A model generated the notes under the pieces. That model was not told where the DNA came from, made no database searches, and saw only the letters and a program-made list of their open reading frames with translations. The translations under genes were made by a program, and so were the position numbers. From Ehretia macrophylla (Eukaryota; Streptophyta; Magnoliopsida; Boraginales; Ehretiaceae), in NCBI GenBank assembly GCA_037974665.1, contig CM075782.1:42150851-42214850 (forward strand): DNA of 64,000 nucleotides. The letters run 5' to 3'. Shown here piece by piece: positions 1 through 64,000 of the stretch (the stretch's first letter is position 1; every line of letters starts with the position of its first letter).

Positions 1-89
1 CTGGCCCAGCCTCTACGCGAAGTGAAGCTATCTTGTCCAAGATGCCGTGGGACTCGGTAACGGGGCAAAGCATTCAAAACGAAAAGGGG

Positions 90-206
90 GGGTGCAACAT
101 GATGACTTCTCTAGGGTCACCCATCCTAGTACTACTCTCTCCCAAGCACGCTTAACTTCGGAGATCTAATGGAATTCGGTGCATTACTGCTGGTCCGATC
201 ACACCT
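90..206 (-). rRNA. 5S rRNA gene copy L1 (type A)
   Basis: Full-length 5S copy, 117 bp. Type A: its 3' spacer is the short form (GGTAACGGGGCAAAGC read on the plus strand). Box A region is intact. It shares the family-wide departures from canonical 5S, so function is doubtful. Confidence 0.85.
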
Positions 207-621
207 GTCATGTTGAGTGCGCATAGCCCTTATTTGTCAACTTTTTTGCGGCGCCCGACGAACGATCAGAGACGAAGAAAAAGCGCAAAAAGATAAAAAG
301 TAGCCCAAAACTGCTGAAAACCTTCAATTTTGGGCTCCGATAACAGGCGTAGCTGAGCAGGCTTGTTGCCCCCATCATAGAGCTCTCAGAGAGCTTTCTA
401 ACGGTATGTTGTGCATCGTGTAACTTCTTACGGATCAAAAGTTATGGTCACCGGAGCGACGGAGACCTGGTGACAGGCCCCACGCCCTCGGTTTACGTGC
501 CCTGCCTCTACATGAAGCGAAGTTGTCTTGCCAAAGATGCCGTGGGACTCGTTAATAGAAATATGACGGATAAAGCGTCTTGGCAAGCTTGAACGGGGCA
601 AAAAATTAAAAACGAAAAGGG

Positions 622-739
622 GGGTGCAACACGAGGACTTCCTTGGGGGTCACCCATCCTAGTGTTATTCTCTCCAAAGCACGCTTAGCTTCGGAGATCT
701 GATGGGATCCGGTGCATTAATGCTGGTACAATCGCACCC
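622..739 (-). rRNA. 5S rRNA gene copy L2 (type B)
   Basis: Full-length, 118 bp. Type B hallmarks on the plus strand: TTAATGCTGGTACAATCG at the gene 5' end, then CCTTATATGTCG and GTATAGATCTCGG in the upstream spacer. Box A carries changes. Confidence 0.85.
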
Positions 740-1152
740 GTCATATTGAGTGTGTAAAGGCCTTATATGTCGTCATTTTCGCGACTCCCGACGAACGATT
801 AGGGACGAAGAAACAACGCAAAAAGAAAAAAAATAGCCCAAAACTGATGAAAATGTTTGATTTTGGGCTCCAAAAAAGGCGCAGTCGAGCAAGCTTGTTT
901 CCCCTGTCGTATAGATCTCGGAGAGCTTTCCAACGGTAGGTTGTATGCCGCGTAATTCATTACGGATCAAAAGTTATGGTCACCAGAGCGATGGAGACCT
1001 GGTCACAGGCCCCACGCCCTCGGTTTGCGCGCCCCGCTTCTACACGATGCGAAGTTGTCTTGCCCAAGATGCCGTCAGACTCGGTAATAGAAATGTGACG
1101 AATAAGGCATCTTGGCAAGCCAGAACGGGGTAAAAAAACCAAAATAAAAGTG

Positions 1153-1269
1153 GGGTGGAACACGAGTACCTCCCAGGGGGCCACCCATCCTAGTACTACT
1201 CTCTCCAAGCACGCTTAACTTCGACGATCTGATGGGATCCTATGCATTACTACTGGTACGATCACACTC
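1153..1269 (-). rRNA. 5S rRNA gene copy L3 (type C)
   Basis: Full-length, 117 bp. Type C hallmarks: TTCGACGATCTG in the gene and TTAAGTGTGTAAAAC just upstream of the gene. Box A is intact; the 3' end reads GGGTGGA instead of GGGTGCA on the plus strand. Confidence 0.85.
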
Positions 1270-1683
1270 GTCATGTTAAGTGTGTAAAACTCTTATTTGT
1301 CGTCCTTTTCGCGGCTCCCGACGAACGATCATGGACGAAGAAACATCGCAAAAATAAGAAAAGTAGCTCAAAACTGATGAAAATTTTCAATTTTGGGCTG
1401 CAAAAATAGACGCAGCCTAGCAGGCTTGTTGCCCCAGTCGTAGAGCTCTCGGAGAGGTTTCCAACGGTATGTCGTGCGCCGCAAACTCCTTACGGATCAA
1501 AAGTTATGGGTATTGGAGCGACGGAGACCTGGTCACTAGCCCGACGCCCTCGGTTTGCAGGCCCAGCCTCTACGCAAATTGAAGTTGTCTTGCCCAAGAT
1601 GCCGTGGGACTCGGTAATAGAAATGTGACAGATAAAACATCTTGACAAGCCTGAACTGGGCAAAAAATTCAAAACAAAAAGTG

Positions 1684-1801
1684 GGGTGCAACACGAGGAC
1701 TTCCCTAGAGGTCATCCATCCTAGTGCTAATCTCTCCCAAGCACGCTTAACTTCGGAGATCTGATGGGATCCGGTGCATTACTGCTGGTACAATTGCACC
1801 C
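1684..1801 (-). rRNA. 5S rRNA gene copy L4 (type D)
   Basis: Full-length. Type D hallmarks lie in the spacer upstream of the gene: GATTTTGAGCTCTAAAAA and GGTATGATCTGCGCC. Box A is intact; the box C region is altered. Confidence 0.85.
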
Positions 1802-2216
1802 GTCATGTTAATTGCGCAAGGCCCTTATTTGTCGTCCTTTTTGCGACACCCGACGAATGATCAGGGATAAAGAAACAGCGCAAAAAGATGAAAAGTGGCC
1901 TAAAACTAATGAAAATGTTTGATTTTGAGCTCTAAAAACAGGCGCAGCCTAGCAGCCTTGCTACTCTCGTAGTAGATCTCTCGGAGAGGTTTCCAACGGT
2001 ATGATCTGCGCCACGTAACTCCTTGCGGATCAAAAGTAATGGTCACAGGAGCAACGGAGACCTGGTCACTAGCCCTATGCCCTCGGTTTGCGGGCCTAGC
2101 CTATACGCGAAGCGAAGTTGTCTTGCCAAAGATGCTGTGGGACTCAGTAATGGAAATGTGACAGATAAAGCATCTTGGCAGGCTTGAACGGGCCAAAAAA
2201 TTCAAAACAAAAAGGG

Positions 2217-2334
2217 GGGTGCGACACGATGACTTCCTTGGGCGTCACCCATCCTAGTACTACTCTATCTCAAGCATCCTTAACTTTAGAGATCTGATGG
2301 GATCCGGTGCATTACAACTGGTACGATTGCACCC
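2217..2334 (-). rRNA. 5S rRNA gene copy L5 (type E)
   Basis: Full-length. Type E hallmark inside the gene: AAGCATCCTTAACTTTAGAG, which alters box A. The spacer upstream reads CCTTATTTAACGTCC. Confidence 0.84.
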
Positions 2335-2712
2335 GTCATGTGGAGTGCGCAAAGCCCTTATTTAACGTCCTTTTTGCGGTTCCATACGGACGATCAGGGA
2401 CGAATAAAAAGCGCAAAAAGAAGAAAATTAGCCTGAAAGTAATGAAAACATTCGATTTTGGGCTCCGAAAATAGGTGCAGCTGAGCAAGCTTACTACCCC
2501 TATCGTAGAGCTATCGGAGAGCTTTCCAATGGTATGCTCGGCGCAGCATAACTCCTTACGGATCAAAAGTTAAGTTCACCAGAGTGACGGAGACTTGGTC
2601 ACAGATGCCACCCCATCGGTTTGCGGGCCCAGCCTCTGCGCGAAGCGAAGATGTCTTGCCCAAGATGTCGTGGGACTCGGTAACGGGGCATAGCATTCAT
2701 AACAAAAAAAGG

Positions 2713-2819
2713 GGGTGCAACACGGGGACTTCCCTGGGGGTCACCCATCCTTGTACTACCCTTTCCCAAGCATACTTAACTTCGGAGATCTGATGGGATC
2801 CGGTGCATTAATCGCACCT
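2713..2819 (-). pseudogene. 5S rRNA pseudogene L6 (type A, internally deleted)
   Basis: 107 bp. About 11 bp near the 5' end of the gene (CTGCTGGTACG on the plus strand) are missing. The 3' spacer is the type-A short form. The next unit is type B. Confidence 0.85.
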
Positions 2820-3233
2820 GTCATGTTGAGTGTGCAAAGCCCTTATTTGGCATCCTTTTCGCGGCTCCCGATGAACGATCAAGGACGAAGAAACAGCGCA
2901 AAAAGATGAAAGTGGCCGAAAACTAATGAAAACCTTCAATTTTGGGCTCCGAAAACAGGCATAGCTGAGCGGGCTTGTTGCCCCTGTCGTAGAGCTCTCG
3001 GAGAGCTTTCCAACGGTATGCTGTACGCCGCGTATCTCCTTACGGATCAAAAGTTATGGTCACCGGAGCGACGGAGACATGGTCAAAGGCCCCACGCCCT
3101 AGGTTTGCAGGCCCAGCCGCTACGCAAAGCGAAGTTGTCTTGCCTAAGATGACATGGGACTCGATAATAGAAATATGACGGATAAAGCATCTTGGCAAAC
3201 GTGAACGGGACAAAAAATTCAAAACGAAAAGGG

Positions 3234-3351
3234 GGGAGCAACACGAGGACATCCTTGGGGGTCACCCATCCTAGTACTACTCTCTCCCAAGCACGCTTAA
3301 TTTCAGAGATCTGATAGGATCTGGTGCATTAATGCTGGTACAATCGCACCC
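3234..3351 (-). rRNA. 5S rRNA gene copy L7 (type B)
   Basis: Full-length type B copy with the TTAATGCTGG and GTATAGATCTCG marks. Its 3' end reads GGGAGCA on the plus strand, and box A has a C-to-T type change. Confidence 0.84.
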
Positions 3352-3766
3352 GTCACGTTGAGTGTGTAAAGGCCTTATATGTCATCCTTTTCGCGGCTCC
3401 CGGCGAACGATCAGGGACGAAGAAACAACGCAAAAAGAAAAATAATGGCCCAAAACTGATGAAAATGTTTGATTTTGGGATCTGAAAATAGGCGCAGCTG
3501 AGCAGGCTTGTTTTCCCCGTCGTATAGATCTCGAAGAGCTTTCCAACGGTATGCTGCGTGCCGCGTAATTCCTTACGAATCAAAAGTTATGGTCACCGGA
3601 GCGATGTAGACCTGGTCACAGGCCCCACGCCCTCGGTTTGCGTCCCCAGCTTCTACGCGATGTGAAGTTGTCTTGCCCAAGATACTTTGGGACTCAGTAA
3701 TAGAAATGTGACGAATAAAGCATCTTGGCAAAATCTGAACGGGGCAAGAAATTCAAAACGAAAAGG

Positions 3767-3884
3767 GTGTGCAACACGAGGACTTCCCTGGGGGTCACCC
3801 ATCCTAGTAATACTCTCTCCTAAGCATGCTTAACTTCGGAGATCTTATGGGATCCGGTGCATTACTGCTAGTCCGATCGCACCT
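3767..3884 (-). rRNA. 5S rRNA gene copy L8 (mosaic unit)
   Basis: Near full-length. The gene shares a rare set of variants with L38 (AGTAATACTC, CCTAAGCATGC, GATCTTATGG, CTAGTCCGATC), while its 3' spacer shares GGCAAAATCTGAACG with L35. It sits directly before a type-A unit. Confidence 0.83.
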
Positions 3885-4261
3885 GTCATGTTAAGTGCGT
3901 AAAGCCCTTATTTGTCATCCTTTTCGCAGCTCCCGACGAACGATCAAGGACGAAGAAATAGCGCAAAAAGAAGAAAAGTGGCCCGAAACTGATGAAAATG
4001 TTCGATTTTGGGCTCTGAAAACTAGAACAGCCGAGCAGGCTCGCTGCCTTTGTCGTAGAGCTCTCGGAGAGCTTTCCAACGGTATGTTGTGCGCCGCGTA
4101 ACTCCTTACTATTTAAAAGTTATGGTCACCGGAGCGACGGAGACCTGGTCACAAACCCCACGACCTCGGTTTGCGGGCCCAGCCTCTGCGCGAAGCGAAG
4201 CTATCTTGCCCAAGATGCCGTGGGACTCAGTAACAGGGCAACGCATTCATAACGAAAAGGG

Positions 4262-4379
4262 GGGTGTAACACGAGGACTTCCCTAGGCATCACCCATCCT
4301 AGTACTACACTCTTCCAAGCACGCTAAACTTCGAAGATCTGATGGGATCCGGTGCATTACTGCTAGTACGATCGCACCC
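4262..4379 (-). rRNA. 5S rRNA gene copy L9 (type A)
   Basis: Full-length type A with the short 3' spacer in the variant form GTAACAGGGCAACGC, shared only with L36. Box A is altered (GCTAAAC). Confidence 0.84.
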
Positions 4380-4795
4380 TTCATGTTGAGTGAGCAAAGC
4401 CCTTTTTTGTCGTCCTTTTCGCGGCTCCTGACGAACGATCAGGGGCGAAGAAACAGCGCTAAAAGAAGAAAAATATCCTGAAACCGTTGAAAACCTTCAA
4501 TTTTGGGATTCAAAAAAGGCATAGCCGAGCAGGCTTGTTGTGCCCATCGTAGAGCTCTCGGAGAACTTTCCAACGGTTTTGCTGTACACCGCGTAACTCC
4601 TTACGAATCGAAAATTATGGTCACCAGAGTGACGGAGACATGGTCACAGGCCGCACGCCCTCGGTTTGCAGGCCCAGCCTTTACGCGAAGCGAAGTTGCC
4701 TTCCCAAAGATGCCGTGGAACTCGATAATAGAAATGGGACGGATAAAGCATCTTGGCAAGGTTGAACGGGGCAAAAAATTCAAAACGAAAAAGGG

Positions 4796-4913
4796 GGGTG
4801 CAACACGAGGACTTCTTTGGGGGTCACCCATCATAGTACTACTCTCTCCCAAGCACGCTTAATTTCGGAGATCTGATGGGATCCGGTGCATTAATGCTGG
4901 TACAATCGTACCC
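4796..4913 (-). rRNA. 5S rRNA gene copy L10 (type B)
   Basis: Full-length type B copy. It shares GTATGCAGTGTGCC and AAGCCGTTATATGTTG-like spacer variants with L37, its counterpart in the second series. Confidence 0.84.
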
Positions 4914-5327
4914 GTCATGTTAAGTGTGTAAAGCCGTTATATGTTGTCCTTTTCGCGACTCCCGACGAACGATCAAGGACGAAGAAACAACGGAAAAAGA
5001 AAAAAATGGCCCGAAACTGATGAAAATGTTTGATTTTGGGCTCCGAAAACAGGTGCAGCCGAGCAAGCTTGTTTCCCCCGTCGTATAGATCTCGGAGAGA
5101 TTTCTAACAGTATGCAGTGTGCCACGTAACTCCTTACGGATCAAAAGTTATGGTCACCGGAGTGACGGAGACTTTGTCATAGGCCCTACGCCCTCGGTTT
5201 GCGTGCCCAACTTCTACACAATGAGAAGTTGTCTTGCCCAAGATACCGTGGGACTCGGTAGTAGAAATGTGACGAATAAAGCATCTTGGCAAACCTGAAT
5301 GGGGCAAAAAATTCAAAACGAAAAAGG

Positions 5328-5445
5328 GGGGGCAACACGAGGACTTCGATGGGGGTCACCCATTCTAGTACTACTCTCTCCCAAGCACGCTTAACTTCAG
5401 AGATCTGATGGGATCTGGTGCATTACTGCTGGTACGATCACACTC
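5328..5445 (-). rRNA. 5S rRNA gene copy L11 (type C-like)
   Basis: Near full-length. The gene and proximal spacer (TTAAGTGTGTAAAACCC, AAAAAGTAGAAA) match L35, while the 3' spacer (CTGAATGGGG) and the distal upstream spacer match L38. Box A is intact. Confidence 0.83.
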
Positions 5446-5822
5446 GTCATGTTAAGTGTGTAAAACCCTTATTTGTCATCCTTTTTGCGACTCCCAACGA
5501 ATGATCAGGGATCAAAAAACGGCACAAAAAGTAGAAATGTGGCCCGAAATTGATAAAAAAATGTTCAATTTTGGACTCTGAAAATAACCACAGCCGAGCA
5601 GGCTTGTTGCCCTCGTCGTAGAGCTCTCGAAGTGCTTTTCAACTGTATGCTGTGTGCCGCGTAACTCTTTACGGATCAAAATTTATGGTCACCTGAGCGA
5701 TAGAGACCTGGTCAAAGGCCCCACGCCCTCAGTTTGCGGGCCCAGCCTCTCATTAATAGAAATGTGGTGGATAAAACATCTTCGCAATCCTAAATGGGAC
5801 AAAAAATTCAAAACGAAAAGGG

Positions 5823-5940
5823 GGGTGCAACACGAGGACTTTTCTGGGGGTCACCCATCCTAGTACTGTTCTCTCCCAAGCATGCTTAACTTCAGATATC
5901 TGATGGGATCCGGAGCATTACTGTTGGTACGATCGCACCC
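5823..5940 (-). rRNA. 5S rRNA gene copy L12 (type F)
   Basis: Full-length. Type F mark just upstream of the gene: GTTGAGAGCACAAAGACC; also GCCGTAGCCTAGCATGGTGG in the spacer. The 3' spacer has its own deletion of about 37 bp (CCTCTCATTAATAG), different from the type-A deletion. Counterpart is L39. Confidence 0.84.
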
Positions 5941-6354
5941 GTCATGTTGAGAGCACAAAGACCTTATTTGTCATCCTTTTCGCGTCTCCCGACGAACGAT
6001 CAGGGACAAAGAAACAGCGAAAAAGAAGAAAAATATCCGAAAATTGATGAAAACGTTCAATTTTGGGCTCCGAAAAAAGCCGTAGCCTAGCATGGTGGCT
6101 GCCCCTATCGTAAAGCCCTCGGAGAGCTTTCTAACGGTATGCTGTGCGCTGCGTAACTCCTTACGGATCAAAAGTTATGGTCACAGGAGCGACAAAGACC
6201 TGGTCACAGGTCCCATGCCCTCGGTTTGCGGGTCCAGCCTCTACGCAAAGAGAAGTTGTCTTACCAATGATACCATGGGACTCAATAATAGAAATGTGAC
6301 GGATAAAACATCATGGAAACCTTGAACAGGACAAAAAATTCAAAACGAAAAGAG

Positions 6355-6472
6355 GGGTGCAACACGTGGACTTCCTTGGGGGTCACCCATCCTAGTACTA
6401 CTCTCTCCCAAGCATGCTTAACTTCAGAGATCTGATGGGATCTGGTGCATTACTACTGGTACGATCGCACCC
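6355..6472 (-). rRNA. 5S rRNA gene copy L13 (type G)
   Basis: Full-length. Type G mark upstream: GTTGAGGTCGCAAAGCCC and CTATTTAACATCC-like bases, shared with L40. Box A has a C-to-T type change. Confidence 0.84.
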
Positions 6473-6887
6473 GTCAAGTTGAGGTCGCAAAGCCCTTATT
6501 TAACATCCTTTTCGCGGCTCCCGGCGAACAATCAGGGACGAAGAAACAGCGCAAAAAGAAGAAAAGTGGCCCAAAACTAATGAATACGTTCAATTTTGGG
6601 TTCCGAAAATAGGCACAACAGAGCAGGCTTGTGGCCCATTTCGTAGAGCTCTCGGAGAGCTTTCCAACGGTATGTTGTGCGCCATATAACTCCTTACAGA
6701 TCAAAAGTTATGGGTACCGGATCAACGGAGACCTAGGCACAGGCCCACGCCCTCGGTTTGCCGGCCCAGCCTCCACGCGAAGCAAAGTTGTCTTGTCCAA
6801 GATGCCGTAGGACTCGATAATAGAAATGTGAGGGATAAAGCATCTTCACAAGCCTGAACGGGGCAAAAAATTCAAAACGAAAAGGGG

Positions 6888-7005
6888 GGGTGAAACACGA
6901 GGACTTACCTGGGGGTCACCATTCCTAGTACTACTCTCTCCCAAGCATGCTTAACTTCGGAGATCTGATGGGATCTAGAGCATTACTTCTGGTATGATTA
7001 CACCT
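6888..7005 (-). rRNA. 5S rRNA gene copy L14
   Basis: Full-length, not assigned to a type. Several changes lie in the 3' half and at the 5' terminus. Confidence 0.83.
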
Positions 7006-7420
7006 ATCATGTTGAGTGCGCAAAGCCCTTATTTGTCGTCTTTTTCGCGGCTCCTGACGAACGATCAGGGACGAAAAAATAGCGCAAAAAGAAGAAAAGT
7101 AGCCCAAAACTGATTAAAACGTTCGATTTTTGGCTCTGAAAATAGGCGCAGCTGAACAGGCTTGCTGTCCTCATCGTAGAGCTCTCGAAGAGCTTTCCAA
7201 CGATATGCTGTGTGCCGCGTAACTCCTTACAGATCAAAATTTATGGTCACCGGAGCAACGGAGACCTAGTCATAGGCCCCATGCCCTCGGTTTGCTGGCC
7301 CAACCTCTACGCGAAGCGAAATTGTCTTGCCCAAGATGCCATGGTACTCGGTAATGGAAATGTGACAGATAAAGCATCTTGGTAAACCTAAACAGGGCAA
7401 AAAATTCAAAACGAAAAGGG

Positions 7421-7538
7421 GGGTGCAATACGAGGACTTCCCTGGGGGTTTCCTATCGTAGTACTACTCTTTCCCAAGCATACTTAACTTCGGTGATCTG
7501 ATGGAATCTGGTGCATTACTACTGGTATGATTGCACTC
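7421..7538 (-). rRNA. 5S rRNA gene copy L15 (D-like)
   Basis: Full-length. The upstream spacer carries GATTTTGAGCTCTAAAAA as in type D, but not the other D marks. Box A is altered. Confidence 0.83.
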
Positions 7539-7952
7539 GTCACATTGAGTGTGCAAAGCCCTTATTTGTCGTCCTTTTCGCGGCTCCCGACGAACAATCA
7601 GGGACGAAAAAACGGAGCAAAAAGAAGAAAAGTGGCCTAAAACTGATGAAAACGTTCGATTTTGAGCTCTAAAAATAGGCGCAGCCGAACAGGTTTGTTG
7701 TCCATATCGTAGAGCTCTCGTAGAGCTTTCCAACGGTATGATGTGCGTCACTTAACTCCTTACGGATCAAAAGTTATGGTCATCGGAGCGACAGAAACCT
7801 GGCTACTAGCCCCACACCCTCGGTTTGCGGGCCCAGCCTCTATGCAAAGCGAAGTTGTCTTGCCCAAGATGCTGTGGGACTCGGTAATAGAAATGTGATG
7901 GATAAAGCATCTTGGCAAGCTGAATAGGGCAAAAAATTTAAAATGAAAAGCG

Positions 7953-8070
7953 GGGTACAACACGAGAATTTCCCTGGCGGCCACCTATCCTAGTACTACT
8001 CTCTCCCAAGCACACTTAACTTCGGTGATCTGATGGGATCCGGTGCATTACTGTTGGTATGATCGCACCC
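7953..8070 (-). rRNA. 5S rRNA gene copy L16
   Basis: Full-length, untyped. The 5' end is well preserved (GGTGCGATCATACC on the minus strand); box A and the 3' end carry changes. Confidence 0.83.
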
Positions 8071-8484
8071 ATCATGTTGAGCGCGCAAAGCCCTTATTTG
8101 TCGTCCATTTCACGGCTTATGATGAACGATCAACGAAGAAGAAACAACACAAAAAGAAGAAAAGTGGCCTGAAACTGTTAAAAACATTCAATTTTGGGCT
8201 CTGAAAATAGACGCAGTCGAGCAAGCTTGTTGCCTACGTCGTAGAGGTCTCGTAGAGCTTTCCAACGGTATGCTTTGTATGGCGTAACTCCGTACGGATC
8301 AAAAGTTTTGGGCACCAGAATGACGGAGACTTGGTCATAGGCCCTACGCCCTCAGTTTGCGGGCCCAGCCTCTACGCGAAGTGAAGTTGTCTTGCCCAAG
8401 ATGCCGTGGGACTCGATAATTGAAATGTGACGGACAAAGTATTTTGGCAAGCCTAAACGGGGCAAACAAACAAAACAAAAAGGG

Positions 8485-8601
8485 GGGTGCAACCCGAGGA
8501 CTTCCCAGGGGGTCGCCCGTCCTAGTACTACTCTCGCCCAAGCACGCTTAATTCGGAGATCTCATGGAAACCGGTGCATTACTGCTGGTACGATCGTACC
8601 C
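8485..8601 (-). rRNA. 5S rRNA gene copy L17
   Basis: 117 bp. One of the few copies with the canonical C in GGGCGAGAG (plus strand CTCTCGCCC). The 3' part (AACCCGAGG, CCAGGGGGTC) resembles L34. Confidence 0.84.
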
Positions 8602-9016
8602 GTCATGTTGAGTGCACAAAGCCATTATTTGTCGTCATTTTTGCAGCTTCCGACAAACGATCAGGGACAAAGAAATAGCACAAAAAGAAGAAAAAGTGGC
8701 CTGAAACTGATAAAAACGTTTGCTTTTTTGCCCAAAAAACAGGCGCAGCCAAGCAGGCTTACTGCCCCCGTCGTAGAGCTCTTGGATAGCTTTCTAACGG
8801 TATGTTGTGTGCCGCATAACTCCTTACGGATCAAAAGTTTTGGGAATCGGAGCGACGAAGACCTGGTCACAGGCCCCATGCCCTCGGTTTACGAGCCTAG
8901 CCTCTAGGCAAAGCGAAGTCGTCTTGCCAAAGATGCTGTGGGACTCGATAATAAAAATGTGACGGATAAAGTTTCTTGGCAAGCCTGAACGGGGCAAAAA
9001 ATTCAAAATGAAAAAG

Positions 9017-9134
9017 GGGTGCAACACGAGGACTTCGTTTTGGGTCACCCATCCTAGCACTACACTCTCCTAAGCACGCTTGACTTCGGAGAGCTGTTGG
9101 GATCCGGTGTATTACTGCTGGTATGATCGAACCC
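9017..9134 (-). rRNA. 5S rRNA gene copy L18
   Basis: Full-length. It carries the rare run CTTCGTTTTGGGTC, otherwise seen only in R15, 34 kb away on the far side of element 1. Confidence 0.83.
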
Positions 9135-9551
9135 GTCATGTAGAGTGCGCAAAGCCCTTATTTGTCATCATTTTTGCGGCTCCCGACGAACGATGAGGGA
9201 AGAAAAAAATAGCGTAAAAAGAAGAAAAGTGGCCTGAAATTGATGAAAATGTTCAATTTTAGGCACCAAAAACATGCGCAGCTGAGCAGGCTTGCTACCC
9301 CCCGTCGTAGAGCTCTCCGAGAGCTTTCCAAGGGTATGTTGTATGCCGTATAACTCCTTACGGATCAAAAGTTATGGTTAGTAGAGCGACGAAGACCAGG
9401 TCACAGGCCTCATGCCCTCGGTTTGCTGGCCCAGCCTCGACGCGAAGCGAAGTTGTCTTGCCCAAGATACTGTGGGACTCGGTAATATAAGTATGACGGA
9501 TAAAACATCTTGGCAAACCTGAACTGGGCAAAAAATTCAAAACGAAAAGGT

Positions 9552-9667
9552 GGGTGCAACACGTGGACTTCCTTGGGGGTTACCCATCCTAGTACTACTC
9601 TCTCAAGCATGCTTAACTTCGGAGATCTGATGGGATCCGGTGCATTACTGATGGTATGAACGCACAC
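9552..9667 (-). rRNA. 5S rRNA gene copy L19
   Basis: 116 bp; two bases shorter around TCTCTCAAGC. Box A and the 5' terminus are altered. Confidence 0.82.
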
Positions 9668-10059
9668 ATCATGTAGAGTGCGCAAAGCCCTTATTTGTCG
9701 TCTTTTTTGTGGCTCCCAAAAAACTATCAGGGACGAAGAAACAGCGCAAAAAGAATAAAAGGTACCCAAATCTGATTAAAAAGTTCGATTTTGGGCTCCA
9801 AAAAATGCACCGCCGAGCATGCTTACTTCCCCCGTCGTAGAGCTCTCAAAGTGCTTTCCAACGATATGCTATGCGCTGCGTAACTCTTTACGGATCAAAA
9901 GTTATGGTCACCGGAGCGACGGAGACCTAGTCATAGGCCCCACGCCCTCGGCTTAAGGGCCCAGCCTCTAAGCGAAGCGAAGTTGTCTAGCCCAAGATAA
10001 CGTGGGACTCGTTAATAGAAATGTGAAGGATAAAGCATCTTGGCAATCCATAACGGGGC

Positions 10060-10078
10060 AAAAAATTCAAAACGAAAA
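10060..10078 (-). terminator. Pol III-type T-tract terminator (representative, copy L20)
   Basis: Directly downstream of the gene on the minus strand are three T runs: TTTT, TTTT and TTTTTT (A runs at 10075-10078, 10069-10072 and 10060-10065). RNA polymerase III stops at runs of four or more T. The arrangement recurs after most copies; type A spacers keep the first two runs but lose the T6 run. Confidence 0.65.
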
Positions 10079-10081
10079 GGG

Positions 10082-10199
10082 AGCTGCAACACGAGGATTT
10101 CCCTGGGGGTCACCCATCCTAGTACTACTCTCTCCCAAGCACACTTAACTTCAGAGATCTGATAGGATCCGGTGCATTACTGCTGGTACGATCGCACCC
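10082..10199 (-). rRNA. 5S rRNA gene copy L20 (type D)
   Basis: Full-length. The upstream spacer shows the type D marks (GAGCTCTAAAAA, GGTATGATCTGCGCC). The 3' end is changed (GAGCTGCAAC on the plus strand). The 5' flank is used below as the representative promoter. Confidence 0.84.
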
Positions 10200-10229
10200 G
10201 TCATGTTGAGTGCGCAAAGCCCTTATTTG
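10200..10229 (-). promoter_or_regulatory. 5S external promoter-like region (representative, copy L20)
   Basis: Read on the minus strand, the 30 bases before the gene hold AAATAA at about -29 to -24, a GC-rich TGCGCA around -17 to -12 and a C at -1. Plant 5S genes are known to use an AT-rich box near -28, a GC pair near -12 and C at -1, so the layout fits. The same CCTTATTTG (plus strand) recurs before nearly all copies; type B units have CCTTATATG instead. Confidence 0.6.
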
Positions 10230-10593
10230 TCATCCTTTGTGCGTCTCCCGACGAATGATCAAGGATGAAAAAACAGCACAAAAAGAAGAAAAGTGGCCTA
10301 AAACTAATGAAAACGTTCGATTTTGAGCTCTAAAAATAGGCGCAGCCGAGCAGGCTTGTAGTTCTCATAGTAGAGCTCTCGGACAGGTTTCCAACGGTAT
10401 GATCTGCGCCGAGTAACTCCTTACGGATCAAAAGTAATGGTCATAGGAGCAATGGAGACCTGGTCACTGGCCCCACACTTCTACGCGAAGTGAAGTTGTC
10501 TTACCAAAGATGTTGTAGGACTCAGTAATAGAAATGTGACGGATAAAGCATCTTGGCAAGCTTGAACGGGCCAAAAAATTCAAAACGAAAAGG

Positions 10594-10711
10594 GGGTACA
10601 ACACGAGGACTTCCTTAGGGGTCACCCATCCTAGTACTACTCTCTCCCAAGCATCCTTAACTTTAGAGATCTGATAGAATCCGTTGTATTACTGCTGGTA
10701 TGATCGTACCC
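10594..10711 (-). rRNA. 5S rRNA gene copy L21 (type E)
   Basis: Full-length with the type E mark CATCCTTAACTTTAGAG. Its 3' spacer is about 20 bp shorter than usual (missing part of the CCCTCGGTTTGCGGG region). Confidence 0.84.
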
Positions 10712-11088
10712 GTCATGTTGAGTGCACAAAGTCCTTATTTTCTGTCCTTTTTGCGGCTCCCGACAAACGATCAGGCATGAAGAAACGGCAGAAAAAGAAG
10801 AAAAGTGTCCCGACACTAATGAAAATGTTTTATTTTGGTCTCCAAAAATAGGCGCAGCCGAGCAGGCTTGCTACCCCCATCAGTGAGCTCTCGGAGAGCT
10901 TTCCAACGGTATGCTGTGCGCCGCATAACTCCTTACGGATCAAAAGTTATGGGCACCGGAGAGACAGAGACTTGGTCACAGGCCCCATGCCCTCGGTTTG
11001 CGGGCCCAGCCTCTACGCGAAGCAAAGCTGTCTTGCCCAAGATGCCGTGGGACTCGGTAACGGGGCAAAGCATTCAAAACGAAAAGGG

Positions 11089-11205
11089 GGGTGCAACACG
11101 AGGACTTCCCTCGGGTCACCCATCGTAGTACTACTCTCTCCCAAGCACGCCTAACTTCGGAGATCTGATGGGATCCGGTGCATTACTGTTGGTACGATCG
11201 CACTT
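11089..11205 (-). rRNA. 5S rRNA gene copy L22 (type A)
   Basis: 117 bp type A copy with the short 3' spacer. It starts the A-B-C-x-D-E series L22-L27. Confidence 0.85.
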
Positions 11206-11620
11206 GTCATGTTGAGTGCGCAAAGCCCTTATTTTTTGTCTTTTTCGCGGCTCCCGACGAACGATTAGAGACGAAAAAATAGCGCAAAAAGATGAAAAGT
11301 AGTCCGAAACTGATGAAAACCTTCAATTTTGGGCTCTCAAAACAGGCGTAGCTGAGCAAGATTGTTGTCCCCGTCGTAGAGCTCTTGGAGAGCTATCTAA
11401 CGGTATGTTGTACGTCGCGTAACGCTTTACGGATCAAAAGTTATGGGCACCGGAGCGACGAAGACCTGGTCCCAAGCCCCACGCCCTCGGTTTGCATGCC
11501 CAGCCTCTACGCGAAGCGAAGTTGTCTAGCCCAAGATGCCATGGGACTCGATAATAGAAATGTGACAGATAAAGAATCTTGGCAAGCCTGAACGGGGCAA
11601 AAAAATCAAAAAGAAAAGTG

Positions 11621-11738
11621 GGGTGCAACACGAGGACTTCCTTGGGGGTCACCCATCCTAGTACTACTTTCTCCCAAGCACACTTAATTTCGGAGATCTG
11701 ATGGGATCCGGTGCATTAATGCTAGTACAATCGCACCT
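11621..11738 (-). rRNA. 5S rRNA gene copy L23 (type B)
   Basis: Full-length type B with TTAATGCTAGTACAATCG and CCTTATATGTCG. Box A has changes. Confidence 0.85.
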
Positions 11739-12153
11739 GTCATGTTCAGTGTGTAAAGGCCTTATATGTCGTCCTTTTCGTGGCTCCCGACGAACAATCA
11801 GGGACGAAGAAACAACGCAAAAAGAAAAAAAATGGCCCAAAACTAATGAAAATGTTTGATTTTGGGCTCCAAAAATAGGCCCAGCCTAGCAGGCTTGTTT
11901 CCCCCATCGTATAGATCTTGGAGAGCTTTCCAACGGTATGCTGTGTGCCACGTAACTCCTTACGGATCAAAAGTTATGGTCACCGAAGCGACGAAGACCT
12001 GGTCATAGGGCCCACGCTCTCGGTTTGCGTGCCCAGCTTCTACGCGATGCAAAGTTGTCTTGCCTAAGATGCCATCAGACTTAGTAATAGAAATGTGATG
12101 AATAAAGCATCTTGGCAAGCCTGAAGGGGGCAAAAAATACAAAACAAAAATAG

Positions 12154-12271
12154 GAGTGCAACACGAGGACTTCCCTGAGGGTCACCCATCCTAGTACTAC
12201 TCTCTCCCAAGCACGCTTAACTTCGGAGATCTGATGGGATCCTGTGCATTACTGCTAGTACAATCGCACTC
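12154..12271 (-). rRNA. 5S rRNA gene copy L24 (type C)
   Basis: Full-length type C (GATCCTGTGCATT, TTTAAGTGTGCAAAACC). Box A is intact. The 3' end reads GGAGTGCA on the plus strand. Confidence 0.84.
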
Positions 12272-12686
12272 GTCAATTTAAGTGTGCAAAACCCTTATTT
12301 GTCGTCCTTTTCGCCGCCCCCGACGAACGATTAGGGACGAAGAAACAACGCAAAAAGAAGAAAAGTGGCCCGAAACTGATGAAAATGTTCGATTTTGGAC
12401 TCTAAAAACAGACACAGCCGATCAGGCTTGTTGCGCTCATCGTAGAGCTCTCAGATAGCTTTCCAACGGTATGCTGTACGCCGAGTAACTCCTTACGGAT
12501 CAAAAGCTATGGTCACCGGAGCGACGGAGACCTGGTCGCAGGCCCCACGCCCTCGGTTTGCAGGCCCAGGCTCTACGCGAAGCGATGTTTTCTTGCCCAA
12601 GGTGCCGTGGGACTCGATAATAGAAATGTGACGGATAAAACATCTTGGCAATCCTGAACGGGGCAAAAAATTCAAAACGAAAAGGG

Positions 12687-12804
12687 GGGTGCAACACGAG
12701 GACTGCCTTGGGGGTCACCCATCCTAGTACTACTCTTTCCCAAGCATTCTTAACTTCGGTGATCTGATGGGATCTGGTGCATTATTGCTAGTATGATCGC
12801 ACCC
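12687..12804 (-). rRNA. 5S rRNA gene copy L25 (extra unit in the series)
   Basis: Full-length, untyped, standing between the C and D units of this series. Box A is altered (CATTCTTAAC). Confidence 0.83.
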
Positions 12805-13207
12805 GTCATGTTGAGTGTGTAAAGCCCTTATTTGTCATCCTTTTCGCGGCTCCCGTAGAGCGATCAGGGACGAAGAAACAGAGCAAAAAGAAGAAAAGTG
12901 GTCCGAAACTAATGAAAACATTTGATTTTGGGCTCCAAAAATAGGCGCAGCTAAGCATGCTTGCTGCCCCCATCGTAGAGCTTTTCAACAGTTTACTATG
13001 CGGCGCGTAACTCTGTACGGATCAAAAGTTATAGTCACCGTAGCGACGGAGACCTGGTCACAGGCCCCACGACCTCGGTTTGAGGGTCCAGCCTCTAAGC
13101 AAAGCGAAGTTATCTACCCCAAGACGACGTGGGACTCGGTAATAGAAATGTACGGATAAAGCATCTTGACAAGCCTGAACGGGACAAAAAATTCAAAACG
13201 AAAAGAG

Positions 13208-13325
13208 GGGTGCAACACGGGGACTTCCTTGGGGGTCATCCATCCGAGTACTACTCTCTCCCAAGCACGCTTAACTTCGGAGATCTGATGGGATCCGGTC
13301 TATTACTGCTGGTACGATCGTACCC
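13208..13325 (-). rRNA. 5S rRNA gene copy L26 (type D)
   Basis: Full-length type D with an intact box A. The preceding spacer is about 12 bp shorter than usual, near the AGAGCTTTTCAACAG region. Confidence 0.84.
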
Positions 13326-13740
13326 GTCATTTGAGTGTGCAAGGCCCTTATTTGTTGTCCTTTTTGCAACTCTCGACGTACGATCAGGGATGAAAAAACA
13401 GCGCAAAAAGAAGACAATGGGCCTAAAACTAATGAAAATGTTCGATTTTGAGCTCTAAAAACAGGCGCAGCCATGCAGGATTGCTGCTCTTGTTGTAGAG
13501 CTCTCGAAGAGATTTCCAACGGTATGATCTGCGCCGAGTAACTCCTTACGGATCAAAAGTAATGGTCACAGGAGCAATGGAGACCTGGTCACTAGCCCCA
13601 TACCCTCGGTTTGCGGGCCCAGCCTCTACGCGAAGTGAAGTTCTCTTGCCAAAGACGTTGTAGGACTCAGTAATAGAAATGTGACGGATAAAGCATCTTG
13701 GCAAGCTTGAACGGGGCAAAAAATTCAAAAAGAAAATGGG

Positions 13741-13858
13741 GGGTGCAACACGAGGACTTCCTTAGGGGTCACCCATCTGAGTACTACTCTCTCCCAAGCA
13801 TCCTTAACTTTAGAGATCAAATAGGATCTGGTGCATTACTGGTGTTACGATAGCACCC
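13741..13858 (-). rRNA. 5S rRNA gene copy L27 (type E)
   Basis: Full-length type E (CATCCTTAACTTTAGAG). The 5' region is altered (GGTGTTACGATAGC). Confidence 0.84.
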
Positions 13859-14234
13859 GTCATGTTGAATGCATAAAGCCCTTATTTAACGTCCTTTTCG
13901 CGGCTCTCGACGAACGATTAGGGATGAATAAACAGCACAAAAAGAAGAAAATTGGCCCGAAACTAATGAAAACATTCGATTTTGGGGACCGAAAATAGGC
14001 ACAGCCGAGCAGGCTTACTGGCCCTGTCGTAGAGCTCTCGGAGAGCTTTCCAATGGTATGCACTGCGCCACATAACTCCTTACGGATCAAAAGTTAAGGT
14101 CACCAGAGTGACGGCGACCTGGTCACAAGCCCCACCCCCTCTGTTTGCGGGCCCAGCCTCTACGCGAAGCGAAGCTATCTTGTCCAAGATGCCGTGGGAC
14201 TCGGTAACGGGGCAAAGCATTCAAAATGAAAAGA

Positions 14235-14351
14235 GGGTGCAACACGAGGACTTCCATGCGGTCACCCATCCTAGTACTACTCTATCCCAAGCACGCTTAA
14301 CTTCGGAGATCTGATGGGATCCGGTGCATTACTGCTGGTACGATCACACCT
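14235..14351 (-). rRNA. 5S rRNA gene copy L28 (type A)
   Basis: 117 bp, type A, short 3' spacer, box A intact. It begins the second clean A-B-C-D-E series and corresponds to L1 at an offset of about 14.1 kb. Confidence 0.85.
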
Positions 14352-14763
14352 GTCATGTTGAGTGCGCAAAGCCCTTATTTGTCATCTTTTTCGCGGCTCT
14401 CGACCAACGATCAGAGACGAAGAAACAGCGCAAAAAGATGAAAATGCCCGAAACTGATGAAAATCTTCAATTTTGGGCTCCGAAAATAGGCGTAGCTGAG
14501 CAGGCTTGATGCCCCCATCGTAGAGCTCTCAGAGAGCTTTCCAACGGGATGCTTACGTCGCATAACTCCTTACAGATCAAAAGTTATGGGCACCGGAGCA
14601 GTGCAGACCTTGTCACAAGTCCCACGCCCTCGGTTTGTAGGCGCAGACTCTACGCGAGGCGAAGTTGTCTTGCCAAAGATGCTGTGGGACTCGATAATCG
14701 AAATGTGGCCGATAAAGCATCTTGGCAAGGCTGAACAGGGCAAAAAATTCAAAACGAAATGGG

Positions 14764-14881
14764 GGATGCAACACGAGGACTTCCTTGGGGGTCACCCATC
14801 CTAGTACTACTCTCTCCCAAGCATGCTTAATTTTGGAGATCTGATGGGATCCGGTGCATTAATGCTAGTACAATCGCACCC
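14764..14881 (-). rRNA. 5S rRNA gene copy L29 (type B)
   Basis: Full-length type B; 3' end GGATGCA on the plus strand, box A altered. Confidence 0.84.
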
Positions 14882-15293
14882 GTCATGTTGAGTGTGTAAA
14901 GGCCCTATATGTCGTCCTTTTCGCGGCTCTCGACGAACGATCAGGGACGAAGAAACAACGCAAAAAGAAAAAAATTGCACAAAACCGATGAAAATGTTTG
15001 ATTTTGGGCTCCAAAAAAGGCGCAGTCGAGCAGGCTTGTTTCCCCTGTCATATAGATCTCGGAGAGCTTTCCAACGGTAGGTTGTATGCCACGTAACTCC
15101 TTACGGATCAAAAGTTATGGTCACCGGAGCGATGGAGACCTGGTCACAGGCCCCACGCCCTCGATTTGCGTGCCCAACTTCTACACGATGAGAAGTTGTC
15201 TTGCCCAAGATGCCGTCGGACTCGGTAATAGAAATGTGATGAATAAAGCATCTTGGCAAACCTGAACGGAGCAACAAATTCAAAACAAAAAGG

Positions 15294-15410
15294 GGGTGCA
15301 ACATGAGGACTTCCCTGGGGGTCACCTATCCTAGTACTACTCTCTCCAAGCACGCTTATTTTCGACGATCTGATGGGATCCTGTGCATTACTGCTGGTAC
15401 GATCACACTC
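15294..15410 (-). rRNA. 5S rRNA gene copy L30 (type C)
   Basis: 117 bp, type C (TTCGACGATCTG, GATCCTGTGCATT, TTAAGTGTGAAAAACCC). Box A altered. Confidence 0.84.
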
Positions 15411-15825
15411 GTCATGTTAAGTGTGAAAAACCCTTATTTGTCGTCCTTTTTGCCGCTCCCGACGAACGATCAGGGACGAAAAAGCATTGCAAAAAGAAGT
15501 AAAGTGGCTCAAAACTGATGAAAATGTTTTATTTTGCGCTTCGAATATAGACGCAGCCGAGCAGGCTTGTTGCCCAAGTTGTAGAGCTGTCGGAGAGCTT
15601 TCCAATGATATGCTATGCGCCGCGTAACTCCTTACGGATCAAAAGTTATAGGCACCAGAGCGACGAAGACCTGGTCTCAAGCCCCATGCCCTCGGTTTGC
15701 GGGCCCAGCCTCTACATGAAGCGAAGTCGTCTTGTCCAAGATGCCGTGGGACTCGGTAATAGAAATGTGATGGATAAAGCATCTTGACAAGCCTGAACAG
15801 TGCAAAACATTCAAAACAAAAAGTG

Positions 15826-15943
15826 GGGTGCAACACGAGGACTTCCCTAGGGGTCATCCATCCTAGTGCTACTCTCTCCCAAGCAAGCTTAACTTCAGAG
15901 ATCTGATGGGATCCGGTGCATTACTGCTAGTACGATCGTACAC
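15826..15943 (-). rRNA. 5S rRNA gene copy L31 (type D)
   Basis: Full-length type D; box A altered (CAAGCTTAAC). Confidence 0.84.
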
Positions 15944-16359
15944 GTCATGTTAAGTGCGCAAGGCCCTTATTTTTCATCCTTTTTTACGACTCCCGACGAA
16001 CGATCAGGGATAAAGAAACAGCGCAAAAAGAAGAAAAGTCTCCTAAAACTAATGAAAATGTTCGATTTTGAGCTCTAAAAATAGGTGCCGCCGAGCAGGC
16101 TTGCTACTCTCGTAGTAGAGCTCTCGGAGAGGTTTCCAACGGTATGATCTGCACCACGTAACTCCTTACGGATCAAAAGTAATGGTCACAGGAGCAACGG
16201 AGACCTGGTCACTAGCCCTATGCCCTCGGTTTGCCGGCCCAGCCTATACGCGAAGCGAAGTTGTCTTGCCAAAGATGTTGTAGGACTTAGTAATAGAAAT
16301 GTGACGGATAAAACATCTTGGCAGGCTTGAACGGGCCAAAAAATTCAAAACGAAAAGGG

Positions 16360-16476
16360 GGGTGCAACACGAGGACTTCCTTGGGGGTCACCCATCCTAG
16401 TACTACTCTCTCCAAGCATCCTTAACTTTAGAGATCTAATGGGATTCGGTGCATTACAACTGGTACGATTGCACCC
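16360..16476 (-). rRNA. 5S rRNA gene copy L32 (type E)
   Basis: 117 bp type E. It shares TTACAACTGGTACGATTGC and CATGTGGAGTGCG with L5. Confidence 0.84.
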
Positions 16477-16836
16477 GTCATGTGGAGTGCGTAAAGCCCT
16501 TATTTAACGTCCTTTTCGCGGCTCCCGACGAATGATCAGGGATGAATGAACAGCGCACAAAGAAGAAAAATGGCCCAAAACTTATGAAAACATTTGATTT
16601 TGGGATCTGAAAATAGGCGCAGCCGAGCAGGCTTACTACCCTTATCGTAGAGCTCTCATAGAGCTTTCCAATGGCATGTTGTGCGCCGTAAAACTCCTTA
16701 CGGATCAAAATTTAAGTTCTCCAAAGTGACGGAGACTTGGTCGTAGGAGCCACCCCATCGGTTAGCCGGCCCAGCCTCTGCGCGAAGCGAAGCAGTCTTG
16801 CCCAGTAACGGGGCAAAGCATTCATAACAAAAAGGG

Positions 16837-16953
16837 GGGTGTAACACGAGGACTTCCCTAGTGTCACCCATCCAAGTACTACTCTCTCCCAAGCACGCTT
16901 AACTTCGGAGATCTGATGGGATCCGGTGCATTACTGCTATTACGATCGCACTT
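16837..16953 (-). rRNA. 5S rRNA gene copy L33 (type A)
   Basis: 117 bp type A with box A intact. Its short spacer has lost a further 17 bp or so (CTTGCCCAGTAACGGGG), giving the shortest left-block unit, 477 bp. Confidence 0.85.
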
Positions 16954-17366
16954 GTCATGTTGAGTGCGCAAAGGCCTTATTTGTTGTCTTTTTCACGGCT
17001 CCCGACGAACGATCAGAGACGAAGAAACAGCGTAAAAAGATTAAAAGTGGCCTAAAATTGATGAAAACCTTCAATTTTGGGCTCCGAAAATAGGCGTAGC
17101 CGAGCAGGGTTGCTTCCCCTATTATTGAGCTCTCGGAGAGCTTTCCAACGGTATGTTATGTGCTGCGTAACTCCTTACGGATCAAAAGTAATGGGCACCG
17201 GAGCGGCGGAGACCTGGTCACAAGCCCCACGCCCTTGGTTTGCAGGCCTACCCTCTACGCAAAGCGAAGTTATCTTGTCTAAGATACCATGGGACTCGAT
17301 AATAGAAACATGTTGGATAAAGCATCTTAGCAAGCTTGAACGGGGCAAAAAAACAAAACAAAAAGA

Positions 17367-17485
17367 GGGTTGGAACCCAAGGACTTCCCAGGGGGTCACC
17401 CGTCGTAGTACTACTCTCTCCCAAACGCACTTAACTTCGGAGATCTGATGGGATCTGGTGCATTAATGTTGTTACAATCGCACCC
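17367..17485 (-). rRNA. 5S rRNA gene copy L34 (type B)
   Basis: 119 bp type B at its 5' side. The 3' side (AACCCAAGG, CCAGGGGGTC, CCCGTC) resembles L17, so the unit looks mosaic. Confidence 0.83.
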
Positions 17486-17897
17486 GTCATGTTGAGTGTG
17501 TAAATGCCTTATATGTCATCCTTTTCGCGGCTCCCAACGAATGATCAGGGATGAAGAAACAACGCAAAAAGAAAAAAAATGGCCCGAAACTGATGAATGT
17601 TTGATTTTGGGCTCTGAAAATAGGCGCAACTGAGCAGGCTTGTTTCCCCCGTCGTATAGATCTCGGAGAGCTTTCCAATGGTATGCTGTGTGCCGCTTAA
17701 CTCTTTACGGATCAAAAGTTATGGTCACGGGAGCAACAGAGACCTGGTCATAGGCCCCACGCCCTCGGTTGCGTGCCCAACTTGTACGCGATGCGAAGTT
17801 TTCTTGCCCAAGATACCGTAGGACTCGGTTATAGAAATGTGACGAATAAAGCATCTCGGCAAAATCTGAACGGGGCAAAAAATTCAAAACGAAAAAG

Positions 17898-18014
17898 GGG
17901 TGCAACACGAGGACTTCCCTGGTGTCACCCATCCTAGTACTATTCTCTCCCAAGCACGCTTAACTTCGACGATCTGATGGGATCCAGTGTATTACTGCTG
18001 GTACGATCGCACTT
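17898..18014 (-). rRNA. 5S rRNA gene copy L35 (type C)
   Basis: 117 bp type C (TTCGACGATCTG, TTAAGTGTGTAAAACCC). Box A intact. The 3' spacer matches L8. Confidence 0.84.
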
Positions 18015-18391
18015 GTCATGTTAAGTGTGTAAAACCCTTATTTGTCGTCCTTTTTGCGGCCTCCGACGAATTATCAGGGACGAAAAAACAGCGCAAAAAG
18101 TAGAAAAATGGCTCGAAAGTAATGAAAAAGTTCGATTTTGGGCTCCAAAAACAGGCGCAGCAGAGCAGGTTTGTTACCCCCGTCATAGAGCTCTCGGAGA
18201 GCTTTCCAACAATATGCTGTGTGCCGCGTAACTCCACACGGATCAAAAGTTATGGTCACCGGAGCGACGGAGACCTGGTCCCAAGCCCCACGCCCACGGT
18301 TTGCAGGCCCAGCCTTTGCGCGAAGCGAAGCTGTCTTGCCCAAGATGCCGTGGGACTCGGTAACAGGGCAACGCATTCATAACGAAAAGGG

Positions 18392-18508
18392 GGGTGTAAC
18401 ACGAGGACTTCCCTGGGGTCACCCATATTAGTACTACTCTCTCCCAACCACGTTTAACTTCGAAGATCTGATGGGATCCAATGCATTTCTGCTGGTATGA
18501 TCGCACTC
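18392..18508 (-). rRNA. 5S rRNA gene copy L36 (type A)
   Basis: 117 bp type A; short 3' spacer in the L9-specific form GTAACAGGGCAACGC. Box A altered. Confidence 0.84.
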
Positions 18509-18922
18509 ATCATGTTGAGGGCGCAAAGCCCTTATGTGTCGTCTTTTTCGCGGCTCCCGACGAACGATTCGAGATGGAGAAACAACGCAAAAAGAAGAAA
18601 GTAGCCTAAAACTGATGAAAATTTTCAATTTTGGGCTCCAAAAATAGGCATAGCCGAGCAGGCTTGCTGTCTTTTTCGTAGAGCTCTCGGAGAGCTTTCC
18701 AAAGGTATGCCATGCGTTGGATAACTCCTTACGGATCAAAAGGTATGGGCACCGGAGCGACGGAGACCTAGTCACAAGCCCCATGCCCTCAGTTTGCGGG
18801 CCCAACCTCTACACGAAATGAAGTCTTCTTGCCCAAGATGTCGTGGGACTCTGTAATAGAAATGTGAGGGATAAAGCATCTTGGCAAGCCTGAACGGGGC
18901 AAGAAAATCAAAATGAAAAGTG

Positions 18923-19040
18923 GGGTGCAACACGAGGACTTCCATAGAGGTCACCCATCCTAGTACTACTCTCTCCCAAGCACGCTTAATTTCAGAGATC
19001 TGATGGGATTCGGTGCATTAATACTGGTACAATCGTACCC
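18923..19040 (-). rRNA. 5S rRNA gene copy L37 (type B)
   Basis: Full-length type B; counterpart of L10. Box A altered. Confidence 0.84.
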
Positions 19041-19455
19041 GTCATGTTGAGTGTGTAAAGCCCTTATATGTTGTCCATTTCGCAGCTCCCGACGAACGAT
19101 CAGGGACGAAGAAACAACGCGAAAAGAACAAAAGTGGCCCGAAATTGATTAAAATGTTTGATTTTGGGCTCTGAAAATAGGCGCAGTCGAGCAAGCTTGT
19201 TTCCCCCGTCGTATAGATCTCACAAACCTTTCTAACAGTATGCAGTGTGCCGCGTAACTCCTTACGGATCAAAAGTTATGGTCACCGGAGTGACGCAGAC
19301 CTTGTCACAGGCCCCATGACCTCGGTTTGCGTGCCCAACTTCTACACAATGAGAAGTTGTCTTGCCCAAGATACTGGGGGGCTCGGCAATAGAAATGTGA
19401 TGGATAAACCATCTTGGCAAGCTTGAATGGGGCAAAAAATTCAAAACGAAAAAAG

Positions 19456-19573
19456 GGGTGCAACACGAGGACAACCCTGGGGGTCACCCATCCTAGTAAT
19501 ACTCTCTCCTAAGCATGCTTAACTTCGGAGATCTTATGGGATCCGGTGCATTACTGCTAGTCCGATCGCACCT
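19456..19573 (-). rRNA. 5S rRNA gene copy L38
   Basis: Full-length. The gene matches L8 over about 80 bp including rare variants, and the flanking spacers match L11. Confidence 0.84.
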
Positions 19574-19987
19574 GTCATGTTCAGGGCGCAAAGCCCTTAT
19601 TTGTCATCCTTTTCACGACTCTCGACGAACGATCCTGAGTGAAGAAACTTCGTAAAAAGAAGAAAAGTTGCCCGAAACAGATGAAAATGATCGATTTTGG
19701 ACTCTGAAAATAGGCGCAACCAAGCAGCCTTGTTGCCCACGTCATAGAGCTCTCGGAGAGCTTTCCAACTGTATGTTGTGTGTCGCGTAACTCCTTACGG
19801 ATCAAAATTTATGGTCACCGGAGCGATAGAGACCTGGTCAAAGGCCCCACGCCCTCAGTTTGCAAGCCCAGCCTCTACGCGATGCGAAGTTGTCTTGCCC
19901 AAGATGCAGTGGGACTCGGTAATAGAAATGTGGTGGATAATGCATCTTCACAATCCTAAACGGGACAAAAAATTCAAAACGAAAAGG

Positions 19988-20105
19988 GGGTGCAACACGA
20001 GGACTTTCCTGGGGGTCACCCATCCTAGTACTGTTCTCTCCCAAGCAAGCTTAACTTCAGATATCTGATGGGATCTGGAGCATTACTGTTGGTACGATCG
20101 CACCC
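19988..20105 (-). rRNA. 5S rRNA gene copy L39 (type F)
   Basis: Full-length type F (GTTGAGAGCACAAAGACC, GTAGCCTAGCATGGTGG). Counterpart of L12 but with the full-length 3' spacer. Confidence 0.84.
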
Positions 20106-20519
20106 GTCATGTTGAGAGCACAAAGACCTTATTTGTCATCCTTTTTGCGTCTCCCGATGAACGATCAGGGACGAAGAAACAGTGAAAAAGAAGAAAAATA
20201 GCCCAAAATTGATGAAAATGTGCGATTTTGGGCTCCGAAAAAAGCCGTAGCCTAGCATGGTGGCTGCCCCTATTGTAGAGCTCTCGGAGAGCTTTCCAAC
20301 GGTGTGCTTTGCGCTACGTAACTCCTTACGGATCAAAAGTTATGGTCACCGGAGCGACAGAGACTTGGTCACAGGTCCCATGCCCTCGGTTTGCGGGTCC
20401 AGCCTCTACGCGAAGCAAAGTTGTCTTGCCAATGATACCATAGGACTCGATAATAGAAATGTGATGGATAAAGCATCTTGGCAAGCCTGAACGGGGCAAA
20501 AAATTCAAAACAAAAACGG

Positions 20520-20637
20520 GGGTGCAACACGAGGACTTCCCTGGGGGTCACCCATCCTAGTACTATTCTCTCCTAAGCACGCTTAACTTCGGAGATCTGA
20601 TGGGATCTGGGGCATTACTACTGGTACGATTGCACCC
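20520..20637 (-). rRNA. 5S rRNA gene copy L40 (type G)
   Basis: Full-length type G (GTTGAGGTCGCAAAGCCC, CTAACATCC). Box A largely intact. Counterpart of L13. Confidence 0.84.
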
Positions 20638-21045
20638 GACATGTTGAGGTCGCAAAGCCCCTATCTAACATCCTTTTTGCGGTTCTTGACGAACAACCAG
20701 GGACGAAGAAACAGCGCAAAAAGAAGAAAAGTGGCCCGAAACTGATGAAAATTTTGGGCTCCGAAAATAGGCACAACTAAGCAGGCTTGCTGCCCCTGTC
20801 GTAGAGCTCTTGGAGAGCTTTTCAATGGTATGATGTACGCCGCGTAACTCCTTACGGATCAAAAGTTATAGTCACTGGAGCGACGGAGACCTGGTCACAG
20901 GCTCCACACCCTCAGTTTGCGGGCCCAGCGTCTACGCGAAGCGAAGTTGTCTTGTCCAAGATGTCGTGGGACTCGGTAATAGAAATGTGACAGATAAAGC
21001 ATCTTGGCAAGCTTGAACGGGGCAAAAAATTCAAAATGAAAAAGG

Positions 21046-21164
21046 GGGTGCAACACGAGGACTTCCCTAGCGGTCACCCATCCTAGTACTACTCTCTCCC
21101 AAGCACGCTTAACTTTCTGAGATCTAATCGGATCCGGTGCATTACTACTGGTATGATGGCACCC
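21046..21164 (-). rRNA. 5S rRNA gene copy L41
   Basis: 119 bp with a one-base gain next to box A (AACTTTCTGAG). Untyped. Confidence 0.82.
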
Positions 21165-21578
21165 GTCTTGTTGAGTGCGTAAAGCCTTATTTGTCGTCCT
21201 TTTCGCTGCTCCTATTGAACGATAAGGGATGAAGAAACAGCGCAAAAAGAAGAAAAGTGGCCCGAAACTGAGGAAAATGTTCGATATTGGGCTCCAAAAA
21301 TTGGGGCAGCCGAGCAGGTATACTGCCCCCGTCGCAGAGCTCTCGGAGAGATTTCCAACGGTAAGTTGTGCATCGCGTAACTCCTTACGAATCAAAAGTT
21401 ATGGTCACCGAAGCGACGGAGACATGGTCACAGGCCCTATGCCCTCGGTTTGCTGGCCCAGCCTCTACGCGAAGCGAAGTTGTCTTGCCCAAGATGACGT
21501 GGGACTCGGTAATAGAAATGTTACGGATAAAGCATCTTGGCAAGCCGGAACGGGGCAAAAAAATAAAAATGAAAAGGG

Positions 21579-21696
21579 GGGTGCAACACGGGGACTTCCT
21601 AGGGGGTCACCCATCCTAGTACTACTCTCTCCCAAGCACGCTTAACTTCGGAGATCTGATAGGATCTGGTGCATTACTACTGGTACGATCACTCTT
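21579..21696 (-). rRNA. 5S rRNA gene copy L42
   Basis: Full-length; box A intact; the 5' terminus is altered (GATCACTCTTG). Confidence 0.83.
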
Positions 21697-22111
21697 GTCT
21701 TGTTGAGTGGGCAAGGCATTTATTTGTTGTCCTTTTTACGGCTCCCAACGAACGATCAGGGAAGAAGAAACAGTGCAAAAAGAAGAAAAGTGGCCCAAAA
21801 CTGATGAAAATGTTCGATTTTGGGATCCAAAAACCGGCGCAGCCGAGCAGGCTTGCTGCCCTCGTCGTAGAGCTCTCGGAGACCTTTTCAAAGGTATGCC
21901 GTTCGTTGCATAACTCCTTACAGATCAAAAGTTATGGGCACCGGAGTGACGGAGACCTAGTCACAAGCCCTATGCCCTCAGTTTGCGGGCCCAACCTCTA
22001 CGCGAATCGAAGTCGTCTTGCCCAAGATGTCGTGGGACTCTGTAATAGAAATGTGATGGATAAAGCATCTTGGCAAGCCTGAACAGGACAAGAAATTCAA
22101 AACGAAATGGG

Positions 22112-22229
22112 GGGTGCATTATGAGGACTTACCTAAAGGTCACCAATCCTAGTACTACTCTCTCCCAAGCACGATTAACTTCGGATATCTGATGGGATCC
22201 GGTGTATTACTACTGGTATTATCGTACCT
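22112..22229 (-). rRNA. 5S rRNA gene copy L43
   Basis: Full-length, untyped, with changes at the 3' end (GGGTGCATTATGAGG) and in box A. Confidence 0.82.
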
Positions 22230-22643
22230 ATCATGTTGAGGGCGCAAAGCCCTTATGTGTCGTCCTTTATGCGGCTCACGACAAACAATTTGGGACGCAG
22301 AAACAACACAAAAAGAAGAAACGTGGCCCAAAATTGATAAAAATGTTCAATTTTTTGGTCTAAAAAGAGGCGCAGCCAAGCATGCTTGCTGCCCCCAACG
22401 TAGAGCTCTCGGAGAGCCTTCCAACGGTATGTTATGTGCCTCATAACTCCTTACGGATCAAAAGTTATGGGCACTAGAGCGACGGAGACCTGGTCACAGG
22501 CCCCACGCCCTAGGTTTATGGGCCTAGCCTCTACGCGAAGCGAAGTTGTCTTGCCCAAGATGGCGTGGGACTCGGTAACATAAATTGGATGAATAAAGCA
22601 TCTTGGCAAGCCTGAACGGGGCAAAAAATTCAAAACAAAAAGG

Positions 22644-22761
22644 GGGTGCAACACAAGGACTTCCCTGGGGGTCAGCCATCCTAGTACTACTCTCTCCCAA
22701 GCACGCTTAAATTCGGATATCTGATGGGATCAGGTGTATTATTGCTGGTACAATCGCACCC
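22644..22761 (-). rRNA. 5S rRNA gene copy L44
   Basis: Full-length, last copy before element 1. Box A altered (CTTAAATTC). Its upstream spacer runs to 22967, where the LTR starts. Confidence 0.83.
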
Positions 22762-23670
22762 GTCATGTTGAGTACGCAAAGTCCTTATTTGTCGTCCTTT
22801 TTGTGGCTCCCAACGAACGATCAAGACGAAGAAACAGCGCAAAAAGAAGAAAAGTGTCCCAACACTGATGAAAACATTCGATTTTGGACTTCGAAAATAG
22901 GCGCACCTGAGAAGGCTTGTTGCCCCCGTCGTAGAGCTCTCGTAGTGTTTTCCAACAGTATGCAGTATGTGACGCCCGACCCCGATTTGCGTGCAATACC
23001 TCGTTCGTGTGTCCTAACCTAGATTTGCGTGCCTTGACCTAGGTTTGAGAATTGTGTTCGTTTTGCATGCCTTGCATTGAATTACATGTATTTATTTAGG
23101 GTTGCGTGCATTTACTTGAAAAATGTGCGTTCGTCTTGTAGTTCGTGCCCTACCTCGTAGTGTGTGCCCTAGACCTAGAAAAACGTGCCCTCACGCTAAT
23201 CAAGAAAGCATCTTACACGAGGCACTAGGTCATATATTAATCCTACAAAATCCACTAACTATTATTAAATAACTTATTCAACCCACTAGAAGACAAAATC
23301 TCACAAAAAGCTAGACATTCCTTATTCTTTTTGCACTTTCAAGACAAAATTAAAATAATGCTCAAGGATGACAAAAATTCAGAATTGAAGCTAGCGTTTT
23401 ATTCGACCACTATGTGCATTTAATCTAGCATTGCATAATTTATTTATAATCCTAGACATACTATGACATTCTATGACACAAATGCATACAAAATTGCTCA
23501 AAACCACCTCAATTCTTCACCATACTCGACCAACTCTTCCATGCCCATGCTAGCCATTTCAAAATACTCCTTGAAGACACAAAAAGACTGAATTTTGCTG
23601 CCCAAGGCCGACCATATGCATTAAACTTGCAAAAGCTTTATTCTTTGTCATATTCTCTCATTTTCCTCTC

Positions 23671-23711
23671 AACTTCTCTCTCTCTCCCTCTCATTTTCTC
23701 TCTCTCTCTCG
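23671..23711 (+). repeat. CT-rich microsatellite in the LTR
   Basis: Runs of CTCTCT interrupted by CCTCTCATTTT. The same tract is present in shorter form near 32080-32120 (3' LTR) and 46262-46300 (solo LTR). Confidence 0.8.
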
Positions 23712-25399
23712 GTCTTGGCTGAGTTTCTCTTGCCTTTGCTCATCTTCATCAATTCATTGTGCATCAAAACAAGTAACCATCAAAGAAACTCAAGCAAGCT
23801 AGCTAGGATGCAAGAATCACACATGCATGTCCTTTGAGTCTTCATTTCGGCCCTAGGTGAGTTTTTAAGCTTCCATTTCTTTTCTTCTTGTTCTAACTAC
23901 ATGCATGTACTAAGATCTTGGTCACTAAGCTAGGAAAAATAGAGGAAATCTAGTTGAAATCTCGGCTAGGCAAAGGAGAAGAAGAAAATTGTGCTTCAAC
24001 AAGTTTTGAGCATCTTCTTGGTTGATTTGCTAAGGTGAGGGCTAAAACCTTTTGAAAGTCCTTCAAAAATCCATATGCATGCTCATAAATGTATGTCTTT
24101 GCTTCTGTACTTGATTTATATGTTCGTTCATAAGCTTTTACAACCATGCATGGCAAGATTTTGGCTTGAAAGTGATGATAGGTGCAATTGGATTATGTGA
24201 CAGCTCTCTGACTTGTTGTTTCGAGGTGAGTTTTGCTAGGCAAATGATGTTTAAAATTCATGAACATTGGTATTTGACTCTTTTGGCCAGTTTTGAACAT
24301 TTTTTCACAGAAATAGGCCAAAGCTAATTTCGAATCTAAGGTCCTCAAAATGGCAAATTATTAAAATGTGTCCAAATCTGGAAATCTGGAAAAAATGTAG
24401 CAGGTTTTGGCAGATGCACTGACCTTGTAGAACGAACCAGAATTGACTTAGTAAATGACGTCCAAAATGCATAAATTTTGGTGTGCTGCTAAAATTTTCA
24501 GTTCTGGACATTTTTGTCAGAAATGGGCTAAGGCTGAATCTGACCCTAAGGACCTCAAAAACATCAATTATCGAAATGTGTGAAAATCTGGACAGTTTTG
24601 TGCTATCCACTGTTTCGGCTATAACTAATGATCCCGAACTCCAAATGATGCAAGGTTTGTTTCTGATTTTAGTTCACCTCTTAAGCTTTAATTTGACATC
24701 TTATTCACTGGAATTGGAGATTTTTTGCTTATCTTAATGATTGTGAGAAAACAGCCTATTGCAGTAAGGGTTTTACTTAGTGTTATGCTTAGAAAAATTG
24801 TTGTAACTTCTCTTGTTGAAATAAATGCTTGGGATTGTAGCTTTGGGATGTTGTGTGGGCTGTTTTGAATGTTTGAGGATGTTGAATTAAATGATGCATG
24901 GCTTGAGATTGATTTTGAATTGGTTTGGGGCTTAAATTGCACGGATATGCACGAAATGGAAACCCTAATGGCTAGGTAGTCTTGCTAAGTGTTGATCATT
25001 TGGATATTGTGTGGAATGATGTGCTTGGTAGGCTGCCCGTAGATGCCCTTATAGTCCTAAATGTGATTTTTATCATTGCATGTTGACAAATAGGCTTTTC
25101 TTGCATCCGAACCCACGTAGATATTGTTGCATGTTATATAATCTTATTATTTGATTACGTGGACTTTGAATTGAGTTATATGACTTGATTTATATGCGGT
25201 ACATGGTTGTCCATTTAATGTTCATATAAATCCATAGGCTTTTCAAGTGAAACTACTTGTCCATTCGTGCCTCGCCTGTTTACTTGTCAATGTGCAATCT
25301 TATGACTGTCCGGAGGCAACCTACTTTGTTGTCCTCCTAATGTGATATGTTAATGTCATAAATGTGCATTGCATACAAGGTTGCAACCTTTCATGTCGG

Positions 25400-25461
25400 C
25401 ATGGTAGCGATCACGTACACCGGGCGGCATCGGGCTTGCCGGTGCACCCGTGACTACCATG
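25400..25461 (+). other. Conserved compound inverted repeat in the LTR
   Basis: CATGGTAG and TCACG on the left pair with CGTGA and CTACCATG on the right; inside them CACCGG pairs with CCGGTG around a loop containing GGCATCGGGCTTG. That gives about 19 paired positions with small bulges. The same structure is at 33810-33871 and 47983-48044. In these 62 bases the 5' LTR and the solo LTR differ by about one base, although the LTRs are otherwise strongly diverged. Role unknown; a packaging, export or processing signal in the transcript is a guess. Confidence 0.65.
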
Positions 25462-26565
25462 GTCCCATTCCCTCTCTCGCTTGGGGGCTAGACTTCCTCG
25501 GATAGTTGGGTCGTAGGATTTTGGGGTACATCCGGAGTACACCCACTTGGCGTGATATGGGAAAGAATTGAGGCCGGCCGCAACAACTGATACTGGAATT
25601 GATCTGAGAGCAAAAGCTCACCGTATCCTTTTACTTTGTGTATAAGTACTCTCGCTTGGTCCCTAGAGGAGATCGGGGAGGAAGGACTAGTAATTGCGTT
25701 CCTTACTATTATATTACGCTATGTACTTGCTTATGATACACATCATGCTTGCAAAAGGATTTTTCATAAGTTGAACCGGAAAATGAGTTTCAAAACCTAT
25801 TTCTCATTCCCCCTCGCTGAGTTCATAAGGACTCACCCTCTTTTATCATCTCAGGTGAAGAAGATCAAGAGCAGTTACCTGAGGACGATGTGCCTAACGA
25901 TGATTCCTTGGAGTGATTGCCTGTCCTATGTGCTTTGCGTGATTATGGGTACTTGTGAACTCTATGCTACTTGAAGACCATTTCTTTTATGTCGCTTGTT
26001 ATTTGTAATGTAAAAGACCCCCGTTGTAATTTGGGATCTAATTTTGGTTTGTACTGATATTTCTAGACAGACATTAGATACTGCTATGGTCGTTTTGCTT
26101 TTATTATCGCTAGTAGCTATAATAGGATTATGAAGTATTAGGTAAGGGCGAAGTAAGATAAATCATCCAAACCTTAAACAGGTTCTCACTATTAAGCTAA
26201 GATCAACAGGTACTTTTGTAACGAGGATAAACAAACAAACGAGACATAGCATCATGCTAGGTTATAAATCTAACGAGACGTCGAAATAACAAATAGGCAA
26301 TTCAATTGATTTTAAATGGTAATCCTAGTTGGAAACGAAACCAAAATTAGAAAAATTTGAGGCGTTTAGAGAATTAGGCCAAACCAAAGAGCCCAATTAC
26401 AGCCGTTGTGCTGCCGATTTTTTGAAAAATTTTGGAGTTTAGGCCAAAACGTTAAGTGTTAAATCTCCATGAATGGTTAAGTACGAGACCTGACTTGAAT
26501 GTTTAGATCACACCCTAATCTAACCTTTATAGGCCGGGTTGGGGTGTGACACCTTAGAACTAGAT

Positions 26566-26577
26566 TGGTATCAGAGC
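26566..26577 (+). other. Primer binding site (initiator tRNA-Met)
   Basis: TGGTATCAGAGC, complementary to the 3' end of plant initiator tRNA-Met, 14 bp after the LTR end. Starts minus-strand DNA synthesis. Confidence 0.85.
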
Positions 26578-26819
26578 TTAGATTGCTTAAGCCGGGTTTA
26601 ACTCTCGGACTGTGGGTAGAGCCCTAAGATAATTAAGATGACTTGCTTATATGTTATTGTGTGATAATGTTAAATGTGCCTTCTATGTTTTATGTGTTTA
26701 AGTGTTTAACATGCCTTAGTTGTTTCTAGAATTATATCTATATTATGTTGCATATCTTATGCACTAAATTCTTAATTGTCATATTTCAATAAAATGTGCA
26801 TCATAATATGTGCCTGTAG

Positions 26820-29800
26820 ATGGCTGGCCCTAGCACTCGTACTACTAATAGGTACGATGAACCCCAAGATACCGGAGATGCTTATCAAACTAATCCCGGT
26901 ATAGCTATGTTTAATATGATGGCGAATGCCACGGATCATGTATCACGAGTGATGGAGCGTCAGGATACACGTGAAGCCAACAACAACAACAACAACAACA
27001 GGAACGATGGTAACCATGGGAGACATAGCAGAATGAGGGAGTTCCTTGACTTTCGCCCATCTAAATTCCACGGGAAAGCTGATGATGAGAAAGCAGAGGC
27101 TTGGCTGTCCGAGCTCGAGAGGATTTTCAGGCCACTTGATTATACTGATGAAGAAAAGGTAGAGTTTGTGGTGTTTCTGTTGCACGGGGATGCTGAACAT
27201 TGGTGGCACACTGTGGAGGCACTGTGGGAAATTGATCAGACACCTTGCTTGTGGGGTAATTTCGTTAAGGCATTCAAGGAGAAATATGTACATGTAGTCT
27301 CCAGGCAGAGGCGGACTGAGGAGTTCATGCACTTGACCCAAGGTAACATGACGGTGGCCCAGTACGAGGCTCGTTTTGACCGACTATCCCGATATGCTCA
27401 ATATATGGTCAATACTCCGGAGGCGAAGATGTGGAAATTTACTACTGGATTGAGGCCAGAGATTCAGGACTAGTTGGCTTCTCATGACTTCAATACCTAT
27501 TTTGCTCTCTTTGATGCTGCCTCTCGAGTTGAGAAGAGGAAACTAGATGGAGCCGGTTCGAGTCAGCCGAACAAGAAACCATACCAGCCTCCAAGTCAGC
27601 AGAGGAAATTCCAGAGTCAGAGTCGTAATCAGGGCCTGAGCCAGAACAGGCCAGTGTATAACCGTGACCCGACGAAAGCGCCATCAGCCTATTCCGCCCG
27701 CGGATCCACAAGTAGTTCACCTGCTACTCAGTCCGGCAGCTGTTCTTATTGTGACAGGAAGGGGCATACCGAGGCCCAGTGTTGGAAGAAGTCAGGACGG
27801 TGTATGAGATGTGGTAGTGATCAGCATCAGATCAAGGATTGCCCTAAACGGCAAGCAGGGCAGAATCAGGGTAAACCAGCTGCTAAAGGCAAGACTCCAG
27901 TTCCTAGAGTCCAGGCTCGAGCCTATGCTATCGAGTACGAGGAGATTCCAGATGAGACCGCTGTTGTTGAAGGTACATTCTTCATACTGAATCAACCTGT
28001 TAGGGTGTTAATTGATCCGGGTGCTACTCATTCATTTATTACTCCCTTGTGTGTGGAACGTGTAAAACTAAAAGTTGTATGTTTGCTATACAAAGTAGAA
28101 GTTGGTACTCCAATGGGTTCTAAACTTGTTACTAACTCAGCTTGTAAAGCATGTAAACTCCAAATTAAGGATAGGAAATTCTCAGCCAATCTTATTGTAT
28201 TACCTTTTCGAGGATATGAGGTCATTTTAGGGATGGACTGGCTGGCAAAACATCATGTCCAACTAGATTGCTGGGCGAAGATTATAACATTCCGAGTACC
28301 TGATCAACCAATACTGGAGGTAATGGGTCGAAGAGATTTCACCGAGAGTTCTATCATTTCATCTAAGAAAGCAGTGAAATCCTTGAGAAAAGGGTATAGC
28401 GGATACTTAGCCTACCTCATCAACAAGCTGTCGGACAAAGCTAAGTTGGAAGAGATGCATGTGATCAAAGATTATGCAGATGTGTTTTCAGAAGAATTGC
28501 CCGGTTTACCCCCAAATCGGGAAATCGAGTTTGTTATAGAGTTACTGCTTGGCGCCCAGCCGATATCTAAAGCTCCCTATCGTATGACACCGGCCAAGCT
28601 ACAAGAATTGAAGGACCAATTGCAAGGATTGTTGAAGAAGGGGTTTGTTCAACTAAGTTCTTCACCGTTCTATTTGTAAAGAAGAAAGACAGAACGTTGA
28701 GGCTATGCATCGACTACCGAGGATTGAACCAAGTGACTGTCAAGAATAAATACCTACTTCCACTGATCGACGAGTTATTTGATCAACTGCAAAGAGCCAA
28801 AGTGTATTCAAAACTCGACTTGAGGCAAGGGTATTATCAGTTGCAGATCAAAAAGGAAGATGTGCCAAAAATGGCTTTCAGGACGAGATATGAGCATTAT
28901 GAATATGTGGTGATGCCTTTTGAACTAACCAATGCCCTTGCAGCTTTTATGGATTTGATGCACAGGGTGTTTCAACCGTACTTGGACCAATTTGTGGTGA
29001 TCTTCATTGATGATATTTTGGTATACTCGAAATCTGAGGCGGAGCATGAGCAACATCTACGGTTGGTACTGCAGAAACTTCGAGAGCATCAATTGTATGC
29101 AAAGTTTAGCAAGTGTGAATTTTGGTTGCAGCAGATTGCATTTTTGGGGCATATCATATCCCAAGAGGGAATAACGATGGATCCAACAAAGATAGAAGCA
29201 GTGATGTCTTGGAAGAAGCCGAAGAATGTTACGGAGATTCGGAGTTTTCTTGGTCTAGCCGGCTATTATCGGAGATTCGTGAAAGATTTCTCTAAGATTG
29301 CAGGACCGCTTACAAAGCTCACTCAAAAGAAAACAAAGTTCATGTGGGATGATAAGTGTGAGAGCAGCTTCTAAGAGTTGAAGAAAAGATTGACTACTGT
29401 ACCTGTTCTTGCATTGCCTGAAGGAAGTCAAGGTTTTGTAATCTATAGCGATGCTTCGAAGGAAGGATTGGGTTGTGTGCTGATGCAAAATGGAAGAGTG
29501 ATTGCGTATGCTTCTAGGAAACCAAAGCCGTATGAAGTGAATTACCCAATGCATGATTTGGAATTAGCGGCTATTGTGTTTGCACTCAAGAAATGGAGGC
29601 ATTATCTGTAGGGTAACAAGTTTGAGGTGTTTATTGATCACAAGAGCTTGAAATACTTGTTCTCTCAAAAAGAGTTGAATATGAGGCAAATGCGGTGGAT
29701 GGAGCTTTTGGATGATTATAACTGCACAATCAGTTATGTGCCCGGTAAAACGAATGTAGTTGCAGATGCCTTAAGTAGGAAAGCGAGCATGGCGAAACTG

Positions 29801-31330
29801 GAAGTCAAGGTACAGGAGTTGTTGGAGGAAGCATTTTTGTGGAAACCACAATTGACTCAGAAAGGGTTACTTTTTGCCACTACACAAGTTCAATCAACCT
29901 TGTTGTCTGAGTTACGGGAGGCTCAACAGAAGGACCAACAATTTCAGAAGATTAAAGAAAGCAATGTGGATTTCAAGTTTCATGATGATGGTGTTTGGAG
30001 GTTTAGGAATCGGATTTGTGTTCCCAATGAGCCAGAGCTGAAAAAGAAGATTCTTGAAGAAGCCCATAATTCTAGATATACTATTCACCCCGGTGGAACA
30101 AAGATGTACCGGGATTTAAAGTAACACTATTGGTGGAATAACATGAAAAGAGAAATTGCCGAGTTTGTGGCACGGTGCTTGACTTGCCAGAGAGTCAAAG
30201 CGGAGCATCAATGACCCGTAGGTGTACTTCAGCCGTTGGAGATTCGTCAATGGAAATGGGAACATATAACTATGGACTTTGTTATGGACCTGCCCAGATT
30301 ACAAAAGGGTCATGACGCCGTTTGGGTCATAGTGGATAGATTAACTAAGTCGGCGCACTTCTTACCGATGAACAAGGAGGATAGTCCAGAGAAATTGGGA
30401 GATTTGTATGTGGCGGAGATTGTAAAATTGCATGGGATGCCTGTGAGTATTGTATCGGATAGGGATCCTCGTTTTACTTCCCGATTTTGGAAGAGATTGC
30501 AAGAAGCTTTGGAGACAAAGCTGAGTTTCAGCACGGCTTACCACCCTCAGACTGATGGACAATCGGAGAGAACTAATCAGATTCTGGAGGATATGCTGAG
30601 GGCATGTGTTTTAGACTTCGGGAAAGGTTGGGAGAAGTATCTGTCTCTAGCCGAGTTCGCTTATAATAATAGTTAGCAGGCCACTATCGGGATGGCCCCA
30701 TTTGAGGCGCTGTATGGACATAAGTGTCGATCCCTAATTTACTGGGATGAAGTAGGTGAGACGAAGACTTTTGACCCGACCCTTTTACCTGAACTCATGA
30801 AGACTGTTGACAATATCCACCTCATCCGGAAACGGATGCTTACCGCCCAGAGCAGGCAGAAGAGTTATGCATACCGACAGAGACGGAGTCTTGAGTTTGA
30901 GGTTGGTGACAAGGTATTCTTGAAGATATCACCCCGGAGGGGACTGATTAAACATGGCAAGGGTGGAAAGTTGAGCCCGAGGTTTGTAGGACCATTTGAG
31001 ATAATTGAGAAGGTTGGCAAATTGGCGTATCTCCTAGTACTACCGCAAAACCTCTCCAATATTCATGACGTCTTTCATATTTCGATGCTGTGAAAATATC
31101 ATCCTGATCCGTCACATATCTTGGAGCCAGAGCTGTTTCAGCTTCGGGAGAACTTGTCTTACGACGAGAAGCCCATTCGGATCCTAGACCAGCAAGATCG
31201 GGAGTTGCGCAACAAATCTATACCAATGGTGAAAGTGCTGTAGGATCATCATAGAGTTGAAGAAGCAACGTGGGAAAGGTGAGACCAGATGGAGTAGCAA
31301 TATCCAGCTTTATTTCAAAGGTAATATTGA
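26820..31330 (+). pseudogene. gag-pol region of element 1 (fossil)
   Basis: Gag begins at the ATG at 26820, with a polyasparagine run near 26980-27000. Two CCHC zinc knuckles lie at about 27741-27842 and an aspartic protease near 28010-28050. Reverse transcriptase runs about 28570-29330 with FIDDIL at 29003-29020. RNase H runs about 29430-29790, integrase zinc-finger and core about 30090-30680, the GPF-type module near 30970-31090, and a chromodomain-like tail about 31160-31300. All domains are in the usual order, but the reading frame is broken several times, so no polyprotein is expected. Confidence 0.88.
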
Positions 31331-31351
31331 ATTTCGGGACGAAATTCTTTT

Positions 31352-31364
31352 AAGGAGGGAAGGA
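31352..31364 (+). other. Polypurine tract of element 1
   Basis: AAGGAGGGAAGGA directly before the 3' LTR; the usual plus-strand primer site. Confidence 0.8.
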
Positions 31365-34300
31365 TGTGGGCCCGACCCCGATTTACGTGCGATACCTCGT
31401 TTCATGTGTCCTAACCTAGATTTGCGTGACTTGACCTAGGTTTGAGAATTCTGTTCATTTTGCATGCCTTGCATTGAATTACGTGCATTCATTTAGGGTT
31501 GCGTGTATTTACTTGAAAAATGTGCGTTCGTCTCGTAGTTCGTGTCCTACCTCGTAGTGCGTGCCCTAGACCTAGGAAAACATGCCCTCACGCTAAACAA
31601 GAAAGCATCTTACACGAAGCACTAGGTCATTAATCAATCCCACAAAATTCACTAACTATTATTAAATTACTAATTCAACCCACTAGAAGACAAAATATCA
31701 CAAAAAGCTAGACATTCCTTATTCTTTATTCCTTATTCTTTTTGAACTTTCAACACACAATTAAAATAATGCTCAAAGATGACAAAAATTCAGAATTTAA
31801 GCTAGCTTTGGCCGACTACTATGTGCATTTAATCTAGCATTGCATAATTTATTTACAATCCTAGACATACTATGACATTCTATGACACAAATGCATAAAA
31901 AAAATTGCTCAAAAATCTCCTCAATTCTTCACCATACTCGACCAACTCTTCCATGCCCATGCTAGCAATTTTAAAGTTCACCTTGAGGACACAAAATGCT
32001 GAAATTTTGCTGCCCAAGGCCGACCATATGCATCAAACTTGCAAAAGCTTTATTCTTTGTCATATTCTCTCATTTTCCTCTCAACTTCTCTCTTTCCGTC
32101 TCATTTTTCTCTCTCTTTCTCGGCCTTGGCTGAGTTTACTCTTTCCTTTGCTCATCTTCATCAATTCATGGTGCATCAAGACAAGCAACCATCAAAGAAA
32201 CTCAAGCAAGCTAGCTAGGATGCAAGAATCACACATGCATGTCCTTTGAGTCTTCATTTCGGCCCTAGGTGAGTTTTTAAGCTTCCATTTCTTTTCTTCT
32301 TGTTCTAATTACATGCATGTACTACGAGCTTGGTCACTAAGCTAGGAAAAATAGAGGAAATCTAGTTGAAATCTCGGCTAGGCAAAGGAGAAGAAGAAAA
32401 TTGTGCTTCAACAAGTTTTGAGCATCTTCTTGGTTGATTTGCTAAGGTGAGGGCTAAAACCTTTTGAAAATCCTTCAAAAATCCACCTGCATGCTTATAA
32501 AGGTATGTCTTTGCTTCTGTACTTGAGTTATATGTTCGTTCAGAGGCTTTTACAACCATGCATGGCACGATTGTGGCTTGAAGGTGATGATAGGTGCAAT
32601 CGGATTATGTGACAGCTCTCTGACTTGTAGTTTCGAGGTGAGTTTGGCTAGGCAAATGATGTTGAAAATGTATGAACATTGGTAGTTGACTCGTTTGGCC
32701 AGTTTTGAACATTTTTCACAGAAATAGGCCAAATCTAATTTCGAATCTAAGGTCTTCAAAATGGCAAATCACTAAAATGTGTCCAAATCTGGAAATCTGG
32801 AAAAATGAAGCAGGTTTTGGCAGATGCACTGACCTTGTAGAACAAACCAGATTTGACTTAGTAAATGATATCCAAAATGCATGAAATTTTGTGTACTTCT
32901 AGATTGTTTAATTGTAGACATTTTTGTCAGAAATGGACTATGGCTAAATCTGACCCTAAGGACCTCAAAAACGTCAATTATCAAAATGTGTGCAAATCTG
33001 GACAGTTTTGTGCTATCCCACTGTTTCGTCTATAACTAATGATCCCGAACTCCAAATGATGTAAGGCTTGTTTCTAATTTTAGTTCACTTCTTACGATTT
33101 AATTTGACATCTTATTCACTGGAATTGGAGATTGTTTGATTATCTTCATGATTGTGAGAAAACACCCTACTGCAGTAAGGGTTTCACTTAGTGTTATGCT
33201 TAGAATATTGTTGTAACTTCTCATGTTGAAATAAATGCTTGGGATTGTAGCTTTGGGATGTTGTGTGGACTGTTTTGAATGTTGGAGGATGTTGAATTAA
33301 ATGATGCATGGCTTGAGATTGATTTTGAATTGGTTTGGGGCTTAAATTGCACGGATATGTACGGAATGGAAACCCTAATGACTAAGTAGTCTTGCTAAGT
33401 GTTGATCATTTGGATATTGTGTGGAATTATGTGCTTAGTAGGCTGCCCGTAGATGCCCTTATAGTCCTAAATGTGATTTTGATCATTGCATGTTGACAAA
33501 TAGGCTTTTCTTACATCCGAGCCCACGTAGATGCTGTTGCATGTTATATAATCTTATTATTTGATTACGTGGACTTTGAATTGAGCTATATGACTTGATT
33601 TATGTGTGATACATGGCTGTCCGTTTAATGTTCATATAACTCCATATGCTTTTCAAGTGAAACTACTTGTCCATTCGTGCCTCACCTGTTTACTTGTCAA
33701 TGTGCAATCTTATGATTGTCCGGAGGTAACCTACTTTGTTGTCCTCCTAATGTGATATGTTAATGTCATAAATGTGCATTGCGTACAAGGTTGCAACCTT
33801 TCATGTCGACATGGTAGCGATCACGCACACCGGGCGGCATCGGGCTTGCCGGTGCACCCATGACTACCATGGTCCCATTCCCTCTCTCACTTGGGGGATA
33901 GACTTCCTCGGAGAGTTGGGTCATAGGATTTTGGGGTACATCCGGAGTACACCCACTTGGCGTGATATGGGGAAGAATTGAGGCCGGCCACAACAACTGA
34001 TACTAGAATTGATCTGAGAGCAAAATCTCACCGTATCCTTTTTTCTATGTGTATAACTACTCTCACTTGGTCCCTAGAGGACCACGGGAGTGAAGGACTG
34101 GTACTTGCGGTCTTTACTATTATATTACGCTATGTACTTGCTTATGATACACATCATGCTTGCAAAAGGATTTTTCATAAGTTGAACCGGAAAATGAGTT
34201 TCAAACCCTATTTCTCGTTCCCCCTCGCTGAGTTCATAAGGACTCACCCTCTTTTATCATCTCAAGTGAAGAAGATCAAGAACAGGTACCTGAGGACGAT

Positions 34301-34961
34301 GTGCCCATCGATGATTCCTTGGAGTGATTGCCTGTCTTGTGTGCTTTGCGTGATTATGGATACTTGTGAACTCTATGATACTTGAAGACCATTTCTTTTA
34401 TGTTGCTTGTTGTTTGTAATGTAAAAGACCCCCGTTGTAATTTGGGGTCTAATTTTGGTTTCTACTGATATTTCTAGACAGACATTAGATACTGCTATGG
34501 TCGTTTTGCTTTTATTATCGCTAGTAGCTATAATAGGATTATGAAGTATTAGGTAAGGGCAAAGTAAGAGGAACGATCCAAACCTTAAACAGGTTCTGCT
34601 ATTAAGCTAAGATCAACAGGTACTTTTGTAACGAGGATAAACAAACAAACGAGACATAGCATCATGCTAGTTTATAAATCTAACGAGACGTCGAAATAAC
34701 CAATAGGCAATTCAATTGATGTTAAATGGTAATCCGAGTTGGAAACGAAATCAAGATTGGAAAATTTTGAGGCGTTTAGAGAATTAGGCCAAACCAAATA
34801 GCCCAATTACAACCATTATGCTACCGGTTTTCTGAAAAATTTTGGAGTTTAGGCCAAAACGTTAAGTGTTAAATCTTCATGAACGGTTAAGTACGAGACG
34901 TGACTTGAATGTTTAGATCACACCCTAGTCTAACCTTTATTGGCCAAGTTGGGGCGTGACA
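31365..34961 (+). repeat. Element 1 3' LTR (3597 bp)
   Basis: Begins TGTGGGCCCGACCCC directly after the polypurine tract and ends GGGCGTGACA. Aligns along its length with 22968-26551. Confidence 0.88.
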
Positions 34962-35221
34962 CATTAGAACTAGAATGGTATCAGAGCTTAGATTGCTTAA
35001 GCCGGGTTTAACTCTCGGACCGTGGGTAGAGCCCTAAGATAATTAAGATGACTTGCTTATATGTTATTGTGTGATAATGTTAAATGTGCCTTCTATGTTT
35101 TATGTGTTTAAGTGATTAACATGCCTTAGTTGTTTCTAGAATTATATCGATATTATGTTGCATATCTTATGCACTAAATTCTTAATTGTCATATTTCAAT
35201 AAAATGTGCATCGTAATCTGT
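34962..35221 (+). mobile_element. Second leader of family 1 after the 3' LTR
   Basis: About 260 bp after the 3' LTR match 26552-26812, including a second primer binding site (TGGTATCAGAGC at 34976-34987). The match stops just before the position of the gag start and joins the middle of a 5S gene. This is what remains of a further internal region, so the locus was once LTR-internal-LTR-internal. Confidence 0.85.
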
Positions 35222-35278
35222 GATTAACTTCGGAGATTTGATGGAATCCGATGCATTACTGTTGGTACGATCATACCA
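35222..35278 (-). pseudogene. 5S rRNA 5'-half fragment at the element junction
   Basis: Only the 5' 57 bp of a 5S gene remain (plus strand GATTAACTTCGG onward); the rest is replaced by the family-1 leader. Confidence 0.85.
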
Positions 35279-35693
35279 GTCATGTTGAGTATGCAAAGCC
35301 CTTTTTTGTTGTCCTTTTCGCGGCTCCCGATGAACGATCAGGGACAAATAAACAACATAAAAAGAAGAAAAGTGGCATAAAATTGATGAAAATGTTCAAC
35401 TTTGGGCTCCGAAAAAGGGCACAGCAAAGCTGGCATGTGACCCCCGTCGTAGAGTTCTCAGAGAGTTTTCCAACGGTATGCTGTGTACCGCGTAACTCAT
35501 TACGAATCAAAAGTTATGGTCACTAGAGCAACGGAGACCTGGTTACAGGCCCCACGCCTTCGGTTCGCAAGCCCAGTATCTACGCGAAGTGAATTTGTCT
35601 TGCCCAAGATGCCGTAGGACTCGGTAATAGAAATGTGATGGATAAAGCATCTTGGCAAGCCTGAATGGGGCAAAAAATTCAAAACGAAAAAGG

Positions 35694-35811
35694 GGGTGCA
35701 ACACAAGGACTTCCTTGGGGGTCACCAATCCTAGTACTACTCTCTCCCAAGCATGATTAAATTCAGAGATTTGATGGGAACCGGTGCATTACTGCTAGTA
35801 CGATCGCACCC
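35694..35811 (-). rRNA. 5S rRNA gene copy R1
   Basis: Full-length; box A altered (CATGATTAAATTC). Confidence 0.83.
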
Positions 35812-36224
35812 GTCATGTTGAGTGCGCAAAGACCTTATTTGTCGTCCTTTTCGTGGCTCTCAACAAACGATCAATGACGAAGAAACAGCGCAAAAATATG
35901 AAAAATAGCTCGAAACTGATGAAAACGTTCAATTTTGGGCTCCAAAAATAGTTGCAGCCGTGTAGGCTTGCTGCACCCGTCGTAGAGCCCTTGGAGAGCT
36001 TTCCAACGGTATGTTGTGCTCTGCATAACTCCTTACGGATCAAAAGTTATGGGCACCGGAGCGACGGCGACCTAATCACAGGCCCCGTGCCCTCAGTTTG
36101 CGGGCCCAGCCTCTACGCTAAGCGAAGTTGTCTTGCTCAAGATGCCGTGGAACTCGGTAATAGAAATGTGATGGATAAAGCATCTTGGCAAGCCTAAATG
36201 GGGCAAAAAATTCAAAACGAAAGG

Positions 36225-36342
36225 GGGTGCAACACGAGGACATCCTTGGGGGTCACCCATCCTTGTACTACTCTCTCCCAACCACACTTAACTTCGGAGA
36301 TCTGATGGGATCCAATGCATTACTGCTGGTATGATCGCACCC
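36225..36342 (-). rRNA. 5S rRNA gene copy R2
   Basis: Full-length. The 5' end reads GGTGCGATCATACC on the minus strand, as in canonical 5S; box A altered. Confidence 0.84.
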
Positions 36343-36757
36343 GTCATTTTGAGTGTACAAAGCCCTTATTTGTCGTCCTTTTGGCGTGTCCCGACAAACG
36401 ATCAGGGACGAAGATACAGCGCAAAAAGAAGAAAAGTGGCCGGAAACTAATGAAAACATTTGATTTTGGGCTTCGTAAAAAGGTGCAACCGAGCAAGCTT
36501 GCTACCCTAGTCGTAGAGTTCTCGGAGAGCTTTCCAACGGCATGTTGTGTGCCTCGTAACTCCATACGGATCAAAAGTTATGGTCACCGAAGCGACGAAG
36601 ACCTGGTCACAGGCCCCACACCCTCGGTTTGCGGCCCCAGCCTCTACGCGAATCGAAGCTGTCTTGCCCAAGATGCCGTAGGACTTGGTAATCGAAATGT
36701 GACGGATAAAGCATCTTGGCAAGCTTGTACGAGGCAAAAAATTCAAAACGAAAAGCG

Positions 36758-36875
36758 GGGTGCAACACGAGGACTTCCTTGGGGGTCACCCATCCTCGTA
36801 CTACTCTCTCCCAAGCACGCTTAACTTCGAAGATCAGATGGGATCTGGTGCATTACTACTGGTACGATCACACCC
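36758..36875 (-). rRNA. 5S rRNA gene copy R3
   Basis: Full-length with box A intact. Confidence 0.84.
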
Positions 36876-37185
36876 GTCATGTTGAGTACGCAAAGCCCTT
36901 ATTTGTCATCCTTTTCATGGCTCCCGACGAACGATCAGAGGTGAAGAAACTGCACAAAAAGAAGAAAAGTTGCTCAAAACTAATGAAAATGTTCAATTTT
37001 GGGCAGCGAAAGTTGGTGCAGCTGAGCAGGCCTGCTATCCACGTCGTAGAGCTCTCGAAAATCTTTCAAACGGTATGCTGTGCGCCGCGTAACTCCTTGC
37101 GGATCAAAAAGTTAAGGTCATCGGAATGTGATGGATAAAGCATCTTGGCAAGCCCGAACGGGGAAAAAAATTCAAAACGAAAAGG

Positions 37186-37303
37186 GGGTGCAACATGAGG
37201 ACTTCTCTGGGGGTCACCCATCCTAGTACTACTCTCTCCCAAGCACGCTTAACTTCAGAGATCTGAAGGGATCTGGTACATTACTGCTGGTATGATTGCA
37301 CCT
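37186..37303 (-). rRNA. 5S rRNA gene copy R4
   Basis: Full-length, box A intact. Its 3' spacer has lost about 105 bp (junction TCATCGGAATGTGATGG), so the distance from R3 is only 428 bp. Confidence 0.84.
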
Positions 37304-37717
37304 GTCATGTTGAGTGCGCAAAGCCCTTATTTGTCGTCATTTTCACGGCTCCCGACGAACGATTAGGGACGAAGAAATAGAGTAAAAAGAAGAAAAGTGG
37401 CCTAAAACTGATAAAGCGTTCAATTTTGGACTCCGAAAAAGGGCGCAGCCGAGCGGGCTTGGTACTCCCGTCGTGGAGCTTTCGGAGAGCTTTCCAACGG
37501 TATGCTGTGCGTTGCATAACTTCTTACGGATCAAAAGTTATGGGCACTGGAGCTATGGAGGCCTAGTCACAGTCTCCAAGCCCTCGGTTTGCGGGCCCAA
37601 CCTCTACGCGAAACGAAGTTGTCTTGCTCAAGTTGCCGTGGGACGCGATAATAGAAATGTGATGGATAAAGCACCTTGGCAAGTCTAAACGGGGCAAAAA
37701 ATTCAAAACGAAAAGGG

Positions 37718-37829
37718 GGGTGCAACATGAGGACTTCCTTGGGGGTCACCCATCCTAGTATAACTCTCTCCCAAGCACGCTTAACTTTGGAGATTTGATG
37801 GGATCCGGTGCATTACTCCGGGTATGATC
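37718..37829 (-). pseudogene. 5S rRNA pseudogene R5 (5' end lost)
   Basis: 112 bp. The 5'-terminal GGGTGC and the adjacent -1 base are missing (GGTATGATCATCATG on the plus strand). Counterpart of R13 by shared spacer variants (ATGCTATGGGACT, ATAGAAGTATGAC). Confidence 0.84.
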
Positions 37830-38244
37830 ATCATGTTGAGTGCGCAAAGCCCTTATTTGTCGTCCTTTTTGCGGCTCCCGATGAACAATCAGGGACGAAG
37901 AAATAGCACAAAAAGAACAAAAATGGCCCAAAATTGCTGAAAATGCTTGATTTTGGTCTCCAAAAACATGCGCAGTCAAGCAGGATTGCAGCCCCAGTCG
38001 TAAAGCTCTCAGAGAGCTTTCCAACGGTATGTTGTGCGCCACCAAACTCCTTACGAAACAAAATTTATGGTCATCGGAACGACAGAGATCTAGTCACAGG
38101 CCCCACGCCCTCGGTTTGTGGGCCTAGCCTCTAAGCAAAGCGAAGTTGTCTTGCCTAAGATGCTATGGGACTCAGTAATAGAAGTATGACGGATAAAGCA
38201 TCTTGGCAAGCCTGAATTAGGCAAAAAATTCAAAACAAAAAAGG

Positions 38245-38361
38245 GGGTGCTAAACGAGGACTTCCCTGGGGGTCACCCTTCCTAGTACTACGATTTCCCA
38301 AGCACGTTTAACTTTAGAGATCTGATGGGATCGGTGCATTACTACTAGTATGATCGTACCC
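38245..38361 (-). rRNA. 5S rRNA gene copy R6
   Basis: 117 bp; one base lost in GGGATCGGTGC. Counterpart of R14, which shares that loss and the unusual ATATATTGAG / AATATGTTGAG 5' flank. Confidence 0.83.
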
Positions 38362-38776
38362 GATATATTGAGTACGCAAAGCCCTTATTTGTCGTCCTTT
38401 TCGCGGCTCCCGACCAACGATCAGGGACGAAGAAATAGTGCAAAAGAAGAAAAGTGGGCCAAAACTGATGAAAGCGTTCGATTTTAGCCTTTAAAAATAG
38501 GCCCAATCATGCAGGCTTCCTGCCCCCGACATAGAGCTCTCGGAGGGCTTTTCAACGGTATGCTGTGCGCCGCATAACTCTTTACGGATCAAAAGTTATG
38601 GTCACCGGAGCGATAGAGACCTAGTCACTGACCCCATGCCCTCAGTTTGCGGGCCCAGCCTCTACGCGAAGTGAAGTTGTCTTGCCCATGATGCCGTGGG
38701 ACTAGATAATAGAAATGTGATGGATAAAGTATCTTGGCAAGCCTGAACGGGGCAAAAAATTCAAACCGAAAAGGGG

Positions 38777-38894
38777 GGGTGCAACACAAGGACTTCCCTA
38801 GGGGTCACCCATTCTAGTACTACTCTCTTCCAAACACGCTTAACTTCGGAGATCTGATGGCATCCGGTGCATTACTGCTGGTATGATCGTACCC
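38777..38894 (-). rRNA. 5S rRNA gene copy R7
   Basis: Full-length. The upstream spacer carries ACATGCGCAATTGAGTAGG, shared with R15. Confidence 0.83.
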
Positions 38895-39309
38895 ACCATG
38901 TTGAGTGCGCAAAGCCCTTATTTGTCGTCCTTTTCACGGCTCCCGACAATCGATCAGGGACGAAAAAATAGCACAACAAGAGCAAAAGTGGCCCAAAATT
39001 GATAAAAATGTTTGATTTTGGACTCCAAAAACATGCGCAATTGAGTAGGATTGTTGCCCCCATCATAGAGCTCTCGGAGAGCTTTCCAACGGAATGCTGT
39101 GCGCTGCGTAACTCATCACGGATCAATAGTTATGGTCACTGGAGCGACGGAGACCTGGTCACAATCCCCACGTCCTCGGTTTACTGGCCCAGCCTCTAGG
39201 CGAAGCGAAGTTGTCTTGCCCAACATGCTGTGGGAGTCGGTAATAGAAATGTGACAGATAAAGCAACTTGGCAAGCCTGAACGTGGCAAAAAATTTAAAA
39301 CGAAAATGG

Positions 39310-39427
39310 GGATACAACACGAGGACTTCCTTGGGGGTCACTCATCCTAATACTACTCTCTCCTAAGCACGCTTAACTTTGGAGATCTGATGGGATCCAG
39401 TGCATTACTACTGGTATAATCACACCC
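39310..39427 (-). rRNA. 5S rRNA gene copy R8
   Basis: Full-length; 3' end and box C altered (GGATACAAC, GTCACTCATCC on the plus strand). Confidence 0.82.
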
Positions 39428-39841
39428 GTCATTTTGAGTGGGCAAAGCCCTCATTTGTCGTCCGTTTCGTAGCTCCCGACGAATGATCAAGCACGAAGAA
39501 ACTGCGCAAAAAGAAGAAAAGTGTCCCGAAACTAATGAAAACATTAAATTTTGGGCTCCAAAAACTAGCGCAGCTGAGTAGGTTAGCTGCCCCCGTCATA
39601 GAGCTCTCGGATAGCTTTCCAACGGTATGCTATGCGCTGCATAACTCCTGAAAAATCAAAAGTTATGGTCACCGGAGTGACGGAGACCTGGTCACAGGCC
39701 CCATGCCCTCGGTTTGCGGTCCCAGCCTCTACACGAAGCGAAGTCTTCTTGCCCAAGATGCCGTGGGACTCAGTAATAGAAATGTTGCGGATAAAGCAAT
39801 TTGGCAAACATGAACGAGGGAAAAAAGCAAAACGAAAAGGG

Positions 39842-39940
39842 GGGTGCAACACGAGGACTTCTCAAGGGGTCACCCATCCTAGTACTACTCTTTCCCAAGC
39901 ACGCTTAACTTCGGAGATTACTACTAGTATGATCACACAC
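39842..39940 (-). pseudogene. 5S rRNA pseudogene R9 (internal deletion)
   Basis: 99 bp; about 18 bp including the GGATCC region are missing (GGAGATTACTACTAG). Box A is intact. First of the odd-type units of the dimer (AATTTGGCAAACATGAACG in its 3' spacer). Confidence 0.84.
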
Positions 39941-40353
39941 ATCATGTTGATTGCAGAAAGCCTTTATTTGTCGCCCTTTTCGTGGCTCCCGACAAATAAT
40001 CAGGGACGAAGAAACAACGCAAAAAGAAGAAAAGTAGCCCTAAACTGATGAAAACGTTCAATTTTGGGCTATAAAAATAGGCGCAACCATGTAGAATTGC
40101 TACCCCCGTCGTAGAGCTCTCGTAGAGCTTTCTAACAGTATGATGTGCGCTGCATAACTCCTTACGGATCAAAAGATATGGGCACTGGAGTGACGGAGAC
40201 CTAGTCTCAGGGCCCATGCCCTCAGTTTGCAGGCCCATCCTATACGCAAAGCGAAGTTTTCTGCCCAAGATGCCGTGGGACTCGGTAATAGAAATGTGAT
40301 GGATAAAACATATTGGCATGCTTGAACGAGGCAAAAAATTCAAAACGAAAAGG

Positions 40354-40470
40354 GGGTGCAACACGAGGACTTCCCTGGGGTCACCCATCCTAGTACTACT
40401 CTCACCCAAGCACGCTTAACTTTGGAGTTCTGATGGAATCTGGTGCATTACTGTTGGTATGATCATACCC
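40354..40470 (-). rRNA. 5S rRNA gene copy R10
   Basis: 117 bp; box A intact. The only copy I noticed with canonical CAGAACTCC (plus strand GGAGTTCTGATGG), where the family has CAGATCTCC. Confidence 0.84.
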
Positions 40471-40881
40471 GTCATGTTGACGGTGCAAAACCCTTCTTTG
40501 TCGTCCTTTTTGCGGCTCCCGACGAACGATCTGGATGAAGAAACAACACAAAAAGAAGAAAAGTGGCTTGAAATTGATGAAAACATTCAATTTTGGGCTC
40601 TGAAAACAGGCACAGACAAGCAGGCTTTCTACCCCTGTCGTAGAGCTCTCAGAGATCTTTCCAACAGTATGCTGTGAGTCACATAACTCCTTACGGATCA
40701 AAAGTATGGTCATCGGAGCGACAGAGACCTGGTCACAGGCCCCGCGCCCTCGGTTTGCTGGCCCAGCCTCTACGCGAAGCGAATTTGTCTAGCCCAAGAT
40801 GTCATAGGACTTGGTAATAGAAATGCGACGGTTAAAGCAATTTGGCAAGCATGAACGAGGCAAAAAAAAAAACGAAAAGGT

Positions 40882-40999
40882 GGGTGCAACACGAGGACTT
40901 CCCAGGGGGTCACCCATTCTAGTACTACTCTCTCCCAAGCACGATTAACATCGGAGATCTGATGGGATCCGATGTATTACTGATGGTATGATCGAATCC
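40882..40999 (-). rRNA. 5S rRNA gene copy R11
   Basis: Full-length; odd-type 3' spacer (AATTTGGCAAGCATGAACG). Box A altered. Confidence 0.83.
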
Positions 41000-41414
41000 G
41001 TCATGTTGAGGATGCAAAGCCCTTATTTCTCATCCTTTTCGCGTCTCCCGATGAACGATCCGGGATAATCAAACAGTGCAAAAAGAAGAAAAGTGGCCCA
41101 AAATTGATGAAAATGTTCAATTTTAGACTCCGAAAATAGGCACAACCGAGCAGGCCTGCTGCCCCCGTCGTAGAGCTTTCAGAGAGCTTTCTAACGGTAT
41201 GTTGTACGCATCATAACTCTTTACAGATCAAAAGTTATGGGCACTGGAGTGACGGAGACCTGGTCACCTGCCCCACGCCCTCAGTTTGCGGGCCCAGCCT
41301 CTACGCGAAGGGAAGTTCTCTTGCCTAAGATGCTGTGGGACTCGGTAATAGAAATGTGTTGGATAAAGCATCTTGGCAAGCCTTAACGGGGCAAAAAATT
41401 CAAAATGAAAAGGG

Positions 41415-41532
41415 GGGTGCAACACGAGGACTTCCCTAGGGGTCACCCATCCTAGTACTACTCTCTCCCAAGCACACTTAACTTCGGAGATGTCATAGGA
41501 TCTAGTGCATTACTGCTGGTATTATCGCACCC
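41415..41532 (-). rRNA. 5S rRNA gene copy R12
   Basis: Full-length; even-type spacer (CATCTTGGCAAGCC). Box A altered by one change. Confidence 0.83.
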
Positions 41533-41946
41533 GTCATGTTGAGTGCGCAAAGCCCTTATTTGTCGTCCTTTTCGTGGCTCTCGACGAACGATCAGAGACG
41601 AAGAAACAACGATAAAAGAAGAGAATTGGCCCAAAACTGATAAAAATGATTGATTTTGGACTCCGTAAATAGGCGCAGCCGAGTAGGCATGCTGCCCTAG
41701 TCGTAGAGTTCTCGAAGATCATTCTAACGGCATGTTGTGTGCTGTGTAACACCTTACGAATCAAAAGTTATAGACACCGGAGCGACGGAGACCTGGTCAC
41801 AGGCCCCACGCACTCGGGTTGCGGGCCCAGCCTCTACGCGACGTACAGTTGTCTTGCACAAGATGACGTGGGACTCTGTAATAGAAATGTGACGGATAAA
41901 GGAATTTGGCAAGCATGAACGGGGCAAATAAACAAAACGAAAAGGG

Positions 41947-42063
41947 GGGTGCAACACGAGGACTTACCTGGGGTCACCCATCCTAGTACTACTCTTTCCC
42001 AAGCACGCTTAACTTCAGAGATTAGATGGGATCCGGTGCATTACTGCTGGTATGATAGTACCC
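41947..42063 (-). rRNA. 5S rRNA gene copy R13
   Basis: 117 bp; odd-type spacer; box A intact. Counterpart of R5, eight units away. Confidence 0.84.
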
Positions 42064-42478
42064 GTCATGTTGAGTGCGCATAGCCCATATTTGTCATCCT
42101 TTTTGTGGCTCCCGATGAACGATCAGGGATGAAGAAACAGAGCAAAAAGAAGAAAAGTGGCTGAAAACTAATGAAAATGTTTGATTTTAGGCTCCGAAAA
42201 TAGGCGCAGTCGAGCAGGATTGCTACCCCCGTCGTAGAGCTCATAGAGAGCTTTCCAACGGTATGTTGTGCACCGCGTAACTCCTTACGGAACAAAAGTT
42301 ATAGTCACCGAAACGACAGAGACCTGGTCATAGGCCCCATGCCCTCGGTTTGTGGGCCCAGCCTCTAACTAAAGCGAAGTAGTCTTGCCCAAGATGCTAT
42401 GGGACTTTATAATAGAAGTATGACAGATAAAGCATCTTGGCAAGCCTGAACGCGGCAAAAAATTCAAAACGAAAAGAG

Positions 42479-42595
42479 GGGTGCAACACGAGGACTTCCC
42501 TGGAGGTCACCCATCCTAGTACTACTATTTTCCAAGCACGCTTAACTTCAAAGATCTGATGGGATCGGTGCATTATTGCTAGTATGATCGCACCC
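42479..42595 (-). rRNA. 5S rRNA gene copy R14
   Basis: 117 bp; even type. Closest of all copies to canonical 5S in the box C region (CTGGAGGTCACCCATC on the plus strand) with box A intact. The 3' spacer is nearly the same as that of R18. Confidence 0.85.
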
Positions 42596-43008
42596 AATAT
42601 GTTGAGTGCGCAAAGCCCTTATTTATCGTCCTTTCCGCGGTTCCCGATCAACGATCAGGGATGAAGAAACAGCGCAAAAATTAGAAAAGTGGCCTAAAAC
42701 TGATAAAAAACATTCAATTGTAGGCTTTGAAAATCGGCGCAGCCGTGCAGGTTTCCTGCCTCCGTCGTAGAGCTCTCGGAGGGCTTTCGAACGTTATACT
42801 GTGCCGCATTACTCCTCACGGATCAAAAGTTATGGGCACCGGAACGACGGAGAACTGGTCACAGGCCCCATGCCCTCAGTTTGTGGGCCCAGCCTCTACG
42901 CGAAGCGAAGTTGTCTTGCCAAAGATGCAGTGGGACTCGGTAATAGAAATGTGACGGATAAAACAATTTGGCAAGCATGAACGGGTCAAAAAATTCAAAA
43001 TGAAAAAG

Positions 43009-43126
43009 GGGTGCAACACGAGGACTTCGTTTTGGGTCACCCATCCTACTACAACTCTCTTCCAAACACGCTTAACTTCGGCGATCTGATGGGATCGGGT
43101 GCATTACTGTTGGTATGATCATACCT
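43009..43126 (-). rRNA. 5S rRNA gene copy R15
   Basis: Full-length; odd type. Shares the rare CTTCGTTTTGGGTC with L18 and the ACATGCGCAGTTGAGTAGG spacer with R7. Confidence 0.83.
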
Positions 43127-43541
43127 GTCATGTTGAGTGTGCAAAGCCCTTATTTGTCATCCATTTCGTGGATCCCGACGAGCGATCAGGGACGAAGAAA
43201 CATCACAAAAAGAAGAAAAGTGGCCTAAAACTGATGAAAATTTTTGATTTTGGGCTCCAAAAACATGCGCAGTTGAGTAGGATTACTGCCCCCATCGTAG
43301 AGCTCTCGGAGAGCTTCCCAACGATATGTTGTGCGCTGTGTAACTCCTTACGAATCATAAGTTATGGTCACCGAAGCGACGGAGACCTGGTCACAAGCCC
43401 CACGACCTCGGTTTGCGGGCCCAGCTGCTATGCGAAGAGAAGTTGTCTTGCCCAAGATGCCATGGGACTCGGTAATAGAAATGTGATAGATAAAGCATCT
43501 TGGCAAGCCTAAACAGGGCAAAAAATTCAAAACGAAAAGGG

Positions 43542-43659
43542 GGGTGCAACACGAGGACTTCTTTAGGGGTCACCCATCCTATTACTACTCTCCCCCAAGC
43601 ACGCTTAAATCTGGAGATCTAATGGGATCTGGTGTATTACTGTTGGTATGATCGCACTC
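43542..43659 (-). rRNA. 5S rRNA gene copy R16
   Basis: Full-length; even type; box A altered (CTTAAATCTGG). Confidence 0.83.
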
Positions 43660-43970
43660 GTCATGTTGAGTGCACAAAGCCCTTATTTGTCATCCTTTTC
43701 GCGACTCCCGACGAATGATCAAGGACAAATAAACTGTGCAAAAAGAAGAAAATTGGTCCGAAACTGATGAAAACATTCAATTTTGGGTTTAGAAAATAGG
43801 CACAGCCGAGCAGGCTTGCTGCCCCCATCGTAGAGCTCTTAGATAGCTTTCCAGCCTCTAAGCAAAGCGAAGTTGTCTTGCCCAATATATTGTGGGACTC
43901 GTTAATAGAAATGTGACGGATAAAGAAATTTGGCAAGCATGAACGGGGCAAAAAAACAAAACGAAAATAG

Positions 43971-44088
43971 GGGTGCAACACGAGGACTTCTTAGTGGGTC
44001 ACCCATCCTAGTACTACTCGCTTCCAAGCACGCTGAACTTCGGAGATTTGATGGGATCCTGTGCATTACTACTGGTATGATCGCATCC
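43971..44088 (-). rRNA. 5S rRNA gene copy R17
   Basis: Full-length; odd type. The preceding spacer has lost about 103 bp (junction GATAGCTTTCCAGCCTCTAAG), giving a 429-bp unit. Confidence 0.83.
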
Positions 44089-44505
44089 ATCATGTTGAGT
44101 ACGCAAATCCCTTATTTGTCATCATTTTCGCGGCTCTCGACAAACGATCAGGGATGAAGAAACAGCGCAAAAAAAAAACAAAAGTGGCCCGAAATTGATG
44201 AAAATGTTCGATTTTGGGCTCCAAAAACATGTCCAGTAGAGCAGGTTTGGTGCCCACGTCGTAGAGCTCTTAGAGAGCTTTCCAACGATATGCTGTGCGC
44301 AGCGTAACTCCTTACGAATCAAAAGTTATGGTCACCGGAACAACGGAGACATGGTCAAAGGCCCCACGCCCTCGGTTTACGGGCCTAGCCTATAAGCGAA
44401 GCAAAGTTGTCTTGCCCAAGATGCCGTGGGACTCGGTAATAGAAGTATGACAGATAAAGCATCTTGGCAAGCCTGAACGCGGCAAAAAATTCAAAACGAA
44501 AAGAG

Positions 44506-44623
44506 GGGTGCAACACGAGGACTTCCCTGGAGGTCACACATGCTAGTACTACTCTTTCCCAAGCACGCTTAACTTCCGATATCTGATGGGATTCGGTGCC
44601 TTACTACTGGTATGATCGCACCC
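44506..44623 (-). rRNA. 5S rRNA gene copy R18
   Basis: Full-length; even type; box A intact. Box C partly canonical, as in R14. Confidence 0.84.
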
Positions 44624-45038
44624 GTCATGTTGAGTGCGCAAAACCCTTATTTGTCGTTCTTTTCGCGACTCCCGACAATCGATCAGGGACGAAGAAACAA
44701 CGCAAAAAGAAGAAAAGTGGTCCAAAACTGATGAAAATGTTCGATTTTGGGCTCCGAACACAGGCGCAACCGAGCAAGCTTGCTGCCCCCATCGAAGAGC
44801 TCTTAGAGAGCTTTCCAACAGTATGCTGTGTGACACGTAACTCCTTACGGATCAAAAGTTGTGGTCACCGGAGCGATGGAGACCTGGTAACAGACCCCAC
44901 GCCCTCGATTTGCAGGCCCAGCCTTTACGCGAAGCGAAGTTGTCTTGCCCAAGATACCGTGGGACTCGGTAATAGAAAGATGATGGATAAAGCATCTTGG
45001 CAAGCCTGAACGGGGCCAAAAATTCAAAATGAAAAGGG

Positions 45039-45060
45039 GGGTGCAACACGAGAACTTCCA
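45039..45060 (-). pseudogene. 5S rRNA 3'-end fragment at the element 2 junction
   Basis: Only the last 22 bp of a 5S gene (GGGTGCAACACGAG on the plus strand) precede the element 2 sequence that begins around 45061. Confidence 0.8.
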
Positions 45061-45544
45061 TTAAACATCTTGGCAAGCATCTTGTCTTGCCTAAGTTTAA
45101 TATCCAGCTGCTGAGCTTCCCTGATCTGAGACACCAATAAAGGTTGAATACGGAGATGTGAACACACCACCCTAACATGAGTCAACTCTGGTCTCCAATA
45201 AGTGAATTCCTCAAGAACCTCCCATTTCTTGACAGCCAAACAAGCAATACTCGCCTTCCGGTTGAAAGCATCTACTACAACATTTGCCTTGCCAGGCAGA
45301 TAATTGATAGAACAATTATAATCTACAAGAAGCTCCATCCACCTCCGCTGGCGCATATTCAACTCCTTCTGTGAGAACAAGTACTTCAGACTCTTATGAT
45401 CAATGAAAATCTCAAACTTACTGCCCCACAGATAATGACGCCACTTCTTTAGTGTGAAGACAACTGCTACCAACTCAAGATCATGAGTTGGATAATTCAC
45501 CTCATAAGGCTTCAACTTCCAGGAAGCATAGGCAATAACTCGGC
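45061..45544 (-). pseudogene. RNase H and linker part of element 2 (fossil)
   Basis: Minus-strand coding sequence with the RNase H pattern ([34 protein letters not shown]) followed by the linker before integrase. It continues the segment on the other side of the solo LTR. Confidence 0.85.
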
Positions 45545-45549
45545 CATCC
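45545..45549. repeat. Target site duplication CATCC (left)
   Basis: Directly repeated at 49119-49123; the surrounding element 2 coding sequence is continuous if one copy and the LTR are left out of consideration. Confidence 0.85.
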
Positions 45550-48500
45550 TGTGAGGCCCGACCCCGATTTGCGTGTGAAACCTAGCTTCGTGTGCCCTAA
45601 CCTAGATTTGCGTGCCATGACCTAGGTTTAAGAATTGTGTTTAATTTTGTGTGCCTTACATTGAATTACGTGCATTCATATAGGGTTGCGTGCATTTACT
45701 TGAAAAACGTGCGTTCGTCTCGTAGTTCGTGTCCTACCTCGTAGTGCGTGTCCTAGACCTAGGAAAGCGTGCCTTCACGCTAATCAAGAAAGCATCTTCC
45801 ACGAAGCACTAGGCTATTAAACAATCCTACAAAGTACACTATCAATATAATAATCCTAAACCAATTCACTAGAAGACAAAAATTCACCAAAAACAAAACA
45901 TTCCTTATTCTTTATGCATTATTCTTTTTGCACTTTCAAGATACAATTAAAATAACACTCAACCAAGACAAAAAAATTCAGAATTATGCACATGCTTGGC
46001 CGGCCATATCATGTTTTGAGCAAGAAAATTTGAACAACATAAATTATTGTGCATGCTTAGACAAACACTTAGCACAATGCCGTCAAAAAATGCTCAAAAC
46101 CACCTCAAAACTCCACCATACTCGACCAGCCCTTCCATGCCCATGCTAGCATTTTAAAAACCACATCTTGAAGGCACAAAATCAGAATTTGGACTGCCCA
46201 AGGCCGACCACACCCTCAAAGGAATTGCAAAGCCATCACTTTGTCATATCTTCTTCATTTCCTCTCAACTTCTCTCTCTCACTCTCATTTCCTCTCTCAT
46301 ACTTGGCCTTGGCTGAGTTCTCTACCTCCTTAGCTTGTCTTCTTCACAACTTAGTTGAGAAAATTCAAGCAACTCAAGCAAACAAGCTAGAGTTCGAAAA
46401 TACCACATGCATGTGCATTGAAGTTTCATTTTCGGCCTAGGTAAGCTTCTTGACATCCATTTATTTTCTTCAAATTCTAACTACATGCATGCACTAAGAG
46501 ATTGATCACTAAGCTAGGAAAAATAGAGAAAAGCTAGTGGGATTTCGGCTAGACAAAGGAGAAGAGGAGAGTTGAACTTCAACAAAGGTTTTTGAGCAAC
46601 TTGAGGTTGATTGCTAAGGTGAGGGTTAAAACCTTTTGACAACTCTTCAAAATTTCACATGCATGCTCATGAATGTGTGTATTTGCTTCTGTACTTGAGA
46701 TATATGATCGTTCATAAGCTTAAACAACCATGCATGGCAAGATCTTGGCTTGAAAATGATGCTAGGTGAAGTCGAAATGGATGACAGCTCTCTGACCAGT
46801 CTGTTCGAGGTAAGTTTAGCTAGTAAAATGATGTTTAAAATGCTTGAAAATTGGTGGGTGACTAGTTTTTACAGTTTTGAACATTTTTCCCAGAAATAGG
46901 CCGAAGCTAATTTTGACTCTAAAGTCCTCAAAATGGAAAATCTTTAAAATGTGACTAAATCTGGAAATCTGGAGAAATGAAGCAGGTTTTGGCAGATGCA
47001 CTGACCATGTGGAACGAACCATATTTAACTTAGAAAATGTTGTCCAAAATGCATGACATTTGGTGTGCGCTATATTTTTCAGTTCTGGACAATTTTGTCA
47101 GAAATGGACCAAAGCTAAAACTGACCCTAAGGACCTCAAAAACGTCAATTTCTGAAAAGTGTGCAAATCTGGACAGTTTTGTGTTACCTCACTGTTTCGG
47201 CTATAACTAATGATTCTGAACTCCAATTGATGCAAGGCTTGTTTCTGATTTTGGATAACTTCTTAAGCTTTAATTTGACATCTTATTAAATGAATTTGGA
47301 GATTGTTTGATTATCCTATTGATTGTGGGAAAACATCCTATTGCAGTAAAGGGTTCATTTAGCTACGTGCTTGGGAAATTGTTGTAACCTCTCTTGTGGT
47401 TCTATTTGTGGTGAAATTTGGTGTTGGGATGTTATGTGGACTGTTTTGAGTACTTGAGGATGCTTGAATTGAATGATGCATGACTTGAGAATGATTTTGA
47501 GTTGACTTAGGGTTTTAATCACACAATTAAGCATGAAATGGAAACCCTAATGACTAGGTAGTTTTGCTAAGTGTTGATCTTTTGGTTATTGTATGGAAAT
47601 TATATGCTTAGTGGGCTACCCGTAAATGTTTCATAACTTCAAATGTGAAATTGACCATGGCATGTTGTCAAATAAGCTTTTCTTGCTACCGAACCCGTGT
47701 TAATTTCACTGCATGTTGAATAATCTTATCACTTGATTACGTGGGCTTCTTAATGAGTTATATGGCCTGTTTTACATGTGTTACATGGCTGCCCGTTTAA
47801 TTTTCATATAACTCTATATGCCTTTCAAGTGAAATTTCCTGTCTTATCGTTCCTTACTTGTTTACCTGTTAATGTGCAATCTTATAAATGTTCAAAGGCA
47901 ACCTACTTTGTTGTCCTCCTACTGTGATATATTACCTGTCATGAATGTGCATTGCATACAAGGTTGCAACCTTTCCTGTTGGCATGGTAGCGATCACGCA
48001 CACCGGGCGGCATCGGGCTTGCCGGTGCACCCGTGACTACCATGGTCCCATTCCCTCTCTCGCTTGGGGGCTAGACTTCCTCGGAGAGTTGGGTCGTAGG
48101 ATTTCGGGATACATCCGGAGTACACCCACCTGGCGTGTTTGGGGGATGATTTGAAGTCGGCCGCAACAACTGATCCTGGAACTGATCTGAGAGCAAAAGC
48201 TCACTGTATCCTTTTTACTATGTGTATAAGTACTCTTGCTTTGTTCCTAGAGAACCTCGGGAAGGAAAGACCGGTATTCCTGTTCTGTACTTGTATTTCT
48301 GTTGTATTCATGTTTGAGAAAGGGATTTTCATAAGTTTAACCGGAAAATGAGTTTCAAAACTTATTTCTCGTTCCCCCCTCGCTGAGTTCATAAGGACTC
48401 ACCCTCTTTTATCATCTCAGGTGAAGAAGAACAGGTACAGGAACCCGAGGACAATGTACCTAATGATGAACCCCTGGAGTGATTGCCTGTTATTGTTGTT

Positions 48501-49118
48501 TTGCTTGAACGTGACTACTTGTGTACCTTGTGCTGCTTGAAGACCATTTATTTTATGTTGCTTGTTGTTGCTAATGTAAAAGACCCCCGTTGTAATTTGG
48601 GGTCTAATTTTGGTTTGTACTTATATTAAGTAGACTGATGCTAGATATAACACTGCTGTGATCGTTTTGCTTTTATCACCGGTAGTATCTATCTTAGGTT
48701 ATGACGCTTTAGTTAAGATCTAAGTAAATGAACTTATCCAATCTTAACAGGTACTTGCTTTTGAGCTAAGATCAACAGGTATATTTGTAACGAGGACAAA
48801 TAAGCAAACGAGACATAGTATCATGCTAGGCTATAAATCAAACGGGACGTCGAAATAACCAATAGGCAATCCAATCGATAGTAAATTAGTAATCTTAGTT
48901 GGAAATGAATTTGAGACGGTAAACTTTGAGGCGTATAGAGAATTAGGTTAAACCAAATGGCCAATTACAGCCGTTATGCTGTCGGTTTTCCGGAAAAACT
49001 TTGGAGTTTAGACTAAATCATCAGGTATTAATCTTCATAAACAGCTAAGTACATGATATTACTTGAATGTTAGTTCACACCCTAGTCTAACCTTATAGGC
49101 CGGGTTAGGGGCGTGACA
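45550..49118 (+). mobile_element. Solo LTR of family 1, nested in element 2
   Basis: 3569 bp, begins TGTGAGGCCCGACCCC and ends GGGGCGTGACA, similar along its length to the two element 1 LTRs but clearly more diverged (tens of percent in places, far less in the 47983-48120 region). Flanked by a perfect 5-bp duplication CATCC (45545-45549 and 49119-49123). Solo LTRs arise by recombination between the two LTRs of an inserted element. Confidence 0.92.
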
Positions 49119-49123
49119 CATCC
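49119..49123. repeat. Target site duplication CATCC (right)
   Basis: Pair of 45545-45549. Five base pairs is the size expected for Ty3/gypsy integration. Confidence 0.85.
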
Positions 49124-51957
49124 TGCATAAGAACACATCCCAAGCCCTCCTTGGATGCATTGCTGTAAATAACCATATTATCGGTCCCCTCTGGTAGAGC
49201 AAGTACTGGAGCAGTAGTCAACCTCATTTTCAACTCCTGAAACCCACTCTCACACTTCTCATCCCAAGCAAAGATAGTCTGCTTCTGAGTCAACTTAGAA
49301 AGTGGCCCAGCAATCTTCGAGAAGTCCTTTACAAACCTACGGTAATAACCCGCCAAGCCAAGAAAGCTACGGACATCAGAAACATTCTCCGGACGTTTCC
49401 AAGACATTATCGATTCAATCTTAGTGGGATCAGCAGAAATACCGCTCTGTGAAATAACATGGCCAAGAAAAGATATGCGTTGCAGCCAAAATTCACATTT
49501 GCTGAACTTGGCAAACAACTGATGCTCCTGCAGCTTCTGTAAGACAAGCCGTAGATGTTGCTCGTGCTCCGATTCAGATTTAGAATAGACCAAGATATCA
49601 TCAATAAAGATTACCACGAACTGGTCTAAATACGGCTGAAAAACTCGATGCATAAGATCCATGAATGCTGCCGGTGCATTAGTTAATCCAAAGGGCATAA
49701 CAACAAACTCATAATGCCCGTACCGAGTCCTGAAGGCAGACTTCGGAACATCCTCCGTGCGAATCCGAAGCTGATAATACCCCTGCCTCAAATCAAATTT
49801 AGAATAGACTTTGGCTTCCTGAAGTTGATCAAACAACTCGTCACTCAGTGGCAAAGGATATTTGTTCTTGATGGTCACCTGATTCAAACCACGGTAATCA
49901 ATACACAACCTCAAGGTACCATCCTTCTTCTTCACAAATAAAACGGGAGCTCCCTAAGGTGAAGAACTCTGATGAATGAAACCCCTCTCCAATAACTCAT
50001 GCAACTGAGTCTTCAACTTCTTGAACTCAGCTAGTGCCATCCAGTACGCGGATTTAGAAATAGGTTGAGTACCGGGAATAAGATTGATCACAAACCCCGC
50101 ATCTCTCTCTGGTGGTAACCCTGGCAACTCCTCGGGTAATACATTGGGATATTCCCAAATAATAGGGACTTCCTCTAGCTGTAGCTTATCAGATGGCTTG
50201 TTGATCAAATAAGCTAGATAACCCGAACACCCCTTACTCACCAACTTAACGGCTTTAGTTGCTGAGATAACAAAAATCGTCTTTGCACCCCGATTCCCTA
50301 CTACCTCAACTACTGGCTGATCTGGCAAACGAAACTGTACTAGCTTGGTTCTACAGTTCAACTGGGCATCAAACTTAGAAAGCCAATCCATACCCAAGAT
50401 AACATCATACCCCCGGATAGGAAATAAGATAAGGTCCGAAGGAAAATTATGCCCCTTAACATGTATTATACAATCCTTACATACTAAGCCAGTAACATAC
50501 TTATCAATCAAAGAGGTACTAATCTCAACCACATAAGGCAATCTTTCAGGTTGCAAATTAACACGTTGCACACAAGCAGGAGTAATGAAAGAATGTGTAG
50601 CACCAGAATCAATCAATACTTTAACAAGTTGATCAAGTATAAGGAAGTTACCTTCCACAACTGCAGTCTCCTCAGGCATCTCCTCTAAGTCAACTGCGTA
50701 GGCTCGAGCCTGAACCCGTTGTTGCTGAGGTGCACTGGCCGCAGGTCGGCCCTGATAACCCTGAGTCGCTGTCCGACCCTCAGTCCTCGAATACCTAGGG
50801 CAATCCCTCGCCCTGTGCTGATTGCTGCCGCATCCTAAACACGTCCCTGCTTTCACCCTGCAATCGGCCTCCACATGCCCCGTGCGCTTGCAGTGTGTAC
50901 ACTGCGGTGATGATGCACTAACACTGCCCCTGGATGAACCAGAAGCTGAAGGAACAGCTGAACCAGTCTGCTGCTGAGGCCTTACCAAACTGGGCCTGTA
51001 CTGACCCTGAGACTGGGCTGGCCTGAACTGGGACTGAACCTGATATGACCCCTGCTGAAACTGAGGCCGATAATAACTCTGCTGCCCTTGTGGCCTGAAA
51101 GAACCATGCTGTGCTGGTGGCCAGTACACAACCTGCTATACGGGAGGCCTATACATACTCTACTGATACTGTGGCTGAAACGGCCTCTTACTGGGCTGAC
51201 TAGAAACAAGCTGATCCCCCTTCCTCTTCTCTAGTCTAGAAGCTGCCTCAAAGGCCTCAGTGAATACATCATACCGATTCAGAGCCATCACATCCTGAAT
51301 CTCGGGCCTCAACCCCAACATGAATCTACGAGTCCTCCACTCCTCATCAGCCACATACTCCGGTGCATAACGGGACAATCGAGTAAAGGTGGCCTCATAC
51401 TGAGCCATTGAAGCATCTCCTTGCACTAAGGCTAGAAACTCTGCCTCTCTCCGTTCCCTCGCGATCCTTGGGACATACTTTGCCCGAAAAGCCACCAGAA
51501 AGGCACCCTAAACATAAGGAATACCCTGAGTCGCCCAGCTAGTCCTTACTGTGTGCCACCACTCTTTTGCCTCATCATCTAACAAGTACACGGCAAAAGA
51601 GACTTTCTGCTCATCGGTATAGTCAAGAGTATCATAAATCTTCTCCAACTTGCTAATCCACGCCTCAGCCTTCATATCATCCGGCTCCCCCTGAAATCTA
51701 GGTGGATGATACCCTAAGAACTCCTTCAGGGTACCATGCCCATGGTTTCCACCCTGCACATTCAACAGTTGAGCCTGCCAAGCCTGAGTCTGGGCAGCCT
51801 GCCCTACTATCAACTGAGCCTGACCGACCACTAACTCAGCAATCCTCTCTATCGCTGCCCCTAAATGTTTATCACCCCAATCACGGCCCGGTGCCGTAAT
51901 ACCCGGAGTCTCATCAGTCATCTCAGGCCTACCTCTGGTTCTCGGTCTACCCGTCAT
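49124..51957 (-). pseudogene. gag, protease and reverse transcriptase region of element 2 (fossil)
   Basis: Gag starts at the ATG at 51957 (MTGRPRTRG). Two CCHC knuckles lie at about 50800-50901 (CTHCKRTGHVEADC, CLGCGSNQHRARDC) and protease DSGATHSF at about 50590-50610. Reverse transcriptase runs from about 50050 to 49250 with FIDDIL at 49591-49608, and the start of RNase H follows. The protein is related to but distinct from that of element 1. Frames are interrupted, so it is a fossil. Confidence 0.88.
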
Positions 51958-52225
51958 TCTACTAATCAAAGAGTTAGCACAGGTTATAGCACGTAAACAG
52001 GTTATGAACAACTATTAGCACATAAACAACAAAGTCACATAAAACACATAAACAAATTGATCACATAATCACATAAGTACTAAATCACATAATCACTTAA
52101 CCACTTAATCACTTAATCATTTAATCATATTAATACATAGATCACTTTTCTTTCTTTTCATACATACTTTCATGCTAAGACCATTACCCACATTCCGAGA
52201 ATACCCCAGCTGACAACTAACATGA

Positions 52226-52237
52226 GCTCTGATACCA
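52226..52237 (-). other. Primer binding site of element 2 (initiator tRNA-Met)
   Basis: TGGTATCAGAGC on the minus strand, 6 bp from the LTR end. Confidence 0.85.
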
Positions 52238-53205
52238 CTTAAATGTCACGCCCCAACTCGACCCCTCCTATAATCAGTCAGGACGCAACGGAATTTCGGT
52301 AGTATAACGACAGTGAATAGGATACCGAGGCTCTAAACCAACCTCAATAGGACATCATACATCAACTCCATAAACCATACAACAAACAGCTCCTCAATAA
52401 AATAACAATATACACCATAACCACATTATACAATAAACATTCCTCGTTATACGCCTCCATTCCAACATAATACATGAACCCTTAATATACATTACAAAAA
52501 CATATTGAGCCAATCTAGCAACCTAATCATAAACAAAAGAAAGGCTACTAAGACAGCATCAACTAATTCATTAACTTTTCAACATCTTATACATTATAAA
52601 CTACAAAGCATATAAAAGTCTACTATGTTAATTTTCAAGATAATAAAACAGTACAACATCAAGGATAAGACTCCGGAACATAAGACTCATCCACATAAGG
52701 CACATTTTCCACATTCTCCTCTTTAGGAGGCACGTACCCGTAATATTGCGAAAGTACACCTGTAGGCATGCAATAATAGAGAGTGAGCTTATATAAAATA
52801 AGCCCAGTGAGGATTCGATAGATCTCTACAGTATTCACTATGCTCCTTGGATTTAATCCTTTGAGCAAGTAAATACACAATAACATCAATAATACTATCA
52901 TCACATAATCTATAATGACCATTCAATAAAGGATACACTAGTTGGTGTAGCTCCAATCACCATCACGATCATAACTGCCTTCTTGTGACTCCCATAAACT
53001 CACGCACCCGAGGTACCCAATAACCTCTCCCTCCATGACACCTCCGTTATGCGAGCTGGAGGCAGTCTCTGGTAGTCATGCCATTATCAACCCGACAGCC
53101 CGATGCTGCCTGAGAGGTGACACATACTTACCAAAGACTCAACAATAATAATAAACATCAATCATTCACAAGAGGACAGTCTAGCAGAACTGCCTACCTC
53201 CCGGC

Positions 53206-53304
53206 ATCAATCATCAGTCAATAATCATCAATCATCATCAATAATCATATTATCATCATCAATAATCATATTATCATCATAATAACATCAATAATCAATT
53301 TAAC
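53206..53304. repeat. ATC/AATC-rich simple repeat
   Basis: Repeated ATCATCAATAATCATATT-like runs inside the element 2 LTR. Confidence 0.75.
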
Positions 53305-54664
53305 AACAAATAACTAAGTTAGATGACCAAGTAGGCCACCCAACCGAACATGCATTAAACATACAATCAAACCCTAGTTTACCCATCAACAACTCACCAT
53401 TCAATCACTCAAACCACACCCGATCAACTAAGGCTCAATTCAATAATTTAAAGAAAGATAACCTAAACTTCAAATAATCATATCTTACATTCTACTAATC
53501 CAAACAACCCCAAATCAGTTTCAAACACTCACCCACTCGATCAACTACATTATCCCTCTCGGAAACCAACCAAGACACCTCAAAATCAAGCCCAACAACC
53601 CTAAAACCACAAGGCACCAAGGCTAAAATTTTTGAATTTTCACCCAAACATCGTAATCGAAAATTTGGCATTATAACGGCGTTACCACGTAATTAACAAA
53701 CTTTTAAAAATTGACAACAATCGATTCCAACCACAACAACTCAAAATAATCCTCAAAAAGCCATTCTATCAACTTTAAATACCCGAAAATAAATAATTTT
53801 GCTACAATAGCTCAAATCTCGTAGTAATACACATAAACGATCCCTAGGATGAATGGAGCAATAATCTAACATCATATTAACATTCTAACGGTTCAAAATG
53901 CAGTTATGAGCAAAAACAAAAAAAATGAGTTTTGAGATCCAGAATTTTTCTCTCATCTTTGATGAGATAAAAGCCTAGGAATGCATGCAATGCATGCCCA
54001 ACAAGCGGAATCCAACTCGGCACGAATTTCTACGGACAAAAACTAGGTTTTTCTTTGAAAATTTGCTTTGAAAACCTTGAAAACTCTTTTCTCTTTTCTC
54101 CCTTCTTCCTCTTTGTAATGTGTGTGCAAATGAAGGTGTTTTTGTGCTTTGCTTGTGTGTGTTGGTGATATATGCATGAAAGTCAACATTTAATGAAAGT
54201 CAAAGTTGATTTAACTTAGTATTTTTAGTGTTTTCTTGACTTTAAATGCATTTTATTGATCACCAAAGTTCAAAACAATTATTCAACACCTAGGATAGCT
54301 CAAGTAGGTTATTTTTAGGTGATAAGAAGTTTTACAATCGAACAATTTTACCCAAGTCGGCTTAAAACTCGATTTTCGCAAAAGTCAGTGTAAAAACCCT
54401 AATAAATTCTTAAGCCGATTTTAAAACCATTTTAATCAAACACAGGTCTATTAAAGTTCGTGGACTAGGTCTAGAAGGGTTAAAAAGACCAGTTTCAAAA
54501 TTTTAGCGGACGTGTTTCGAAAACACTATTCACTAAAAATCGACGATAAAATTTCTGACTCCGTTTTTTATGAAAATTTCATGAATGCACATTTAGCATG
54601 TTCTAGGAGTATTGATACTAAAATTACCACATTATAAGTCACATAGCACATAGACAGGTTAATT

Positions 54665-54721
54665 CACGCAAAACAAGATAAAGCACGCAAAACGAGATAA
54701 AGCACGCAAAATGAGATAGGA
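54665..54721. repeat. Three tandem copies of a 19-bp sequence
   Basis: CACGCAAAACRAGATAAAG repeated at 54665, 54684 and 54703 (the third diverged), just inside the outer end of the element 2 LTR. Confidence 0.85.
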
Positions 54722-54739
54722 TAGAAAAGTGGGGTTTCA

Positions 54740-55619
54740 TAGTTATTATAAGCGAACTCCGCTAGAGACAGATACTTCTCCCAACCTTTCCCGAAGTCTA
54801 AAACACATGCCCTCAGCATATCCTCCAGAATATGAATAGTTATTTCTGATTGTCCATCAGTCTGAGGGTGATAAGCCATGCTGAAACTCAACTTCGTTCC
54901 CAAAGCTTCTTGCAATCTCTTCCAAAATCGGGAAGTAAAATGAGGATCCCTATCCGATACAATACTCATTGGCATCCTGTGCAATCTTACAATCTCCGCC
55001 ACATACACATCTCCCAATTTCTCAGGACTATCCTCCTTGTTCATCGGTAAAAAGTGTGCTGACTTAGTCAATCTATCCACTATGACCCAAACGGCATCAT
55101 GACCCTTTTGTGACCTGGGCAGGTCCATAACAAAGTCCATAGTTATATGTTCCCATTTCCATTGAGGAATCTCTAACGGCTGAAGTAAACCTGCTAGTCA
55201 TTGATGTTATGTTTTGACTTTCTGGCAAGTCAAACACTGTGCCACGAACTCCGCAATCTCTCTCTTCATGTTATTCCACCAATAGTGTTGTTTCAAATCT
55301 CAGTACATCTTTGTTCCACCTGGGTGAATAGTGTATCTTGAATTATGGGCTTCTTCAAGAATCTTCATTTTCAGCTCTGATTCATTAGGAACACAAATCC
55401 GATTCCTAAACCTCCAAATACCATCATCATGAAACTTAAAATCTGTGTTGCTTTCTTTAATCTTTTGAAATTGTTGGTCCTTCTGTTGAGCCTCTCGTAA
55501 TTCAGATAACAAGGTCGATTGAACCTGTGTAGTGGCAAAAATTAACCCTTTTCGAGTCAATTGTGGTTTCCACAAAAATGCTTCCTCCAACAACTCCTGC
55601 ACCTTGACTACTAGTTTTG
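54740..55619 (-). mobile_element. Integrase-region fragment of family 1 (fossil)
   Basis: Minus-strand coding remnant matching the linker and integrase of element 1 ([53 protein letters not shown]). On one side it stops at the LTR start of element 2, on the other it joins the satellite. Broken. Element 2 most likely inserted into it; the part expected on the far side of element 2 is absent. Confidence 0.85.
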
Positions 55620-55960
55620 CCATAACTTTTGATCCGTAAGGAGTTACGCGATGCATAGCATTCCGTTAGAAAGCTCTCCGAGAGCTCTACGACGGGGGCA
55701 GCAATCATGCTTGGCTAAGACTATTTTTGGTGCCCAAAATTGAACATTTTCATCAGTTTCGGGTCACTTTTCTTACTTTGCACTATTTTTCCATCCCGAA
55801 TTGTGCATCATGAGCCAGCAAAGGACGTCAACGTAATCCATCATATCTATATTACCGAATCCCATGGCACGTTGGACAAGACAACTTCGCCTCACGTAGA
55901 GGCTGGGCCTGCAAACCGAGAGCATGGTGCTTGGGACCAGGTCTCCGTCGCTTCGGTGCC

Positions 55961-56476
55961 CATAACTTTTGATCCATAAGGAGTTACGCGGCGCACAACA
56001 TACCATTGGAAAGCTCTCCCAGAGCTCTACGATGGGGGCAGCAAGCCTGCTCGGCTGCGCCTATTTTTGCATCACTTTTCTTCTTTCGCACTATTTTTCC
56101 ATCTTGAATTGTACGTCATGAGGAGCGAAAAAGATGACAACATAATCCATCATATTTCTGTTACCTAATCCCACGGCACATTGGATAAGACAACTTTGCC
56201 TCACGTAGAGGCTGGGCCCAGAAACCGAGGGTGTGGGGCTTGGGACCAGGTCTCCGTCGCTCCGGCGCCCAAAACTTTTGATCCGTAAGGAGTTACGTGG
56301 TGCACAGCATACCATTGGAAAGCTCTTCGAGAGCTCTACGATGGAAGCAGCAAGCCTGCTTTGCTACGTCAATTTTTGGAGCCCAAAATCGTACGTTTTC
56401 ATCAGTTTTGGGTCAGTTTTCGGAGCCCAAACCGAGGGCGTGGGGCTTAGGACCAGGTATCCGTCGCTCTGGTGCC
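55961..56476 (+). repeat. Two shortened satellite monomers
   Basis: The monomer from 55961 is 309 bp (about 31 bp lost between CCTATTTTTG and CATCACTTTTC). The next, from 56270, is 207 bp (about 134 bp lost between GGAGCCCAAA and CCGAGGGCGTGG, where both edges read GCCC...CAAA). They lie near the retrotransposon edge of the array. Confidence 0.8.
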
Positions 56477-56868
56477 CATAACTTTTGATCCGTAAGGAGT
56501 TACGTGGTGCCCAGCATACCGTTGGAAAGCTCTCCGAGAACTCTACGATGGGGGCAACAAGCCTGCTCAGCTGCGCCTGTTTTTAGAGCCCAAAATCGAA
56601 TGTTTTCATCAGTTTTGTGTCACTTTTCTTCTTTTGTACTGTTTTTCAATCCCGGATCGTACGTCGTGAGCCACAAAAAGGACGACAACGTAATCTATCA
56701 TATGTCTATTACCGAATCCCACGGTACCTTGGACAAGACAACTTCGCCTAAAGTACAGGCTGGGCTCGCAAACCGAGGGCGTAGGTCTTGGGACCAGGTC
56801 TCCGTCGCTCCGGTGCCCATAACTTTTGATCTGTAAGGAGTTACGCGGTGCACATCATACCGTTGGAA

Positions 56869-56883
56869 AGCTCTCCGAGAGCT
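56869..56883. other. Near-perfect dyad in the spacer (representative)
   Basis: AGCTCTCCGAGAGCT: a 7-bp inverted repeat around one central base. The same dyad is found in most 5S spacers (plus strand AGCTCTCGGAGAGCT) and most satellite monomers. Confidence 0.6.
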
Positions 56884-59800
56884 CTACGATGGGGGCAGCA
56901 AGTCTGCTGGGCTGCATCTATTTTCGAAGCCCAAAATCGAACGTTTTCATCAGTTTCGGATCACTTTTCTTCTTTCGCACTGTTTTTCCATCTTGAATTG
57001 TACGTTGTGAGGAGCGAAAAAGATGACAACATAATCCATCATATTTTTATTACCTTGTCCCACGGCACCTTGGATAAGACAACTTCACCTCACATAGAGG
57101 CTGGGCCCGCAAACCAAGGGTGTGGGGCTTGAGACCAGGTCTCCGTCGCTCCGGTGCCCATAACTTTTGATCCGTAAAGAGTTACGCGGCGCACAGTATA
57201 TCGTTGGAAAGCTCTCCGAGAGCTCTAAGATGGGGGTAGCTAGCTTGCTTGGCTGCGCCTATTTTTGAAGTGCAAAATCGTATGATTTAATCAGTTTCAT
57301 GTCACTTTTCTTCTTTTGCACTGTTTTTTCATCCCGAATTTTACGCCATGAGCAGTGAAAAAGATGACAACATAATCCATCCTATTTCTATTACAGAATC
57401 CCACGGCACATTGGACAAGACAACATCGCTTCACGTAGAGGCTAGGCTAGCAAACCGAGGGCATAGGGCTTGGGACTAGGTCCCCATCGCTCCTGTGCCC
57501 ATAACTTTTGATCCATAGGGAGTTATGCAGCGCACAGCAAGCCGTTGGAAAGCTCTCCGAGAGCTCTACGACGGGGGCAGCGAGACTGCTCGGCTGCGCC
57601 TATTTTTCATGCCCAAAATCAAACTTTTTCATCAGTTTGGTGCACTTTTCTTCTTTTGCACTGTTTTTCGTCCCGTATCGTACGTCGTGAGCTGCGAAAA
57701 GGATGACAATACAATCTATCATATTTTTATTACAGAATCTCATGACACCTTGGACAAGACAACTTCGCCTAAAGTAGAGGCTGGATGCACAAATCGAGGG
57801 CATAGGGCTTGGGACCAGGTCTCCGTCGCGCCGGTGCCCATAACTTTTGATCCGTAAGGAGTTATACGGCACACAACATACTGCTGGAAGGTTCTCTGAG
57901 AGCTCTACGATGGGGGCAGCAAGCATGCTTAGCTATGCCTCTTTTCGGACCCGAAAATTGAATATTTTCATCAGTTTTGGGCCACCTTTCTTCTTTTGCA
58001 CTGTTTTTCTGTCCCAAATTGTACGTCGTGAATAGCGAAAAGTACGACAACGTAATCCATCATATTTCTATTACCGAATCCCACGGGACCTTGGACAAGA
58101 CAACTTCGCCTCGAGTCGAGGTTGGGCCCACAAACTGAGGGCGTAGGGCTTGGGACCAGGTCTCCGTCGCTCATATGCCCATAACTTTTGATCCGTATGG
58201 AGTTACATAGTGCATAGTATACCGTTGGAAAGCTCTCCAAGAGCTCTACTACAGGTGCAGCAAGGCTTCTCGACTACGCCTATTTTCAGAGCCCAAAATC
58301 GTACGTTTTCATCTATTTCGGGTCATTTTCTATTTTTGCACTATTTTTCTGTCCCGAATTATATGTCGTGAACAGCAAAAAGGACAACAACGTAATCCAT
58401 CATATTTCTATTACCGAATCCTACGGCACCTTGGACAAGAAAACTTCACCTCACGTAGAGGCTGGGCCCGCAAACCGAGGGCGTAGTGCTTAAGACCAGC
58501 TCTCCGTCGCTCCAGTGCCCATTACTTTTGATCCGTAAGGAGTTATGCAGTGCACAATATACCGTTGGAAGGCTCTCTGAGAGCTGTACGATGGGACAGC
58601 AAGCCTGCTTGGCTGCGCCTATTTTCAGAGCCCACAATCGAACGTTTTCATCAGTTTCGGGTCACTTTTCTTCTTTCGCACTGTTTTTCCATCTTGAATT
58701 GTAAGTCGTGAGGAGTGAAACGGATGACAACATAATCCATCATATTTCTATTACCTAATCCCATGGCACCTTGGATAAGACAACTTGGCCTCACGTAGAG
58801 GCTAGGCCCACAAACCGAGGGTGAGGGGCTTGGGACCAGGTCTCCGTCGCTCCGGTGGCCATAACTTTTGATCCGTAAGGAGTTACCTGGTGCACAGGAT
58901 ACCGTTGGAAAGCTCTCCAAGAATTCTACGATAGGAGCAGCAAGCCTGTTGTGCTACGCCTATTTTTCGGAGCCCAAAATCCAATGTTTTCTTCAGTTTT
59001 GGGTAACTTTTCTTCTTTTGCACTATTTTTCCGTCGTGAATTGTACGTCGGGAGCTGCGAAAAGGACGACAACGTAATCCATCATATTTCTATTACCGAA
59101 TCCCACGACACCTTGGACAAGACAACTTCACTTAATGTAGAGGCTGGGCCCACAAACCGAGGGCCTAGGGCTTGGGACCAGGTTTCTGCCGCTTCAGTGC
59201 CCATAACTTTTGATTTGTAAAGAGCTACGCGGTGCACAGCATACCATTGGATAGCTCTCCAAGAGCTCTCTGATGGGGGCAGCAAGACTGCTCAACTGCG
59301 CCTATTTTCAGAGCCCAAAATTGAACATTTTCATCAGTTTCAGGTCATTTTTCTTCTTTTGCACTGCTTTTCCGTCCCAAATTGTACGTCGTGATCCGCA
59401 AAAATGACGACAACATAATCCATCGTATTTCTATTACCGAATCCCATGGCACCTTGGACAAGACAACTTCACATCACGTAGAGGCTGGGCCCGCAAACTG
59501 AGGTTTTGGGGCTTGGCACCAAGTCTCCGTTGCTCCGGTGCCCATAACTTTTGATTCGTAAAGAGTTACGCGGCGCACAGCATGCCGTTGGAAAGCTCTC
59601 CGGGAGCTCTAAGACGGAGGCAGCTAGCCCGCTCGGCTGCGCCCATTTTCGAAGCCTAAAATAGAATGATTTCATTAGTTTCGGGTCACTTTTCTGCTTT
59701 TGCGCAGTTTTTCCATCCCGAATTGTACGTCGTGAGCAGCAAAAAAGATGACAACATAATCCATCATATTTCTATTACCGAATCCCATGGCACCTTGGAC

Positions 59801-60239
59801 AAGACAACTTCGCCTCACGTAGAGGCTGGGCCAGCAAACCGAGGGCATGGGGCTTGGGACCAGGTCTCAGTCGCTCCGGTGCCCATAACTTTTGAACCGT
59901 AAGGCGTTACGCGGAGCACATCTTACCGTTGGAATGTTCTCCGAGAGCCCTACGACGTGGCCATCTAGCCTGCTCAATAGCGCCTATTTTAGGTGCCAAA
60001 AATCAAACATTTTCATCAGTTTCGTGTCACTTTTCTACTTTTGCACTATTTTTCCATCCCGGATCATACGACGTGAGCTGCGAAAAGGACGACAACGTAA
60101 TCCATCATATTTTTATTACTGAATCCCACGACACCTTGGACAAGACAACTTCACCCTAAAGCAGTGGCTGGGCCCACCAACCGAAGGCGCGGGGCTTAGG
60201 ACCAGGTCTCCGTCGTTTCGGTGCCCATAACTTTTGATC

Positions 60240-60253
60240 CGTAAGGAGTTACG
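60240..60253. other. Second spacer dyad (representative)
   Basis: CGTAAGGAGTTACG: 5-bp stems CGTAA/TTACG around four bases, next to the CATAACTTTTGATC phase mark; widespread in both 5S units and satellite monomers. Confidence 0.55.
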
Positions 60254-63200
60254 CGGCGCACAACATACCGTTGAAAAGCTCTCCGGGAGCTCTACGATAG
60301 GAGCAGCGATCCTGCTTCGCTACGTCTATTTTTGGAGTCCAAAATCAAACGTTTTTATCAGTTTTGGGTCACTTTTCTTTTTTTGCACTATTTTTCTTTC
60401 CCGAATTATACGTCGTGATCTGCGAAAAGGATGATAATGTAATCCATCATATTTCTATTACAGAATCTCACGGCACCTTGGACAAGACAACTTCGCCTCA
60501 AGTAGAGGCTGGACCTGCAAACCGAGGGTGTAGGGCTTGGGACTAGGTCTCCGTCGCTCCGGTGCCCATAACTTTTGATCCGTAAGGAGTTACGTGGTGC
60601 ACAGCATACCGTTGGAAAGCTTTCCGAGAGCTCTACGATGGGGGCAGCAAACCTGCTCAACTGCACCTATTTTCGGTGCCAAAAATCAAACATTTTCATC
60701 AGTTTTGTGTCACTTTTCTACTTTGGCACTATTTTTCCGTCCCGAATCATACGACGTGAGCTGCGAAAAGGACGACAACGTAATCCATCATATTTCTATT
60801 GCCGAATCCCACGACACCTTGGACAAGACAACTTCACCCTAAAGTAGAGGCTGGGCCCGCAAACTGAGGGCGCGGGGCTTAGGATTAGGTCTCCGTAGCT
60901 TTGGTGCCCATAACTTTTCATCCATAAGGAATTACGTGGCGCACAGCATACCGTTGGAAAGCACTTCGAGAGCTCTACGACGGGGGCAGCAAGCCTGCTT
61001 AACTGCGCCTATTTGTGGTGCCTAAAATTGAACATTTTTATCAGTTTCGGGTCACTTTTCTTCTTTTACACTATTTTTCTGTCCCGGATCGTACGTCGTG
61101 ATCCGTAAAAAGGACGACAACGTAATCCATCATATTTCTATTACCGAATCCTACGGCACCTTGGACAAGACAACTTCGCCTCACGTAGAGGCAGGGCGCA
61201 CAAACACAGGGTGTAGGGCCTGGGACCAGGTCTCCGTCGCTCCGGTGCCTATAACTTTTGATCCATAAGGAGTTACGAGACACACAGCATACCGTTGGAA
61301 AGATCTCCGAGAGCTCTATGACTGGGGCAACAAGCCTGCTTGGCTATGCCTATTATCGGAGCAAAAAATCAAACGTTTTCATCAGTTTTGGATCACTTTT
61401 CTTCTTTTGCACTATTTTTCGTCCCGGATCGTGCGTCGTGAGCCGCAAAAAGGACGACAACGTGATCCATCATATTTCTATTATCGAATCCTATGGCACC
61501 TGGGACAAGACAACTTCGCTTTATGTAGAGGCTGGGCACGCAAACCGAGGGCATGGGGCTTGGGACCAGGTCTCCGTCGTTCCAGTGACCATAACTTTTG
61601 ATCCGTAAGGAGTTACGTGACGCATAGCATATAGTTGGAAAGCTCTCCAAGAGCTCTAAGACATGGGCAGCAAGCCTGCTCGGCTGAGCCTGTTTTTAGA
61701 GCCCAAAATCGAACTGTTTCATCAGTTTTGGGACACTTTTCTTTCTTTGCGTTGTTTTTCCATCTCGGATCGTATGTTGTGAGCCGCGAAAAGGACGACA
61801 ACGTAATCCATCACATTTCTATTACAGAATTCCACGGTGCCTTGGACAAGACAACTTCGCCTCACGCAGAGGCTGGGCCTACAAACTAAGGGCGTGGGGC
61901 TTGGGACTAGGTCTCCGTCGCTCTGGTGCCCATAACTTTTGATCCATAAGGAATTACGTGGCACACAGCATACCGTTGGAAAGCACTTCGAGAGCTCTAC
62001 GACGTGGGCAGCAAGCCTGCTTAATTCTGCCTATTTTTGGTGCCTAAAATTGAACATTTTTATCAGTTTCGGGTCAATTTTTTTCTTTTGTACTATTTTT
62101 CTGTCCCGGATCGTACGTCATGAATAGCAAAAAGAACGACAACGTAATCCATCATATTTCGATTATCGAATCCCACGGTACCTTGGACAAGACAACTACG
62201 CCTCAAGTAGAGGCTGGGCCCGCAAACCGAGGGCGTGGTGCTTGGGTTCAATTTTCTGTCGCTCTGGTGCCCATAACGTTTGATCCATAAGGAGTTACGC
62301 GGCGCACAGCATACTGTTGGAAAGCTCTCTGAGAGCTCTACGACGGGGGCAGCAAGCCTACTCGGCTGCGCCTATTTTCAGAGACCAAAATCAAATATTT
62401 TCATCAGTTTATGGTCACTTTTCTTCTTTTGCACTATTTTTCTGTCCCGAATTGCACATCGTGAGCCGCGAAAAGGATGACAACGTAATCCTTCATATTT
62501 CTATTACCAAATCTCATGGAACCTTGGACAAGACAACTTCGCCTCAAGTAGAGGCTGGGCCGGCAAACCGAGGGCGTAGGGCTTGAGACCAGGTCTCCGT
62601 CGCTCTAGTGCCCATAACTTTTGATCCGTAAGGAGTTACGCGGTTCACATCATACCGTTGGAAAGCTCTCCGAGAGCTCTAAGATGGGGGTAGTAAGCTT
62701 GCTCGACTGTGCCTATTTTCGGAACACAAAATCGAACGTTTTCATCAGTTTTGGGTCATTTTTCTTCTTTTGCATTGTTTTTCTGTCCCGAATTGTACGT
62801 CGTGAGCCGCGAAAAGGATGACAACGTAATCCATCATATTTCTATTACCGAATCCCATGGTACCTTGGACAAGACAACTTCGTTTCACGTTAAGGCTGGG
62901 CCCGCAAACCAAGGGCGTGGGTTTTGGGACCAGGTCTCCATCGGTCCGGTGCCCATAACTTTTGATCCGTAAGGAGTTACGCGATGCACAGCATACCGTT
63001 GGAAAGCTCTTCGAGAGCTCTACGATAGAGGTAGTAAGCTTGCTCAGTTGCACCTATTTTCAGAGCCCAAAATCGAACGTTTTCATTAGTTTCGGGTCAC
63101 TTTTCTTCTTTTGCACTGTTTTTCCGTCCCGGACATATGTTGTGAGCCGTGAAAAGAACGACAACGTAATCCATCATATTTCTATTATCGAATCCCACGA

Positions 63201-64000
63201 CACCTTGGACAAGACAACTTCGCCTCACGTAGAGGCTGGGCCAGCAAACCGAGGGCATGGGGCTTGGGACCAAGTCTCCGTCGCTCCGGTGCCCATAACT
63301 TTTGATCCGTAAAGATTTATGTGGCGCACAGCATACCGTTAGAAAGCTCTCTGAGATCTCTACGACAGGGGCAACAAGCCTGCTTGGCTGCGCCTATTTT
63401 TAAAGTCCAAAATTAAATTATTTTATCAGTTTTGTGTCACTTTTCTTCTTCTACACTATTTTTTTGTCCCGGATCGTACATCGTGAGCCTCAAAAAGGAT
63501 GACAGCATAATCCATCATATTTCTATTACCGAATCCCACGGCATCTTGGACAAGACAACTTCACCTCAAGTAGAGGCTGGGCCCGCAAACCGAGGGTGTG
63601 GGGCTTAGCACTAGTTCTCCGTCGCTCTGGTGCTCATAACTTTTGATCCGTAAGGAGTTACGGGGTGCAAAGCATACTGTTTGAATGCTCTCCGAGAGCT
63701 CTACGATGGGGGCAGCAAGACTGCTAGACTGAGCCTATTTTCAGAGCCTAAAATCGAATGATTTTATCAGTTTCGTGTCACTTTTCCTCTTTTGTACTAT
63801 TTTTTCGTCCCGAATTCTACGTCGTGAGGCTAGAAAAGGATGACAACGTAATCCATCATATTTCGATTGCCAAATCCCATGACACCTTGAAAAAGACAAC
63901 TTCGCCTCAAGTAGAGGTTGGGCCCTTAAACCGAGGGCGTGGGGCTTAGGACCAGGTCTTCGTCGCTCTTCTGCCCATAAATTTTGATCTGTAAAGAGTT

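Follow-up and report, generated by a model that had tools for sequence, protein, structure and literature searches.

A gene-less satellite of Ehretia macrophylla that probably descends from the spacer of a 5S rDNA repeat

Satellites without a gene that arose from the intergenic spacer of 35S rDNA have been described in okra (AeSat-F/G/H) and also in Vicia, potato and tobacco (PMC10809672, PMC12692304, PMC8724763). As far as these accounts go, the satellite of Ehretia macrophylla discussed here resembles them in being the spacer of a ribosomal repeat amplified without its gene, but the okra satellites are subrepeats of the 35S spacer, whereas the Ehretia monomer corresponds to ~331 bp from the centre of a 5S spacer ~558 bp long. 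The jumper of Phaseolus is reported to occur as one monomer per 5S spacer with thousands of gene-less copies outside, and in this it is alike; it measures 170 bp and is presented as a satellite invading the 5S repeat (PMC8724763), whereas the trees for E. macrophylla favour the reverse. PLsatB of the Plantago lagopus B chromosome is likewise a plant satellite tied to 5S amplification (PMC6410184; Kumke et al. 2016), and a B-enriched cluster of that species, CL4, is listed with a 325-bp monomer (PMC6410184). PLsatB is described as including 5S fragments and as belonging to the B chromosome (PMC6410184), whereas the Ehretia satellite, in which no gene sequence was found, occurs on many contigs of chromosome size. 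In Prosopanche panguanensis 5S rDNA is reported as a dominant repeat, at over 15% of the genome; this plant is a holoparasite with diverged 5S, known from read clustering, and also has a satellite, Ppan_Sat01 (PMC12222929). Satellites from 5S rDNA are described in Hoplias malabaricus and Physalaemus cuvieri too, which are animals. No earlier description of the Ehretia satellite was recognised in the open-licence literature, subscription papers being mostly outside that scope. The satellite joins the known satellites derived from rDNA spacers and is unusual in scale.

The window, by which we mean the whole stretch of 64,000 nucleotides analysed, ends in this satellite. Its regular part, at 56428-64000 on the plus strand (spacer sense), was delimited by TRF and monomer alignment as a long head-to-tail array of a presumably non-coding monomer, with a period of 341 bp in 22.2 copies (TRF), which goes on past the window on contig C19; like arrays lie at other places in the genome. 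The left edge (55620-56427, plus strand) is irregular: monomer-like sequence starts at about 55620, the monomers are truncated or shortened, and motif phasing shows two short ones, of 309 and 207 bp, at 55912-56427. Of the 24 monomers cut out by this phasing the other 22 measure 339-342 bp, and the mean pairwise identity among all 24 is 82.9% (range 78.5-90.6%), with a mean of 89.6% to their own consensus. DNA folding of one monomer revealed no marked secondary structure (z -0.70, with 24 of 100 shuffles equally good). The array is most likely passively amplified satellite DNA, and no cellular function is proposed for it.

The remainder of the window holds 5S rDNA and retrotransposon sequence. 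All 62 Rfam 5S matches (RF00001) are on the minus strand, opposite to the orientation of the satellite, and lie in two stretches: a tandem array of 532/533-bp units at 89-22761, with shorter steps of, e.g., 477, 495, 501, 512 and 516 bp, and a second stretch of the same array type at 35693-44623, with two short steps of 428 and 429 bp. They are separated by a region (22762-35692) in which open reading frames and Pfam identify plus-strand pieces of retrotransposon protease and reverse transcriptase (RVP_2 at 27474-28679 and RVT_1 at 28697-29374). A further retrotransposon-bearing sequence (44624-55619) leads from the 5S array to the satellite, with coding pieces on the minus strand (RT_RNaseH, RVT_1, RVP_2 and rve) from 45024 to 55140, the point that the Pfam test of this part reached; the satellite starts about 0.5 kb past the last tested piece, an integrase ending at 55140. 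The consensus gene of the 533-bp unit differs from that of the 677-bp unit found elsewhere in the genome by A11G, C20G, A43T, C67A and T96A, the last two of which we take to fall within the internal control region. With these five consensus changes and with lower Rfam scores (53-93 bits, versus 97-119 for 47 genes scored elsewhere), most 5S copies of the window (89-44623) lack the canonical gene sequence.

The initial annotation had described the monomer as colinear with this neighbouring 5S unit minus a block of about 192 bp, and the alignment bore this out. The 341-bp consensus matches the 533-bp consensus colinearly at 93% over 338 columns (315/338, one gap, blastn E 3e-146), breaking off at ...GGACGACAA and resuming at ATCC, and the ~192 bp missing between these points comprise the gene itself, the 27 bp preceding it and ~49 bp downstream with T-runs. 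Single copies are far less similar than the consensuses, with a mean satellite-to-533 distance of 22% in a set that included L001, a locus that covers part of the window a second time. The satellite is gene-less where it was sampled: Rfam gave no 5S match right of 44623 in the window, even at E<=5, and none of 16 satellite loci elsewhere in the genome matched the gene, the block or the gene flanks. Beyond the window, at 20 points of 0.9 kb along C19:42.216-42.772 Mb, the satellite was present at 11 of the 20, and the interspersed 5S genes that the annotation had named as an argument against its own proposal, or pieces of their flanks, were encountered at none.

The neighbouring unit is probably not the donor and is not supported as the relevant reference, as the satellite sides with a longer 5S unit. 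Among the 30 loci with the best-scoring 5S genes in the 1.58-Gb genome, 29 consist of tandem ~677-bp units and one (L028) of a single unit, which rules out a Cassandra-type retrotransposon with 5S in its LTRs at these loci; the spacer module stands beside the gene at all 30. The satellite consensus differs from the 677-type spacer at 17 of 331 positions and from the 533-bp spacer at 22 of 337. Its common junction, at which GACGACAACCTAA is directly followed by TCC, fits the flanks of a gene-bearing 679-bp array on C7, where GACGACAACCTAA precedes CTCGCGG on the left (CCTAACTC in 7 of 12) and CTTTA precedes TCC on the right, with ~336-338 bp missing. The CCTAA of this junction occurs at the same place in the 679-bp array and not in the 533-bp consensus. 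Compared with the 677-bp units ~336 bp are gone, of which ~170 bp lie on the upstream side of the gene, so that the earlier idea of a missing block made of just the transcription unit and a little spacer is not supported. The figure of 192 bp arose because the 533-bp unit, probably a shortened variant, is itself ~144 bp shorter than the 677-bp unit, from nearly the same left breakpoint as the satellite. A satellite formed straight from the 533-bp unit, with 192 bp deleted, would agree with the adjacency of the two on C19, their consensus identity, the nearly shared breakpoint and the window-type junction CGTAATCC, which is without the CCT of the common type; the consensus differences and the CCTAA nevertheless make such an origin very improbable.

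The satellite has thus probably descended from the spacer of the ~677-bp 5S rDNA unit. A segment of ~336-338 bp, made up of the upstream region, the gene and the terminator, would have been lost from a gene-bearing unit through a deletion whose two end points have no more than one or a few bases in common, and the remaining 341-bp unit would have been amplified in tandem and spread over many chromosomes, possibly via extrachromosomal circles. The 5S units may likewise have been amplified and dispersed, most copies drifting off the consensus gene, and the 533-bp units beside the satellite would stem from another, smaller deletion whose left end nearly coincides with that of the first.

The junction would suit a 5S block inserted into a monomer just as well as a deletion, and one satellite-length module per 5S unit together with very many gene-less copies is the pattern reported for jumper (PMC8724763). 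The satellite might then be the older element, into which a 5S block was inserted or which itself entered a 5S spacer, the 677-bp composite being amplified afterwards; we regard this order of events as rather unlikely. One exact-word search of the genome found no 5S array without the satellite module, and an ancestral 336-bp module-free 5S unit was rejected as a candidate, as the single exact-pattern match is a unit missing most of its spacer inside a 677-bp array. The recall of the exact-word search was ~3.5% (both words exact in 4 of 113 complete 677-bp units), from which module-free 5S units are estimated at fewer than ~85, a recall that refers to the loci with the least decay and would be lower on old units, so that older relics could escape. 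Furthermore, the most diverged lineage found bears the gene: it is a 678-bp array on C6 with the full layout and a spacer 75-80% identical to the 677-bp spacer.

Descent from the gene-bearing unit is also favoured by the trees. The tree of 62 consensuses was built from 54 fetched loci, each with at least three full spacers, and from eight pieces of the window arrays; L126 and L141 were dropped, and classes were set by a nearby gene or block and for some loci by hand. It contains the satellite (25 rows, UFBoot 97, stem 0.0045), the 677-type (30 rows, UFBoot 99, stem 0.028) and a 533/old type (seven rows, five of them window pieces, UFBoot 100, stem 0.027). The midpoint root falls between 533/old and 677 plus satellite, with gene-bearing lineages on both sides; this split (UFBoot 100) and the grouping of satellite and 677-type (local support 0.976 in FastTree, for which L001, L055 and L107 were dropped) count further against an origin from the 533-bp unit. 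The coefficient of variation of root-to-tip distances reached its minimum when the root was placed on the 533/old stem (0.132, against 0.286 on the satellite stem and 0.285 on the 677 stem), a result that depends in part on two diverged single loci, L139 and L140; measured from the central node, the depth of the window 533 array (0.073) does not exceed that of the satellite (0.076). The satellite consensus lies near this central node, as would be expected of an older satellite, but that order of events requires the root on the shortest stem of the tree, that of the satellite. In the single-copy tree, from which L126 was dropped in addition to the three loci left out of the FastTree tree, satellite monophyly was recovered in 24 of 100 bootstraps and the 533/old split in 66, and three 533-type copies fell on the satellite plus 677 side of the midpoint root. 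The set of satellite, 677-type and C7 units was recovered in 0 of 100, satellite with C7 in 0 and 677-type with C7 in 60; the first of these values is, we think, due to a cut 677-bp unit (L125) that was classed outside the set and sat within it. One C7 5S unit was placed within the satellite clade and, at C4:75.44 Mb, the satellite adjoins a 5S array with the transition in phase, both of which indicate that the tree is blurred by exchange. The root position and the lack of a module-free 5S array in the search favour, partly on the two single loci, the spacer as the probable ancestor and the satellite as its descendant. Of the proposal that a ribosomal spacer became a free satellite, the homologous, gene-less and independent array stands, and the trees favour gene-bearing descent; the direction is based on midpoint rooting and clock-like reasoning within this one species.

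Nor is the satellite a local oddity, as its first description might suggest, for among the matches listed it occurs on at least 15 of 20 contigs, and gene-bearing as well as gene-less arrays of this family are spread over most of the chromosomes. With up to three mismatches the whole genome contains 127,849 satellite junctions, 165,027 blocks of the 677-bp unit and 214,895 5S genes, whereas 2,611 copies (~1.2%) match the consensus gene exactly over all its 119 bases, some of them listed at C1:0.87-1.49 Mb. The 4,661 junctions of the 533 type, counted with the same tolerance, contrast with those of the satellite and again speak against the 533-bp unit as its source. Blind points, which were hand-picked round coordinates (the later ones with some match places known) searched with three blastn settings, hit the satellite at 7 of 79 and 5S arrays at 7. 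The best rbcL copy of the genome, on C20, matched large chains of Rubisco in the PDB, with 1rlc (tobacco) as the top entry. Long tandem repeats are difficult to assemble, which might suggest that misplaced or misjoined repeat contigs produced the arrays and the dispersed matches. Such an artefact is scarcely credible, since the monomers of the window are ~17% apart, which makes copying by the assembler unlikely, and since the pattern recurs at many unlinked places and at the blind points. On C1, for example, the satellite matches listed are widely separated, lying between 32 and 57 Mb and between 113 and 124 Mb. This wide separation, in which the matches listed point to no single site on each chromosome, is the one hint that the 5S-bearing and spacer arrays along the chromosomes might act as units of the centromere, either as a holocentromere built on repeats or as several satellite centromeres. 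Such a role is very improbable; if true, it would mean that a ribosomal spacer had been recruited to chromosome segregation.

The origin of new satellites is usually inferred once the traces have vanished. Here, at an unusual scale of over 200,000 5S-like genes by the mismatch-tolerant count, one genome keeps diverged full-length, less diverged and shortened 5S units together with a gene-less satellite whose junctions are still readable, and in at least one place satellite and 5S arrays border on each other. Because these stages co-exist in one genome, the birth of a satellite from a ribosomal repeat and its subsequent spread become directly testable.

The window spans C19:42150851–42214850. 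The 62 5S genes that Rfam detects in it, all on the minus strand, form two stretches, with retrotransposon pieces in the sequence between and after them. The genes are spaced mainly 532–533 bp apart; shorter steps (428/429, 477, 494/495, 501, 512, 516 and 521 bp) occur between positions 89 and 44623, and these suggest recurrent internal deletions in the array. From about 55,620 to the window end, the plus strand carries a satellite array of ~341-bp monomers, 24 of which were cut from the window and share a mean pairwise identity of 82.9%. The satellite consensus is identical to that of the neighboring 533-bp 5S unit at 315 of 338 aligned columns, while individual copies, compared between the families, show a mean difference of 22%, and it lacks about 192 bp of that unit, namely the gene and its near flanks. 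The proposal of the initial annotation, that the satellite is the 5S unit minus a block containing the gene, is thereby borne out for the consensuses. Even with a permissive threshold, no 5S match was found beyond 44,623.

The size of the missing block depends on the unit chosen for comparison. A genome-wide Rfam search returned 274,483 first-look 5S candidates, and the 47 genes scored, on eleven contigs, reached 97–119 bits, with 53–93 bits for those of the window. Tandem 5S units, mostly of 675–680 bp, were found at 29 of the 30 loci fetched from the scored genes. In their 677-bp consensus, built on 113 units, the gene and ~49 bp downstream of it are followed by ~331 bp with homology to the satellite, then by a ~141-bp block, and ~37 bp lead up to the next gene. 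The 533-bp units of the window are without ~144 bp of this layout, at the block region, and their consensus gene is changed at five positions. Hence, the original figure of ~192 bp holds against the 533-bp neighbor, but this neighbor is atypical among the 5S units of the genome, and ~336 bp of the 677-bp unit are missing from the satellite. Inside a 677-bp array (L078; contig C6, around 82087110), one 5S unit has lost most of the satellite-homologous module, almost the converse of what is missing from the satellite.

Genome-wide counts used sequence patterns with up to three mismatches, and the reversed-pattern control gave zero every time. They amounted to 127,849 satellite junctions, 165,027 blocks of 677-bp units, 214,895 5S genes and 4,661 533-type junctions. 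Applied to three test sets, the satellite pattern recovered 23 of 24, 51 of 63 and 44 of 71 monomers, with no match to any tested 5S unit. If each match represents one full unit, the satellite (127,849 × 341 bp) makes up 2.8% of the assembly and the 677-bp units (165,027 × 677 bp) 7.1%. Blind sampling covered 79 genome points, in one batch of 19, after a twentieth point fell outside its contig, and three batches of 20; 7 points hit the satellite and another 7 hit 5S-bearing units, so that 18% of the points (14 of 79; Wilson 11–28%) lay in one family or the other. Among the matches listed, the satellite is on at least 15 of 20 contigs, and 16 further loci, picked among pattern matches on C1, C2, C3, C12 and C13, contained no match to the gene or its flanks. 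At C19:42.205–42.707 Mb, the listed satellite matches change strand twice, at about 42.30–42.31 and 42.43–42.45 Mb, which suggests that parts of this satellite stretch are inverted. Exact copies of the 119-base consensus gene number 2,611 genome-wide, and the 100 listed lie within 0.63 Mb at C1:866383–1494202; this region is a candidate functional locus, and further clusters may lie elsewhere. The chromosome-size contig C20 also contains an open, full-length plastid-type rbcL (13876421–13877347), and broken copies occur on further contigs.

The consensus junction of these 16 satellite loci is GACGACAACCTAATCC, exact in 47 of 64 cases over the nine bases after ACAA; that of the window satellite is GACGACAACGTAATCC, exact in 12 of 24, with A for G in another 7. 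For L142, a C7 array whose gene-bearing units measure ~679 bp, the consensus left flank is GACGACAACCTAACTCGCGG and the right flank CTTTATCC; if the left one is cut after CCTAA and fused to the right one from TCC onward, with one A shared, the common satellite junction results. The 533 consensus has GACGACAAATAAGGG at this place, and its variant GACGACACATAAGGG, present at 5 of 100 places listed, would in our reading be expected if 677-like flanks had been joined at an ACA common to both. The two short forms therefore seem to go back to independent deletions whose left ends nearly coincide. The gene-less 341-bp unit was most likely freed by deletion or circularization between sites sharing one or few bases, and was then amplified and spread, perhaps via extrachromosomal circles, as is generally proposed for satellites. 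The satellite gave no indication of a function, and a single folding test was unremarkable.

A tree of 320 spacer segments (142 satellite, 113 677-type, 58 533-type and 7 other, with locus L001 duplicating window copies) separates the satellite (support 0.72), the 677-type (0.97) and the 533-type plus others (0.96). Satellite and 677-type, with one further 5S unit, are split from the 533-type and an old, diverged gene-bearing lineage with local support of 0.976. A diverged 678-bp gene-bearing array with the full layout (L139; C6:59997001–60005000), whose spacer is 75–80% identical to the 677 consensus spacer, groups with the 533 side and is useful for rooting the spacer tree. In a tree of 62 consensus rows (54 loci and 8 window pieces), UFBoot values are 97, 99 and 100 for the satellite, 677-type and 533/old groups, and the midpoint root falls between 533/old and 677 plus satellite. 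A root on the 533/old stem gives the smallest root-to-tip spread, mainly an effect of L139 and another locus, L140; in this comparison, the satellite is at least as deep as the window 533 array. From trees of this one species, descent of the satellite from the 5S spacer is probable. The less favored explanation, that an older satellite invaded the 5S spacer, as reported for Phaseolus (PMC8724763), would place the root on the satellite stem, which is shorter than the other two, and leads one to expect module-free 5S units, no array of which turned up in one exact-word genome search.

Several observations speak against descent from spacer to satellite. The single-copy tree is weak, with bootstraps of 24/100 for the satellite and 66/100 for the 533/old split, and has three 533-type copies on the opposite side of the root. 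One unit of a C7 5S array has a satellite-like spacer, and satellite monomers pass in phase and in the same orientation into a 677-bp 5S array on C4 (L143, 75437001–75443000; at about 2519–3315 of this locus). Exchange between the satellite and 5S families is therefore likely.

Satellites related to 5S rDNA reportedly occur in one fish, Hoplias malabaricus, and one frog, Physalaemus cuvieri. In plants, satellites from 35S rDNA spacers are well known (PMC10809672, PMC12692304, PMC8724763), a 5S-related satellite is reported in Plantago (PMC6410184), and 5S rDNA is reported to make up over 15% of the genome of Prosopanche panguanensis (PMC12222929). The 341-bp satellite is a newly found case of the satellites derived from rDNA spacers, notable in that gene-bearing and gene-less forms stand side by side in one genome at very high copy number.
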